From Isoetes taiwanensis (lineage: Eukaryota > Streptophyta > Lycopodiopsida > Isoetales > Isoetaceae), in the NCBI GenBank assembly GCA_021234155.1, contig JAJEKV010000075.1:1366001-1430000 (forward strand): 64,000 nucleotides of DNA, written 5' to 3'. A model generated the notes under the pieces. The model was not told the origin of the DNA and did not search any database. It saw only the letters and a list, made by a program, of their open reading frames with translations. The number at the start of each line of letters is the position of its first letter. Positions within the stretch are counted from its first letter, which is position 1. Both the position numbers and the translations under genes were made by a program. This document shows, piece after piece, positions 1 through 64,000 of this stretch.

Positions 1-59
1 GGCCTCAGGGAACAAGGGACAATAATGTATATTCTATTCTATTCTATATATTCTATTGT

Positions 60-640
60 TGCTTCGTGGATTTTGTGAATACGTTTGACATTGTGCCTCG
101 GGAAAAACTATGGGCACGATTACGATAGCTGGGGGTTCCTGTAGATTTGCAGAATGCAGTGTACAGGCTATATGAAAGATGCTCGAGTCGGTTGCAGCTG
201 ACAAGCCAACCATTTGATAGTAGTATAGAGGTTCATCAGGGATGCCCTCCCTCCCCAACATTGTTTGGGCTTTATATTGATCAATTGGAGAGCTGGCTTG
301 CTGATAATGGGGGCGACGGAGCTCACCTTCTGCACCAGATCATCAGGCAGTTTATATATGCTGATGATGTGGATCACACACCAGCAAACATGCAATGAGA
401 TCTCGACGCCCTGGACACATTCTGCCAAGCGACTGATATGCGCATCAACTTGGCCAAGACATGGTGGTTCTCATATCATCCTCACGTCAGTCGGGGATCC
501 CCTTCTTCAGTTACCGAGGGCAGAATGTGGAAGTGGCATCCACATACAAATATTTGGGAGTGGAGTTTCCTTCTACTATGCACAAGGACACATCCATACG
601 GCTACAAGTGAGGGCGGGCTAGAAGGCACTATATACAATG
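60..640 (+). pseudogene. LINE reverse transcriptase fragment
   Basis: RNA-directed DNA polymerase of a LINE, which primes on nicked chromosomal DNA in the nucleus. One frame reads FVDFVNTFDIVPREKLW near 63-113, then HQGCPPSPTLFGLYID around 234-281 and the catalytic FIYADD at 351-368. These are the palm motifs of non-LTR reverse transcriptases, with the Asp pair of YADD intact. The frame is broken by TAG at 126-128 and TGA at 396-398. After the second stop the same frame still reads like thumb-domain sequence (LDALDTFCQATDMRINLAK). It is a dead copy, with high confidence on family and low on exact boundaries. Confidence 0.85.
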
Positions 641-663
641 CAAAATAATAGTCATAGTGCAGA

Positions 664-1508
664 GTTGTATGATTGGGCCCATCAGTCACACGTGTTCAAG
701 GTCTTAGTGGAGCCTGTCCTTTTATATGGGTTTGAAGTATGGGGCCCAGCAGTATCCCGTGCAGAAAGAAAGCCTTCTTGGTATGAGCACTAGGGGTGAA
801 GTCCACAGTCCCATATCAAATTCTATTGCAGGAGATGGGATTCTTGCCTCTTCAGAGGGCGGCCCTTGATCGCCACATTGTCTATTTTCAGAAGGTGGTC
901 AATATGGACGATGCTCGTCTCCCTAACTTAGCTTATATTATGGCAATGGGGCCGCAGCGCCTCAAGGCCTGCTAGAGGAAAAAAAGAGCTCAATGGTTGT
1001 CTAGATGGAGCACAGGTGCATACATGTGCAAACAGAGGCAGATTTAGTTTGAGGCAATATCTTGATGTTTGCTTCCTCAACAAGCTTTGGGATGCCAGTG
1101 CCCTTGAACAGGTCAAGATAACACACTACCAGCCCCGCATAAATCCCACATTGGAACGAGGCCCGCAATGCTACCTGCGTACCCACGTGCCTATGAAAAG
1201 GCGCAGACTCATTGCCTCCATTCGCACAGGGGCACACCATCTTCGAATTGAGATGGGCAGATGGATTGGTGAGCCACGCCAGGACAGGCTCTGTCAATGC
1301 TGCCAAATGGGAGTCATTGAGGATGAATATCATACCCTTCAAAGCTACCCCGACATATGATCAAATCCGGACGCGCTATACTGAGTTGGTCAGGCTTGGC
1401 CATCCGATACATGTGACATTAAGCACGGCTTCCGTACAGGTGCTGGGATCATACCTTCAGGAGGTTATGGACATGCGAGATCAGCTATGTTCTCAGGCAC
1501 ACACTTGA
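664..1508 (+). pseudogene. LINE C-terminal region with Cys/His cluster
   Basis: Continuation of the LINE ORF2 protein downstream of the reverse transcriptase. The frame at 1016-1360 reads LRQYLDVCFLNKLWDAS, then RLIASIRTGAHHLRIE and CQCCQMGVIEDEYH, a Cys/His cluster resembling the C-terminal zinc-knuckle segment of many LINE proteins. The expected last Cys appears replaced by Tyr. A frameshift near 1340 moves the reading to another frame (about 1340-1508), which ends with stop TGA before the 3' untranslated tail. The segment 664-1000 carries shorter matching stretches in several frames and cannot be read as one protein. Confidence 0.7.
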
Positions 1509-1574
1509 CATGTATATATACATTTATTTCATGATGATGTATACTTGTACAGTTTGACAATATTCTTATTACTG

Positions 1575-1720
1575 CCACGATTTTTCCCTCGAAAACCCTT
1601 CGGGGTGGGGGTTTTTTAACCCGGACAGTAATAAGTTTGCTGCGCTCTTTCTAGGTCCCATAGGCCGATTGGTCTCAGTGGACGATAACTTCCTTCCTCC
1701 CTCCCTCCCTCCCTCCCTCT
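1575..1720 (+). repeat. LINE 3' tail with (CTTC)n-type microsatellite end
   Basis: The tail begins CTGCCACG, carries a G-rich palindromic stretch (AACCCTTCGGGG) and GGTTTTTTAA, and ends in the tetranucleotide-like run at 1689-1719. The 43568-43725 copy matches it almost throughout; the 45360-45520 copy (minus) shares the start, GGTTTTTTAATCCGGGC and the TTCC run. Such short simple-repeat tails replace poly(A) in some LINE lineages and are thought to be the site where reverse transcription starts. Confidence 0.75.
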
Positions 1721-1725
1721 TGCTC

Positions 1726-3187
1726 CATGGATGAATAGATGAAGTGGGTTGTAGAAGTTGTTTCAAAAGTCTTGGTGCAAAACAATCAGAGAGCCCAAGT
1801 GTAAGCTTTAATATGAGCCCAATAATGGTGGAGCATAAGCCCAAGTATGAGTCTGCGGGTTTGTGAAGTAGTGGTCTTAGAAATCTGTTGTTTGTCCTTA
1901 AATATTCCGTGGATCTGAATTAAAATTTCATGTGGCTTCAAAAATCTCGGTGCAACAGCCCATATCAGAGAGCCCAAGTATAGGTTGTAGTATGAGCCCA
2001 AAAACCCCATAGTTGTTTGCCGAGGAGTAAGCCCATGATGGCTCTTGAATCTAAATCGATGCAAGCTAGGGTCCCCTAGCCGATTTCATGGCTGATTTCA
2101 CGACCAATTCCCTGCCGATTCATGGCCGATTCCTTGGGAATTCCCTGGCCGATGTGAGTTTGGTGTTCCTTGGCCAATTTCATAGCAATGGTAGGCCGAT
2201 GAGATTGAAAAGAATTCGGTCTGAATTCTGGAGGAAGCTGCTGGTTGCTCATCATAAGCGCTCTGCTCTGCCGCCTACCGCCAATTTTTTTGGGACAAAC
2301 CTTTACCCTCTTTGTAATACTTTTCCCTAGTTCCGCATTAACCGATCCTTCACTAGCAACATTTTTTCCAAAATACTTTCACCTTCATCAAGATCTTCTC
2401 CTGCAACAATATCAAAAGGTCTTTATCCTGCAAAACATCCTTCATTCTTTCCTTCTAAGCTTGGAAGCCAACCTATCCTTGAAATGTTTCAACACCATTT
2501 GACAAGGGTGATCCAAGTCTGTTGCCATTGCTTGCTCTGGTACCAATGTGAGAAAGCTATAACACAAGAAATTGGAGCTTCAATATCAAAACAAGCTAGC
2601 TAAAGAATTTGTATCTAGATAAAACTTCAATGCACCAGCTTATTTATATGGCAACCAACTTTATTATTTGCATTTAACACGATGCATACACACAGATACA
2701 TTCAATAAATATTGAATTAAATATTTCCTGAAATCGGATAAATGCATTGTTAAGTCATTCTCCCAAAACACAAACTTACATATGATCTATTAATGTGATT
2801 TTAGAATCAATCAAACTTAACCTTGTAAATCACAAGATAAATACACAGATCATTCTCATTGTTTTTATGCTACAATCTTGATTGGCCGGAGTCGGTTTTA
2901 TATCTTCACATGGTTTCAAAAGTCCACTTGTTGTGGAAGTGTTCGATCGATGTTTTGTGCTAATTTTGGCTCCAGCCAATTTCGATCTTCAACCATTGGC
3001 ATATTAATATTAGGGCATCTAGTATTAGTGATCTAAACTTAGCCTAGGGGAAAACAATATCCCATCTTCACGTTTAACCTAGCTCTTCACCTTGATAAAT
3101 CTGGTCATGAACTATCTCGCCCTCTGTTGACTCGGCCATGAGAGGGACATTATTAAGGCAAAGACCATTACATAAAAGGGTATTTTC
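1726..3187. other. Non-coding stretch with degenerate internal repeats
   Basis: No credible gene. A degenerate direct repeat of about 65 bp lies at 1760-1825 and 1936-1999 (both contain AGAGAGCCCAAGT and TATGAGCCCA). A run of short copies of a CCGATT-centred motif lies at about 2075-2200. The rest is AT-rich and unremarkable. The repeated layout suggests old transposon sequence, but I cannot name a family. Confidence 0.5.
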
Positions 3188-3336
3188 AATGCAATACAGT
3201 CTAGTAGGAAAAGAACAATGCAATACAGTATAGTAGGAAAACAATAAGTAGAGCCTGGGGAATCGAATCCCAGATATTCAATGCCCATGCCTTACCTGTG
3301 TTCCACGTTCGGCCCATACATAAGAGCCATCGAACA

Positions 3337-3380
3337 CATGCCATTGACTACGACTCCAAGATCCAGTTGTCAATGGCATG
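3337..3380. repeat. Perfect 12-bp hairpin, HUH element 3' side
   Basis: CATGCCATTGAC (3337-3348) is exactly complementary to GTCAATGGCATG (3369-3380) across a 20-nt loop. It lies about 360 bp beyond the last codon of the minus-strand HUH element. HUH transposases commonly recognise subterminal hairpins in single-stranded DNA, so this is a candidate transposase site. Confidence 0.7.
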
Positions 3381-3491
3381 CATTCTATGATCCTATACAT
3401 GACTGTATCTTCGTTTCCTGGAAACCAGCAAACGCGATTCGTTAGTGAGCTTGGGGAATTGAACCCTAACGCAATGCCAATGCTCATCCGA

Positions 3492-3530
3492 GCATAAGGG
3501 AGATCCCGGTGCAGCGGGTCTCCCTTATGC
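3492..3530. repeat. Perfect 12-bp hairpin, second copy position
   Basis: GCATAAGGGAGA (3492-3503) pairs exactly with TCTCCCTTATGC (3519-3530); the 15-nt loop has CCC and GGG that can extend the stem. It sits between the first hairpin and the end of the HUH element coding region. Confidence 0.7.
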
Positions 3531-3735
3531 CCAGGGGCCAAAGCCCTCTTCAACCCTGCAGATGTTAGTAACCAAATGGAAAGCACAAAGCATGTACAAG
3601 ACATAGCATGAAGCAACGGGACTTCATATATTCACAGGCTCAGAGAATGTACATGTGGCCTGGGGCCATGCATATCAAACTACATAAACAAAAACACTAC
3701 AAACACAATAGAAAGAACAATGCCTAGTTCCTGGG

Positions 3736-4728
3736 CTATCCAGATGTAGCCCCCCTGATCACAACATCAAGCTGTCGAATTTCCTGTGTTAACAAGCACC
3801 TGGCCAAGCTCATGTGAGACCTCAAAGCCTGCAGTTCAGATAACGGGGCACCAAGCTGCTCCCAGGCCACACTGGACATCGCAGAATCATTCGCCACATA
3901 AAAGCTAGTCAGCTGCCTCCTCAGGATCCTGAGGGAGGCAGCTATTCGATGAGCCTCCGTTCCAACCTAGATGATACTGGTCAAAAATTCCTCCGCAATA
4001 AACATCTGCTCCCTCTCAGGAGCATAAACCTTAGGATTTAGATGGAAATCCTCAATCACAGTGATTATGAAAGATGGATCTATGGTCACAGCAGGATGAC
4101 TGGTCTCCCTAGGAGGATTGCCATCAGTCTCCATCCCTATCCTGCAACAACTTGTTACCAATACAAACACATGCTGAAACAAACCAAAACACGGACAGAA
4201 ATAAAGCTGTACATGCAACAACAAAAACAATAGGTTAGCCAACTGCCATCATATGATCCCCGGTGTGGATGGGGATATAATCAACACCATGGTCAGGGAC
4301 TTCAATATCAGGGCTGAACGATGGATCATGGAGCAGTCCATCTCATCGGGGGGGATTGAGTCATCCCAATATCGGCGGCGGCCTGGCCCATTTCGTTCAA
4401 CGGGCACATAAACTGCAGGGAGACCAAATAGAATTGTTCTCACATCAGACGGCATACAACGACTGGGATTCAACAAGACCCTCCAAGCGGCACGGACCCC
4501 GTGTTCGTTCACATGAGCAGTATTAAATGGGATTATCCAACTGTTGCTCAGAGTATATTTTCCATTTTTTAGCATCCTGCAAATTGTGAACGTCAAACTG
4601 GGGGTCAATCTGTGCCCACCATGGTAGAACACAAAGTGGGCAGCCTTGTTCAGAAGGTTTCTATTATCCAACACACAAAGATTCTTCGTGTCCCCAGCTC
4701 CCCATCTCACGACAAATCTTTTCCTTTC
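3736..4728 (-). pseudogene. C-terminal part of the HUH element protein
   Basis: A third frame reads from about 4728 to a stop at 3736-3738, interrupted only by TGA at 4249-4251 and TAG at 3967-3969. The first part (WGAGDTKNLCVLDNRNL, then MLKNGKYTLSNSWI) follows directly on the HUH/Tyr segment. The last 75 residues are helix-rich (IAASLRILRRQL, then LQALRSHMSLARCLL) with no recognised fold. A TTGCAG/G near 4145 on the minus strand would make a plausible 3' splice site, so the stop at 4249 may lie in an intron. I do not recognise a domain here. It is joined to the endonuclease by position and strand only. Confidence 0.45.
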
Positions 4729-5173
4729 TCAATCATACTCTCAGATATATTGTGCAAGTGACACACGTAATGTAGTTTCCCTATATCCTTCATGCAGTAC
4801 CCTAACATACCCTTGAAACAATGCAAAGGGCCTTACATACTAAGATAACACCCGTAGGCTTAGAAGGTCAATTAAACTCCCTTTTGATAGCATCATTCAA
4901 GGCCTTAGGACTCTTGTAACGGGCTCTAAGGACAGCCTGCACATGGAGGTGATCAGCAGAGGATCCCCTCTCCAAGGCAACTGCACCAGCAATGCATTTC
5001 CTGTTGCAGAACGAAGACATGGCATCAAAGAAGCTGCGGGGCACGTCTTGACCAGACAAGGCCAACGTGACAGAGGCATCTATTGCATCCCAGCCCTGTG
5101 CAACATCAAAATGGCATGAGAGGGCATGGCATAATTCTGGGCCGAATTTTGAGTCTATGCAGACTCTGATTCA
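4729..5173 (-). pseudogene. Rep-like HUH endonuclease catalytic domain, frameshifted
   Basis: HUH endonucleases nick single-stranded DNA, become joined to the 5' end through a tyrosine, and drive rolling-circle-type replication or transposition. On the minus strand the frame from 5170 reads a motif-I-like segment (VTLALSGQDVP), then ALERG and HLHVQ at 4951-4937, where two His flank one hydrophobic residue and Gln follows. That frame ends at a TGA near 4867. After a change of frame, 4826-4763 reads GMLGYCMKDIGKLHY, containing YxxK (YCMK, Tyr codon 4799-4797), the expected single-tyrosine motif III. No helicase domain follows. The three motifs in correct order and spacing make the assignment fairly secure. 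At least one frameshift and one in-frame stop make this copy inactive as sequenced. Confidence 0.75.
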
Positions 5174-5640
5174 ATTGGGTTACAAGAAGACAGACGTCCA
5201 CTGGATTTGGCCTTTCTGGCAGCTCTCCTCATAGAAGACATGATGAACAAAGGATGAAAACAGACCAAACAAAGGATTTGGCCAAGATGCTAACCTCTGG
5301 TCTATGCAGATCGCTCTACCCTGGCCGCCCAACCAAACCTTATATCTGAGAACACCAGTCAGAGGACGTCCTCCCCAAAAACAGCCAAGCCTATGCTGGC
5401 GACACCTCATGCAACCGGATCAACCGGATAGACACTTGATACAACACATAATCTCCCTCGAAATAGCACTCTCCTCTGTTACCGACACATGCAGCCCCCT
5501 CCAAACCCGACCCCATCCGGATCTCAGGACTGTACTGCCAGCTAGGTTTCCAAAACGCATCCCAGATGCCAGCATCACAAAAATACGTTTTTGCATACGA
5601 ATACCTCCCCTCACCTTAGGAAATCATATGTAACAAAAAT
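5174..5640 (-). other. Possible N-terminal sequence of the HUH element
   Basis: Two minus-strand open stretches (5614-5420 and 5410-5180) precede the HUH domain, separated from it by stops at about 5178 and 5171. Neither has a motif I recognise. They could be the decayed N-terminus or leader of the same element. Confidence 0.3.
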
Positions 5641-8600
5641 AACATTCTTGATCGGGACCACATTATCAGATGTTGGATCATATAGTAAACCAATCGGATC
5701 CCTTTACCTCAATGCTGAGCAAGTCAATCCTTAGGCCGATCAATGTATAGTACAAATAGCACGGAAGGAAGTGGGCAACCTTGGTGAACTCCAATACTAT
5801 TGCTGATAAGATGGCTTGATGGTGGCATTTGAGCTAAGCTTGTTTCATATAGTCTGTAAACTGCATTTTTCAACTCTTAGGGGACCTCTAACTGCATTAG
5901 TCTTTTCCACAACTTCTCTCTATGGAATGTGTCAAAAGCCCGTAGAAAATCTACAAAGCTGCAATACAGCTTGGCGTTTATTTCTTTTGTCCTCTATCAA
6001 GGTCGTGACATGAAGATATGATCTATGGTTAAATGTTATGAAGTTGGTGCTTAATCACTTATTTCTTAAGAGGGAAAGAAGGATGTAAAACTAATAGTAC
6101 CTTTTTATGGCATGAAAGTTCGAAATGATATCTAAATAACTACAACATTAGTATTCAAAGTTTTATGTCTATTACTTATGTTTTCCTCATTCTTTGTTAT
6201 GAATGTCATGAATATGTGCTTGCAATCTGTACAAAAAGAAGCGTTTGATCTTCCTTTATTATGACCAAACCATTGACCGTTGATGAAGGTTAGTACATAT
6301 TTTAGAGCAGAGAATCATACATCATTGGAAGTTAGAAATAGATATAGTCCTTTGCATTACCCATTTTGACAATGGTCTACATATTGTACCTATTTAGATT
6401 GTAGGTATTTCTAGATGCATATTGATTTTTATGGTCTGCAGTGTTCTCTTCAAATTTTAATTCATTGATAGGTTGTCAGGGACATGGCATCGTACAACAC
6501 GTATTATGTGGCACATGGGGAATAAGCTTAAGCATGAAGAAAAATGGACTACTGCAAGAAAGAAGCGACAAACAAGTTGCAACTACTATAACCAGTATTA
6601 GTTTCTCTGAATGGAGAAATATGCCTATATTTTAGATGGATCTATCTTAAGGTATATGCCAACATTTGCATTATGGCATTCAACTCAAAATCTCATCCAA
6701 ATAAGGGATAATTGAGTGGCAAGGAATAAAGGGTTTAATTGCATTCTAACAGAGCAGTTGAACCCACAACAGTTCCTACTGTGCAATTGAACTTGTTTTA
6801 AATCCAAGCTGTAAATTTTGTTCATGCAAGTTCTTTATGTGGCACTACTTAAAGCAGACCAGGGTTCCAGTAGCTAAACACATACAGGAGGAGGCATCCA
6901 TTGATATTGAATCTTTTCTTGCCCTTCATGTGCATCTTCATCTGATGAAGTCAAGCGATTGTCAAAGCTTATAGTTATCTAAAATTTCTGCAGGTCAATG
7001 CTTCATAAGCCACATTAGCTCAGCAACATCATATCATCAAAATTTTGGAAGGGCAATGGGATCTATGCATGGTTTTATGTTTCTGGCACTGGTTTTCATA
7101 ACTTAGACAAATCCAGTACAGTCATAATTTTAAAAAGGTTCAGGTCAGAAGTCAAGACCCTATATAAATAGATGCAATTGTCAAAATGATAAACAATATT
7201 ACTATATTTTGCCTATAAGTGCCATGTTTCCAAATTCCATTATCAATTGTATTTCGGAATTGTGAGTATATTTTCTTTTGTCTATCATTTGGTTTTTAGA
7301 TAACCTTCGCCATACTATTTGTTGGTAAGTTGGACTTTCTAGCTAAAGAGTGGTTTGGAGCTTCTGCCAAGCTACTTTAATGTAAAAACTGCTAACCCAA
7401 GTAATCCCTATGATTTGGCATCTAAGCGTCCAAGCAAACATTGCTATAGTATTGCTCTAGCTTCTAGGTTGAGGATATGGAAGAGGATGTTGAGGATCTC
7501 GTCTTTATAGAATATGTCATACTACAACAAGCAATTATCAATCATCTCGAATGCACTTATGAACTTGAGGCCATAACATGTTTAAACGTTGCATTATCAT
7601 AGTTTAATAAGGGACGATTTAATAATCCTCATGTATTTTGTGTGGATGTCTTGCATCCTCAAACCATTTCATTTAGTTTGGAAAGGGGGAGTACCACAAT
7701 GAGACTTTTTTCGCAATGTAATACTCTATCTCCTATAGGGTTGCTCATACAAGAATTTTTCCATTAGAAGGATTATGTAGAAGGTGATGCAATAGATCTT
7801 GAGGGTTATTCTAGACATCTAAAATACACATTGTGTGTCCAAGAAGGGATTCCACTCATGAAATGGAAGATGAGACCTTCAAATGATTGTTGGAGACTCT
7901 TCATGGAATGGAAATTTGGAAAAGAGATGAGAATAAGCCCAAGTTTTCCATTTTTCCAAGCTTCTCATCGTCCATTCTAGCCTCACCCTAAAAGAATTCT
8001 TACAACATCAGGAATTGAACCTCCCACTTATCGGCCACCCACTCACCCACCCATAAGGAGGAAAATGGTTTGAAGTACAATGGCACTAGGAGAAAAGAAT
8101 ACAAGTTTATAAATTTTTTCATTGATTTGAATATCTATTGTTCCATAATCAGCTTACAAGCCAAATAAAGATTACCCGCCTGGAAGACATAAGGTCACCT
8201 CACATTTGACTTTATATAAAATACTTTATCTCCTGCAAATGATATAACATATCTTCAATATAGAGGTAGTACTTTGGATAGTTTGTTCTTTGACAAATAC
8301 CTTCCTAAACTATACATTTTGATATTCAGAATATGCATCTAATTCAGAATTCATATCCTTAAGACTTGAGGCAATAAGTTTACTTCAAAAGGAAGAGTAA
8401 ACTCTGGTGGCAAATGTAACTTGCTTTCTCTATTTTGCATTTATGGAGGTTCTTCGTGGCAAACAAAGAGAAAGAGGATCAGAGCAAAAAAAAAGGATAA
8501 TATAGTTCTGCTGACAAAGCGCTACATGAAATCACAAAAATCATTAGAGAACATTCGAGTCTAGAAGTAAAAGCTTGAGTGAAATCTTACCCTTATTGAG

Positions 8601-9300
8601 ATTTAATGACAAGGTTGCAGATATCCATAAAAAATGCCATTCATCTTCATATGTAAAAAGACGGTAGCTCTCTTTATATAGTTCATCAAATGTGAGACGT
8701 GCAACAAGACAAAGTCTTTTACCATAGAAATAACCAAAATGCTCACAGTTCTTATGCATGAACTTTCCAAAACCTTTCAAAACATAAATGAGATAATCTA
8801 CTTCACAATTCCTTTGCATGCCATAAGTTCTCTCCCCCCGTTTTTTTTTTAATGAAGGCAATTAGTGCCCTAAATTCAAATACCAATTGTATAAAGTACA
8901 ATAAAAAACCTAGAATTTAAAACACCTAGTACATAATAGTTGCATAAATCAAGAGGATTCCATTGAAATACAAAAATATACAAGAATATAAAACACACAT
9001 AACCTTTGCTCCTTGGGAATCGAACCCAACTACATCCAATGAGCTAGAAAATTGAAATCATACATGAGGAAGTGGTTGCGCACAAGCATTATATCACTTC
9101 ATCATGATTAAAAGAAACCTCATAAGTTCTCTTAGATCACAACAGACATAGTAGATGTGTGATGATGTAATCATCTCGCCATCACACTTTACAAGGCATC
9201 ACCTGATGGTGATGGCATCAATCATATAACATAAACACAAGAAAAAAGATACAACATAAAATTTAAACATAAAAACACAAAAAGTAGAGAGTTTACATTT
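5641..9300. other. AT-rich gene-poor region
   Basis: No gene, tRNA or clear transposon found. Open frames are short and composition-driven; the longest, on minus 8544-8861, is Lys/Leu-rich and matches nothing I know. Two minus-strand tRNA B-box-like sequences (8011-8021, 9016-9026) may mark very decayed tRNA-derived SINEs. Confidence 0.5.
9016..9046 (-). other. tRNA-like A/B-box pair, possible SINE scrap
   Basis: On the minus strand, TAGCTCATTGG (9046-9036) fits the A-box consensus and GGTTCGATTCC (9026-9016) fits the B-box consensus of RNA polymerase III promoters. Their spacing is far shorter than in a tRNA gene, so this is not a tRNA. At most it is a deleted tRNA-derived SINE. A second B-box-like GGTTCAATTCC is at 8021-8011. 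Confidence 0.25.
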
Positions 9301-9810
9301 CTAGATTAGTAATTCAAATGATCATTCATTCGTGATCGCTAAAGCATGTCATAATGACACATATTCCTATGCATAAGAGCCCTTGCCTTGCTAAGAGCGG
9401 CTCTGATTATGATGGCTTGGCTTATGGATGGTCCTTGACCTCCAACGTCCATGCAGGTCAGCCATAGCTCGATGTAACAATTAATGTTGCTCATGATGTC
9501 TGATGGTTGTCCTATAAATGCAAATAACTTGCCACATAAGCCACCCCCCACATTTAAGAGCTCTTCAATTTCCAGCATACGATCATCTGGCACAGGGCTT
9601 ATATGCACAGGGAAGTGGTGGGTTCTGATTTAGAGAGCTAAGTCATGGGGATCAGGGGAAGGCACAACATAACTAGGAATGATCCTAGCACCAAAGGGAT
9701 TTTCAGGCCTCGAGATTTCCACCACATCACTTGCTTCTGTGCTCTGGTCCTCAGGAACCTATCTGTAAGTAGCAAGCCATGGAAATAAAAACCACAAAGG
9801 GACGCCCATA
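9301..9810. other. No recognised gene; one 89-codon minus frame
   Basis: The minus frame 9339-9608 encodes an even-composition peptide (EIEELLNVGGGLCGKLFAF) that could be a gene fragment. No family is recognised, and there is no supporting splice or promoter signal that I can see. Confidence 0.3.
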
Positions 9811-10229
9811 TATAGAGTCCGGGATGTGGTATTTCCGGCCTTTTTTTGTGGTATTTCCACCCGCCCCATATCAGCCAAGTGGTATTTCCGGTCAAAAAAG
9901 TAGTGTTTTTTGCCAAAAAGAGTGGTATTTCTGGCCAAAACCCAAGCATGAAACTACGCGGCAGTGCCGAAATCTTTGGTCGAATCCTTCTTGCAACTCC
10001 CTAGACGGCTTGAAATGCTTCAAAAACCCTTCCAATCGCTTTGTCTTCCTCTTTTATACTAGTTTGATGAAGAGAGAAAGTGATTTGAGCTCAGATAGAA
10101 CCGGATCGAGCAAAAAATGACCCAAAACAGTTGGTTCTGGGCTTGAAACTGCAAAGTGCATAGTGGTTGATAATGAGTGGCCGGAAACACCACAAAAAAA
10201 GTCCGAAAATACCACATCCCGGACTCTAA
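9811..10229. mobile_element. Foldback/MITE-like element with ~50-bp inverted ends
   Basis: The left arm (9811-9860) starts AGAGTCCGGGATGTGGTATTT. The right arm (10181-10229) is its inverse with few mismatches, ending ATCCCGGACTCTA. The left arm is followed by further copies of GTGGTATTTCCGG (to about 9940). No transposase is encoded, and no convincing target-site duplication is seen. Confidence 0.7.
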
Positions 10230-12070
10230 ATACGGCAGTTCCACCACAAAGCATATGCTGGAATGAAGCTCTATAATGAATCTGGAAACAAAAAACAAGA
10301 AGACCATATTTGTAAGATAATGGAGCTGCATAACAGCATACTCGAAAGTGGAACTGGCATCTTCAAGCACAAACACGGTAAAAGCAAAATAGACAGGTGT
10401 GGCCGAATCTTCAAGCTTCAACCACATGCACCAAAACTAAACAGCCGTTATAGCCAGCCTTAAATGGCAAAAAATCCGCTAAATCCACAAAAACCCCGTG
10501 TATTTTCTTTTTGGCGTGGCTATAACATGTCAAAGACCCGGATATGCCCATGGCTATAACATGATGGCGTCCGATATATATAGTGCTCCTCCTACAAATA
10601 CTATTTTTCACCTTAGGAAACGGTAGGGCTTAGATTTGGTTTCTAGATTATGGGCTCTCAAAGAAAATGCCCTCGTCAATGAAACTTGGGCATCTCTCAA
10701 TTCTTCAATAATGCATTATTGTGAAAACCATGCTAGAATTATTACTAATGATCCTACTGACACTAGTCCTTTGAAATGTGACTAGGTTGTATTTGTGGTG
10801 ACATTTGACTTCAGAAGTGTAAGAAAGGAAATTTGGATCTTTGAAAGGTCTTTGGCAGTGCCTTATTTTCTTAAAAGATTGTACCTGCAGTTGTTTAAAC
10901 CTTTGACATTGATGAATGTATATCATCTACCTTGCAAATACACATGTTTTAAATATATTTTTTTGGTTTCTGACATTGAATATGGTTTTGGCTCACTAGC
11001 CATTTAGATTGGATCTCAAGGTTGCTAGAAAGTCATATTCTAAAGCAGACAATTTGAGTAGCAATTTAATCTTTGTTTGCAGGCCATATTTTATATTTTT
11101 TACTTGCAATGTTCTTCTTAGCATGCTTTTTCCAATGTTGGCTTACATGTGGTCTCCTTGAGTTCTAATGCAGATTTGTAAGACCCCTCTTTTTTTCTAG
11201 AATTGCAAAGTTATTTTGCAGCTTGCAAATTCCTACTTTTCTTTCTATAAGTATGCAAGTGATTTGATTAAACTTGAAGTTATTGTAGAACTTTAAAAAC
11301 TTGAAGTTATCATAGAAGCAAAGTGCTGTATGCATATTCACGCTTGCATTGTGAACCTACAATTCCAGAGATTGTGAGGCAACCATAGTGCGACATCACC
11401 TTAGGATTAGAATAAAGCAAACATGGATTAGATTAGGGATCGATATTGCAGGGTTAAATCTTAATTTCCTTAACCGAAGAATACCAAGAATTTCATGAAG
11501 CGAAGGAGGCATTTTATGGGCGATGATGAACGCCATGCTCAGCAGTGTGACAGACCTCCATCGCAGTGCTGTGAACACTTCCCCTAATTTTCATGTCCTT
11601 TGTTTTTTAACAAAGACATTGTTGTCATATACATTAAACAAATACAGGGCTGTGAACCATTCAAAAGCCTTCATACAACAAAGCAGCCAGGCATAGTCAT
11701 CGAGACTATGGCTACAGCGCCTATAGCCCACTTCAAAAAGCATAAAAGCATTCCATTTGATTAAGTATTAGAAGCGTCCAACTACCCAATTGCTCCAGCA
11801 AGAAAACAAATCCAGAAATTTGGACAAACATAAATTTTCAAAACGCTGCATCTGAAGAAAAGAAACCTAATAAAAATATGAAATCGGCTACATAAACCAA
11901 CCAGATGCGACAGAGAAACCAAAAACTTTGAATGATTGTCATACCATATGTCACTAACATGGTTTTTTTATGACTCATATTTTATCTGTGCAGACCACGA
12001 ACAGGGTCTTTTGTGATCATAATTCAGTTCATGTTCCCATGAAATCTGATGAAAAGGCAAAAACAAAGTA
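10230..12070. other. Gene-poor AT-rich stretch
   Basis: Nothing firm. A minus frame at 11396-11578 (starting near RWRSVTLLSMAFIIAHKM) is the only piece with exon-like composition and is unrecognised. Short direct repeats occur (TGGCTATAACATG twice near 10517-10560; AACTTGAAGTTAT twice near 11270-11320). Confidence 0.4.
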
Positions 12071-12153
12071 TCTAAGAATCATGATTATAAAATGCAAGTA
12101 GCTCCTTGGATTTCTAAGAATCATGATTATAAAATGCAAGGAGCTCTTGGATT
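12071..12153. repeat. 42-bp tandem duplication over the SAUR 3' end
   Basis: The segment starting TCTAAGAATCATGATTATAA at 12071 recurs at 12113. It contains the last codons and stop of the minus-strand SAUR, so the terminal codons exist twice, with the inner copy used. Confidence 0.85.
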
Positions 12154-12551
12154 TCAAGCTCAGCCAGAGACTGCTGATCATTTTGAAGCAACCACAAAAA
12201 ATGTCCAAATAAAACCTCCTCACATGCAATACAAACGCCCCCTATATGGTTAAAACCAAATTCCTGTGCAGATATATCAAGCAAAGCCTTAAAAAGAGGA
12301 TGATTTAACCTGGTTGCTTCCAAAACAAAACGGCGTTTTTGTTTTCCGACATAAACAGCAAGGTAGCCCTTTGGCACATCCAGGGGGATATTTTCCTCAT
12401 TCAGCTGGTCATCTTCATCAGAGCAAACATAATCGCTCGAATCCGATGAAGAAATCGAGCTCCGGCGCATCTGATCCAAGCTCCGGCTCCTGACGAATTT
12501 TGGAAGCCGTGGCATAAGCTTCCAGCCCTTCCGGCCAGAAACCATAGCCAT
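12114..12551 (-). CDS. SAUR-family auxin-response protein (copy 1)
   Basis: Small Auxin Up RNA protein, 145 codons from ATG 12551 (a second ATG follows at 12545). Family members are short-lived proteins; several inhibit PP2C.D phosphatases, so the plasma-membrane proton pump stays active and cells expand. The SAUR domain runs from about residue 58 to 123: DVPKGYLAVYVGK, then RRFVLEATRLNHPLFKALL, then EFGFNHIGGVCIACEE. The N-terminus is basic and Ser/Asp-rich, as usual for the longer SAURs. The frame is intact and intronless, as typical of the family. Its upstream block (12600-12765) is conserved next to the third SAUR at 47.5 kb. It lies head-to-head with the SAUR at 15.0 kb. This is the best candidate for a functional gene in the window. 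Confidence 0.93.
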   Translation of the reverse strand: MAMVSGRKGWKLMPRLPKFVRSRSLDQMRRSSISSSDSSDYVCSDEDDQLNEENIPLDVPKGYLAVYVGKQKRRFVLEATRLNHPLFKALLDISAQEFGFNHIGGVCIACEEVLFGHFLWLLQNDQQSLAELEIQELLAFYNHDS

Positions 12552-12599
12552 ACAGCTCGCAAAAAGCTCCAACCCTAATCAGATGTCGGTTACAAAAAA

Positions 12600-12946
12600 A
12601 TGGAGCTATCAACTTATGCTCTATTTTGCCATATAAGATCTTCCCATGACCCCTAGGCCTTTACTACTAGTGCCCACAAGTGTCATAACATGTCTCATAT
12701 CATAACCATCTCCTAACCAGTATGTCAGAGGTTATGTGGTTACAAAAATAGAATGGACTGGAACATCCTCATCTTGTTTATTAAGTGGTCCCCAAAGATC
12801 TTGGCCTCTACTTGTGAAGTTATGGCCTGTCCTAGTCTTAGCACCAAAAATGTTCTTTGGGGTCAATGTACTAAAACTCATTTTCGTTAACATGATGGTT
12901 TTTTTGCCCTTTCTCTACGGCAAGATTTTTCGATCCAGTCCATCTC
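12600..12946 (-). promoter_or_regulatory. Conserved upstream block of SAUR copy 1
   Basis: This stretch reads nearly identically, inverted, at about 47385-47700. Shared sequence includes ATAGAGCATAAGTTGATAGC, TGTCATAA and GTTATGTGGTTACAAAAA. Conservation may reflect a recent duplication rather than selection. No auxin-response TGTCTC pair is obvious, although single TGTC cores occur. Confidence 0.5.
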
Positions 12947-13139
12947 CACCATTGGTTCCAACTCTGTGACAGGCCAGCATCCACTCCAGCCCAATCCTAG
13001 TTCCTATTCAACGAGACTTGCTTTGGTTTCAACTATGGGTGCTGAGAATCTTGTTCTGGGTGCAGGTAAGGGTGGGATAATCGAGCTATGGTGTGTGAGT
13101 TAAGCTCTTGCTAGTTAAGGGGTTTTACTTTCCATGTTC

Positions 13140-13203
13140 GCCCATTATCTCAGATAAATGGGCTCGCCTCTCCAGCCTTGCCCATTTATCTGAGGTAATG
13201 GGC
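13140..13203. repeat. 24-bp inverted repeat (foldback)
   Basis: GCCCATTATCTCAGATAAAT (start of 13140-13163) is the inverse of 13180-13203 with one mismatch in 24. Weaker pairing continues outward to about 13115 and 13235 (GGGGTT...ACTT on both sides). A small perfect palindrome, ATAAGCA/TGCTTAT, follows at 13231-13247. Confidence 0.8.
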
Positions 13204-13397
13204 TCTCAAGGGAAGTGAACCCCCTCACCTATAAGCATTATGCTTATTATCGGCTACACTAGGAAAAGTCAATATGATCTAAACATTATTAACACTTCTA
13301 TTGATCCGATCAGCTATAAAGAAAGTAAAAAGGCCTAGTGTTGGGGTGAAAAATCTCCATCTCACGTAAGTTGTCCAAAAGTGGAGTTAGTTGTATA

Positions 13398-13503
13398 CAG
13401 GAATGCTCTTCTTGTGTTGATTCTGGGGAGGAAACAGGGGACGACGCCGTTAGGCGGAGGCCCCTGTTGACTCCCCAGAATCAACACAAGAAGAGCATTC
13501 CTG
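13398..13503. repeat. Perfect 33-bp stem foldback / hairpin-RNA candidate
   Basis: The arm 13398-13430 (starting CAGGAATGCTCTTCTTGTGT) is exactly the reverse complement of 13471-13503. After a 3x3 internal loop, ACAGGGG (13434-13440) pairs with CCCCTGT (13461-13467), leaving a 20-nt loop. A transcript would fold into a 106-nt hairpin the size of a plant miRNA or siRNA precursor. Perfect pairing indicates either a young foldback element or constraint. Confidence 0.85.
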
Positions 13504-13504
13504 C

Positions 13505-13739
13505 AACGTGAATGGAGGTTAGGATCAATTCTGGCAGTAAAAAAATCAAGAATGTGGAGTGAAATCGCCGGAATCGCAGGTAAAACTCAAGAATGTTGCG
13601 TAGAATGGAGGAATGTTGAGTAAAAACAGGGGACAACGACGACATAACAATCTCTTAGCATTCCTTAAAAGAAATGATGCCACGTGGCACGGCGTGATTG
13701 GCTGACGCGCCTGAATTGATCCTAACCTACATTTACGTT
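13505..13739. mobile_element. 235-bp MITE with 27-bp terminal inverted repeats
   Basis: The left end AACGTGAATGGAGGTTAGGA and onward (13505-13531) matches the inverse of 13713-13739 at 25 of 27 positions. It abuts the 33-bp hairpin element. Its interior repeats AAACAGGGGAC, also present in that hairpin's loop side, so the two structures probably share an origin. Confidence 0.75.
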
Positions 13740-14680
13740 TTAGGCATATGTCTATTTATCTTATGTGTAGCATCCTATAGACCAAAAGTAAAAGACAATA
13801 TAGTACATCATAATTTATGTGTCATTCACTAAATCATTTTCCAATGATCAAATCCTCAATGGAAAGTAGGGTCGAAGCACATTCTAGCGATGCCAAGTAT
13901 CCTTTCCCAATAATGTCGAAGAGAAGTGGGTCAATGACTTTGGTCCAAAATTAGTATTAGCACCATGGTTTTGGTCAAAAAATGATACAAGCAGCTCAAA
14001 AGTCACCAAACGGAAAGTAGGTTGCTAGAAGGGTGAAAGTGCATTCTAGACAATAGTGTGGAACGGAAAGTGGGTCTGATTCTGACTGACACTAAAAGAT
14101 TAGCTATAGCAAATAAAAAGTTGGAAATAGCAGATCAACAACAACTCCATTTTTGTGGAAGAGTGGATGTGGGTCTCACATTCTGCAACAGTGAGAGGAC
14201 CCGCTCCCGGCTGCCAGCTGTTGTTTGGATAATGGAATTCTCATTACATTCCTCCATACAAAATCCACAAACATTTACAAATTCATAGTCTGCTTTTATT
14301 GAGTTAACAATCAATCCATTTGATGTCAAATCTAAACTACATGCCTATGTAGCAACTTGAATTTGAATAGCGTTTAAGACTTTTTACAATGTAGGAAGAA
14401 GAAATATTAACCATTGAGGCCTATGGTGGTACAAGGGCATGCAGCGAAAATAAGATAAGCGTCAAATTCCACTTGCAAGTTTATAAGAATTTGCTAGTAT
14501 AATCTACTAAAGTGAGGGGATAAACCCATAACAATTACCATAGTCATACCCTACTTGCACCATGTCACCTCGTCACCAACTTTTTTGGTGAAACATCTGA
14601 TATTTGTATAGGGGACAATGGTTGCCAAGATGTAACATGAAAATAGAGCTTGTTGATATGATCGGTCTGAAATTATGGCC
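13740..14680. other. Non-coding remainder of the insertion
   Basis: No gene. A GGAAAGT(A/G)GG-containing unit recurs at about 13860, 14011 and 14054, with GCATTCTAG about 20-25 bp after the first two. These look like decayed direct repeats. Confidence 0.35.
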
Positions 14681-15041
14681 AAGCAGGTCAAGCAAAGACT
14701 AGGCAACATAATCTAGACGTGGTGGGGGCTTCAAAGAATTCTAGGTGCTCAGCATGTCAGTTTTACAACCATTCAAGCTCTGGAGCACCAGCTAAATTGT
14801 GAGGATGATATGAGGCGGTCGTTGACACTTGTTCGATACTTGTGGAGCAGCAAGATCCAGAGTGATTTGTTTGGTCAAGAGCGCATGTGATGTAAATATT
14901 GTGGGACACATATAGAGCATATGGTGATAGCTATATTTTGGCAACATTACCATATTTTGAGTTGCAATGTTACGGATAGGACAACATGCATACTCCAACG
15001 CATCTCATTTATTGGTAGAAGAGGAAGTTGTGGATAGCAAG
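14681..15041 (+). promoter_or_regulatory. Conserved upstream block of SAUR copy 2
   Basis: Collinear, inverted, with 47021-47400 upstream of SAUR copy 3. Shared landmarks are the AGGCAACATAATCTAGA region, GTCGTTGACACTTGT, and the segment just before the start codon. Confidence 0.6.
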
Positions 15042-15439
15042 CTATGGCTTTTGAGCTCAAGGTATGGAAGTTGTTTCAAAGAAAGGGGAGCATGGGGCAG
15101 AGGCAAAGGGCAGGAGCTCGTTATCTTTGAGTGGGTCCAACAATGATGGCTTGAGTGATGAAGATGATGGAGAGTACGAAGTTCCAACTGATGTGCCAAA
15201 AGGATACTTGGACGTTTATGTGGGGAAGCATACGTGTCGTTTTGTTGTGGAGGCTTGTAGCCTTAACCATCCCCTCTTCAAGGCCCTGCTTGACCAATCT
15301 GCAGAGGAGTTTGGCTTCCAGCATTCTGATGGGCTTCATATAGCATGCGAAGAGGTCTTATTCGGCCATTTTCTTTGGTTGCTCCAAAATGAAGCAATCT
15401 ATCCTTCACTTCCAAATCCATGAGCTCCTTGCATTCTAG
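15042..15439 (+). pseudogene. SAUR-family gene (copy 2), shifted at both ends
   Basis: Sister of the SAUR at 46601-47020. The original start (ATG 15042, MAFELKVWKLFQRKGSMGQ) is followed by a 13-bp deletion relative to copy 3, so that frame stops early. A downstream ATG at 15064 opens the domain frame (15064-15423, 119 codons). The SAUR core is intact: DVPKGYLDVYVGKH, CRFVVEACSLNHPLFKALL, EFGFQHSDGLHIACEE. Near the end two bases are missing (LLQNE, then a shifted tail), so the native ending matching copy 3 (terminal TAG at 15437-15439) is lost and the protein stops at 15421. It could still make an altered 119-residue protein. I call it a likely pseudogene and leave open a functional variant. 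Confidence 0.85.
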
Positions 15440-15900
15440 GAGTCTTAGTATTCGCCCTTCCTCTTCCATTCTTTGTCACCCTTGTATAGCCAGCAACATA
15501 TCGAATAATGTTCAACGCTAAACAATTAGGAGAAAACTTACATTTGCTAGCCTTGGGCTAAAATTTTACCCTCCATCATGTGACACCCACCTCTAATATT
15601 TTTCTCGCTATCAATGCATGCTTTTCAACTATTAGCAGGCTGAATTTGTGTCTGATCTTTGGCCCTAGATGACCTCTAGAGCCTAAGAACCTCATCTAGT
15701 ATCCAAACTGACTAAAGAACCCTAATCATGTCTGATTAGAGTAGATAGATTAGACTATGTTTCTGTATTTCGATTCATTTGGATGAAGATGTTGTATTAA
15801 ATTCTGTGCGCACCTCTTGTGTATTGGAAAGGGAGGATAGAGACCCAGAGCCTTCTTAGTTGATGATCCTAGATTAACCTCATTAATTTCTAGTTAATGC
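15440..15900. other. SAUR 3' flank, duplicated at 46.43-46.6 kb
   Basis: To about 15620 the sequence is the inverse of 46430-46600, which sets the outer edge of the SAUR duplication. From 15620 to 15900 I see no feature. Confidence 0.55.
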
Positions 15901-15924
15901 AGTCTGCGTATAGGAGCCCTGTGG

Positions 15925-16700
15925 GTGGCGGGGCTAGATCGGCTCGACACCTCTTGGATGGTGCGCTGCCTCAGTGGGGTTCAAGTCGTGTACGAGCATG
16001 GGAAACCATGGCTCTCTAGTTCAGTTGTAGTTGGCATGAACCTTCTCGATGCGAGTGATTCCCTCCTGTCTCATTGGGATTGGGAAAAGCAACCCAAGAG
16101 TCGCCCCCCGGCTTTGCCTCCAGCAGGCTACTATCAAGTCCCAAGACTGATCAGCCTATCTGCAAAGTATGCACAGGAAAGGCAGATGGAGTGGACTATC
16201 CAATGGCCATGTTCCGTTGCCAGCCAAATTCAGTTGCCATGAATTCTATTTTGCAATAAACTCTGGAGATCCAAGGCATCAGTCTATCTCCACGTATGTA
16301 GCGTCTACTAAGGGAACGTTGTGGGCTAGGTCTAATACCTTGCCACTGAGTGCGGGTAAGGTACGAGCTCGACATCCCCTGCGTGGTGCGCTGCCTGAGT
16401 TTCAATTCGTGTACGAGCATGGAGGGGAGTGAACCTCTCCTGCCTCATCGGGACTGGGAAAATGCAACCCAGGTGTAGCCCTCTTGGCTATGCCCCCGAT
16501 AGGCTATGGTCAAGTTTCAAAACTTATCAGCCTATCTGCAAAGTATGCACAGAGGGGCAGATGGAGTGGACTACCCAATGGCCATGTTCTTTTGTCAGTC
16601 AAATACAATTGCCATGAATTCTGTCTACAATAAACTCTGGAGACCCAAGCCATCAGTCTATCCCCATGAGTCTGAGCTTGGGTAGGACTCCCTTTGTTGT
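15925..16700 (+). repeat. Two tandem remnants related to the Ty3 LTR at 53.4-53.8 kb
   Basis: Landmarks CCTATCTGCAAAGTATGCAC and GATGGAGTGGACTA occur at about 16158-16200 and again at about 16530-16575, about 371 bp apart. Both match the interior of the 52.4-54.0 kb LTR (53535-53585), including the following CAGTC and GAGTCTGAGC(C/T)GGGGTAG-like stretch. They are decayed LTR fragments, not genes. The open frames in them are incidental. Confidence 0.65.
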
Positions 16701-16916
16701 TGTGATATTATTTGTATCTTGATGTGATATTGTCATGGTGATTCCACCCTTCAAGATGGATATGTAGCATAATAACAGGGGGTTTTCTTTGTGTTTTTGT
16801 ACGCTTTTCACTAAGGTTTTCCTATGATTTCGTGATGTATTCAAATGGATGTACTAATACGTACATCTAGAGTGCACCATTTCTGAGCCATTGATTTTAG
16901 CCTTTTTTTTTCCAAT
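16701..16916. other. Flank of LTR remnants, no gene
   Basis: It includes CACCCTTC(A/G)A(G)GATGG, also found in the LTR near 53757, so the remnant may extend to about 16760. Nothing else is supported. Confidence 0.35.
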
Positions 16917-17082
16917 GGTCAACAACCAATGGCTCACAACAAAAGCCCTTTTTTGTGTAATGCATAATGGTCAACAACCAATGGCTCACAACAAAAGCCC
17001 TCTTTTTGTGCGTGTGGTGCATGATGGTCAACAACCAATGGCTCACAACAAAAGCCCTCTTTTTGTGTGTGTGGTGCATAAT
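16917..17082. repeat. Three tandem copies of a 52-57 bp repeat
   Basis: Units start GGTCAACAACCAATGGCTCA at 16917, 16969 and 17026. The second and third carry an extra GTGTGGT stretch. Open frames through them arise from the repetition. Confidence 0.9.
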
Positions 17083-17794
17083 GGGCACATGAAGGGCTTG
17101 AAGGGCGCATGTAGTGCAGTTTCCCCGCCAGCAACACATTTCTTATCATAACTTTTGATCCAGAGCTCTGTTTGAGATGATTTTTATTGCGTTGGAAAGC
17201 TCTCTCCGAGATTTTTGTGATAGTGTATGATATGGATATATTTGGTTAAGTTCTCTATGCTAAAATAGCAATTTATCGGCCGGGTTTGGTAGGCTTTCAC
17301 ATCCTACCAGCTGATTAATATAGGATTGCACTATTGGATATCGTTTTATGGCTCATTCCGAATGAAGGTTGCAAACAATTACCATGCATTTTTAGATTTT
17401 GAGGCAGTTATTAAGCAAATTCCAAGGCTTCTAGATCCTTGTGCTAACAAGCAGAAAAGTTTCCCACTTTGGTTTCTCACCACAAGAATCCATGGAGGCC
17501 AAAGGTTGTTGTTGAATTCCAGTTGAAAAATGTTTGTGTATGGGTGTTGCAAACTTTATGACTTTCAGAATAATGGGATCAATCCGCTCTATCTTTATGG
17601 TAACTTTTACTTATGTTCTATTTGTTTTATTGTGACGAAATTCAAAAGCTACAGGTGATGAAAGCCTCAAATGAATTCTAGTTTTTTTCTGGTTTGAATT
17701 TTAAAATTTTTGTCACACCTAATCCCTAAGGCCCCCGGCAATAAAAATTTTTTTGCAACACAAACCATTAACATCCAACATATAAAAACCAACA
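17083..17794. other. No recognised gene
   Basis: AT-rich sequence. The plus frame 17326-17526 is unrecognised and lacks coding signs. Confidence 0.4.
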
Positions 17795-18345
17795 ACATAA
17801 TAACCAACACATAACAACCATTGACATTAACAACCAACACATAACTACCATTGACATTAATTAACACAACCATTGGGTCCAACACATTTAAATTAAAATC
17901 CCCCTTAAACCCCCTTTGGTTTGGGTGCATATTCACACGGGGGGTGACGTAGGGCAACGAGAGCCCTCATAATTGTATTTCGCACGTACAAAATCAACAC
18001 CATATAGTATTCCGCTTGAAATCTTATAGTATTTTGCGAATCTTGTTATACAGTATAGCAAATTTTGTACTTGCATACCCACAAACGAGGAACTTTACGT
18101 ACGGTGTAGATTAAGGAATAAGGGGTGAATATGCCTATCCAACAGCTCTGTTGCCCTAGTCACCCCCCGTGTGAATATGCACCCAAACCAAAGGGGGTTT
18201 AAGGGGGATTTTAATTTAAATGTGTTGGACCCAATGGTTGTGTTAATTAATGTCAATGGTAGTTATGTGTTGGTTGTTAATGTCAATGGTTGTTATGTGT
18301 TGGTTGTTAATGTCAATGGTAGTTATGTGTTGGTTGTTATGCATT
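17795..18345. mobile_element. Foldback element with ~165-190 bp inverted arms
   Basis: The left arm 17795-17958 and right arm 18150-18345 are inverse copies around a 191-bp spacer. Both contain GGGTGCATATTCACACGGGG (or its inverse) at the inner end. The outer parts carry a 30-bp tandem unit (TTAATGTCAATGGTAGTTAT...), two copies on the left and three on the right. No transposase is present. Similar open frames on both arms are a by-product of symmetry. Confidence 0.85.
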
Positions 18346-19240
18346 TCTGTGATGTGATATGCTTATTTATATGCGCTTTCATAGCTAGGACGGTCTCGAA
18401 GGAGATGGGATAAATCACACGTTTGTTCGTCCCACGTCAGACTCTTGCTCACCACCAAGAGTTTGGCGTCAGATAGACGGCCTCGTATTGATGAATTGTG
18501 CTGGCAGGAGGAGATCTCATGTTTTATATGATTCGGTATCGTATACAAGCAGTGGGCGTCACAACGGTATCAAAACAATGATTTTGGTTGACCAAGATCA
18601 AGCACCGGCCATCTACCCTGTAGTAGCTAACTGACCAAGAGAAAAAATCAGTTTTGCAGTAAACCGGAGCAAGAACCACGAATAATGGGAATTTTTTTTC
18701 CCATGATTGGGGCTAGATGCTACCTAAAAGTAGTGGTAATTAGATAATTAGTCAAGGATAAAGAAATCTTAGCAGTTAAAATTGAACATTAAGGTGTAAA
18801 AATTGGGCAAAAGACCCAACAACTCTCACGGCGTGTGAATGGCACTTGTGAGATTTTTACAGGGCCCTTTGGCACACGGTGAGAACCCTGACCCCTTGTT
18901 ATGCACTGAATTGATAAGAGTTAAGAAAAATAAAAGGACATAGTCCACTTAAAATTGAATGTAGAGCTCGATTATACTAACCATTTCCTCATTTAACCAA
19001 GTCTAGATCCTGATAATGACCGACGACTCTCATGGTGCGCAAATTGCACCTATGAGATTCGCACAACCTCATTTGGTATATGATGAGGGTCTTCCTCGAT
19101 ACTAAGCCAAATAAAGTTAGGATGACTTGAACCTAGATATCCCTACCCCAATCTAATTACGGAATTAGCTTATGTGATAGTTAGTGATCCAACTTCCCGA
19201 CACGGATTTGCCCAACCTTATTCTAATCTGACAAGCTTTC
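18346..19240. other. Degenerate direct repeats, possible LTR debris
   Basis: Two related blocks (about 18770-18900 and 18945-19100) share ACTCTCA(C/T)GG(C/T)G, TGAGATT(T/C) and TGAGGGTC-like landmarks. They precede a retrotransposon accessory-protein relic and may be remnants of its LTR or leader. Confidence 0.35.
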
Positions 19241-19382
19241 TTAGAACCTTAAAATTTCTAGACTAAGCTTTCTCTCATTTGTACAAATCAAACATAAGTC
19301 CTTAGCTCCTGCAAAAGAGGTGATCTTCCAGCATATTAGGGTGCTTCTACTCTCGTTTAGTACAATCAGCTCCATAGATACC

Positions 19383-20332
19383 ATGGCAACTTCAGCATTC
19401 AGGCGATGGTACATTGCCACTATACATGTCAAAGAAGTAGATGTCAACCAAATTTATGAAGCTTTCCAATACACTTTTGAGCTCCAAGCCACTTTGACTG
19501 CTATTCCCTATTACCATAACGTTATGGCTGAATCTGCAAGCACAATAGAGTCACAAGCTAGGCAAGTACCTCCATGTGAGGGACTCTGGGTCCCCAAGAC
19601 TATCTTATCACAAACCTTAGCAGTAGTGGACAATGTTATGAAGGCAATACAGAGTAAGGCTTCTCGCATGCCAGATTATATGTCCATGAGTCATAGAAAT
19701 GTTAGGTATTTCTCAATAAATGCTGCCCTTGCCATCTTCTTAGCATACAAATCTGAGAATACCATAGGTTAGCCATCAATACAACCCCTAGACCCATCAT
19801 CCCTAGACTCCAGGCAGGACGTACAAATGCTACTCTCGTATGAGGCTATAGTATCTGAAGAGCGGGAAGCGACAGATGCTCTTCCAGAAGAAGTTAAGGA
19901 TGCAATCCAATTAGAATTCGACGAAGAACAAAAAGCACAACTGCAACAACAACAACATAACATTGGAGTAGAACAAGTGGAAGCCGGCATTACTGGCATG
20001 TCCTTAATAATTGTCCAAGAAGAAGAATATCTTCTCCTCAAAGACATCAAAGATCTGCCCCAATGTCAGGCACAGGGGTACCGAATAGATGAGCTGCTCA
20101 TCTTGCTCTGTCAAGATGAAGAACTCGACAACTTCATCGACCATGAAACATAGGACTTCACCATAGAGGGGAAGGAGATAGAGGCCTACCATAGAACTAG
20201 TATGATGGACCGAGAAGCCTTTCTTTGAATAAGAGAAAGGATGAATGAAGCCGACCTGTCAACAGACGAAGAATTCTGTGCTATTCAGGGTAGACTCGGC
20301 ATATGGGGTAGAACCACCAATATATTGGCCAA
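19383..20332 (+). pseudogene. Relic of retrotransposon accessory protein (ORF2 homologue)
   Basis: One frame runs from ATG 19383 to about 20332 with only three stops (19770, 20151, 20226). It is collinear with the second extra ORF of the Ty3 element at 56260: MA start, WY near residue 9, then YFSINAALAIFLAYKSE opposite YLEVAFALAILMDQYVE, and later EEEYLLLKDI opposite GQEYLLLDDI, ending in a D-rich DNFIDHE opposite DDFIDF. Identity is low but order and spacing agree. It shows that this accessory protein belongs to a lineage of elements and is not unique to one copy. Function unknown. No gag or pol accompanies it here. Confidence 0.6.
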
Positions 20333-20993
20333 GTAGCTCAACAGCCATCGGCGAACGAAGAGAACGTAGAGGAACTCAACTCGACACCTTCAGTTCCTTA
20401 TAAAGCAGACTATGACGACCTCTGGGCAACACACGTAGATGACTTTGCATCATGACACTGCCGGCGAGAGGGGGGAGGCCTGCAGAAGTACAGATGGCAA
20501 CCGCTTTGCGATATTATCTGACATTCCTCCCTGATGACATAATTCTAGTCTTTTATAAGAACTTTAGCTCAACAGTTTCATTATTTTTGGACAATACCTG
20601 AATTTGTGGACTTTCTTTGAAATCCTTGCGTCGGGGGGATTTTATTTGAAGGGTTTTTTTTGAAAAGGGCTTAGAGAGCAAGGGGGATTCACTCATGTAT
20701 AAGGGGGATATGCCATCTGCGTGCATGGGGTGGCCAAAAACCCCCCTGTATACGGATCTTTAAAAGCAAATTTTGACCCCTTTCGAATAAAAATTACCTA
20801 GGATAGTGCAAAAAATACCAGAAAAAGGACCCCCTGCCGACCGTATATGTACGAAAATGGGTCCAAAAAACCCCCTTCCCGTGCATGCAGATGGGTTATA
20901 CGCCCAAAACTGTGAACCCCCCTTGTTAGAGAGTTTCTTAGACGAATATTCTTATGAATACTTTGATGTGGTAGGATGTAAACTACATTAGTA
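20333..20993. other. Retroelement debris, no gene
   Basis: G-run and C-run rich sequence with GTGCATG(G/C) followed or preceded by AAAAACCCCC at about 20720-20750 and 20868-20890. No frame is worth calling. Confidence 0.35.
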
Positions 20994-21693
20994 TCTATCT
21001 ATATATCTAGTAATAAAGGCAAAATGTAGTGTGTGCAGAGCATCTCGGCCCTTGATTTGTTGTCCTGATATTTTTTTATTATAGGCCGTTAGATTTTAGG
21101 TAGTTTTCTTTTCCTCTTTTGCAACCCTTTTACGGTTTACCATCGCTCCTTCCAGAGGAGATTCAATTCTTCGTGATATTTGTTGCCGAAGATTCAGAGT
21201 TCTTCGTGTTGTTTGTTCAGAGCAGACCGTTTCTTGCAAAGCGTTTTTTTTTCATTATGTGCTTCCACCGATTTGAATGAACCGTCTTTCATCAGAAGGC
21301 CGTTGCTCCAGCAGTTTGCTTAATGTGCCAAGAGTTTCCCTTCAATATCTCATTTCTTCATCATGTCTGGCAGTAGATCTAAGGCAAAGCAAAAGCCGTG
21401 TTCAAGACTATCAGAAGCAGGCTTCAGTTTTCTGTGGGTTGATTGGGAAGGTACTTGAAGCAAGGCAAATATGTCAAACGCATTGGCTCTTGTGTCCCTG
21501 TCTATCTACCTGACGTTCTTGAATTTGACAAATGAGGTTAGATTCCTTTTCAATTTTCTTCTTCACCTTTGTTTTTAGGAACCTTTTGAATTCAGAGATT
21601 AAGGTAGGCTTGATTTTGTTAGGGTTTGGAATGTTGCTCGGGTAAATCAAAGACATTAAACGTCTATAATAGTATCTGAACTATGTATATTAC

Positions 21694-23160
21694 TTGATGA
21701 TCTTGTTGCGTAACTGGAATGCATTAGTTGCTGGGTATGTTGACAATGGACTTTATCAAGAAGCACTGAAATGTTATGAACATATGCAAATGGAGGGAGT
21801 GCCTCGAAATGCTGTTAGCTTTGTCTGCAGATTGAAGGCTTGTGGCAGTGTAGGGGCCATAGACAAAGATTTAGCAATGCACATTGAAATTGAACTATGG
21901 GGATTTGGAAATGATCCGTATGTTGGACATACTCTGGTTGACATGTATGCCAAATGTGGTTTACTTGCGGTGGCGAAAATGCCTTTGAGAAACTTCAAAC
22001 TCGGGATGTTGTTTCTGGAATACTTTAATTGGAGGATATATTGAGGATGGCCAAGGGTTGGAAGCCCTTAAGTGTTTTGAAAAGATGCGGCTGGAGGGTG
22101 TGCTTCCATCTTCCATAACATATGTTTGTATTTTAAAAGCTTGTGGTATTTTGAAAGCCGTCGAAAAGTTCATAAGGAGATTGCAGATAAGGGTTATGAA
22201 GGGAATGCGTATATTGGCAGTGCTTTGGTGGACATGTATGTCAAATGTACCTCACTTGCAGAGGCTCGCAAAGCCTTCAACAAATTGCCTCTTCGAAATG
22301 TTGTGTCTTAGAATTCAATGATTGCAGGATATGTTGAGCATGGGTGTGGTCAAGAAGCTTTAGAATGCTTTGATCACATGCAAAGGGAAGGAGTTTGTCC
22401 AGATGCTGTCACATTCATCTGCAGCTTGAAAGCTTGTGGCAAAAGCCACGAGAGAGGTCGAAATACGCACTGAAATTGCACGATCATGATATAGTATGCT
22501 GGAATTTTGCCATGTCAAGTTATGTTCAGAAGGGACAATTGAAGGAAGCAATAGGTCTTTTTAAACACATGCCCCATTATGATGTAGCCTTGTGGACTAT
22601 CATAATTACAACCTTTGTTCAGAATGTTCATTTCCCAAGAAGCTATCCTTTTTTCAAATAATGCCCAGAAAAATCTTTGTATCTTGGAATGCCATGTTAG
22701 TATTTTTGAAGCCTGCAGTGAGAAGGGAGCTTTACCCTTGTTGTTGGGCTCTGATTTACATCGATATTGTTACACAAAGTACCACAATTATTATGTATCT
22801 TTGCTATTGCGATATTTGGATGAATTATTGAAAATGATGTGGTTTCATGGACTGACAAGCTATCCTTCCTTTCCAAAAATGCCCAAGGAAAAATATTGTA
22901 TCTTGGATGCCATTGTAGTATTTTTGAAGCCTGCAGTAAGATGGGAGCTTTACCCGAGGGTAAAAGATTGCACACCTTGTTGCTAGACTGTAGATTTACG
23001 TCAGATATTGTTACACAAAGTACCATTAGTATTATGTATGCTAGATGTGGCAGTTTACGTGGTGCTATTGCGATGTTTTTGACGTAATTATTGAAAATGA
23101 TGTGGTTTCATGGACGACAATTATTGTAGCACATGCCCAACATGGATATGGCAAGGAAAC
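21694..23160 (+). pseudogene. PLS-type pentatricopeptide repeat gene, copy A
   Basis: PPR proteins bind organellar RNA, one base per repeat. The frame reads RNWNALVAGYVDNGLYQEALKCYEHM and then a run of 31-36-residue P/L/S motifs such as YVGHTLVDMYAKCGLL and FNKLPLRNVVS, continuing with motifs like CGSLRGAIA near 23045. Lesions: a frameshift at about 21965-21985 unique to this copy, a frameshift near 22165 and a TAG in place of the Trp after NVVS (22309-22311) shared by all three copies, then many small shifts after 22440. The native start is not visible; the piece begins mid-protein after a stop. It lies inside the Helitron. Confidence 0.85.
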
Positions 23161-24265
23161 ATGCAAGGAAACATTACAGATATTCCATTACCGGTTTTAT
23201 TTCGCCCACACTGTGAAATAGGATTCCTGAAAGAGGAACTCAAAGAGAAAAAGACGCACTTTCGATTGTCACGTATTTCTCTCATTTGTTTTTTAATGTA
23301 TCAACGACAAATAAAACTAACAATATTTGGCCCGATCCATTTTCTTTTAGGTGCTTCCTTTTTGTATATGAAACATTTGAAGTTAAATTTTTTTGGGATA
23401 AACAGGGGGAACGTGAGTTGTTGCTTCAGAGAACGGGGGTTTTTCAAACATCCGGATTTGCTGGTCTAAGTAATGGGTATTTATATCGAAATCGAACTTT
23501 CAAAGAAAGCCGAAATCTCTTGGGCTGGCCACATTTTCTTGACAATGCTTATCAAACCGGTCCTTTGAATAGGAACAATCTTTGTCTGTTGAGAATTTAT
23601 AAGAGGTGGCAAGGCTAGGTTTCAAAGGAGAATTCCTAATATTGTGCTTTTGCAAGATACGAGATGCAATTCTGCAGCGCATGAAGTTCTCAGTTGCGTT
23701 GATTTGGGGCAATTCGAAAGTCAGGACTGCCACCAGAATGAAAACTGATGCATGTATTTTGCAAATCTAAATGCTTCGACACGTTCAATATTATTTTGGC
23801 CATTTACCATATTCACACAAATGAGTATCGGATATGCTAGCCAATGTTATGTCCACATTGCAGGCATTGCTTCATAGTATGGAAACTCTTCTCAGATATT
23901 GGAAAGACCAAGCAATGGATAAGATGAAGGATATTTAATCATTGAGATTGTAAGTCGAGTCTGGAAGATTTTGTACTATGGAAGATTTATTTACTAAAAC
24001 CATCACTCACTTGTAACACTTCGTCATGGTATACTTATAAAACATGGTGCTTTCACACTATGGGTTGCCCCTAAAACCAATTGTGATCTCAAAACGAGGG
24101 AATAATAGGCCATAATAGTACTACAATGCCTTTTAATGTCTTTGCAATGTAGAGATTGTTTGGAGTGGAGTGCGGGATGTTTCTAGGTTTGTGAGCACGA
24201 AACATGATCTTGGAGCTTCATTTGCACAATCATAGCTACGACTAGAATCTAATAAAACACTGTAG

Positions 24266-24426
24266 TTTTTTCAATGGGCTATGGGAGGGTCACAAATAGT
24301 GGATCATGAATCAAACACAAAATTATTTCTTTGTGCTTGTACTATATTTTTTCCAATGGGCTATGGGAGGAGCACCAATAGTGGATCATTGATCAACACA
24401 ATTTATTTGTTTGTGCTTGTACTATA
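24266..24426. repeat. ~80-bp tandem duplication inside the Helitron
   Basis: TCAATGGGCTATGGGAGG...TTTGTGCTTGTACTATA occurs twice (24266-24347 and 24348-24426). The same pair is present in units B (about 30749-30908) and C (about 37126-37284), so it predates the triplication. Confidence 0.85.
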
Positions 24427-25126
24427 GATCGCCTATTTTCCCTTATTATACATTCTTAGTCATTGATGTACAAAATATTCAATTTGCCCTCTGACTTGGC
24501 CATATGAGATTTGGATCTTCCTTGGGCAGTATCAACCAGCAATAGATTTAAGATACTTGGAATAGAATTTAGGACTCTGTGATCTTCTCTACAGCATTAA
24601 TGGCACCACTTGGCCCTATATCGAGTAAGGATGGGATCCTAAGTTGGTATAACAACTTGGCGTATTTGTCTGAGTATTTAATATGTTCATAATTTTCAAG
24701 CTCTTTTTGAAGAAGAATATGCTCTGATTTGAAGAATGTACCCACATTATCTTCTCTCCAGGTGTTGCATTAGTGAAGGATTCACATGGGAATGTGAAGA
24801 CCTCCAGACATAATACCAGGATCCTGCAGAGAAGGGACTCTGCTAGGGTAAGGTACTGATCAAGGCATATCTCTCATAGGACACATAGTGTGAAAAATAA
24901 GTTCACTTGATGCAACAAAATAACGATTGCTCTATATATTTCAAAACGTCACTAAGACTCAATCTTAGCCCTCGGCTTCTTTGGGCCTTTTCCTTAGCTA
25001 TTTCAAACTTCAAATTGAATGGCCATATTTCCCAATGATCATAACTAGATGTTCTCTTCTATATCTTTCATAATTTTTTGCTTTAATCCCAACAGAAAGC
25101 CCAGCAACGCTGGGCACTTTTTCTAG

Positions 25127-27530
25127 TTTTTTAATATAGAGCAAAATGCATTCATAAAGTGAGCACATTCAAAGTATACAATCATAGTAGTGCACAAACC
25201 ACACCAACAACTATTACAAAATGGTATGAAACAAGAAATAGCATGCGTGAAATATTCTCCCATGCTCCTGTTGCAGGCACCTACACATTGGAAACAATGT
25301 TGAACAATTTTCAAGATGCTCAAAATAAAAAGCAGACGACCTTTTTATGTAACTTGCGATGACTATTACATTTATACAACTGGCTATGTAACTTTAGTTT
25401 CAATTCTAACCCAACTTAATTGACACTTCTTATGTTGTGCCAAATTTGTGTAACCTTTAGTATGATGATGATGACTTGACTTTTTAATCGTAAATGTGAT
25501 GTTTTTCGTCTACTTTATGAAATATAACTACCCTAAACCAATCAAACTTTTGTATAAACATTCTTCATAAGTAAAAACCCTCTTAACCTTTCAAAAAAAA
25601 AACCCTCCAAAAATTCGCACTCCATGCGTCGATACCATTTGATAAACTAGTTGCCATCCCCTACGAGTGTTGAATATGTTTTAGCGACATGCATAAGAAT
25701 TTTGACATTATTTGGAAGCTTCTTCTTGATTGACGAAGTCCAGGCAATACTCTTCAATAAGGTCATTTAGTAACTGTTTGCCTCAATCTCCACTCATCAC
25801 AAACACCATCTCCATCTCCATTCTCACGAACTTGAAAACTAGAGGTCCAGTGAGCCCGATCAACCTCTCACCGCCATTAGAGATGTACCCCCTTCATGAA
25901 TATCTTCCAATCAATAACCTTAACAATGAGGTAATGCACATGTTTATTGAAAGATATGGAAGATACGGAAATACATACCTATTTTTGTTCTGTACAAATG
26001 CATTGTCCAGTTGCAAAAGGAATTTTGTAGTAAGGCCTTCATGGATGACCCATTAGATGGGCCATCCATGCGGGTCCTTGTGGGTTTACCGTGACTCCAT
26101 TGGCATACTGACAATAGATAATGCCAAATGAGGAAACTGCCTTCTTGTCGCAAAGTGCAGGTAGCCCAAGATGGCACGTATGGCTTTGATAGTGCCAAAG
26201 TCCATATATAACAAGAGAGTCCATATATAACGAAATTCATTTCCCCAAGTATGGCATCAAAGTGCCAGATTTCACATTCTAAAGCAATCAAAATATACCT
26301 AGTTAAGGTGTTTCCAAGTTCTTATATTCTACTGGCCTTCATTTGGAGTTCGATGATGCTGGTTCGACTGCACGCAAAACAATGAGAGACGTAATATTAC
26401 AAATTAGGTGCACGCCTCATTTCCAACACAAACCAAATTTGTAAAATATATGAAGGCAAAAATCTGTAAAATATATGAAGCCAAATTGGGCAGCCTATTT
26501 TTTTGGATCACCAAATTAGGCATAATTTGAGGGGCAAAAGCAAATAAAAATAAAATTGCTTTTAAATTGGGCGGGGCCCCCAATTTGAGTGACCAAATTA
26601 GGCTTTTCGATTGCATGAGATTGGCTCCCCATAAAACTTGCTCGACAAATTTGGGTCACCAAAATGAGCGTCCATCACATTTGGTCTTAGGCATGCTAAG
26701 CTCTATCTATTCACTTACAAGCACCATAGTTGAGCCAAGTTAGTAGCAAAACAAATTATTGACGACAAGATTATTAGCAAATTTTTTATTGGAATCCTAC
26801 CACATCTAGCTTTATAATTTCAATAATAAAATCTCCTACCTCATCTTGAATCTAAGGTGTGTCTCATCCCCTCAGCATCAACTTGTGCCAATCATCTTTT
26901 AACACTCTCACCGTAACAAACATTCTTGCAATGGCATACAAATGTCCTCTTGTAATCAACATCCAAATATCTTATTTGTATAATATCTGCTAGATCCAAA
27001 GTGATCAGCTACTCCTCCGCACCCAAGGACCTTCAGAGAGCTGGCCCTCGATGCCAAGAACATTCCTGCGTGCCTGGAATGACGGTGGCGAGAGCAGCAA
27101 TGATGCAATGACGGTGGTGAAATGCGTGGAATATAGAATGGGATAGAAGCTGCTTGGGAATATTGACTCGAGCGGGAAAATCTGAATTTGAATTTGAATA
27201 ACCACGTGAAAGATCCATGTGGCGACTTTATTTTAAATTTTAAATGGTCTTGAAGAGACTTTCACGCATTATGGGCCCACCAAGTACGCTTTGAACATTT
27301 CATTTTGGACATGCTGATTGTTCCATCATGCACTCCTCTTGCCCCCCCCCCCCGTGCTCCTCCTGAAGGTGCCCATCCTCCTGAAGGATTTTTATGAGGT
27401 GGTTTTGCATGTCCAAGAAAAGTACCCATTCATCAGAGGAAATTTTGAGGTGTTTCTACATGTCCTACACTGCCTAAGGTTAGCAAATTTCCTTTCTGGC
27501 CCTTACATGCATATGTCCTGCCCAGACATC
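25127..27530. other. Helitron flank in unit A, no gene
   Basis: AT-rich with short unconvincing frames. At 26480-26590 it holds inverse fragments of the array palindrome (AAATTGGGC, GGGCGGGGCCCCC). A polyC run at 27341-27351 precedes the array. Confidence 0.5.
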
Positions 27531-27534
27531 ACCT

Positions 27535-28081
27535 GGGGATGCAAATCGGGCGGGCACCTAATTTGGCACCCCCCTTGCATATTTCCTGCCCTTCTCTTCA
27601 CATCACATGGGGGTTCAAATTGGGCGGACACCCAATTTGGCACACCCCTTGCCTGTTTCTTGCCTTTCTCTTCACATCACATTGGGGTTCAAAGAATGCT
27701 TGTTGTCGCTACACGCATGAGACCGAACAGTTACGATGCATGCGGGGCCTGAGGTCGATCGAACAACTCATCCCCGCCAAGACAGACCACACGGCGGGCC
27801 CAATTTCCCCCCCTCCCACATGCATGTCCAGACATCACCTGGGGTTGCAAATTGGGCGGGCGCCCAATTTGGCATCCCCCCTGCATGTTTCATGCCCTTC
27901 TCTTCACATCACATGTGGGGTTCAAATTGGAGGGGGCGCCCAATTTAGCGCCCTCCCCTTCATGCAGGTGGCTTCCCAAGACATCACCTGGGGGTGCAAA
28001 TTGGGGGATGCCCAATTTGGCACCCCCCTTGCATGTTTCCTACCCTTCTCTTCACATCACAGGGGGGTTCAAATTGGGCGA
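27535..28081. repeat. Palindrome-centred tandem array, unit A
   Basis: About seven degenerate copies of a ~72-bp monomer around AAATTGGGCGGGCGCCCAAT. Two spacer types alternate (TTCTCTTCACATCACATGGG and ATGCA...ACATCACCTGGG), giving ~145-bp dimers. A non-repeat insert at about 27690-27800 interrupts it. Open frames across it are repeat artefacts. Confidence 0.85.
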
Positions 28082-31000
28082 GGTAGGCTTGATTTTGTTA
28101 GGGTTTGGAATTTTGCTCGGGGTAAATCAAAGACATTAAACGTCTATAATAGTATCTGAACTATGTATATTACTTGATGATCTTGTTGCGTAACTGGAAT
28201 GCATTAGTTGCTGGGTATGTTGACAATGGACTTTATCAAGAAGCACTGAAATGTTATGAACATATGCAAATGGAGGGAGTGCCTCGAAATGCTGTTAGCT
28301 TTGTCTGCAGATTGAAGGCTTGTGGCAGTATAGGGGCCATAGACAAAGATTTAGCAATGCACATTGAAATTGAACTATGGGGATTTGGAAATGATCCGTA
28401 TGTTGGACATACTCTGGTTGACATGTATGCCAAATGTGGTTTACTTGCAGAGGCGCGAAATGCCTTTGAGAAACTTCAAACTCAGGATGTTGTTTCCTGG
28501 AATACTTTAATTGGAGGATATATTGAGGATGGCCAAGGGTTGGAAGCCCTTAAGTGTTTTGAAAAGATGCGGCTGGAGGGTGTGCTTCCATCTTCCATAA
28601 CATATGTTTGTATTTTAAAAGCTTGTGGTATTTTGGAAGCCGTCGAAAAGTTCATAAGGAGATTGCAGATAAGGGTTATGAAGGGAATGCGTATATTGGC
28701 AGTGCTTTGGTGGACATGTATGTCAAATGTACCTCACTTGCAGAGGCTCGTAAAGCCTTCAACAAATTGCCTCTTCGAAATGTTGTGTCTTAGAATTCAA
28801 TGATTGCAGGATATGTTGAGCATGGGTGTGGTTAAGAAGCTTTAGAATGCTTTGATCACATGCAAAGGGAAGGAGTTTGTCCAGGTGCTGTCACATTCAT
28901 CTGCAGCTTGAAAGCTTGTGGCAAGCCACAGAGAGAGGTCAGGAAATACACACTGAAATCGCACGATCATGATATAGTATGCTGGAATTTTGCCATGTCA
29001 AGTTATGTTCAGAAGGGACAATTGAAGGAAGCAATAGGTCTTTTTAAACACATGCCCCATTATGATGTAGCCTTGTGGACTATCATAATTACAACCTTTG
29101 TTCAGAATGTTCATTTTCGGCAAGCTATCCTTTTTTTCAAATAATGCCGGGAAAAATCTTTGTATCTTGGAATGCCATGTTAGTATTTTTTGAAGCTGCG
29201 GTGAGAAGGGAGCTTTACCCTTGTTGTTGGGCTACAGATTTACATTAGATATTGTTACACAAAGTACCACAATTATTATGTATCTTTGCTATTGCGATGT
29301 TTGACAAATTATTGAAAATGATGTGGTTTCATGGCGGCAAGCTATTCTTCCTTTCCCAAAAATGCCCAAGGAAAAATGTTGTATCTTGGATGCCATTGTA
29401 GTATTTTTGAAGCCTGCAGTAAGATGGGAGCTTTACCCGAGGGTAAAAGATTGCACACCTTGTTGCTAGGCTGCAGATTTACGTCAGATATTGTTACACA
29501 AAGTACCATTAGTATTATGTATGCTAGATGTGGCAGTTTACGTGGTGCTATTGCAGTATTTGACAGAATTATTGAAAATGATGTGGTTTCATGGACGACA
29601 ATTATTGTAGCACATGCCCAACATGGATATGGCAAGGAAACATGCAAGGAAACATTACAGATATTCCATTACCGGTTTTATTTCTCCCTGCTTTGTGAAA
29701 TAGGATTCCTGAAAGAGGAACTCAAAGAGAAAAAGACTGCACTCGATTGTCTGTATTTCTCTCATTTTTTTTTTTGGTGTATCAACAACAAATAAAACTA
29801 ACAATATTTGGCCCGATCCATTTTCTTTTAGGTGCTTCCTTTTTGTATATGAAACATTTGAAGTTAATTTTTTTTGGGGATAAACAGGAGGAACGTAGAG
29901 TTGCTTCCAGAGAACGGGGTATTTCAAACATCTGGATTTGCTGGTCTAAGTAATGGGTATTTATATCGAATCGAAACTTTCAACCAAAGCCCGGAATCTC
30001 TTTTGGTCAGCCACATTTTCTTGACAATGCTTATCAAACCAGTCCTTTGAATAGGAACAGTGCTGTACAGCGCAGAATTTATAAGAGGTGGCAAGGCTAG
30101 GTTTCAAAGGAGAATTCCTAATATTGTGCTTTTGCAAGATACGAGATGCAATTACTGCGGTATGAAGTTCTCGTTTGCGTTGATTTGGGGCAATTCGAAA
30201 GTCAGGACTGCCACCAGAATGAAAACTGATGCATGTATTTTGCAAATCTAAATGCTTCGACACGTTCAATATTATTTTGGCCATTTACCATATTCACACA
30301 AATGAGTATCGGATATGCTAGCCAATGTTATGTCCACATTGCAGGCATTGCTTCATAGTATGGAAACTCTTCTCAGATATTGGAAAGACCAAGCAATGGA
30401 TAAGATGAAGGATATTTAATCATTGAGATTGTAAGTCGAGTCTGGAAGATTTTGTACTATGGAAGATTTATTTACTAAAACCATCACTCACTTGTAACAC
30501 TTCGTCATGGTATACTTATAAAACATGGTGCTTTCACACTATGGGTTGCCCCTAAAACCAATTGTGATCTCAAAACGAGGGAATAATAGGCCATAATAGT
30601 ACTACAATGCCTTTTAATGTCTTTGCAATGTAGAGATTATTTGGAGTGGAGTGCGGGATGTTTCTAGGTTTGTGAGCACGAAACATGATCTTGGAGCTTC
30701 ATTTGCACAATCATAGCTACGACTAGAATCTAATAAAACACTGTAGTTTTTTCAATGGGCTATGGGAGGGTCACAAATAGTGGATCATGAATCAAACACA
30801 AAATTATTTCTTTGTGCTTGTACTATATTTTTTCCAATGGGCTATGGGAGGAGCACCAATAGTGGATCATTGATCAACACAATTTATTTGTTTGTGCTTG
30901 TACTATAGATCGCCTATTTTCCCTTATTATACATTCTTAGTCATTGATGTACAAAATATTCAATTTGCCCTCTGACTTGGCCATATGATTCCTTGGGCAG

Positions 31001-31597
31001 TATCAACCAGCAATAGATTTAAGATACTTGGAATAGAATTTAGGACTCTGTGATCTTCTCTACAGCATTAATGGCACCACTTGGCCCTATATCGAGTAAG
31101 GATGGGATCCTAAGTTGGTATAACAACTTGGCGTATTTGTCTGAGTATTTAATATGTTCATAATTTTCAAGCTCTTTTTGAAGAAGAATATGCTCTGATT
31201 TGAAGAATGTACCCACATTATCTTCTCTCCAGGTGTTGCATTAGTGAAGGATTCACATGGGAATGTGAAGACCTCCAGACATAATACCAGGATCCTGCAG
31301 AGAAGGGACTCTGCTAGGGTAAGGTACTGATCAAGGCATATCTCTCATAGGACACATAGTGTCAAAAATAAGTTCACTTGATGCAACAAAATAACGATTG
31401 CTCTATATATTTCAAAACGTCACCAAGACTCAATCTTAGCCCTCGGCTTCTTTGGGCCTTTTCCTTAGCTATTTCAAACTTCAAATTGAATGGCCATATT
31501 TCCCAATGATCATAACTAGATGTTCTCTTCTATATCTTTCATAATTTTTTGCTTTAATCCCAACAGAAAGCCCAGCAACGCTGGGCACTTTTTCTAG
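28082..31597 (+). mobile_element. Helitron copy B, 5'-truncated
   Basis: Begins at the unit junction and ends at the same hairpin plus CTAG terminus (GCCCAGC 31570-31576, GCTGGGC 31580-31586, CTAG 31594-31597). It was produced by tandem duplication, not transposition, because its 5' end is missing at exactly the unit boundary. Confidence 0.8.
28174..29660 (+). pseudogene. PLS-type PPR gene, copy B
   Basis: The best preserved copy: 209 uninterrupted codons (28174-28803) covering about five repeats, including ARNAFEKLQTQDVVSWNTLI and EALKCFEKMRLEGV. The frame then leaves the PPR reading at about 28650, where the parallel frame (28608-28793) continues with GNAYIGSALVDMYVKC and ends NVVS-stop at 28791-28793. 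Further motifs follow at 28860-29144 and 29331-29647 in shifted frames. No E, E+ or DYW C-terminal domain is recognisable. It shares the frameshift near 28650 and the TAG with copies A and C. Confidence 0.85.
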
Positions 31598-34002
31598 TTT
31601 TTTAATATAGAGCAAAATGCATTCATAAAGTGAGCACATTCAAAGTATACAATCATAGTAGTGCACAAACCACACCAACAACTATTACAAAATGGTATGA
31701 AACAAGAAATAGCATGCGTGAAATATTCTCCCATGCTCCTGTTGCAGGCACCTACACATTGGAAACAATGTTGAACAATTTTCAAGATGCTCAAAATAAA
31801 AAGCAGACGACCTTTTTATGTAACTTGCGATGACTATTACATTTATACAACTGGCTATGTAACTTTAGTTTCAATTCTAACCCAACTTAATTGACACTTC
31901 TTATGTTGTGCCAAATTTGTGTAACCTTTAGTATGATGATGATGACTTGACTTTTTAATCGTAAATGTGATGTTTTTCGTCTACTTTATGAAATATAACT
32001 ACCCTAAACCAATCAAACTTTTGTATAAACATTCTTCATAAGTAAAAACCCTTAACCTTTCAAAAAAAAAAAACTCCAAAAATTAAGCACTCCATGCGTC
32101 GATACCATTTGATAAACTAGTTGCCATCCCCTCTTAGTCTTTGAATATGTTTTAGCGACGTGCATAAGAATTTTGACATTATTTGGAAGCTTCTTCTTGA
32201 TTGACGAAGTCCAGGCAATACTCTTCAATAAGGTCATTTAGTAATTGTTTGCCTCAATCTCCACTCATCACAAACACCATCTCCATCTCCATTCTCACGA
32301 ACTTGAAAACTAGAGGTCCAGTGAGCCCGATCAACCTCTCACCGCCATTAGAGATGTACCCCCTTCATGAATATCTTCCAATCAATAACCTTAACAATGA
32401 GGTAATGCACATGTTTATTGAAAGATATGGAAGATACGGAAATACATACCTATTTTTGTTCTGTACAAATGCATTGTCCAGTTGCAAAAGGAATTTTGTA
32501 GTAAGGCCTTCATGAATGACCCATTAGATGGGCCATCCATGCGGGTCCTTGTGGGTTTACCATTGACTCCATTGGCATCTTGACAATAGATAATGCCAAA
32601 TGAGGAAACTGCCTTCTTGTCGCAAAGTGCAGGTAGCCCAAGATGGCACGTATGGCTTTGATAGTGCCAAAGTCCATATATAACAAGAGAGTCCATATAT
32701 AGCGAAATTCATTTCCCCAAGTATGGCATCAAAGTGCCAGATTTCACATTCTAAAGAAATCAAAATATACCTAGTTAAGGTGTTTCCAAGTTCTTATATT
32801 CTACTGGCCTTCATTTGGAGTTCGATGATGCTGGTTCGACTGCACGCAAAACAATGAGAGACGTAATATTACAAATTAGGTGCACGCCTCATTTCCAACA
32901 CAAACCAAATTTGTAAAATATATGAAGGCAAAAATCTGTAAAATATATGAAGCCAAATTGGGCGCCCGCCCTATTTTGGATCACCAAATTGGGCGCCCGC
33001 CCAATTTGAGGGGCAAAAACAAATAAAAATAAAATTGCTTTTAAATTGGGTAGGCGCCCAATTTGGGCTGACCAAATTAGGCTTTTAGTGCATGAGATTG
33101 GCTCCCCGCAAACTTGCTCGACAAATTTGGGTCACCAAAATGAGCGTCCATCACATTTGGTCTTAGGCATGCTAAGCTCTATCTATTCACTTACAAGCAC
33201 CATAGTTGAGCCAAGTTAGTAGCAAAACAAATTATTGACGACAAGATTATTAGCAAATTTTTTATTGGAATCCTACCACATCTAGCTTTATAATTTCAAT
33301 AATAAAATCTCCTACCTCATCTTGAATCTAAGGTGTGTCTCATCCCCTCAGCATCACTGTGCCAATCATGCTGCAACACTCCTGTAACAAACATTCTTGC
33401 AATGGCATACAAATGTCCTCTTGTAATCAACATCCAAATATCTTATTTGTATAATATCTGCTAGATCCAAAGTGATCAGCTACTCCTCCGCACCCAAGGA
33501 CCTTCAGAGAGCTGGCCCTCGATGCCAAGAACATTCCTGCGTGCCTGGAATGACGGTGGCGAGAGCAGCAATGATGCAATGACGGTGGTGAAATGCGTGG
33601 AATATAGAATGGGATAGAAGCTGCTTGGGAATATTGACTCGAGCGGGAAAATATGAATTTGAATTTGAATAACCACGTGAAAGATCCATGTGGCGATTTT
33701 ATTTTAAATTTTAAATGGTCTTGAAGAGACTTTCACGCATTATGGGCCCACCAAGTACGCTTTGAACATTTCATTTTGGACATGCTGATTGTTCCATCAT
33801 GCACTCCTCTAGCCCCCGGCCGCCCGTGCTCCTCCCCCGAAGGTGCCCATCCTCCTGAAGGATTTTTATGAGGTGGTTTTGCATGTCCAAGAAAAGTACC
33901 CATTCATCAGAGGAAATTTTGAGGTGTTTCTACATGTCCTACACTGCCTAAGGTTAGCAAATTTCCTTCGGACCCTTACATGCATATGTCCCGCCTGCAC
34001 AT
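31598..34002. other. Helitron flank in unit B, no gene
   Basis: A copy of 25127-27530. At 32958-33070 the inverse array fragments are full palindromes (GGGCGCCCGCCC), unlike their counterparts in unit A. Confidence 0.5.
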
Positions 34003-34459
34003 CACACAGGGCAAATCAAAGTGGGCACCTAATTTGGCACCCCTTGCATATTTCTGCCCTTCTCTTCACATCACATGGGGGTTCAAATTGGGCGGACACC
34101 CAATTTGGCACACCCTTGCTACTGTTCTTGCCTTTCTCTTCACATCACATTGGGGTTCAAATTGGGCAGGCGCCCAATTTGGCCCCCCCCCACATGCGGG
34201 CAGGCATGCCCATCACATCACCTGGGGTTGCAAATTGGGCGGGCGCCCAATTTGGCATCCCCCCTCTCATGTTTCATGCCCTTCTCTTCACATCACATGT
34301 GGGGTTCAAATTGGAGGGGCCCCAATTTAAGCGCCCTCCCTTCATGCGGGTGGCTTCCCAAGACATCACACTTGGGGTGCAAATTGGGGATGCCCAATTT
34401 GGCACCCCCTTGCATGTTTCCCACCCTTCTCTTCACATCACGGGGGTTCAAATTGGGCG
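34003..34459. repeat. Palindrome-centred tandem array, unit B
   Basis: About six monomers of the same ~72-bp repeat, several with one- or two-base losses in the GC core. The last monomer is cut at AAATTGGGCGG, where unit C begins. Confidence 0.85.
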
Positions 34460-34559
34460 GGTAGGCTTGATTTTGTTAGGGTTTGGAATTTTGCTCGGGT
34501 AAATCAAAGACATTAAACGCCTATAATAGTATCCGAACTATGTATATTACTTGATGATC

Positions 34560-36084
34560 TTGTTAGTGAATGGAATGCATTAGTTCTTTGGGTATGGTAT
34601 GTTGACAATGGACTTTATCAAGAAGCACTAAAATGTTATGAACATATGCAAATGGAGGGAGTGCCTCGAAATGCTGTTAGCTTTGTCTGCGGATTGAAGG
34701 CTTGTGGCAGTGTAGGGGCCATAGACAAAGATTTAGCAATGCACATTGAAATTGAACTATGGGGATTTGGAAATGATCCGTATGTTGGACATACTCTGGT
34801 TGACATGTATGCCAAATGTGGTTTACTTGCAGAGGCGCGAAATGCCTTTGAGAAACTTCAAACTCAGGATGTTGTTTCCTGGAATACTTTAATTGGAGGA
34901 TATATTGAGGATGGCCAAGTGTTGGAAGCCCTTAAGTGTTTTGAAAAGATGCGGCTGAAGGGTGTGCTTCCATCTTCCATAACATATGTTTGTATTTTAA
35001 AAGCTTGTGGTATTTTGGAAGCCGTCGAAAAGTTCATAAGGAGATTGCAGATAAGGGTTATGAAGGGAATGCATATATTGGCAGTGCTTTGGTGGACATG
35101 TATGTCAAATGTACCTCACTTGCAGAGGCTCGCAAAGCCTTCAACAAATTGCCTCTTCGAAATGTTGTGTCTTAGAATTCAATGATTGCAGGATATGTTG
35201 AGCATGGGTGTGGTCAAGAAGCTTTAGAATGCTTTGAACACATGCAAAGGGAAGGAGTTTGTCCAGATGCTGTCACATTCATCTGCAGCTTGAAAGCTTG
35301 TGGCAAGCCACAGAGAGAGGTCAGGAAATACACACTGAAATCGCACGATCATGATATAGTATGCTGGAATTTTGCCATGTCAAGTTATGTTCAGAAGGGA
35401 CAATTGAAGGAAGCAATAGGTCTTTTTAAACACATGCCCCATTATGATGTAGCCTTGTGGACTATCATAATTACAACCTTTGTTCAGAATGTTCATTTCC
35501 GGCAAGCTATCCTTTTTTTCAAATAATGCCCAGGAAAAATGCTGTATCTTGGAATGCCATGTTAGTATTTTTGAAGCCTGCAGTGAGAAGGGAGCTTTAC
35601 CCTTGTTGTTGGGCTACAGATTTACATCAGATATTGTTACACAAAGTACCACAATTATTATGTATGCTGCTATTGCAGTATTTGACAAGTTATTGAAAAT
35701 GATGTGGTTTCATGGACGGCAAGCTATCCTTCCTTTCCAAAAAATGCCCAAGGAAAAATATTGTATCTTGGATGCCATTGTAGTATTTTTGAAGCCTGCA
35801 GTAAGATGGGAGCTTTACCCGAGGGTAAAAGATTGCACACCTTGTTGCTAGGCTGCAGATTTACGTCAGATATTGTTACACAAAGTACCATTAGTATTAT
35901 GTATGCTAGATGTGGCAGTTTACGTGGTGCTATTGCAGTATTTGACAGAATTATTGAAAATGATGTGGTTTCATGGACGACAATTATTGTAGCACATGCC
36001 CAACATGGATATGGCAAGGAAACATGCAAGGAAACATTACAGATATTCCATTACCGGTTTTATTTCTCCCACACTGTGAAATAG
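34560..36084 (+). pseudogene. PLS-type PPR gene, copy C
   Basis: Same gene as copies A and B. The longest frame (34646-35185) carries about five repeats and shares the frameshift near 35033 and the TAG (35173-35175) after NVVS. A separate frame (35182-35526) continues SMIAGYVEHGCGQEALECFEHM and further motifs. At several positions where A and B are scrambled, copy C reads cleanly with CAG or CTG, for example 36346-36372. Confidence 0.85.
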
Positions 36085-38799
36085 GATTCCTGAAAGAGGA
36101 ACTCAAAGAGAAAAAGACTGCACTCGATTGTCTGTATTTCTCTCATTTGTTTTTTGGTGTATCAACAGCAAATAAAACTAACAATATTTGGCCCGATCCA
36201 TTTTCTTTTAGGTGCTTCCTTTTTGTATATGAAACATTTGAAGTTAATTTTTTTTGGGGATAAACAGGAGGAACGTAGAGTTGCTTCCAGAGAACGGGGT
36301 ATTTCAAACATCTGGATTTGCTGGTCTAAGTAATGGGTATTTATATCAGAATCAGAACTTTCAGCAAAGCCAGAATCTCTTGGGCTGGCCACATTTTCTT
36401 GACAATGCTTATCAAACCAGTCCTTTGAATAGGAACAGTGCTGTACAACGCAGAATTTATAAGAGGTGGCAAGGCTAGGTTTCAAAGGAGAATTCCTAAT
36501 ATTGTGCTTTTGCAAGATACGAGATGCAATTCCCGGTAGCATGAAGTTCTCATTCATGCGTTGATTTGGGGCAATTGAAAGTCGGATCGCCACCGAATGA
36601 AAAACCATGCATGTATTTTGCAAATCTAAATGCTTCGACACGTTCAATATTATTTTGGCCATTTACCATATTCACACAAATGAGTATCGGATATGCTAGC
36701 CAATGTTATGTCCACATTGCAGGCATTGCTTCATAGTATGGAAACTCTTCTCAGATATTGGAAAGACCAAGCAATGGATAAGATGAAGGATATTTAATCA
36801 TTGAGATTGTAAGTCGAGTCTGGAAGATTTTGTACTATGGAAGATTTATTTACTAAAACCATCACTCACTTGTAACACTTCGTCATGGTATACTTATAAA
36901 ACATGGTGCTTTCACACTATGGGTTGCCCCTAAAACCAATTGTGATCTCAAAACGAGGGAATAATAGGCCATAATAGTACTACAATGCCTTTTAATGTCT
37001 TTTGCAATGTAGAGATTATTTGGAGTGGAGTGGGATGTTTCTAGGTTTGTGAGCACGAAACATGATCTTGGAGCTTCATTTGCACAATCATAGCTACGAC
37101 TAGAATTTAATAAAACACCATGTTTTTCAATGGGCTATGGGAGGGTCACAAATAGTGGACCATGAATCAAACACAAAATTATTTCTTTGTGCTTGTACTA
37201 TATTTTTTCAATGGGCTATGGGAGGAGCACCAATAGTGGATCATTGATCAACACAATTTATTTGTTTGTGCTTGTACTATAGATCGCCTATTTTCCCTTA
37301 TTATACATTCTTAGTCATTGATGTACAAAATATTCAATTTGCCCTCTGACTTGGCCATATGAGATTTGGATCTTCCTTGGGCAAGTATCAACCAAAGAAT
37401 AGATTTAAGATACTTGGAATAGAATTTAGGACTCTGTGATCTTCTCTACAGCATTAATGGCACCACTTGGCCCTATATCGAGTAAGGATGGGATCCTAAG
37501 TTGGTATAACAACTTGGCGTATTTGTCTGAGTATTTAATATGTTCATAATTTTCAAGCTCTTTTTGAAGAAGTATATGCTCTGATTTGAAGAATGTACCC
37601 ACATTATCTTCTCCCCAGGTGTTGCATGAATTTCGTCGTGAAAATGCACGCAAAACAATGAGAGACGTAATATTACAAATTAGGTGCACGCCTCATTTCC
37701 AACACAAACCAAATTTGTAAAATATATGAAGGCAAAAATCTGTAAAATATATGAAGCCAAATTGGGCGCCCGCCCTATTTTGGATCACCAAATTGGGCGC
37801 CCGCCCAATTTGAGGGGCAAAAACAAATAAAAATAAAATTGCTTTTAAATTGGGCAGGCCCCCAATTTGAGCTGACCAAATTAGGCTTTCAGTGCATGAG
37901 ATTGGCTCCCCGCAAACTTGCTCGACAAATTTGGGTCACCAAAATGAGTGTCCATCACATTTGGTCTTAGGCATGCTAAGCTCTATCTATTCACTTACAA
38001 GCACCATAGTTGAGCCAAGTTAGTAGCAAAACAAATTATTGACGACAACATTATTAGCAAATTTTTTATTGGAATCCTACCACATCTAGCTTTATAATTT
38101 CAATAATAAAATCTCCTACCTCATCTTGAATCTAAGGTGTGTCTCATCCCCTCAGCATCATTGTGCCAATCATGCTGCAACACTCCTGTAACAAACATTC
38201 TTGCAATGGCATACAAATGTCCTCTTGTAATCAACATCCAAATATCTTATTTGTATAATATCTGCTAGATCCAAAGTGATCAGCTACTCCTCCGCACCCA
38301 AGGACCTTCAGAGAGCTGGCCCTCGATGCCAAGAACATTCTCAAGTGCACGGAATGACGGTGGCGCGAGCAAAGAATGATGCAATGACGGTGGTGAAATG
38401 CGTGGAATATAGAATGGGATAGAAGCCTGCTTGGGAATATTGACTCGAAGGGAAAATCAATTTGAATTTGAATAACCACGTGAAAGATCCATGTGGCTAC
38501 TTTATTTTAAATTTTAAATGGTCTTGAAGAGACTTTCACGCATTATGGGCCCACCAAGTACGCTTTGAACATTTCATTTTGGACATGCTGATTGTTCCAT
38601 CATGCACTCCTCTTGCCCCTGCTCCTCCTCCCGAAGGTGCCCATCCTCCCGGAAGGATTTTTATGAGGTGGTTTTGCATGTCCAAGAAAAGTACCCATTC
38701 ATCGTAGGAAATTTTGAGGTGTTTCTACATGTCCTACAACGCCTAAGGTTAGCAAATTTCCTTTTCCCCTTACATGCATATGTCCCGCCCAGACATCAC

Positions 38800-39730
38800 A
38801 GGGGGATGCAAATCAGGCCGGGCACCTAATTTGGCACCCCCCTTGCATATTTCCTGCCCTTCTCTTCACATCACATGGGGGTTCAAATTGGGCGGACACC
38901 CAATTTGGCACACCCCTTGCCTGTTTCTTGCCTTTCTCTTCACATCACATTGGGGTTCAAATTGGGCAGGCGCCCAATTTGGCCCCCCCCCCTCCCACAT
39001 GCGGATGGCATGCCCGGACATCACACAGGGTTGCAAATTGGGCGCCCAATTTGGCATCCCCCTCCATGTTCATGCCCTTCTCTTCACATCACATGTGGGT
39101 TCAAATTGGAGGGGGCCCAATTTAAGCCCCTCCCTTCATGCAGTGTGGCTTCCCAAGACATCACACGGGGGTGCAAATTGGGGGGATGCCCAATTTGGCA
39201 CCCCCCCCCATGTTTCCTACCCTTCTCTTCACATCACAGGGGGGTTCAAATTGGGCGGGCGCCCAATTTGGCACCCCCCTTTACGCAGATGGCCTGTCCA
39301 GACATCATTTGGGAGTGCAAATTGGGCGGGCGCCCAATTTGGCACCACCCTTGCATGTTGCCTGCTCTTCTCTTCACATCACATGGGGGTTCAAATTGGG
39401 CAGGCGCCCAACTTGGCACCCTCCCTTACATGCAGATGGCCTGCTCAGACATCACCTGGGGTTGCAAATTGGGCGGGCGTCCAATTTGGCACCCCCCCTC
39501 CCCCTGCATGTTTCCTGCCCTTCTCTTCACATCATATGGGGGTTCAAGGCCCAATATGGCGTCCACCCTCCCCCCCCCAAACTCCCATCCCCACCCACCC
39601 AAACCACATGCGAGAAAATGCCCAGACATCACCTGGGGATGCAAATTGGGCGGGCGCCCAATTTGACAAACCCCTTGCATGTTTCCTGCCCTTCTCTTCA
39701 CATCACCTGGGGGTGCAAATTGTGCATGGA
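38800..39730. repeat. Palindrome-centred tandem array, unit C
   Basis: About twelve monomers of 71-75 bp (for example AAATTGGG starting at 39248, 39319, 39393 and 39466). The core AAATTGGGCG/CGCCCAATTT is a perfect palindrome with a two-base centre. Two alternating spacers define a dimer of about 145 bp. Three frames stay open for hundreds of codons because the monomer lacks stops. Confidence 0.9.
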
Positions 39731-41130
39731 CCCCAGTGTACTCACGCATGCCTCAAAAGGTGTGCCAGATAATATATTCAATTGTTTACTACTTAGAAAC
39801 TTGAATTATACACCGGCGCTACGATTTAAGATATATATGTACCTACGAAAAGTCCAAATTTTATGAAATTGTGCTCAAGGTGAGTAGAAGCAGTGTATCT
39901 GCTCATTGCATTATCAAGTTTTGGAAGGCATACCAGATTAGCTGAAATCGACCACATTATTTCGGTAAAGAGGGCTATTGCACTCCATGTCTTCGACTTC
40001 GCAATACCCCAACCGCGATCGAGATCACTAGCAGTAACGGCTGCGCACACAGCAAGAAGAGATCTTGAGGAAGTAGCAAGTGACATTCAAGGAGGAGCAG
40101 TAGAAAACACCCTCCGTAGCTTAGGTACAGGACTTAGGCCAGAAGAAGTACAAAAGTACTTACAAGACAACACCGACTATTTCTATTGGAAAAGGTTATA
40201 TTTGATATTCAACTCCAGATATATATAAATATATACATTTTTTGCATATTTTATTTGTTCTATTATTTTCCTTGTCTTGTCAAATGTAACAACATATCAC
40301 AGGTACAAGAACCAAGGAAGTAATAATATATGTGACAATGTGAAATGTGTGCAGCAAGAACACCAAGGACTGCCGAACCTAATAGGCGTCGACCAACCGA
40401 CTTCTTTTTTTTAGAGTAACATTAATAGATATAGATTTTTTTCATTAATATCAATATATAATACATATATATTCTTTGTTTGTCCTTCTTTGAGGTACAA
40501 GAATTGCTGCAGTTCTAGCCTATATACATGTCTGCCATGTCATGCAAAATATATCTCTATCATTGAATTTCTTATTTTTCAATCGTACTGCTAAGGAAAT
40601 TAAAACTTCTTTGGAAATTTGTCTTCGATATATTGTGCTATGTGTGCGACAACTAGAGCAGGGGATTAGGGAGTTTTTTGCAATCTTAGGCATGTCGGAA
40701 ATCCATTCAAGTTTTGCCCTGTCAATTCATCTCTTGCAACTTTACCATTGTGACGTTTTCTTAGGCAGTACCAATCTAGAAACTTTGCCTAGGAAGTACC
40801 AACTTAGAAACCTCGATGAGGAATTTGGAATGTTAATCCCGAAAGAGGAGATGTCCCAAATGCGATCGAACATTCAAGAGATAAAGCCTTTGCTAGCAGA
40901 AAGAGCAGGGAATGGTCAAGGCCAGAATGTCTCGCTACTTCAAGCACTTGTACAACACAAGGGGAATGGAAAAAAGAGAAACAGATGTAGATCTTCGAGT
41001 TCTGACTCAACCTTAGAAAGCTCGGCCTTTGAATCAAAGGAGTGGAGAGTAAACATGACAGCCGGGAGGGTCGTAATAGGGATACAGTGGAAAAAAAGGT
41101 CAGATTATCCGAAGAAGGTGGATGAGTAAT
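39731..41130 (+). other. 5' part of a Ty3 relic with unrecognised frames
   Basis: Two plus frames, 39893-40228 and 40542-41129, precede gag-like sequence. The second ends in a Lys/Arg/Ser-rich stretch (GNGKKRNRCRSSSSDS) like a gag N-terminal region. The first is unrecognised. No LTR or primer-binding site is identifiable, so the 5' limit is uncertain. Confidence 0.4.
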
Positions 41131-41139
41131 GTCTCGAAG

Positions 41140-42655
41140 GCCTGAAAACTTGAGCAATTTTTAGGTAACAACAGATCTGGAATGGAGGCAAAAGCCTAGT
41201 TGGATGAGATGCGGGAATATGAAAACGCATGAGGGATAAGGACAAGGGCAGAGCCGGAATAGCAAACCTGAAGGGTGCGGCAAGAATATGGTGGAAGGAT
41301 TATGCTAAGGCCCACGAGCTGGGCAAAGAAAGATGCATATTCTCAAAGTTTTCCAATGCATTCAAATGCCATTATATTCCTAGAAAAATGCCACATGATG
41401 CAGGCCTTCTATAGGCTGGAACAAGATAACAAATCTGCTCAAAAATACATGGAAGAATTCATGAGGCTGAGGCTATATGTGCCAAAGTTGAGTGAAAGGC
41501 ACGTAGTGGAAGGCTAAATTGAGCCTTAATGAAGAAATTGGAAAGCTCATGAGAGCTATAAACTTGCCAACAATATCGAAAACAAAATTGAAGGCACTAA
41601 GCTTACAGAGAATAGGTCCCTAGGACGGCAGGCAGAGGCAGAACACATATGAAAAGGGAGAAGCCTAGGGGCCTATAGTCCAAGAGCAACAAGCCAAACA
41701 CCTGTAGAAACCCTTACAATGCAAACTACAGGAAACAACAAGATAAAAAGCACGTAAGCTTCAAGGACAAAGGTCAGGTAGCATGATCCGATTATTCCCA
41801 AACTGTGCAGCGGTTCCTGAATTCCATTCTGAAGGAAAAGAGATAAGAATACATAGATAACTAGTTCCATTTCAGGTGCTTCCAGCCTGGGCATAAAACT
41901 CACAATTGTACAGTCATGATGAATGCAGCTCTTGCAGAGATAGGAGGATGGCGACTCCACCCAAGGACGATGACGAGGAAGCCCACGACTATATCCAGGG
42001 TGAATGTCATACTTGCAGCCATTGATATGAAAAATGCGGAAAGTTAGTATTAGGTGATATCCCCGCCAGGTCATTCACAGTCCTCATAGATATAGGAAGC
42101 ACCCATAACTTTACTTCGCCAAGAATGGTCGAAATGCTTAAGTTGAAAACACTAAAATCAAAACCCAAACCAGTGGTATTGGCAAGTGGGATAATCAGCC
42201 ATACAACAGGCAAGATGGTGAATTTCAACATAGATTTGCCAAGCATCGACATTGAAATGGGAGTCGAGGTAATGGATGTAGGAAAATGTGACCTCATTAT
42301 AGGCATAGAATACCGCATCCCAGTAAAAACAGTGGTCGATTGCGGGAAACTGAAAGTAACCCTGATGGCACCAAACAACAAGATCATAGAGATAATAGGT
42401 AAAGAAGTCACCCCAATCATGCAATGCATGTCTATTAAGAAATTAGTTAAATGCATCAAGAAACAGAAGCAGCATGCATCTTTAAATTGGAACTCTCGGA
42501 TGAGGAGGCACAAGAAAATAAGGACAACAAAACCTTAAGTAAGCTACCCAAGCAAGTGGCCCCAAGCAAGCAAAGAGTTTCACGATTTATCCCCAGATGA
42601 GATCAAGGAACTTCCTTGTTTAGTCCCGTGTCCCAAAGCACATGACTATTCTTAA
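41140..42655 (+). pseudogene. Ty3 gag-protease relic
   Basis: Decayed homologue of the 52-64 kb element. The capsid region reads LKGAARIWWKDYAKA, then FSNAFKCHYIP, opposite LTGAARIWWKGYARA and FAKAFKSHYVP. A retropepsin-like region (42060-42530) reads IGSTHNFTSPRMVEMLKL-like sequence followed by KPVVLASG and CDLIIGIEY, opposite the protease of the intact element. Linker sequence up to about 42655 matches the stretch just before reverse transcriptase, where similarity stops. There are many stops. The protease active-site triad is altered from DTGS (reads IGS after a shifted base). Confidence 0.7.
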
Positions 42656-43150
42656 GGTACAGAAAATAGCCAAAGGGCAAAGGTCAAGCGTCCACGTCAG
42701 CAATTAAGGCCATCAATCAAGAAGAACAGACCACGAGTTCCAACGACATAAAGGAATCCACGGTCCGCCAATTTTTAGTGCCACTCATTATGGCAATAAT
42801 GATTCCACGAGTCATGACAGAGATCACGGGATTAGGTAACGGAAGATCCAGAAATGGCAGATCCTTGCTATTTTGGGCAGAAGCCATTGTACTATATATA
42901 TATTAGAAGATTAAACTGAGATCACTAGATAAGTTCAGGCATTTTTGTTGTCTCAACTCCTTTGGGAAGCTTTTCATGTATTCTCATTGATCTTTCAAGA
43001 TCCTTATTTTTCATAGTTGTGTTGCATTGTTTTATTTTACTGTTTGACATTGCAAAACCCCCGTGACATTTGTTCTCTGTTGAGGAGCTGTTTGTAGGAT
43101 ACAAGGGTTCACAGAGGACTGTCCTCAAACTCTTCCAAATCTGACCCTAA
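42656..43150. other. No recognised gene
   Basis: Unclear mixed sequence after the truncated Ty3 relic. GTTTGTAG at about 43091-43098 would fit a splice acceptor for the reading frame that follows. Confidence 0.3.
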
Positions 43151-43199
43151 ACACTGTCGTCGATTGCCGGGTCCTAGTCCTCTTTCTTTTGCCTAATGT

Positions 43200-44093
43200 C
43201 TTTTCCCATTTTCACTCAAGAAGAGCTACTCAGGCAAATTGCCGCCTGCCTCGCTCGTCAGCAATAGCGAGATACAATCCATAACTCCTACTATTATGAT
43301 ATTGAAGGTGGGCGTCCATGATCCCATGCTCATTCAACCCCATCCACCCCGCGGACCTCTTCACGTCCAGGGTCACCCAACCATTGTCAAAATTGCTCTC
43401 AACCCCATTCGCCTCATCCAACTCTTGTTCATCATACTCCACCATATTTTCAGACCCCTAAAAGCAGTTATGTTCACATTCCTCCCATGACAACTCCTGC
43501 ACCCTCGGTGCATGACTGTATATATTGGGATGTTTCTGCATTTTATATGATTAGCACAGTTTGTCAGCAGGCTGATTGCTGCCACGGTTTTTCCCTCGAA
43601 AACCCTTCGGGGCGGGGGTTTTTTAATCCGGGCAGTAATCCGCTTGCTGCGTTTTTGTATTGGGTCCCATAGACCGATTGGTCTCCGTGGACGATAAAAG
43701 TAACTTCCTTCCTTCCTTCCTTCCTAACCAATTTTACTACAATATGGAATGGCCTATTCTCAAGTCTCCTTTGGTCCCACTTATGTCAACGAGTTCCCAT
43801 CCTCACCAACCCTTCAACCTCCTGTGAATATTTACAATATTGGAGATCTTACACTTGATCAAGATGGATGCCCAGTCATCTCCACCCCTGACAGTAAAGC
43901 CGCCACGACGATGATGGTCCCTCTAGAATGTTCAATGATGCCTCCCACTGCTGTTACGGAAGGCCCCTCCACTTCTCATGCTTCATGGCCATCTCAGGTT
44001 CCTATGTCAGCCCCTATGTTTTCTCCACCGGCCATCTCTTGCACTGCATGTTTTATAGCTAGATATGGCCTTATAGTGTTGCATGGTAGCTGA
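43200..44093 (+). pseudogene. Pro/Ser/His-rich reading frame split by a LINE tail
   Basis: Unrecognised. Left of the insertion one frame reads NCSQPHSPHPTLVHHTPPYF and PPMTTPAPSVHD (to about 43515), with stops at about 43267 and 43319. Right of it, 43749-44093 reads MAYSQVSFGPTYVNEF and onward through a Pro/Ser/Thr-rich stretch. Similar composition on both sides suggests one disordered protein-coding exon interrupted by the insertion. It could equally be the 5' region of a transposon. No domain seen. Confidence 0.35.
43498..43729 (+). mobile_element. Truncated LINE insertion (3' tail only)
   Basis: 43568-43725 matches the tail at 1575-1720 nearly base for base and ends in (CTTC)n. Similarity to the LINE upstream of its tail (CAGTTTG and TGTATATAT landmarks) continues back to about 43500. 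This is typical 5'-truncated LINE integration. Confidence 0.75.
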
Positions 44094-45350
44094 GAAGCTG
44101 TCTTTGTTTGTAGGCAAATAATGGATAGATATAGGTTGCTGCATGCATGTGTTATTGCCATTGTTTCAGTGCTTTAGTTTACATTTTGCTGTAGGCTTGT
44201 TTGTAGAATTATGAAGTGCTTTAACTTTAGTTTCCAGACATGTTTAGTTTTTGTTGTCATGTGGTCATTGCTATAGCGGAGTCTTAACCTGCGTATGTCT
44301 GCACTCAATTCCTACAAGACCAAGTAAGCCTTATAATCGCAGGTTTGCAGATTGTATTTGCAACTATGTGTGTTGTGACATCAAAAGGTTCCAAATTTTC
44401 TGCTCATTTGTCTGATGTGTAGTGTTGCTCTGGTAGGTTTTATCATTAATTCCGCATCCCAAGACTATCTTCTGGAAATGCAAATCAACGAGCTCGGTAG
44501 TCTTGGCTTATTATATATAAAAATGTTCTGTGTAGTTCTGTTTATTTATGAAGTTTGAGAACCTGAAGTCATTGAAGTATAGAATAAAATAATAGTGAAA
44601 CATATGTGAACAATAGAAGCGATCAGGTGGTTTCTACACTGAGCTATTCTAACATGCACAGGTAATCTCTGAGGCAGATAATTTAGAGCTAAGATTATAC
44701 ATGAAAAACAAGTATTTCTATGCTAGAATCGATCGATTTTGTAGACGATCATGCTTCCTGTTCCAAATCCAAAGATGGACTTCTGGGTTTATGCACGAAA
44801 CACTGTTCGTCCAAAAGTACCCATGAAATAGAATGTACTATTGAATTTTTATTTTACCCTAGCCTCACCTTTAAAACCAATGTACAATAAAGACTTTCAA
44901 TCTACGAACTTGAAGGATGTGTTGATAGTGGTCTAGCTTCAGTGGTCTAGCTTCAAAGCATATTTTATGTGTAGTGTATTTTTTGGAAACTCAATTTATA
45001 CATTGTATTTGCCACATTTCGATAAGCCATAACAAACAATTCTTAAATGAGTTGAAGTCTTAGATTAGTTAAGAAATTCATCAAAAGCAATAAAAAGTTT
45101 GACGCACCTATCACACGTAAAGGAGTTTCTGATTAGCTAAGAAGTTCACCACCAGAGAAGAAAAGTTTGACACATCCACCACACGAAAAGGCATATGCCC
45201 AAAGCCCTAGAGACTATTTAAGAATGCTTGTAATAGATGCAATCCTTGTGTGTGAGCATTGTTTGAAAATATAATTTGCATAGAACTTACTTGGTAGAAA
45301 CAATTCCATGTATTTTAAGGAAGGTATACTAATTTAAGGATATGATAAGG
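44094..45350. other. Gene-poor; 68-bp tandem duplication
   Basis: No gene. Units starting GATTAG(T/C)TAAGAA(A/G)TTCA at 45063 and 45131 form a degenerate 68-bp tandem pair. The rest is AT-rich. Confidence 0.5.
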
Positions 45351-45354
45351 AAGG

Positions 45355-46145
45355 AAGGAAGGAAGGAAGTATATTTTTACGTCGCACCACAAAGGCAGCG
45401 TCACGAAGGACATGCGACCACAAGTACAAAGAAAACAAAAATACATTGCATGGGCCGAAGCCCGTGAGCACCATGGCCCGGATTAAAAAACCTCACTGGG
45501 GAAAAACCGTTGCCATGATGACCACAGATCCAAAAAGCTATGTTGCTGCAAAAAGCAACAAGCATACCTCCAACAAACATAACTTCAACAAACGCCCAAA
45601 CCGTAACCTCTTCACGCCTAGGGTGCCGAGTAATCGGGTGCGACTCATGGACGCTAAACCTCCAACCTCCATCCTCTCACGAAACCGGGGCAAATAGATG
45701 TCGATGCAGAGATCCCGTGCCGACCCACAGAGTAACTCGATCAAACCACTAGACCATAAGAGCCGCCCCGTAAAACGGTAGAGTCCCAAAACCCCATAGC
45801 AACGATCTGCAGAAGGCGGTGGCCTGTGAGGGCACCGGCCGGTTGAAAAAACCAACGCATCCAATAAGCCCAAGCGCCGTCCCGTCCAGCGCCAGGGGAA
45901 GGCGGCTTCGGGGAAAACGCCGAGAGAAGTCGCCGGAGGAGGTGCATCCTCCACCACTTCGCCAAGGCGCCAAAGACCCTCGCTCCATCGTGTGCTCCAA
46001 AGCCACAAGCATGCTTCGCAGCGCCTCGCTCGAGCATGCACCGGTGCTCGAGCAGCACCGAGGTCCGCCTCCGGGCGCCATCCATCACTGCCAGGGCCTA
46101 GGCGCCATCCATCACTGCCAGGAGAGGCTCAGGCAGGCGCCCAGG
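45355..46145 (-). mobile_element. LINE 3' region, inverted copy, GC-rich
   Basis: On the minus strand the sequence ends with the family tail (CAACGGTTTTTCCCC, GGTTTTTTAATCCGGGC, then (TTCC)n at 45355-45369). Upstream is about 600 bp of GC-rich sequence with a 167-codon frame (46041-45538) of unusual Arg/Gly/Leu composition and no recognised motif. It is probably 3' untranslated sequence. A 29-bp unit (GGCGCCATCCATCACTGCCA) is duplicated at about 46074-46122. Confidence 0.55.
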
Positions 46146-46430
46146 CACCCTCAGGCGCTAAGAAACCTTAAGGTAGGGGTTCTAAATATTAAGAAAATAT
46201 AAAATCGTATATAGGGTGTTTTTATTGGCACGCAACCTTATAAAGGGTTTTTTTTTTTAACTTGAGGAACGCAGATGCTATATACATCCATCATAGAGGT
46301 GAACCCCCCGGGCACAAACTAGAAGCTTACATCTTCATTGTCTACTATGCTATAGTACCATGTAACCAATTATTTTAATGAATGAGAATCAGAACAGCTG
46401 AGCATGGAGATAAACTCTAACAAATGAATG
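46146..46430. other. No feature seen
   Basis: AT-rich spacer between the LINE tail and the SAUR duplicate. Confidence 0.4.
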
Positions 46431-46600
46431 GCATTAGTGAGTGAGAAAAATATTGGGGGGTGGGTGTCACATAGTAAAGGAGAAAATTTTCAACCAAGGC
46501 TAGCATTGCAAGTTTTCTCCGGATTGTCAGCTTCAAACATTACGGGATATGTTGCTGGCTATACAAGGGTGACAAAGAATGGAAGAGGAAAGGCAAATGA

Positions 46601-47020
46601 CTAAGAATCGTAAAATGCGAGGAGTTCATGGATTTGAAAGTCACAGATAGATTGCTCTTCATTTTGGAGCAACCAAAGAAAATGGCTGAATAAGACTTCC
46701 TCGCAAGCTATATAGAGTCCAGCAGAATGCTGGAAGCCAAACTCCTCTGCAGATAGGTCGAGCAAGGTTTTGAAGAGAGGGTGGTTAAGGCTAGAAGCCT
46801 CCACAATAAAACGACGCCTATGCTTCCCCACATAAACAGCCAAGTAGCCTTTTGGCACATCAGGTGGAACTGCATACTCTCCATCATCTTCATCACTCGA
46901 ACCATCATCACTAGACCTGCTCCAAGATAACGAGCTCCTCCACAGCCCCTCCCCCTGTCGCCTCTGCCCCATGCTCCCCATCTTTTGAAACAATTTCCAT
47001 ATCTTGAGTTTAGGAGCCAT
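46601..47020 (-). CDS. SAUR-family auxin-response protein (copy 3)
   Basis: Intact 139-codon intronless frame from ATG 47020. The SAUR domain spans about residues 54-118: DVPKGYLAVYVGKHRRRFIV, SSLNHPLFKTLLDLSAEEFG, and GLYIACEEVLFSHFLWLL. The N-terminus is basic with an acidic SSDEDDGEY stretch. It is the inverted sister of copy 2 at 15.0 kb and retains both ends that copy 2 has lost, so it is the likelier functional member of the pair. The expected role is auxin-induced cell expansion through phosphatase inhibition at the plasma membrane, from family knowledge only. Confidence 0.93.
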   Translation of the reverse strand: MAPKLKIWKLFQKMGSMGQRRQGEGLWRSSLSWSRSSDDGSSDEDDGEYAVPPDVPKGYLAVYVGKHRRRFIVEASSLNHPLFKTLLDLSAEEFGFQHSAGLYIACEEVLFSHFLWLLQNEEQSICDFQIHELLAFYDS

Positions 47021-47700
47021 AGCCTACTATCCACAACTTCTTCCCCTCTTCTACCAACAAATGAGATACGTTGGGGTATTTATGCCGTCCTATCCGTAAC
47101 ATTGCTACTCAAAATGTAATAATATTGCCAAAATATAGCTATCACTACATGCTCTATAGGTGTCCCACAATATTTACAACACATGTGCTCTTGACCAGAA
47201 AAATCACTCTGGATCTTGCTGCTCCACAAGTATCGCACAAGTGTCGACAGCTGCCTCATATCATCTTCACAATTTAGCTAGCGCACCAGAGCTTGAGTGG
47301 TTGTAAAAATGGCATGCTGAGTCTAGAATTCTTTGAAGCCCCCACCACATCTAGATTATGTTGCCTAGCCTTTCCTTGACCTGCTTGGGACTGGATCAAA
47401 AATGCTTCCGGTTAAAGGTAGAGAAAGAGCAGAAAATGTATCATGTTAACCAAAAGAGTGTCCTAGACCGACAAGTCATAACTTCACAAGTAGAGGTCAA
47501 GATCTTTGTGGACCACTTAACAAACGAGATAAGGATGTTCTAGTCCATTCTCTTTTTGTAACCACATAACCTCTGACGTACTAGTTATATGATATGAGAC
47601 ATCTTATGACACTTGTGGGCACTAGTAGTAAAGGCATGTGGGACATGGGAAGATCTTTATGGCAAAATAGAGCATAAGTTGATAGCTCCCTTTTTTGGCC
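47021..47700. promoter_or_regulatory. Fused divergent SAUR promoter blocks (copy 3 locus)
   Basis: 47021-47400 is the inverse of 14681-15041 and serves copy 3 on the minus strand. 47401-47700 is the inverse of 12600-12946, the upstream block of copy 1, and points right. No SAUR coding sequence follows to its right, so one promoter block is orphaned. The two blocks are adjacent here but 1.73 kb apart at 12.9-14.7 kb. Confidence 0.7.
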
Positions 47701-50441
47701 TCATTTTCATATAGGGTGAATAATCTTACACCGGTCTACTATGATACTGTGTTGTCCCCCAATTGACAGTCTTCAAAACGTGGGGTCCACTATATTAGGT
47801 TCATCATAGCCATGTGTGGTCCATCAATAGACTCCACCAAATGTTAACTAACATAGCGAAAGTACTTTGGTGCGCAAAAGTATAGTAGGTGTAAAGAGGT
47901 GAGCTAAATGTGAAATAACCTTTTGTAAGTGGCGGTATCACAGTAGTAGAATGGGGTTTTAGTCTAAACAATTTTCCTAATTGATTATATTTTGATTGAG
48001 TGACTAATTTCCTCCAAATAAGAAAAACAACTAGCCTAAAGCACTCTTGAGTATCATCGCAAAGAAATCTATATGCTTTAGAAATATTCCTATGCCACAA
48101 AAGATGCTTGAAATTGTTTGTGTTGTTTGTTTACTCCATACCATATATGACCTAGTAAGACATATGATCCAAATAATTCGGGATATAATGCCAAACCCAC
48201 TTGTTACTCTTTCTATGTCCACGAAGCTTGTATTCCAATACTACTATGCTCAACAATATGAGTATAAAATGCCTTCTAGACCAACAAATCAATATGACTT
48301 TGTAAATTACACAAGCAATGTTAGAGTGGTGTGTGCATCATATGTCCTAAAGGATGCTACCAAGTGGCATGACGTAAAAATTGCTTCTTCTTTTTCTTCT
48401 TCTTTATTTCAAGCTATCTTTGCCAGTTTTTTAGTGAAACACATGACTAATGCCCGGAGCATGTATGCATAATTATGCCGAATCGGCGACCTGTAGGACT
48501 GAAGCTTCATGCAAATCTTCATTTCTGTTTGTATTTTTAGAAGGGTATAAAATTTTGCCTCCAAAACCTTATCTATATTAAACGATTCCGGCTCTGCTAG
48601 AATAAAAGCTATGGAATCACAAGAGTCAAGGTTTTTTGTACAATATCTTGGATATGGCACCTTTCTTTATCCAATACACCAACCATAAGGTTTTAAGTGT
48701 TGCAAGTAATAAGGGAAGGAGCATCTCCTTGTAAAAGCGTATTCACTATTTTGCATGAAACGAAGCAATGTTTTTCTTTTTTTTGAAGGACTTGAGCCTT
48801 TATTATCCAGAGAAAGTTACAAAGTACAATGGAGACTAAAAACTCAGTGGAGAGAATGTCCAGCAGAGCAAATCCACCCCACTCAAATACAACATCTAAA
48901 CAGTATGAAGAGCAAGCAAAATCTCATGAGTAAGTGTGAATCTGAAGATAGTGCTCCCAAATACGGCTCTTTAATGATTTGACAATTCATTGTTGGGCAT
49001 CGAGAAGGACCTGTGCATCTGAACAAGCAAGACTTTTGAATAGCCAGCAGGTGTTATTAGTAGTCTACCCAAATGGTTGAAAAAATTTGGCAAAGAGTGT
49101 GTTTCATTTGGCTTCTGCATGGGTCATCAGGTCCATTATGAAACGAAGCAATGTAGTATAGTACAATACCAAACATCTACTTTTTCCTTACTACTTTTTT
49201 CATCAATGAACACCATAGTCCTTCATGCCTCTAGTTGGATCATATCCTATATTTTCTTTTTCTCCCTTTTGAAAGACACTATGTAGGAAATAAATGCATA
49301 TCTATAATAATTTTCTTACCTTATATTTGAAAACGTGTACCTTTGTAACATATGCTATGTATTTCTTCTATGAGTAAATTCTCTATTCTCCAAATAGCTA
49401 TTTAACAACCTTTTTCAACTAAATATAAGATTCATAACAAGTCAAAATCATAAGCATCCTTCTCCTTCTCCTTCTTCAGATTTACATCCACATTTACACT
49501 ATCTAATGTACAAAAACAAAAAAACAGCTCCATTCAGGATGCAAACGATCCCCAAATATCCACCATGGGTTTTTACACCAGGCCACATTAGGCACTCTCC
49601 AAACCATTGCCATATACTTTTCTAAATTTGAAAAATATATAAGGTATATTTATAAAATTGGTTAATATACAAAGTATGAAGTATGAAGTATGAAGTGTAA
49701 CATGTAACTTGTAATGTGTAAATTCTAAAGTATACAGTAGAAAGTGTAAAGCATAAAATATAAAACCTAGAATTTTCAATTACATTCCTGTATTTCACGG
49801 TTCCATTTGAAAGTACTCCATCCTCTTCTACGTTAATGACATCCTAGAAGCATAATAGACAGAATTGGAGGAGAGAACCTGTACCTGCATCCAATCAATA
49901 CACAATTAGCATAGTAATGGTAAATGTGCAAGGGCCAAAAGGTACATTGGGTCTCTCAATTACTGATCACCAATTATATCTTTTTGCCCTGAGGAGAAGA
50001 CATTAACAAGAAAGGAAATGGAATAATAACTTCATCTGAATTTTCACGTAAAAGTATATAATTAATCAATACCAATATCAAGCTATAACGTTAGATGAGA
50101 ACCAATTTCCTGAACCCAAATCTAGCTGGTTACTTGATAATCAGTTTTATAGTGCATAATCCTTTACATATTACAAAGAACTAATTACATTTTTATAGCA
50201 TATAAAGTGTAATATTTTTAACTTCTCAACCTCTACGTCGTATCATAGGATAACTTGTAAGATTTTAGCAATGTCTAGCATAGAGAACATGAACTCTTAA
50301 CATAACAAACATGGACTCTTATCATAGAGATAATATACAACGTATGCTATGAAGATGCCTATCATGACATCCATAAACCCAGCACCAAATAGATTTTAGT
50401 AATGGATAGAGATGTGAAAATAAATCTCACTAGAAACGTGT
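47701..50441. other. Gene-poor AT-rich region
   Basis: The plus frame 48047-48472 (141 codons) is the longest and unrecognised. Simple (AAGTATG)n-like repetition occurs at about 49672-49760. No RNA gene or transposon end was found except the hairpin at its right edge. Confidence 0.4.
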
Positions 50442-50463
50442 GCCCGGCGATGCCGGGCATTAG
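50442..50463 (+). repeat. Helitron-like 3' terminal hairpin
   Basis: GCCCGGC (50442-50448) and GCCGGGC (50452-50458) form a 7-bp stem with loop GAT, followed by ATTAGT. Real Helitron ends finish CTRR before a T; here the bases are TTAG then T, one change from CTAG. It resembles the 25.1-kb terminus closely. No matching 5' end was found. Confidence 0.4.
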
Positions 50464-51387
50464 TCATGGATGTGTGGAATGAGTAGATGTGAGGGAGTTT
50501 GTAGATGGAATAATAAGCTATAAATTTAGTCGTGTTTATAGACGTAATGTAGTGCCAAGTGTAAAGGGTTTAATGGATGCATTGCATTAGCTGTATGCAC
50601 ATGAATGGGCATTAACATAATGTTGAATAGAATAGGTAGACATAATGGAATGTATAGAGTTAGGTATTGATCCCTCCTTGTGGTAGTTTATGGCTTTTGG
50701 AAAATCGCATATCGAATGCTCGTGAGTGAAGACATGTTTATGTAGGTAGATCCCAAGCTTTCATATTGTTTGGCCCTGTGGAGACTACACTTGTTTTAAT
50801 TGAAATAGCAATTTTGAGTTGCTTGGGATGATTGGAATACATGATATAAAAACACGATCTCAAATATTTTTCCCACTCGCTATCTCTATCTGCATCAAAG
50901 TGCCATCTTTCATGTTTCTACACAATCAGTCGAGTTCCAATGTGCAACCCATTCCTAGCGAAGATTGCCTCTTAAATGGACATCAAACTTAGGAATTAAC
51001 CAATGCAACTTAATAGATCTCCATTCGAGTGTGAGAGAGAGCGTTTGTACATAAGAGCTATGGTCAAATGTGGACAATGTTGTTTTACCAAATGTACATC
51101 ATAGTGCATCGAGCTTTAGATCATTTTTCTCATATTGCATATTGGTTAGTGATAGAAGTTAGAATATACCTTTATGTTGTTTGTTGCAAAGCAGTATTTT
51201 TTATTTCCTTTTGTTTTGTCTTTGATTTGGGATATTAGACTAATTGTAGTGTTACAATTGTTTTCTGGAATTGTTATCGTTGTAATAGCAAAACATGTAC
51301 AACATTATAAGATATGTCCATCCATATTTCATCAACACAATTGTCGTAAAGGCGACTTGATCAACTTAAGAAGGGATGTATAATTAT
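50464..51387. other. No recognised gene
   Basis: AT-rich; the plus frame 51174-51383 has membrane-like hydrophobic composition but no support. Confidence 0.35.
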
Positions 51388-51638
51388 GGGCAAAAGTATG
51401 CTAGTGGGTATCAAAAAAACGCGGCCCCAACACTTAGATCAGCACCCTGGATGTACTATTCTATCATAGTATTCCACTTGTTATTAATTGGAGTTGTTAC
51501 ATATTTCTATTGATTACCTAATTACCGTGTGCTAGTACCAGTAACACCTTAAACAAGCTGCCATATGGGGTGCTATATGAGTGCTGTCAGCATGTGTCCG
51601 GACGCCTGCTTTTGCACCCCACCAGCATACTTTTGCCC
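51388..51638. mobile_element. 251-bp MITE with ~22-bp inverted ends and TTAT flanks
   Basis: The left end GGGCAAAAGTATGCTAGTGG (51388-51407) is the inverse of the right end CCACCAGCATACTTTTGCCC with one mismatch. TTAT stands directly outside both ends (51384-51387 and 51639-51642), consistent with a target duplication. GGGC-starting ends with a TTA-type target recall PIF/Harbinger MITEs. Confidence 0.75.
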
Positions 51639-51747
51639 TTATGTTGCCATGGACGTGTATTGACAACCTATCGTGTATATGTTAACCCCAAACGGTAACC
51701 TGAGAACACCATATGTTTATCATAGATAGGACATAGATATATAAGGA

Positions 51748-51843
51748 AAGGGCCCGTTGGGCTGTTCCTGGCCAGGAAAGATGGCCAACGCGCGAAGCTC
51801 GAAGGCCAGCTTGACCGGCCAAAAAACAGCCCAGCGGGCCTTT
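51748..51843. repeat. Foldback hairpin, GGGCCCG(T/C)TGGGCTGTT arms
   Basis: AAGGGCCCGTTGGGCTGTT at about 51748-51766 pairs with AACAGCCCAGCGGGCCTTT at 51825-51843 with one mismatch. TGGCC and GGCCA add inner pairing. It lies in a GC-rich island in AT-rich DNA. Confidence 0.7.
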
Positions 51844-52434
51844 GGCATAACGGAAAATATCCATTGGGCTTCATTCTGCACCTGAATGCAGGGTAAGATC
51901 GATGAAATGCAAGGTAAGATCGACGAAAGGAAAGTAAAAATCTGTCGTTATTCTTGCTTGACTTTCAAACAAATAATATTTGCCACATGTTATAACCTCA
52001 TTGGATGGGAAAGCAGAATGAAGCCTAATGGTTTTTTTGGTGTTAATCTATGCTATTCACGTGACAATGGCAAATATCTTAATAAACTCTAAACCTATTC
52101 AAACAACATAGTATATAGTTTAACAATTAGATAAATTTGAAAACTCCAGAGACATGACAATTGCTCTTTAAACTACTACTTTTTGCTCGAAAAATGTATT
52201 GTGCCTGTTGTTTGCTAGTTGTTGATCCAGATGGTCTTCTATAATTCCAAACTAATTCACTGTTGCTGCCTCAAACAATGTAATGCTTATGCAGCAAGTT
52301 CAATGTAAGTGCCTTGTGAAGTCATGCAGCATGTAATTCAAAACTGTCTTGCATAACCTGAATAACTTTTAAGCCAGTTGTTGATCCAGATGGTCTTCTA
52401 CAGTTCCAAACTAATTCACTGTTGCTGCCTCAAA
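51844..52434. other. Flank of the Ty3 element with a 58-bp direct repeat
   Basis: AGTTGTTGATCCAGATGGTC...TGCTGCCTCAAA occurs at 52218-52275 and 52376-52434, 158 bp apart. The second copy ends exactly where the LTR begins. A short 20-bp duplication (AGGTAAGATCGA(T/C)GAAA) is at about 51891-51935. Confidence 0.7.
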
Positions 52435-52487
52435 TGTGACGTTCCAAGTATTTATACGGTATACGTATAAATATATTGACACGTCAC
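52435..52487. promoter_or_regulatory. Nested palindrome at the LTR edge with TGACGT motifs
   Basis: GTGACGT (52436-52442) pairs with ACGTCAC (52481-52487). Inside, TATTTATACG (52449-52458) pairs perfectly with CGTATAAATA (52464-52473). TGACGT is the core bound by plant bZIP (TGA/as-1 type) factors, so this may be an enhancer or an integrase end signal. The 3' LTR copy has one mismatch in the inner stem. Confidence 0.55.
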
Positions 52488-54005
52488 CCAGTATAGATAC
52501 ACCGCTATGGGGCATGTTGACCTAGGGGGTTGGCCACAATGGATTTAATTAGCTATGCTAATTTAAATATAAAGGATAATTACCTAAATACTTGCTATTA
52601 AGACACCTAATGGTGGGAAGGCGCCATTTGGCATAACCTGGGTGGCTAGCATGGGGGTTTCTAAACCAAGCCACCAAGTGACAGCGCCACCCCCATCTCA
52701 CCCCAATTTCGACCCAACCAGCACCAGGAAGCAGCTAAGCGCTCAGGGCCCAGCTGCTGAACCTCGCCCAATCGCCCAGACACCCTTTAACCGTTGCTGC
52801 CACCCCAGTACAGCACTATGGAGGCACCCCTTGACAACGGCTCTAGCCGAAACACTGGTCAGTGGTAGTTTAATTTGCAATTTGTAGAATAATACTTTGG
52901 TGTTCTTGTCTGACTAGCTTTGGTTCAGATTAACCCTTCTTTGGTAACTAGGAATATTGTTCAATTATGAATGATGCTCTGTTATGGAATGGTCGATGTC
53001 TCTATAAGTTAGTTCAGTAATTTCCAGTAAACAGGGGATTAAAAGGGGGGTAGAGGCCTCTGAGCTCAAGTGTAGAATGCTCCTAGTACTTCCTTAAATG
53101 CCCTACTAGTTTCGGCCTGTGCACAAGAGCCCACCGGGTCATAGACGCTATGGTCTGGCTTAGCACCAGACAAGGGACGCAGTGGTGAAGTAGGGGGTGG
53201 GGTCTTGCACGAGCATAAAAGGCTCCTGAGACTCCTACAGTGGGCTAGGCCTGATAGCCGGTCACGTGGAGGGCCGGGTATGGGTCTGACACTCCCTGGG
53301 TGTAGTGGTGTGACCCGTATGGGGCACCATGCACTTTGAGTAGAATTAGGGTGAGTAAATCGGGTACGGATGCGGGGGTCGCTGATGCGGCACATATTCT
53401 CTAGCTCACCCACGACACCACTGTGATCCTGGAAGGGGACGCCTCCCCGACCTGCCTCATCGGAGAGTAGACTCAAAGGGTGATCCCTAGACTCTACGTC
53501 TCCGGAAGGCTATAGCGAAGCCATAGCGTGACTCGACCTATCTGCAAAGTGTGCACAGGAGGGGCGGATGGAGTGGACAACCCTAGCCGATGTTCTATGC
53601 CAGCCAACGCCATGCCAAGATTCGGTCTGCCGATCTCCTGAGACCCAGCAGTCAGTCGCTCCCCCACTAGAGTCTGAGCCGGGGTAGAACCTGGGTTTTG
53701 GGTGTTTTCTTAGTCTTAGATGCATATTCTTGCCGTTGGTATTTGGATGGATGTGCCACCCTTCGAGGTGGTTATTTATATGTGATTTATATGCTGTGTG
53801 CTAACCCTTGTATTCATGCTTCCTTGACGTAGGCTTCCATCGGCGTGGGCCGAATGACCCCTCCGTATCCTTCACCTGAGCGTCTCTACGTAGACGGCCC
53901 GGGTTAGATGGAGGGCCCTGCTCCTGGCGCGATGGTCGCCATGGGAGGGGAAAGTCCCCGTATGTATACGGTCGGGGGTCGTATATATTTTAGGAGCGTC
54001 CGCGA
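52435..54005 (+). repeat. 5' LTR (~1.57 kb)
   Basis: Starts TGTGACGTTCCAAG, repeated at 63528. The end is set by the primer-binding site at 54006; the usual terminal CA is not clear (ends ...CCGCGA). Internal segments are related to remnants at 15.9-16.7 kb. Polymerase II promoter elements should lie here. A TATATATTTTA run at about 53982 is close to the LTR end. Confidence 0.8.
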
Positions 54006-54017
54006 TGGTATCGAGCC
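54006..54017 (+). other. Primer-binding site (initiator tRNA-Met type)
   Basis: TGGTATCGAGCC at 54006-54017. Plant LTR elements primed by initiator methionine tRNA carry TGGTATCAGAGC; this differs only by loss of the A in CAG. It lies directly after the LTR. Confidence 0.75.
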
Positions 54018-54792
54018 GTGATTTGGTGCTCGAAATCATAGCACCGCCAAACACTAACGCGTGAAATGCGGTAGTTAGGAAGAGGCTAAGTTGATGTGTT
54101 GTCAGTCCTCTTTGATGTTTGGTTCGGTGTTAGGTTAAATTAAGAAGTTATAGTTTTAAAGAAGATAGGGCGACCGGAGGGCCCAAGATTGGAGGAGTTG
54201 TAAATGTCAGTGGGTAGCTCAGATGACGGAGGAAGTGGTTCCATTGGATCGGGCGCACTCAAATTACCCTAGAATAGTCGCCTCCGGTGCTTAAAACGGT
54301 CAAGGGCGCGGGCCGAAACCAATCCGGCCGCGCCCGCTTGCTTTTTATCGTCTTGCGGTCATGGTGGAAGAGCGAAAATGCGGTCGGCGCCCGACCGTAT
54401 CGACAGGAGTCAACGCGCCCCGCCAGTCAACTTTCGGTGCCGCTTGCTTTTCGACGACCCCTGGTCGAGGCGGGAGCACGTATAATGCAGCCGGCGCCCG
54501 ACCGTATGCGCTGCATATTTTCGCCATATAATTAATTAATAATAATGAAATTAAAAGTTAATAAGGAAAATTTTAAAATTTCAAAAGTTAATTGGCCGTT
54601 CGAATTTCTTTTAGTTGTCTTATTTCGCCTTGTCTTCAGCGCCTTCGACCGCCAGAGCCGACGGCCGCCATCGCCACCAGACCTGATCCTCCTCTTTCGC
54701 CCTTGTGCCTTGCGAACCCTAGCGCCCTCTTTGCCGCCTCTTTCGTCACAAGCGCCTCACTGCCCGACTCCGTAGACCTTAGTACCACAGTT
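54018..54792 (+). other. Leader of the Ty3 element with two GC-rich repeats
   Basis: GCTTGCTTTT and GGCGCCCGACCGTAT recur (the latter at 54386-54400 and 54493-54507) in two related segments of about 105 bp. They may be packaging, dimerisation or translation signals of the genomic RNA. Open frames here are not convincing. Confidence 0.5.
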
Positions 54793-56049
54793 ATGGCCAA
54801 TACCAAGAGCACCATCGACCCAAAGACCCTAAGCATAGTGCAGATTCATGCCTTGATTGCCCGGCACATGGCTACCGACCCGGCCTTCATCGACATCCTT
54901 CTGGATGAGTTGGTGAACCGTTTTGAGAATAATGATAGGATTCCCTATCCTATCTATCACTTCTCGGAGCCATTCCTGATCCGGCTGAACCTTCGTCAGC
55001 TTTCTTACACTCTTGTTGAGCAACCTGACATGGTTATGATGCTGATTAAGTTCTATCCTCCCGAGCAAGAGGGCCATACCGAGGAGGAGGATATCAGGGC
55101 AGAAGCTGATCGCATTAGGGCCTTCGCCAGGGAAGATGACCACCGGGAGGTAGAGCGAGCAGATACAGCTACTCGTGGCAGGGAGTACCGGTATTTAGGG
55201 GACGGCTTTGGCGTCATAGATGGCAGGGAAATTGAGGTTCCCCCGTACCAATGGCATGAAGGCTCTCAGAGCTTCATGTGGGGAGCCCCGATCCCTGATA
55301 TCAGTCTGGATTACCTGACAACGATCCAGATTGATATGAACCAGCGATCCAACGGATACCATGCTGAACTTCTTCGCCGAAGCGCCGCCCAACAATTCGC
55401 TCAGATTCAAGAAGATCTGAGGAGAGCCCGGGAGTTCCGGGAAGAACAGGAGAGGCTCGAAAGGGAGAAGAAGGCTCAGCAAGACCAGACGAACCCACAG
55501 GGGGACGGGGGATCTGGAAGCGGGTCGGGCCCAACCCACACGGAGCATGTGACCGTTAAGCACCGGAGGAAGGGTTTAGCCCGGAAGACTGGCAGTCAAT
55601 ACAAGGAGAAGTTACGGACTGTCGGTGCTTTTGGTAAGAATGTGAGCTCCAATCGAAGGCAGCAGCGGGTGGATTCGTCCCGACCGACTGTTGGGGCCAA
55701 GACCGTGCCTACACCAAGAGGGCCGCCTCCAAACCCTGCTCCCCAGAGGAAGCCCCACCGATATAAACCCGGTACCGTGGCCTTACGGGAGATCCGTAAG
55801 TTTCAGAAGTCAACTCAACTTCTGATACGGAAGCTCCCCTTCCAGAGGTTGGTCCGGGAGATTGCACAGGAGTTCAAGACCGACCTCCGTTTCCAGACTT
55901 TTGCTATTTTGGCACTCCAAGAGGCTGCTGAAGCCTATTTGGTGGCACTTTTTGGTGACGCCAATCTTTGCGCGATCCACGCAAAGAGGGTAACCATAAT
56001 GCCTAAGGATTTAGCCCTCGCCCGCAGGATTCGGGGGGAGCATCCTTAG
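54793..56049 (+). CDS. Retrotransposon ORF1: novel domain fused to histone H3 core
   Basis: Intact frame of 418 codons from ATG 54793 (an upstream in-frame extension has no ATG). Residues 1-180: unrecognised, partly helical ([20 protein letters not shown]). Residues 190-232: charged helix, probably coiled coil ([19 protein letters not shown]). Residues 233-318: Gly/Ser then basic linker including GLARKTG. Residues 319-418: histone H3 core without gaps, starting [20 protein letters not shown] and [20 protein letters not shown], ending [20 protein letters not shown] and [10 protein letters not shown]. By eye more than four fifths match ordinary plant H3; the loop 1 and helix patterns are of canonical H3, not CENH3. 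The first 36 residues of H3 are replaced or highly diverged. It lies between primer-binding site and gag, same strand. Likely role (inference): nucleosome-like binding of element DNA or chromatin targeting. Confidence 0.9.
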
Positions 56050-56259
56050 CATAATTTTGCTGGCCTCCACATTGTAAATATTTTTTTTTTGGTATTTAAT
56101 AAAAACTTTTTATTTGTATTAAAAACTTATTTATTTTGTATTAAAAATGAAAAAAAAAAATGCTGACGTCAGCCTAAATAAAAGGAGTTAAAAGGACTTT
56201 AAAAAGTCCATTTCAATTGTTAGGATTGTTTCTCTTCCTCTCACCTCCCTTTCAGCACC
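56050..56259 (+). promoter_or_regulatory. Possible ORF1 poly(A) signal and ORF2 promoter
   Basis: AATAAAAA at about 56097 could end an ORF1 transcript. GCTGACGTCAGC (56162-56173) is a perfect palindrome with the bZIP/CRE site TGACGTCA. CTAAATAAAAGG follows at 56174-56185 as a TATA-like element, then a small palindrome GGACTT/AAGTCC at about 56199-56214. The ATG of ORF2 is 75 bp downstream in a good context (CACCATGG). TTTCAG at 56250-56255 could alternatively be a splice acceptor. Confidence 0.5.
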
Positions 56260-57659
56260 ATGGCAGCCGCCGACCTTACCGCCTGGTACCATGACGGAGA
56301 GCAATGGGATCCGCAAGTCCCGTTCGACCTGCTGCGGCCTTTGCTATGCCAGCGCCTAGATCTCCTTGCCAACATGCAGAGGCATCCGGATTATGCCGGA
56401 TTTCTAGATTTCTACAGGGAGGAGATGCTCCCTCTGTGTATTCCTCTTGGGGATCCTCCCCAACTATATCTGGAGCGGGAGGTAGTCCGGGAGATGTTAG
56501 GAGGGGACACCCATGCATATGATGTGCTGAAGGGGAAGCTCCGATGGGGCAAACATCTACCCGTTGTGCAGCATCAGGGTCGGCAATACCTTGAGGTTGC
56601 CTTTGCCCTAGCCATCCTCATGGATCAATATGTCGAGGATCAAACCTTGCCTGTGGAGAAAGGCAAACTACCTGAGTCTTCCGAGGAGGGGGAAGACGAA
56701 CACATAGGCATGGGCGACTTCGCCCGTTGGAGGCAATTAGCGGAAGAGCTGCCTCCGTGCCGTGAGCAAGCCGTAGGCTTGTCAGGGCTGGATGCCCTTC
56801 CAGTTATTTATCACCAAGGGCAAGAATATCTCCTCTTGGATGATATTATCTGGACTTATCACATGGTGGCTGGATTTAGGCGCAAACGTAAAGACCACGT
56901 GCTTTATGAGCTTGCAGAGTATTGCATGGATGATTTCATCGACTTCACTTCTATTGAGTTGCCTTCGGAGGTGCAGCAGCTGCTCCAGTTCCGCCAGGAG
57001 ACTATCGAACCCGCCGAGACATTGCTACGGCTTCGGGACTTCGTGATGCAGGAGCCGGCCTCTCAGCCCTCACCAGATGCCTTCACGGCTATGGGACCTC
57101 ACGTCCCAAACATCAATATGGTTGAGGTTCCCTCGGGTTCAGATGACGAGGGAGAGGATTTATATCATAATCCTGCTCATGAGAAGGAGGAGCAACAAGA
57201 ACTTAAGGAAGAGGAGGTTTTCATGGATTTGGATAAAGAGGTGGCCACATTAGAGACCCGCAAGGGAAGGTATCGGGCAACCACCTCACCCGTTTCTTTT
57301 TGTCAGCCTTTCGACATGGGCAAGTCCTTTTTGTGGCCCGGGATTTGGGTCCGGAGGCTGAAGCTTCATGGTGGGCCCTCCGTGCTCTCTCTACACTGGC
57401 CGGGCACAAGAAGCTCCCCTACCGTACGTTTACTTATGTACTCGTGCGACGGGATCTCGCCATGACGGCCTTAGGTCAGGACATCGCGCCCTGGATGAGC
57501 ATGAAGCTTCTTACGGCAGCCCCATTGGCCGTTGCCTATCCACCAGAGGTTGCATCTATTGCGGCTGCCACAGTAGATCCTGGGGTGACCCTGCTTCGAC
57601 ACCGACCGCTACCACCACCTCCTAGGTCTACAGATGAAGAAGGAGGACCTAGTTCCTGA
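56260..57659 (+). CDS. Retrotransposon ORF2: accessory protein with internal repeat
   Basis: No known family recognised. Frame 1 runs 56260-57465; near 57290 the sequence appears to shift, and the frame 57300-57659 continues more plausibly (VARDLGPEAEASWWALRALS, ending DEEGGPSS). Residues 99-128 (HLPVVQHQGRQYLEV) and 179-208 (ALPVIYHQGQEYLLL) are an internal duplication 80 residues apart. Residues 285-330 are strongly acidic. A diverged, collinear relic lies at 19383-20332, so the protein is older than this insertion. It has no zinc knuckle and no protease or polymerase motif. The shift falls at a T5 run next to CAG and could be a sequence error or programmed. Role unknown; the acidic stretch would be compatible with histone binding, which is speculation. 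Confidence 0.7.
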
Positions 57660-57838
57660 ATGATTGTATTGTGCTTCTTGCATTTAAGATATTGTAAAAT
57701 TTTGACTGGGAACATTTTAGCCATTTTATAATATACTAAACCCCTTTTGTTCTTCTCCATGATGTGTCTTTTAATTATTGAAATTTAGAGTATAGTAATG
57801 TTATGAAATGCTCTATACCCATTTCCATTGTCTTGCAG
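57660..57838 (+). other. Spacer before ORF3, possible intron end
   Basis: AT-rich; ends with a pyrimidine tract and TTGTCTTGCAG at 57828-57838, a good 3' splice site directly before the coding-like GAAGAGACACTT. A donor was not identified with confidence. Confidence 0.4.
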
Positions 57839-58296
57839 AAGAGACACTTCTGGAATATGAAGAGAGGATTACAGAGCAGATAAGGAGGGATGACCAGGGA
57901 CCACCCGAACAGGACTATGGCCAGAGATATGGAGAATATCCAGAATGGGATGAAGGTTACGAGATGGAACCCCCGCCACCAGGAGAACCCTATGATCCTG
58001 ACAAAGGGTTGGAGATAGTCAACATCCTTAGGGACAGAGCTTTCCAGGACCTCAAGCAAACGCTGTGCCGTACCTGGGACTATTGGAGCATGACTAGGCA
58101 CGAGGCTTTCGAGGACGCCAACGACCATCTGTGGCAACTCTTCTATGCTCTGCGAAGGCTTTTCAATCTTCTCATTGTTAGCCCAACGTGGGAATACCAA
58201 CCAGTAATTGTACAAGCCTGGGCACGTTACAAGCTCATTAGGGCTGTACGGGAGAGTGTCCGCTACTCGATCCTGTACCCCTTTGCGAACCCCTAG
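57808..58296 (+). CDS. Retrotransposon ORF3: small acidic/aromatic protein
   Basis: Unrecognised frame of up to 162 codons. If translation starts at ATG 57808 the first 10 residues come from sequence that looks intronic. If spliced at 57838 it would be an exon joined to ORF2. The middle is Glu/Pro/Tyr-rich (GPPEQDYGQRYGEYPEWDEG). The second half is helical and rich in aromatics (LKQTLCRTWDYWSMTRHEAF, WQLFYALRRLFNLLI). The frame is intact up to TAG 58294-58296. No homologue seen elsewhere in the window. Confidence 0.55.
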   Translation: MLYTHFHCLAEETLLEYEERITEQIRRDDQGPPEQDYGQRYGEYPEWDEGYEMEPPPPGEPYDPDKGLEIVNILRDRAFQDLKQTLCRTWDYWSMTRHEAFEDANDHLWQLFYALRRLFNLLIVSPTWEYQPVIVQAWARYKLIRAVRESVRYSILYPFANP

Positions 58297-58859
58297 GCTT
58301 GGTCCCTCAAGTTATGTGTTTTTGTTGTTGTTACGTCGTGTGCTAGTAGAACTTTAAAACTTCCACTGTATAATACCTCCTTCTGTGCCAACCCTTGTAC
58401 CAATCAACTTGTTGTTGTACTCAACTTGAATGAAATGAAACATCAGTTTCTATTTGTACTTTTTCTTGTCACTGTCAGCAATTGTTATCTAAATAAAATT
58501 GTATGTTATTGTACGTCTGCTTATGCTTCCATGAATGCTCGATATAGCAGCGGTGCGTCTGCTAACGCCGCTTGGCGACACCCTCCAACGCCGGTAAAAG
58601 TGACTCTGACAGGAATTGATGTTAATGAAAAGGCAGCTAGGCGAATTACAGGCCTATGTATTGCATGCCAACCCACCGCAACAAATCCAGGAGGATGGAC
58701 CGGAGTTACCTCCACTACCACCGAGTCCACCTGCTTGGTGAGTCCTCCCCCGGAGCTAGTCCCTGTACACGCAAGGAGGAGGCCTCATGCTAAAAGCGTT
58801 ACCGGTTCCTCTAAGGATAGTGCCACTTCCTCCCACGATCAACCACTTCCGTATCTTAC
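58297..58859 (+). other. Leader and N-terminal part of gag, frame unclear
   Basis: The frame 58426-58932 is open but switches from hydrophobic, leader-like sequence to Pro/Ser-rich sequence. The gag reading continues in another frame from about 58850 (SISGDHAKRRDKEYRKTVD). In yet another frame LGELQAYVLHANPPQQIQED reads like a gag N-terminus at about 58640, so shifts are likely. Confidence 0.4.
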
Positions 58860-59411
58860 GGTTCATCTATCAGTGGTGACCATGCAAAGCGCCGAGACAA
58901 AGAGTACCGTAAGACGGTTGATACAGCTATAACGAGTATATGGAAGAATAGGAAATTGGCCCAGTTTGATGGGAAATCCCGAGGCGGTTTAAACGCCGAG
59001 TCCTGGTTGGATGAGATGAAGGAGTTTGGGAAGTCTTACGGAATGACAGAGAAAGATACAGGAAAGGTTGCCACCACCAACCTTACAGGAGCTGCCCGTA
59101 TTTGGTGGAAGGGCTATGCCAGAGCCAAGCATTTGGACAGGAGCAGATGCAACTTCAGGAAGTTTGCCAAGGCCTTCAAGTCGCATTATGTGCCCCGTGC
59201 GCACAAATGCCAACATATCCAGACTTTCTACAGGTTGGAGCGAGAAGAGTATGTCGTGCGGGCTTACGGATGAGTTTATCTTTGAGGTTGTATGTACCTG
59301 GTATGAATGAGAAAAGGCGTTGGAAGGCTATATTGAGGGATTGGCACCATCAATCAAACGAATGGTTAAGGCCATAGACCCAAAATCAGTTCGCAGGGCG
59401 AGGCTAAAGCA
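58860..59411 (+). pseudogene. gag capsid region, frameshifted
   Basis: The capsid protein packages element RNA into virus-like particles in the cytoplasm. The frame to 59273 reads AQFDGKSRGGLNAESWLDEM, TTNLTGAARIWWKGYARAKH and FAKAFKSHYVPRAHKC, the Ty3 retrotransposon-gag domain. Near 59262-59290 the frame breaks (expected MxEFMRLRLYVPG is in shifted pieces), and again before 59390. The relic at 41.2 kb carries the same domain. Confidence 0.85.
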
Positions 59412-60779
59412 TTGAGCCTCGAGGAGGACACGCCAAAGAACCAGTATCCACGTCCTGCGCCTTACTCGCAGCCACGGCCGTCCACACCGTACAAACCCCG
59501 CTCCCCAAGTCCGGGACCCTCTCAGCAGAACTCTTATGGCCGTCAGGAAAAGAAGGTTACCTTTAGTGCTCCTGATAAGCAGAGCAATGCCGGTAAGGAA
59601 GTTCGGAACCTCTTACAGTCTATTCCTAAAGAGGCCCGTGAACAGCTCTGCCGAGATAAGGCATGCTACAGGTGTATGAGGCCAGGACACTTCATGCAGA
59701 ATTGTCCTTATGTCACGCAGACTGCCCAGCTGGCCATGGCCGACCTCGATTGGGATGACCTGGAAGCAACACAACCCGTCGAGGAGGAGTCTCCCGATTA
59801 CATTCACGGTGCGTCTCATATCCTTGCAGCTATAGAAACCGGCAATGCTGAAAGTCAGCCTGCTGTTATTTCTACCATAGGCCAAGTAGACAGGAAGCCT
59901 TTTATAATTCTTATGGACACGGGAAGTACATATAATTTCGCTTCTCCTAGGATGGCCCATGTCTTACGTCTAGAAACATTGAGGTCCCGACCGAGACCTG
60001 TCACTCTAGCCAGTGGTAAAGTCAGACATACCCATGGCCGTCGCATCAATCTCAACATGCAGCTCCCAGGTGCACCAGTTGCTTTGGGTGCCAAATTGAT
60101 GGATATTGGCAAATATGACCTCATTGTTGGTATGGAATTCTTAGCATCTGCAAAAGCTAACATAGACTGCGAGAAGAGAGAAGTTACCTTCAATGCAGCT
60201 AATGGAGCTCGCGTAACTGTTAAAGGTGAACCTCTCAACCCAATCCTGCAGTCTATGTCCATCAGGCAGTTAGATAAAGCTATACACAAGGAAAAGCTCC
60301 TTTGCATCGTTATGCTTGCTTCCATCGAGTCAGATGCTAAGCAAAAACAAGTAATCGACGCCCTCCCAGAGGGGATTGCTAATCTTCTCCGCGAATTTGG
60401 TGATCTTTTTCCGGATGAGATTCAGAAGCTTCCTCCTTTTAGAGGGGTGGAATGTGAAATAGCTTTAGAACCAGGTACCAAGCCTACCAGCAAGGCTCCG
60501 TACCGTATGAGTCCTCCAGAATTGGCAGAACTTAAGAAGCAACTTCAGGAGCTATTAAACCTAGGTTTCATCCGACCTAGTGTTTCGCCTTTTGGCGCCC
60601 CTATTCTCTTTGTTAAAAAAAAGGACGGCTCACTGAGGATGTGTATTGATTACCGACAACTTAACAAGCATACCATCAAGAATCGCTATGCTTTGCCTAG
60701 GGCAGATGACCTAATGGATCAGTTACAAGGGGCTAAGTATTTCTCAAAGATTGATCTTAAGCCGGATACCATCAGATAA
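59412..60779 (+). CDS. gag zinc knuckle, protease and start of reverse transcriptase
   Basis: Open to TAA 60777-60779, in frame with upstream sequence (no ATG needed; it is part of a gag-pol polyprotein). Zinc knuckle [14 protein letters not shown] (CX2CX4HX4C) near 59668-59709, for RNA binding. Aspartic protease: [16 protein letters not shown] near 59910-59957 with catalytic DTGS, then VTLASGK and DLIVGMEFL. Reverse transcriptase starts at [14 protein letters not shown] and includes [38 protein letters not shown] and FSKIDLK. It ends when one base appears lost at about 60762, just before the conserved GYHQI. The product as sequenced would lack the polymerase active site. Confidence 0.9.
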
Positions 60780-61192
60780 GGATCAAGGAGGAGGACATCC
60801 ATAAATCCGCTTTTCGCACTAGGTATGGGCATTATGAATTTACAGTTATGCCTTTTGGATTAACTAATGCCCCAGCAACATTTATGCGACTAATGAATGA
60901 TGTCTTCCGACAATACTTGGATGATTTTGTTGTTATTTTCTTCGATGACATTTTCATCTACAGTAAGACCCTTGAAGAACATGAGAAACATCTTAGATTG
61001 GCCCTACAAAAGCTGAGATGTCATCAACTCTATGCCAAGTTCTCTAAGTGCAAGTTTGCCACTCCGAAGGTTGATTATTTAGGCCATATCATTTCCGCAG
61101 AGGGAGTTGCTACAGACCCCGCAAAGATAGAGGCCGTAAGGGGAATGGCCTATTCCGGGGAATGTTTCCAAATCCATGCTTCTTGGGATTAG
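60762..61192 (+). pseudogene. Reverse transcriptase palm and thumb, shifted frame
   Basis: The continuation reads [40 protein letters not shown], then [12 protein letters not shown]. The catalytic Asp pair is present; the usual first Tyr of YxDD is Phe, a substitution also seen in active plant Ty3 elements. [20 protein letters not shown] closes the domain. Near 61160-61190 two single-base losses (in CCC and TTT runs) cause another shift before [12 protein letters not shown]. Confidence 0.88.
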
Positions 61193-61830
61193 CGGGATAT
61201 TACCGGAAATTTGTAAAGGATTTTGCAAAGATTGCAGCTCCTCTTACAAATCTCACCAAGCAGGAAAAGGTGAAAGATTGGATGGAGCACTGGAAGACGA
61301 AGGTCCAGCAAAGCTTCCAACAGCTTAAGGATGCCCTCACATCAGCACCAATTCTCACGTTACCCCATCCTGATCAGGATAAGCTAGTGGCAACAGATGC
61401 TAGCAAAATTGCCACCGGTGGGGTCCTAATGCGAGGGGGAGAGTTATTGCTTATGACTCAAAGAAAATGAACGAGACAGAGCAACGGTATCCTACCCATG
61501 ATCAGGAATTGTTAGCCGTTGTCCGTGCCCTGCGAATATGGAGACACTACCTTCTTGGTAGAAGGTTCCAATTGGATACCGATCATCAAAGTCTCCGTTA
61601 TTTATTCACCCAGCCAAATCTTAATCTCCGTCAAAGAAGATGGATGGAATTCTTGGAGGAGTATAATTTGAGATTATGTACAAGCACCCGGCAAGCACAA
61701 TGTGGTTGCGGATGCATTGTCACGCCATCCCTTGGTGACCAGCACCCATTGCAATGCCATTTCTCGCTTACCGGTGAGTTTGGCAAACAGATAGAGCGGA
61801 CCTTGGCCACGGATCCGAATTCGTGACATT
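61190..61830 (+). pseudogene. RNase H domain, frameshifted
   Basis: RNase H degrades the RNA strand during reverse transcription. [20 protein letters not shown] connects to KLVATDASKIATGGVLM with the first catalytic Asp (TDAS). A shift at about 61428-61440 (ATGCGAGGG where ATGCAGGAGG is expected) separates this from NETEQRYPTHDQELLAVVRA and HYLLGRRFQLDTDHQSLRYL. Another shift at about 61670 precedes the HNVVADALSRHPL segment. Confidence 0.82.
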
Positions 61831-61910
61831 TGGGATAGTTTGGCTAAAGAAGCTCGCCCGCGGATCTGCGGTAGCGGCGCTTTTGTGCCTATAAGAAGGA
61901 GGGCAACTTA

Positions 61911-63323
61911 TTGTATCACAAGGATAAGTTGTGTGTACCGCAAACTTCAGGAGTACGGAAACTCATTCTTCATGACACGCACAATAGCCCTATAGCTGGA
62001 CACGCAGGGTTTATGAAAACCTACTTTAAGATTCGTTCCAGCTATTTCTGGCCTTCTATGAAGAAGGACATTGCCAGATACATTAGGCAGTGTCAGGTAT
62101 GCCAGCAGACTAAAGAAGAACAGTTAAGAATCCCAGGTGAGCTACAACCTCTGGATGTGCCCAACGCCAAATGGGAAGTAATAACTATGGATTTCATTGT
62201 GGGCCTTCCAAGAACTCTCCGAGGATATGATGCCTTAATGGTTGTGGTCGACAAATTGTCCAAAATGGCTCATTTCTTGCCATGCCATACCACGGATACA
62301 GCCTTTGATACTACTCTGCTTTTCGCCAAGGAAATCTTCAGATTACACGGAATGCCACGAGTAATTGTGTCGGATAGGGATCCCAAATTTGTGAGCGCAT
62401 TCTGGAAAGATTTCTTTACCACCATTCAGACCAAGCTTGCTATGAGTACAGCATATCATCCTCAAACAGATGGCCAAACAGAGCGGGCCAATCGCATTAT
62501 AGAGGATATGCTAAGAAGTTATGTGTGGAGTAAGCAATCACAATGGGCTGACTATATTTATCTGGTCGAGTTTGCTTATAACAGCATGAAGCAGGAATCT
62601 TCCAGGATGTCCCCCTTTATGATAAATTATGGTTATCAATGCCTTACCCCAGATACATGGCATAACCCCGTCTCTAAAGTAGAGGTTTCTCAACAACTCC
62701 TCTTAGAGATGCAAGCGCTGGTCGAAGAAGTTCGTGGTTATTTATTAGTTACACGCAGTCGTCAGAAGAGTGTGGCCGACAAACACAGAACCCCACGCAT
62801 TTTCCAGGTGGGCGACTCGGTTTGGCTTAAGATTAAAGTGAAACAAGCCAAGCTTAAGATTGGCAACTGCAAGAAGTTGGCACCCAGATGGGCTGGACCG
62901 TTCAAGATTATTGACCGTGTTGGAGAGCAGGCATATCGCTTGGATTTGCCGCCCCGCTTGAAGATCCATAAAGTCTTTCACGTGAGTCTTCTCAAGCAAC
63001 ACACCCCTGCTCCAGAGGAGGTTTTAGACACCCCAATCCTCCTAGAAATGACGGAGGAGCAACTCGAGATAGTCCCTGAAGCTCTTCTTGATCGAGCTTA
63101 CAAACAAACCAGAAGGACTCAAATGTTGCAATACTTGGTTAAGTGGAAACACTTACCAGTTGAGGATGCTACGTGGGTGATGAAAATAGACCTTGACAAG
63201 CACTATCCGGACTTCATGCGGGAATCTCAAGGCCGCACCATCAACGATGCGATCAACCCCGCTTCCGGCGGTAAGTGCAAGACTTGTGTGGCCAAGAAGT
63301 ATGTGGAACAAGATGCATCATAG
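61911..63323 (+). CDS. Integrase with chromodomain-like C-terminus
   Basis: 470-codon frame (start chosen at the first codon after the last stop; really the end of the polyprotein). Zinc-binding HHCC: H24, H31, C61, C64. Catalytic core: D94 (TMDF), D155 (VSDRD), E191 (TDGQTER), with the classical 35-residue spacing between D155 and E191. GPY/F module at WAGPF, residues 327-331. Residues about 403-437 (MLQYLVKWKHLPVEDATWVM) match the chromodomain pattern YLVKWxxxxxxxATW, the histone-tail reader that defines chromoviruses. All catalytic residues are present and the frame is intact, so this part could act in trans. It inserts element DNA into chromosomes in the nucleus. Confidence 0.93.
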   Translation: MYHKDKLCVPQTSGVRKLILHDTHNSPIAGHAGFMKTYFKIRSSYFWPSMKKDIARYIRQCQVCQQTKEEQLRIPGELQPLDVPNAKWEVITMDFIVGLPRTLRGYDALMVVVDKLSKMAHFLPCHTTDTAFDTTLLFAKEIFRLHGMPRVIVSDRDPKFVSAFWKDFFTTIQTKLAMSTAYHPQTDGQTERANRIIEDMLRSYVWSKQSQWADYIYLVEFAYNSMKQESSRMSPFMINYGYQCLTPDTWHNPVSKVEVSQQLLLEMQALVEEVRGYLLVTRSRQKSVADKHRTPRIFQVGDSVWLKIKVKQAKLKIGNCKKLAPRWAGPFKIIDRVGEQAYRLDLPPRLKIHKVFHVSLLKQHTPAPEEVLDTPILLEMTEEQLEIVPEALLDRAYKQTRRTQMLQYLVKWKHLPVEDATWVMKIDLDKHYPDFMRESQGRTINDAINPASGGKCKTCVAKKYVEQDAS

Positions 63324-63527
63324 TTGATAATAGTTACCAATGATGGGATCTCCTTCGTGTTCCCTAGGACGTGGTGTACTGTCAATGTGGACATGACCAC
63401 GAACTGCTTGGAAACCATGTAGTATAGTTCTTATTCATTTTTTTCATTTTTTTATATAGGGGGTGGTCCCTTCAACCACAACCTACTTACACTATCTACA
63501 TACTGATGTATTGACATGTGCAGGCAA
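63324..63527 (+). other. 3' untranslated segment before the 3' LTR
   Basis: No gene. A purine run AGGGGGTGG at about 63459-63467 could be the polypurine tract, but it lies some 60 bp before the LTR instead of next to it, so the true tract is uncertain. Confidence 0.4.
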
Positions 63528-63669
63528 TGTGACGTTCCAAGTATTTATACAGTATACGTATAAATATATTGACACGTCACCTAGTATAGATACACCGCTA
63601 TGGGGCATGTTGACCTAGGGGGTTGGCCACAATGGATTTAATTAGCTATGCTAATTTAAATATAAAGGA
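63528..63669 (+). repeat. 3' LTR, first 142 bp, interrupted by a Helitron
   Basis: Matches 52435-52576 with two substitutions (52458 G/A, and C/T about 30 bases later). Similarity stops exactly at an A; the 5' LTR continues with T at that point. Confidence 0.9.
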
Positions 63670-64000
63670 TCTTATATTATAATGTTTTAGGGTGTGTCTT
63701 TAACCACGCCCTAATTTGGATGGTCGAGATTCGTTTGATGGACGATTGAGATTAACTTTTGCAAAGAACGAACTCCGGCGAGCAGTTTGGAGGTCGATTA
63801 CACTTTTATTAGGTGTTTTTTTCCCGTTTCCTTTCTTCCTAAAACCCTAAGCCATTCCGGAGGACGGCATGGCCCCATTGTTTTGTCGCCTCCTTCAACA
63901 GCTTCTTTCTGGCAGTTACAAGATCCATTAGCCACTGCAAGCTTGCTGCATGTTTATTTTGCCCTAGATCGGCATGTGCTCTTGATGAATACGAGCTCCG
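63670..64000 (+). mobile_element. Helitron 5' end, runs off the window
   Basis: TCTTATATTATAATGTTTTA begins directly after A at the LTR break. 5' TC, the AT-rich start and insertion between A and T fit a Helitron. GATGGTCGAGATTCGTTTGA-like wording resembles leaders after other Helitron 5' ends, including that at 21.0 kb. The 3' end lies beyond the window. Confidence 0.6.

Follow-up and report, generated by a model that had tools for sequence, protein, structure and literature searches.

Plant Ty3/gypsy chromoviruses share LTRs, a primer-binding site (PBS), the order gag, protease (PR), reverse transcriptase (RT), RNase H and integrase, and a C-terminal chromodomain. Transduced host genes and additional ORFs are known in plant LTR elements (PMC7264820), and a screen of 121 angiosperm genomes reported 15 atypical domains in such elements; the same study describes, in Gypsy elements of Phalaenopsis, an m6A demethylase of the AlkB type (PMC9289625). 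The nine atypical domains named there include no histone, the full list being given in a figure or supplementary chart, and its main text uses "histone" only twice, in other senses. The term does not occur in the available text of PMC7264820 or of PMC5408684, which treats bdelloid LTR elements. In the surveyed literature, virus-encoded core histones come from DNA viruses and bracoviruses. The bracovirus H4 protein CvBV-H4 has been recovered in host nucleosomes (PMC9145170), and the main text of that review of viral histones contains neither "retrotranspos" nor "retrovir". Among the papers listed by searches of the open-licence PMC literature, judged by titles and abstract openings, none describes a core histone encoded by a retrotransposon, which agrees with a remark in the preliminary description of the present locus that no plant LTR element with a core histone was known to its author.

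We analysed a 64,000-nucleotide stretch of the Isoetes taiwanensis genome (the window), in which a chromovirus carries such a domain. Unlike plant chromoviruses, the element has its PBS and gag separated by over 4 kb that hold three extra sense ORFs, the first of which ends in a full histone H3 core. It resembles the Phalaenopsis AlkB elements (PMC9289625) in that a host-type domain has become fixed in a lineage and is present in many copies, although the domain differs. With CvBV-H4 (PMC9145170) it shares a single host-like core histone, approximately 87% identical in the fold, that carries an N-terminal extension; the bracovirus protein differs in being H4 rather than H3, in having an extension of 38 residues as against about 300, and in belonging to a nudivirus-derived system rather than to a retrotransposon. 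The features of the element are as follows.

52430..52434, strand not assigned: 5′ copy of the target site duplication (TSD), TCAAA, 5 bp; the same TCAAA directly follows the 3′ LTR end in L093
52435..54004, + strand: 5′ LTR of roughly 1.57 kb with an approximate right end; its first letters are TGTGACG, and the 3′ LTR ends CGTCACA
54006..54017, + strand: primer-binding site TGGTATCGAGCC, directly 3′ of the LTR
54793..56049, + strand: ORF1, 418 codons, with a tail-tip-like start, orphan domain, coiled-coil/charged stretch, basic linker and H3 core
54793..54813, + strand: first residues of ORF1, MANTKST, similar to the H3 tail tip MARTKQT with Lys 4 kept
54814..55542, + strand: orphan N-terminal domain and charged/coiled stretch, with a predicted long helix at residues 172–233
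55543..55746, + strand: basic linker directly N-terminal to the H3 core, conserved in an alignment of 20 copies
55747..56046, + strand: histone H3 core, H3 residues 36–135, from translation, Pfam, PDB and copy comparison
56050..56259, + strand: ORF1–ORF2 spacer with polyadenylation-like, then promoter-like AT-rich motifs (TGACGTCA), compared by eye in 7 copies
56260..57659, + strand: ORF2, acidic orphan, two overlapping frames in the window (56260–57465 and 57300–57659) and a single frame in L019
57808..58296, + strand: ORF3, acidic orphan protein, from the ORF listing and copy comparison
58956..59273, + strand: gag (Retrotrans_gag, Ty3 capsid-like) by Pfam; a longer gag-pro-RT frame in L019
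59412..61826, + strand: protease, reverse transcriptase and RNase H, spread over several broken frames in the window copy
61911..63323, + strand: integrase and C-terminal chromodomain (Integrase_H2C2, rve, SH3_Tf2-1, Chromo at E 4.3e-08)
63528..63670, + strand: first part of the 3′ LTR, broken off after 63670 by about 4.9 kb of other DNA, with the remainder beyond the window (L093)

With paired LTRs, a TSD, the characteristic domain order and a chromodomain, the element is a Ty3/gypsy chromovirus-type LTR retrotransposon. The first ~145 bp of the 5′ LTR recur at 63528 with 98.6% identity, and positions 52577–54000 match the remainder of the 3′ LTR in L093 at 97.1% over 1433 columns with 14 gaps. 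Together, the two LTRs differ at 30 of about 1564 ungapped columns (~1.9%), indicating a fairly recent insertion. The PBS, TGGTATCGAGCC, is one that we take to resemble the initiator-Met tRNA type. Downstream of ORF1, Pfam matches on the + strand run from gag through PR, RT and RNase H to integrase and chromodomain; the chromodomain (PF00385) scores 33.4 bits against a cut-off of 25.1 and, judged by eye against the HP1 cage, is without the first and third cage aromatics. The placement of ORF1 between the PBS and gag of a Ty3 chromovirus, on one strand, was thus correctly read in the preliminary description: LTR and PBS lie upstream, gag to chromodomain downstream, and all are on the + strand. 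The target DNA contains a 62-bp direct repeat (52214–52275 and 52373–52434), and the element inserted where the second copy ends. Elsewhere in the window, a 160-bp stretch at 16531–16685 is 76% alike to 53537–53687 within the LTR, possibly an old relative or remnant.

ORF1 is one uninterrupted frame of 418 codons from its ATG, and positions 55747–56046 translate into 100 stop-free residues (ORF1 residues 319–418). The only Pfam family matched by ORF1 is the core histone family PF00125 (E 7.8e-41), and the H3 core aligns without gaps to PDB H3 chains, with a best E of 6.6e-53. The fold core is complete, being ungapped over H3 36–135, and is 87% identical to host H3; with an E value of 7.8e-41 and a gap-free alignment, a chance or partial H3 match was rejected. 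These results bear out the original claims that an LTR element encodes an H3 core within its own protein, here the first ORF of the element, that the C-terminal 100 residues form this core without gaps, and that no stop separates it from the N-terminal part in the single frame 54793–56049. Methionines occur at ORF1 residues 1, 26, 80, 82, 83, 162, 182 and 403. As none falls between residues 182 and 403, translation from an ATG can yield the H3 part only as a fusion.

The centromeric variant CENH3 is also an H3 with a conserved core and a divergent tail. CENH3 typically has a longer loop 1 and a diverged core, whereas the core of the element is nearly canonical and has no loop-1 insertion. With loop 1 ungapped relative to canonical H3 and 87% identity to host H3, we rejected a CENH3 identity.

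We then surveyed the 1.658 Gb assembly (1110 contigs) for further copies. In the histone search, 150 of 8705 candidates were scored; the window's own H3 is missing from these 150, so the list is only part of the total. The 15 best matches span the whole profile, and the 8 of them that were fetched (L001–L008) are ordinary 136-residue H3 genes. From the other 135 places we took 39 as an H3-chosen sample, 20 as stretches of 9.9 kb and 19 as stretches of ~1.7 kb. In the 20 long stretches tblastn found, in element order, H3 in 20 (by choice), the N-terminal part of ORF1 (N-part) in 19, ORF2 in 19, ORF3 in 15 and gag in 18, and all 20 show the element surrounding H3. Missing parts include deletions and insertions, such as an insertion within ORF3 of L014. 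The L013 copy is a derivative with gag within about 0.7 kb past the end of ORF1-H3, in which ORF2 and ORF3 were not found by tblastn.

Because samples chosen by H3 favour intact H3, two further samples were chosen by the N-part and by gag. The N-part query gave 125 scored places out of 4685 candidates, the window among them; all matches are 73–100% identical and therefore represent one clade. We read 43 of the 124 places besides the window, and every one has an H3 match: 28 are gap-free over the 100 codons, 3 of them with one in-frame stop, and the remaining 15 have gaps, frameshifts or a partial match. The gag search scored 40 out of 2672 candidates, including the window itself. Hand comparison with the histone and N-part searches found an ORF1 match at a suitable distance in 11 of the other 39, with H3 in 7 and the N-part only in 4. 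In a further 20 gag-chosen copies, a 371-bp slice at the expected H3 site contained H3 in 14 (several broken or partial) and neighbouring ORF1/ORF2 sequence in 3, and element sequence was absent from the remaining 3; many of the gag-chosen copies are decayed. In an LTR-chosen sample most matches stop at the LTR end, as would be expected of 3′ or solo LTRs. The scored places from the histone and N-part searches, more than 200 with overlaps included, are lower bounds. Further copies with H3 at the same position, which had been set beforehand as the test of the claim, were found on separate contigs, and this recurrence at many places excludes a chimeric assembly join.

The 40 copies (the 39 and the window) fall by their H3 residues into four clades that we assigned as A (3), B (7), C (28) and D (2). 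These have diverged nearly to synonymous saturation, and the N-parts of clades B–D are only 25–34% identical to that of the window. Across the 20 long stretches and the window, between-clade median synonymous differences are 0.71–0.90 for H3, 0.73–0.82 for the N-part and 0.75–0.81 for ORF2. For gag, PR and RT the between-clade values are 0.43–0.63, not above those within clades B and C (0.44–0.63). The PR of the window is closest to that of L012, a clade C copy. The RT sequences of L023, from clade D, and L028, from clade B, show a synonymous difference of just 0.06, as against a B–D median of 0.90 for H3, and ORF3 nearest neighbours also cross clades, as in L010 (B) with L019 (C) at 0.25. The nearly identical RTs of L023 and L028, joined to H3/ORF1 modules of different clades, point to recombination between lineages. 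We infer from these distances that an ORF1–ORF2 module and an ORF3–gag–pol backbone have been swapped between lineages.

A tree built from 41 H3 cores groups the 12 cellular rows, which are of host, angiosperm, animal and algal (Closterium) origin, and the branch dividing them from the element H3s is supported at 100/97; the tree is unrooted and only 6 of its 34 inner branches are well supported. This split, together with the common architecture of ORF1, suggests a single capture of H3.

Selection on the H3 core was estimated from Nei–Gojobori counts with a custom script. Median H3 dN/dS is 0.016 in clade A (3 pairs), 0.020 in clade B (21 pairs) and 0 in clade D (one pair); in clade C, median dN is 0.032 against a dS of 0.719 over 378 pairs. 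Between the window and L024, dN/dS is 0.024 for H3, 0.134 for the N-part, 0.340 for the linker, 0.162 and 0.125 for two pieces of ORF2, 0.105 for ORF3, 0.119 for gag and 0.105 for PR; the integrase, with 0.367 and 10 stops, is decayed in that comparison. Short integrase stretches of 15–44 codons gave 0.024–0.039 in three window comparisons. Over 15 within-clade pairs H3 dN/dS ranges from 0 to 0.068, and that of the N-part, where finite, from 0.040 to 0.291 (0.040–0.099 in clade C over residues 1–190, and 0.227–0.291 in clade B). For L019 and L012 the N-part and H3 values are equal (0.061 and 0.062), so the N-part is constrained as well. It is the distance between clades that separates the N-part from H3.

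The N-part-chosen sample resolves these changes by age. Pairwise H3 dN/dS falls from 0.17 for the closest copies to 0.02 for the most distant as dS grows. Codon variants common to at least three copies number 70 synonymous to 5 non-synonymous; for variants in two copies the counts are 12.5 to 10.5, and for singletons 47 to 35, with synonymous and non-synonymous sites standing at 74 to 226. Recent changes thus resemble post-insertion decay and old ones have been filtered, so that selection acts by way of retrotransposition. With dN/dS near 0.02 and shared variants at 70 to 5, the H3 core is shown to be under strong purifying selection in the replicating lineage, and the earlier suggestion of selection after capture is upheld. 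A low-copy transduced host gene free of selection was rejected, given the many copies and the selection on H3.

The pattern of substitution broadly supports the further claim that changes avoid the structural core. Across the 40 copies residues 108–120 are invariant and 65–85 change in few, but 86–107 and the ends vary. At 59 of the 100 core positions no element copy differs from 8 host H3s. Invariant in 40 of 40 are K56, L65, P66, R69, R72, K79, R83, F84, C110, H113, K115, R116, T118, D123, L126, R129 and I130, and R63 is retained in 39. The conserved residues presumably include H3–H3′, H4, chaperone and DNA contacts. K36 is changed in 37 of 40 copies (to R in 36 and Q in 1), and every copy carries E105 to G or S, T107A, and S86 to T or A.

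ORF1 does not have the canonical H3 tail with K4, K9 and K27; about 300 residues stand in its place. To compare the starts we aligned 20 of the 22 ORF1s with an N-part of at least 270 residues, omitting L020 and L045, in which the first Met is internal, and using the second of two neighbouring Mets as the start of L015. The starts read MARTKGTKS in clade D, MANTKS in A, M(P/S)RFKLT in C and ME(T/E)(P/V)K in B, and MANTK also begins three further clade A copies. By positional count the fourth residue past Met is Lys in all 20, although the aligner places clade B otherwise. When likeness to ARTKQT was scored against 20,000 random draws, the clade D copies L022 and L023 were matched by none and the window ORF1 by 1; L024 and L042 (clade A) were matched by 20 and 26, L019 and L013 (clade C) by 132 and 53, and three clade B copies by 895, 364 and 3999. 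Likeness to the tail tip is therefore clear in clades A and D, marginal in C and not outstanding in B. On account of this likeness in clades A and D, ORF1 is better viewed as an H3 with an insertion of ~300 residues in its tail, and its N-terminal part probably does not derive from a foreign protein joined to an H3 core. The alternative to an H3 tail opened by insertion is that the likeness arose by convergence.

A whole-ORF1 protein search was dominated by histones, with 5278 matches at E ≤0.001 among 8000 scored candidates, and among the 120 matches listed the best local match spans at most 44% of ORF1. The N-part alone found no homologue in ~5.8 billion proteins (3809 candidates), and none was found among 8000 scored candidates when 20 aligned copies served as query. 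Repeats are often masked in protein databases. Against Pfam, 20 N-parts drew only 13 scattered weak families (best E 0.038), and against PDB there was no match. A single-sequence AlphaFold model of the window ORF1 (mean pLDDT 41) gives a long helix at residues 172–233 that is only partly confident. The linker, with a pI of 11.8 in copy L019, was considered as a remnant of the inner H3 tail (PATGG/STGGK), and this was rejected: in 9 copies it is no more H3-tail-like than shuffles at the 5% level, with 57 to 590 of 1000 shuffles reaching its score. The clade A linker contains ARKS/ARKT, and a methylatable site may therefore persist there.

Between ORF1 and gag lie two extra ORFs, ORF2 and ORF3. 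Neither has a Pfam match at E ≤1; against PDB, ORF2 gave only two annexin matches (E ~0.66), which we regard as chance, and ORF3 gave none. In L019, ORF2 has a pI of 4.5 and a net charge of −41, and ORF3 has a pI of 4.6 in L019 and L022, the two copies for which its charge was computed. The spacer that precedes ORF2 contains TATAAA and TAGGGTTT in L019 and L016, TAGGGTTT in L011 and L022, and TGACGTCA in two clade A copies; these promoter-like motifs may give ORF2 a promoter of its own.

What use might an element make of a histone? The near constancy of H3 while the rest of ORF1 drifts far suggests that the element uses it on host chromatin. In the reading that we favour with moderate confidence, an H3 gene was taken up, probably in a single event, by a chromovirus-type LTR retrotransposon, which has retained it at the C-terminal end of ORF1. 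The ORF1 protein would still fold as H3, pair with host H4 and enter nucleosomes on element DNA, host chromatin or both. The resulting variant would have a Lys-4 tip, no recognisable K9/K27 tail and a mostly replaced K36, and its most likely benefit would be chromatin that resists H3K9/K27-type silencing, or tethering of the element by the long tail. ORF2 and ORF3, both acidic, might be partners or chaperones of the basic ORF1, a guess from charge. If this is true, the element has a direct tool of its own against chromatin silencing, and an H3 that is under selection with its tail replaced is a natural experiment on the indispensable parts of H3 chromatin.

A more specific proposal, which we hold only tentatively and think less probable than its denial, is that the element builds silencing-resistant chromatin on its own copies and that the four far-diverged tail clades, swapped between gag-pol backbones, reflect an arms race with host chromatin factors. 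With an H3K4-type tip kept, the K9/K27 tail lost and K36 mostly lost, the usual H3K9 methylation route would be unable to mark packaged element copies. The ARKS/ARKT in the clade A linker could be a site of methylation, which counts against a simple loss of every silencing mark.

Several other readings were weighed. Nucleosomes on the element, or the long tail, might act with the integrase chromodomain to steer insertion. A chromodomain is indeed present in the same element, and chromodomains have been proposed to direct chromoviruses to heterochromatin (PMC3350952); that of the element, however, is without the first and third aromatics, as in plant group II, the activity of which is poorly understood (PMC3350952). 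We consider targeting of this kind rather doubtful as the main role, but it overlaps with the favoured reading, in which tethering is allowed, and the probabilities of the readings do not add up to one. Alternatively, the H3 part might bind element RNA or DNA in particles, in packaging or before integration, and never enter nucleosomes. A long basic linker and a coiled-coil extension joined to the core would suit such a role, as would the conserved DNA-contact residues. Packaging would not demand the conservation of H3–H3′ and H4-facing residues, which is also seen, and the element has a gag of its own, with a zinc knuckle weakly matched in L019 (Pfam E 0.0092, below cut-off); a particle role is unlikely. 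We think it also improbable, and a little more so, that ORF1 is a decoy that ties up H4, or chaperones of H3 (ASF1 or CAF-1, for example), and so loosens host chromatin generally. The chaperone-facing residues do appear conserved, and the tail is replaced, but DNA-contact arginines that a soluble decoy would not need are equally strict (R63 in 39 of 40 copies; R69, R72 and R83 in all 40).

That H3 merely travels along as a piece of a transduced host gene, of no function for the element, has precedent in the transduced genes of plant LTR elements (PMC7264820), but is very improbable in view of a dN/dS of ~0.02 with near-saturated dS between clades, the 70 to 5 ratio of shared variants, and the presence of H3 in all four anciently split clades. 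A host H3 gene or assembly join adjoining an LTR element by chance is hardly credible, as the arrangement is repeated at many places on separate contigs and LTRs and TSD enclose H3; nothing in the data spoke for it.

Other parts of the window are repetitive. Multi-kilobase direct repeats occupy 21602–39547: positions 21602–27693 recur at 28081–34161 (96.6%), 27819–31241 at 34201–37627 (96.3%) and 21603–24770 at 34460–37627 (95.7%), and arrays of a ~73/145-bp unit lie at 27.5–28.1, 34.0–34.5 and 38.8–39.5 kb. A 332-codon open frame at 38774–39772 runs over a ~74-bp tandem array and is probably a by-product of the repeat; together with an overlapping 263-codon frame, it accounts for all frames of at least 250 codons in 1–52000. 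Inverted copies of ~950 bp, 85% alike, are found at 14679–15609 and 46440–47388.
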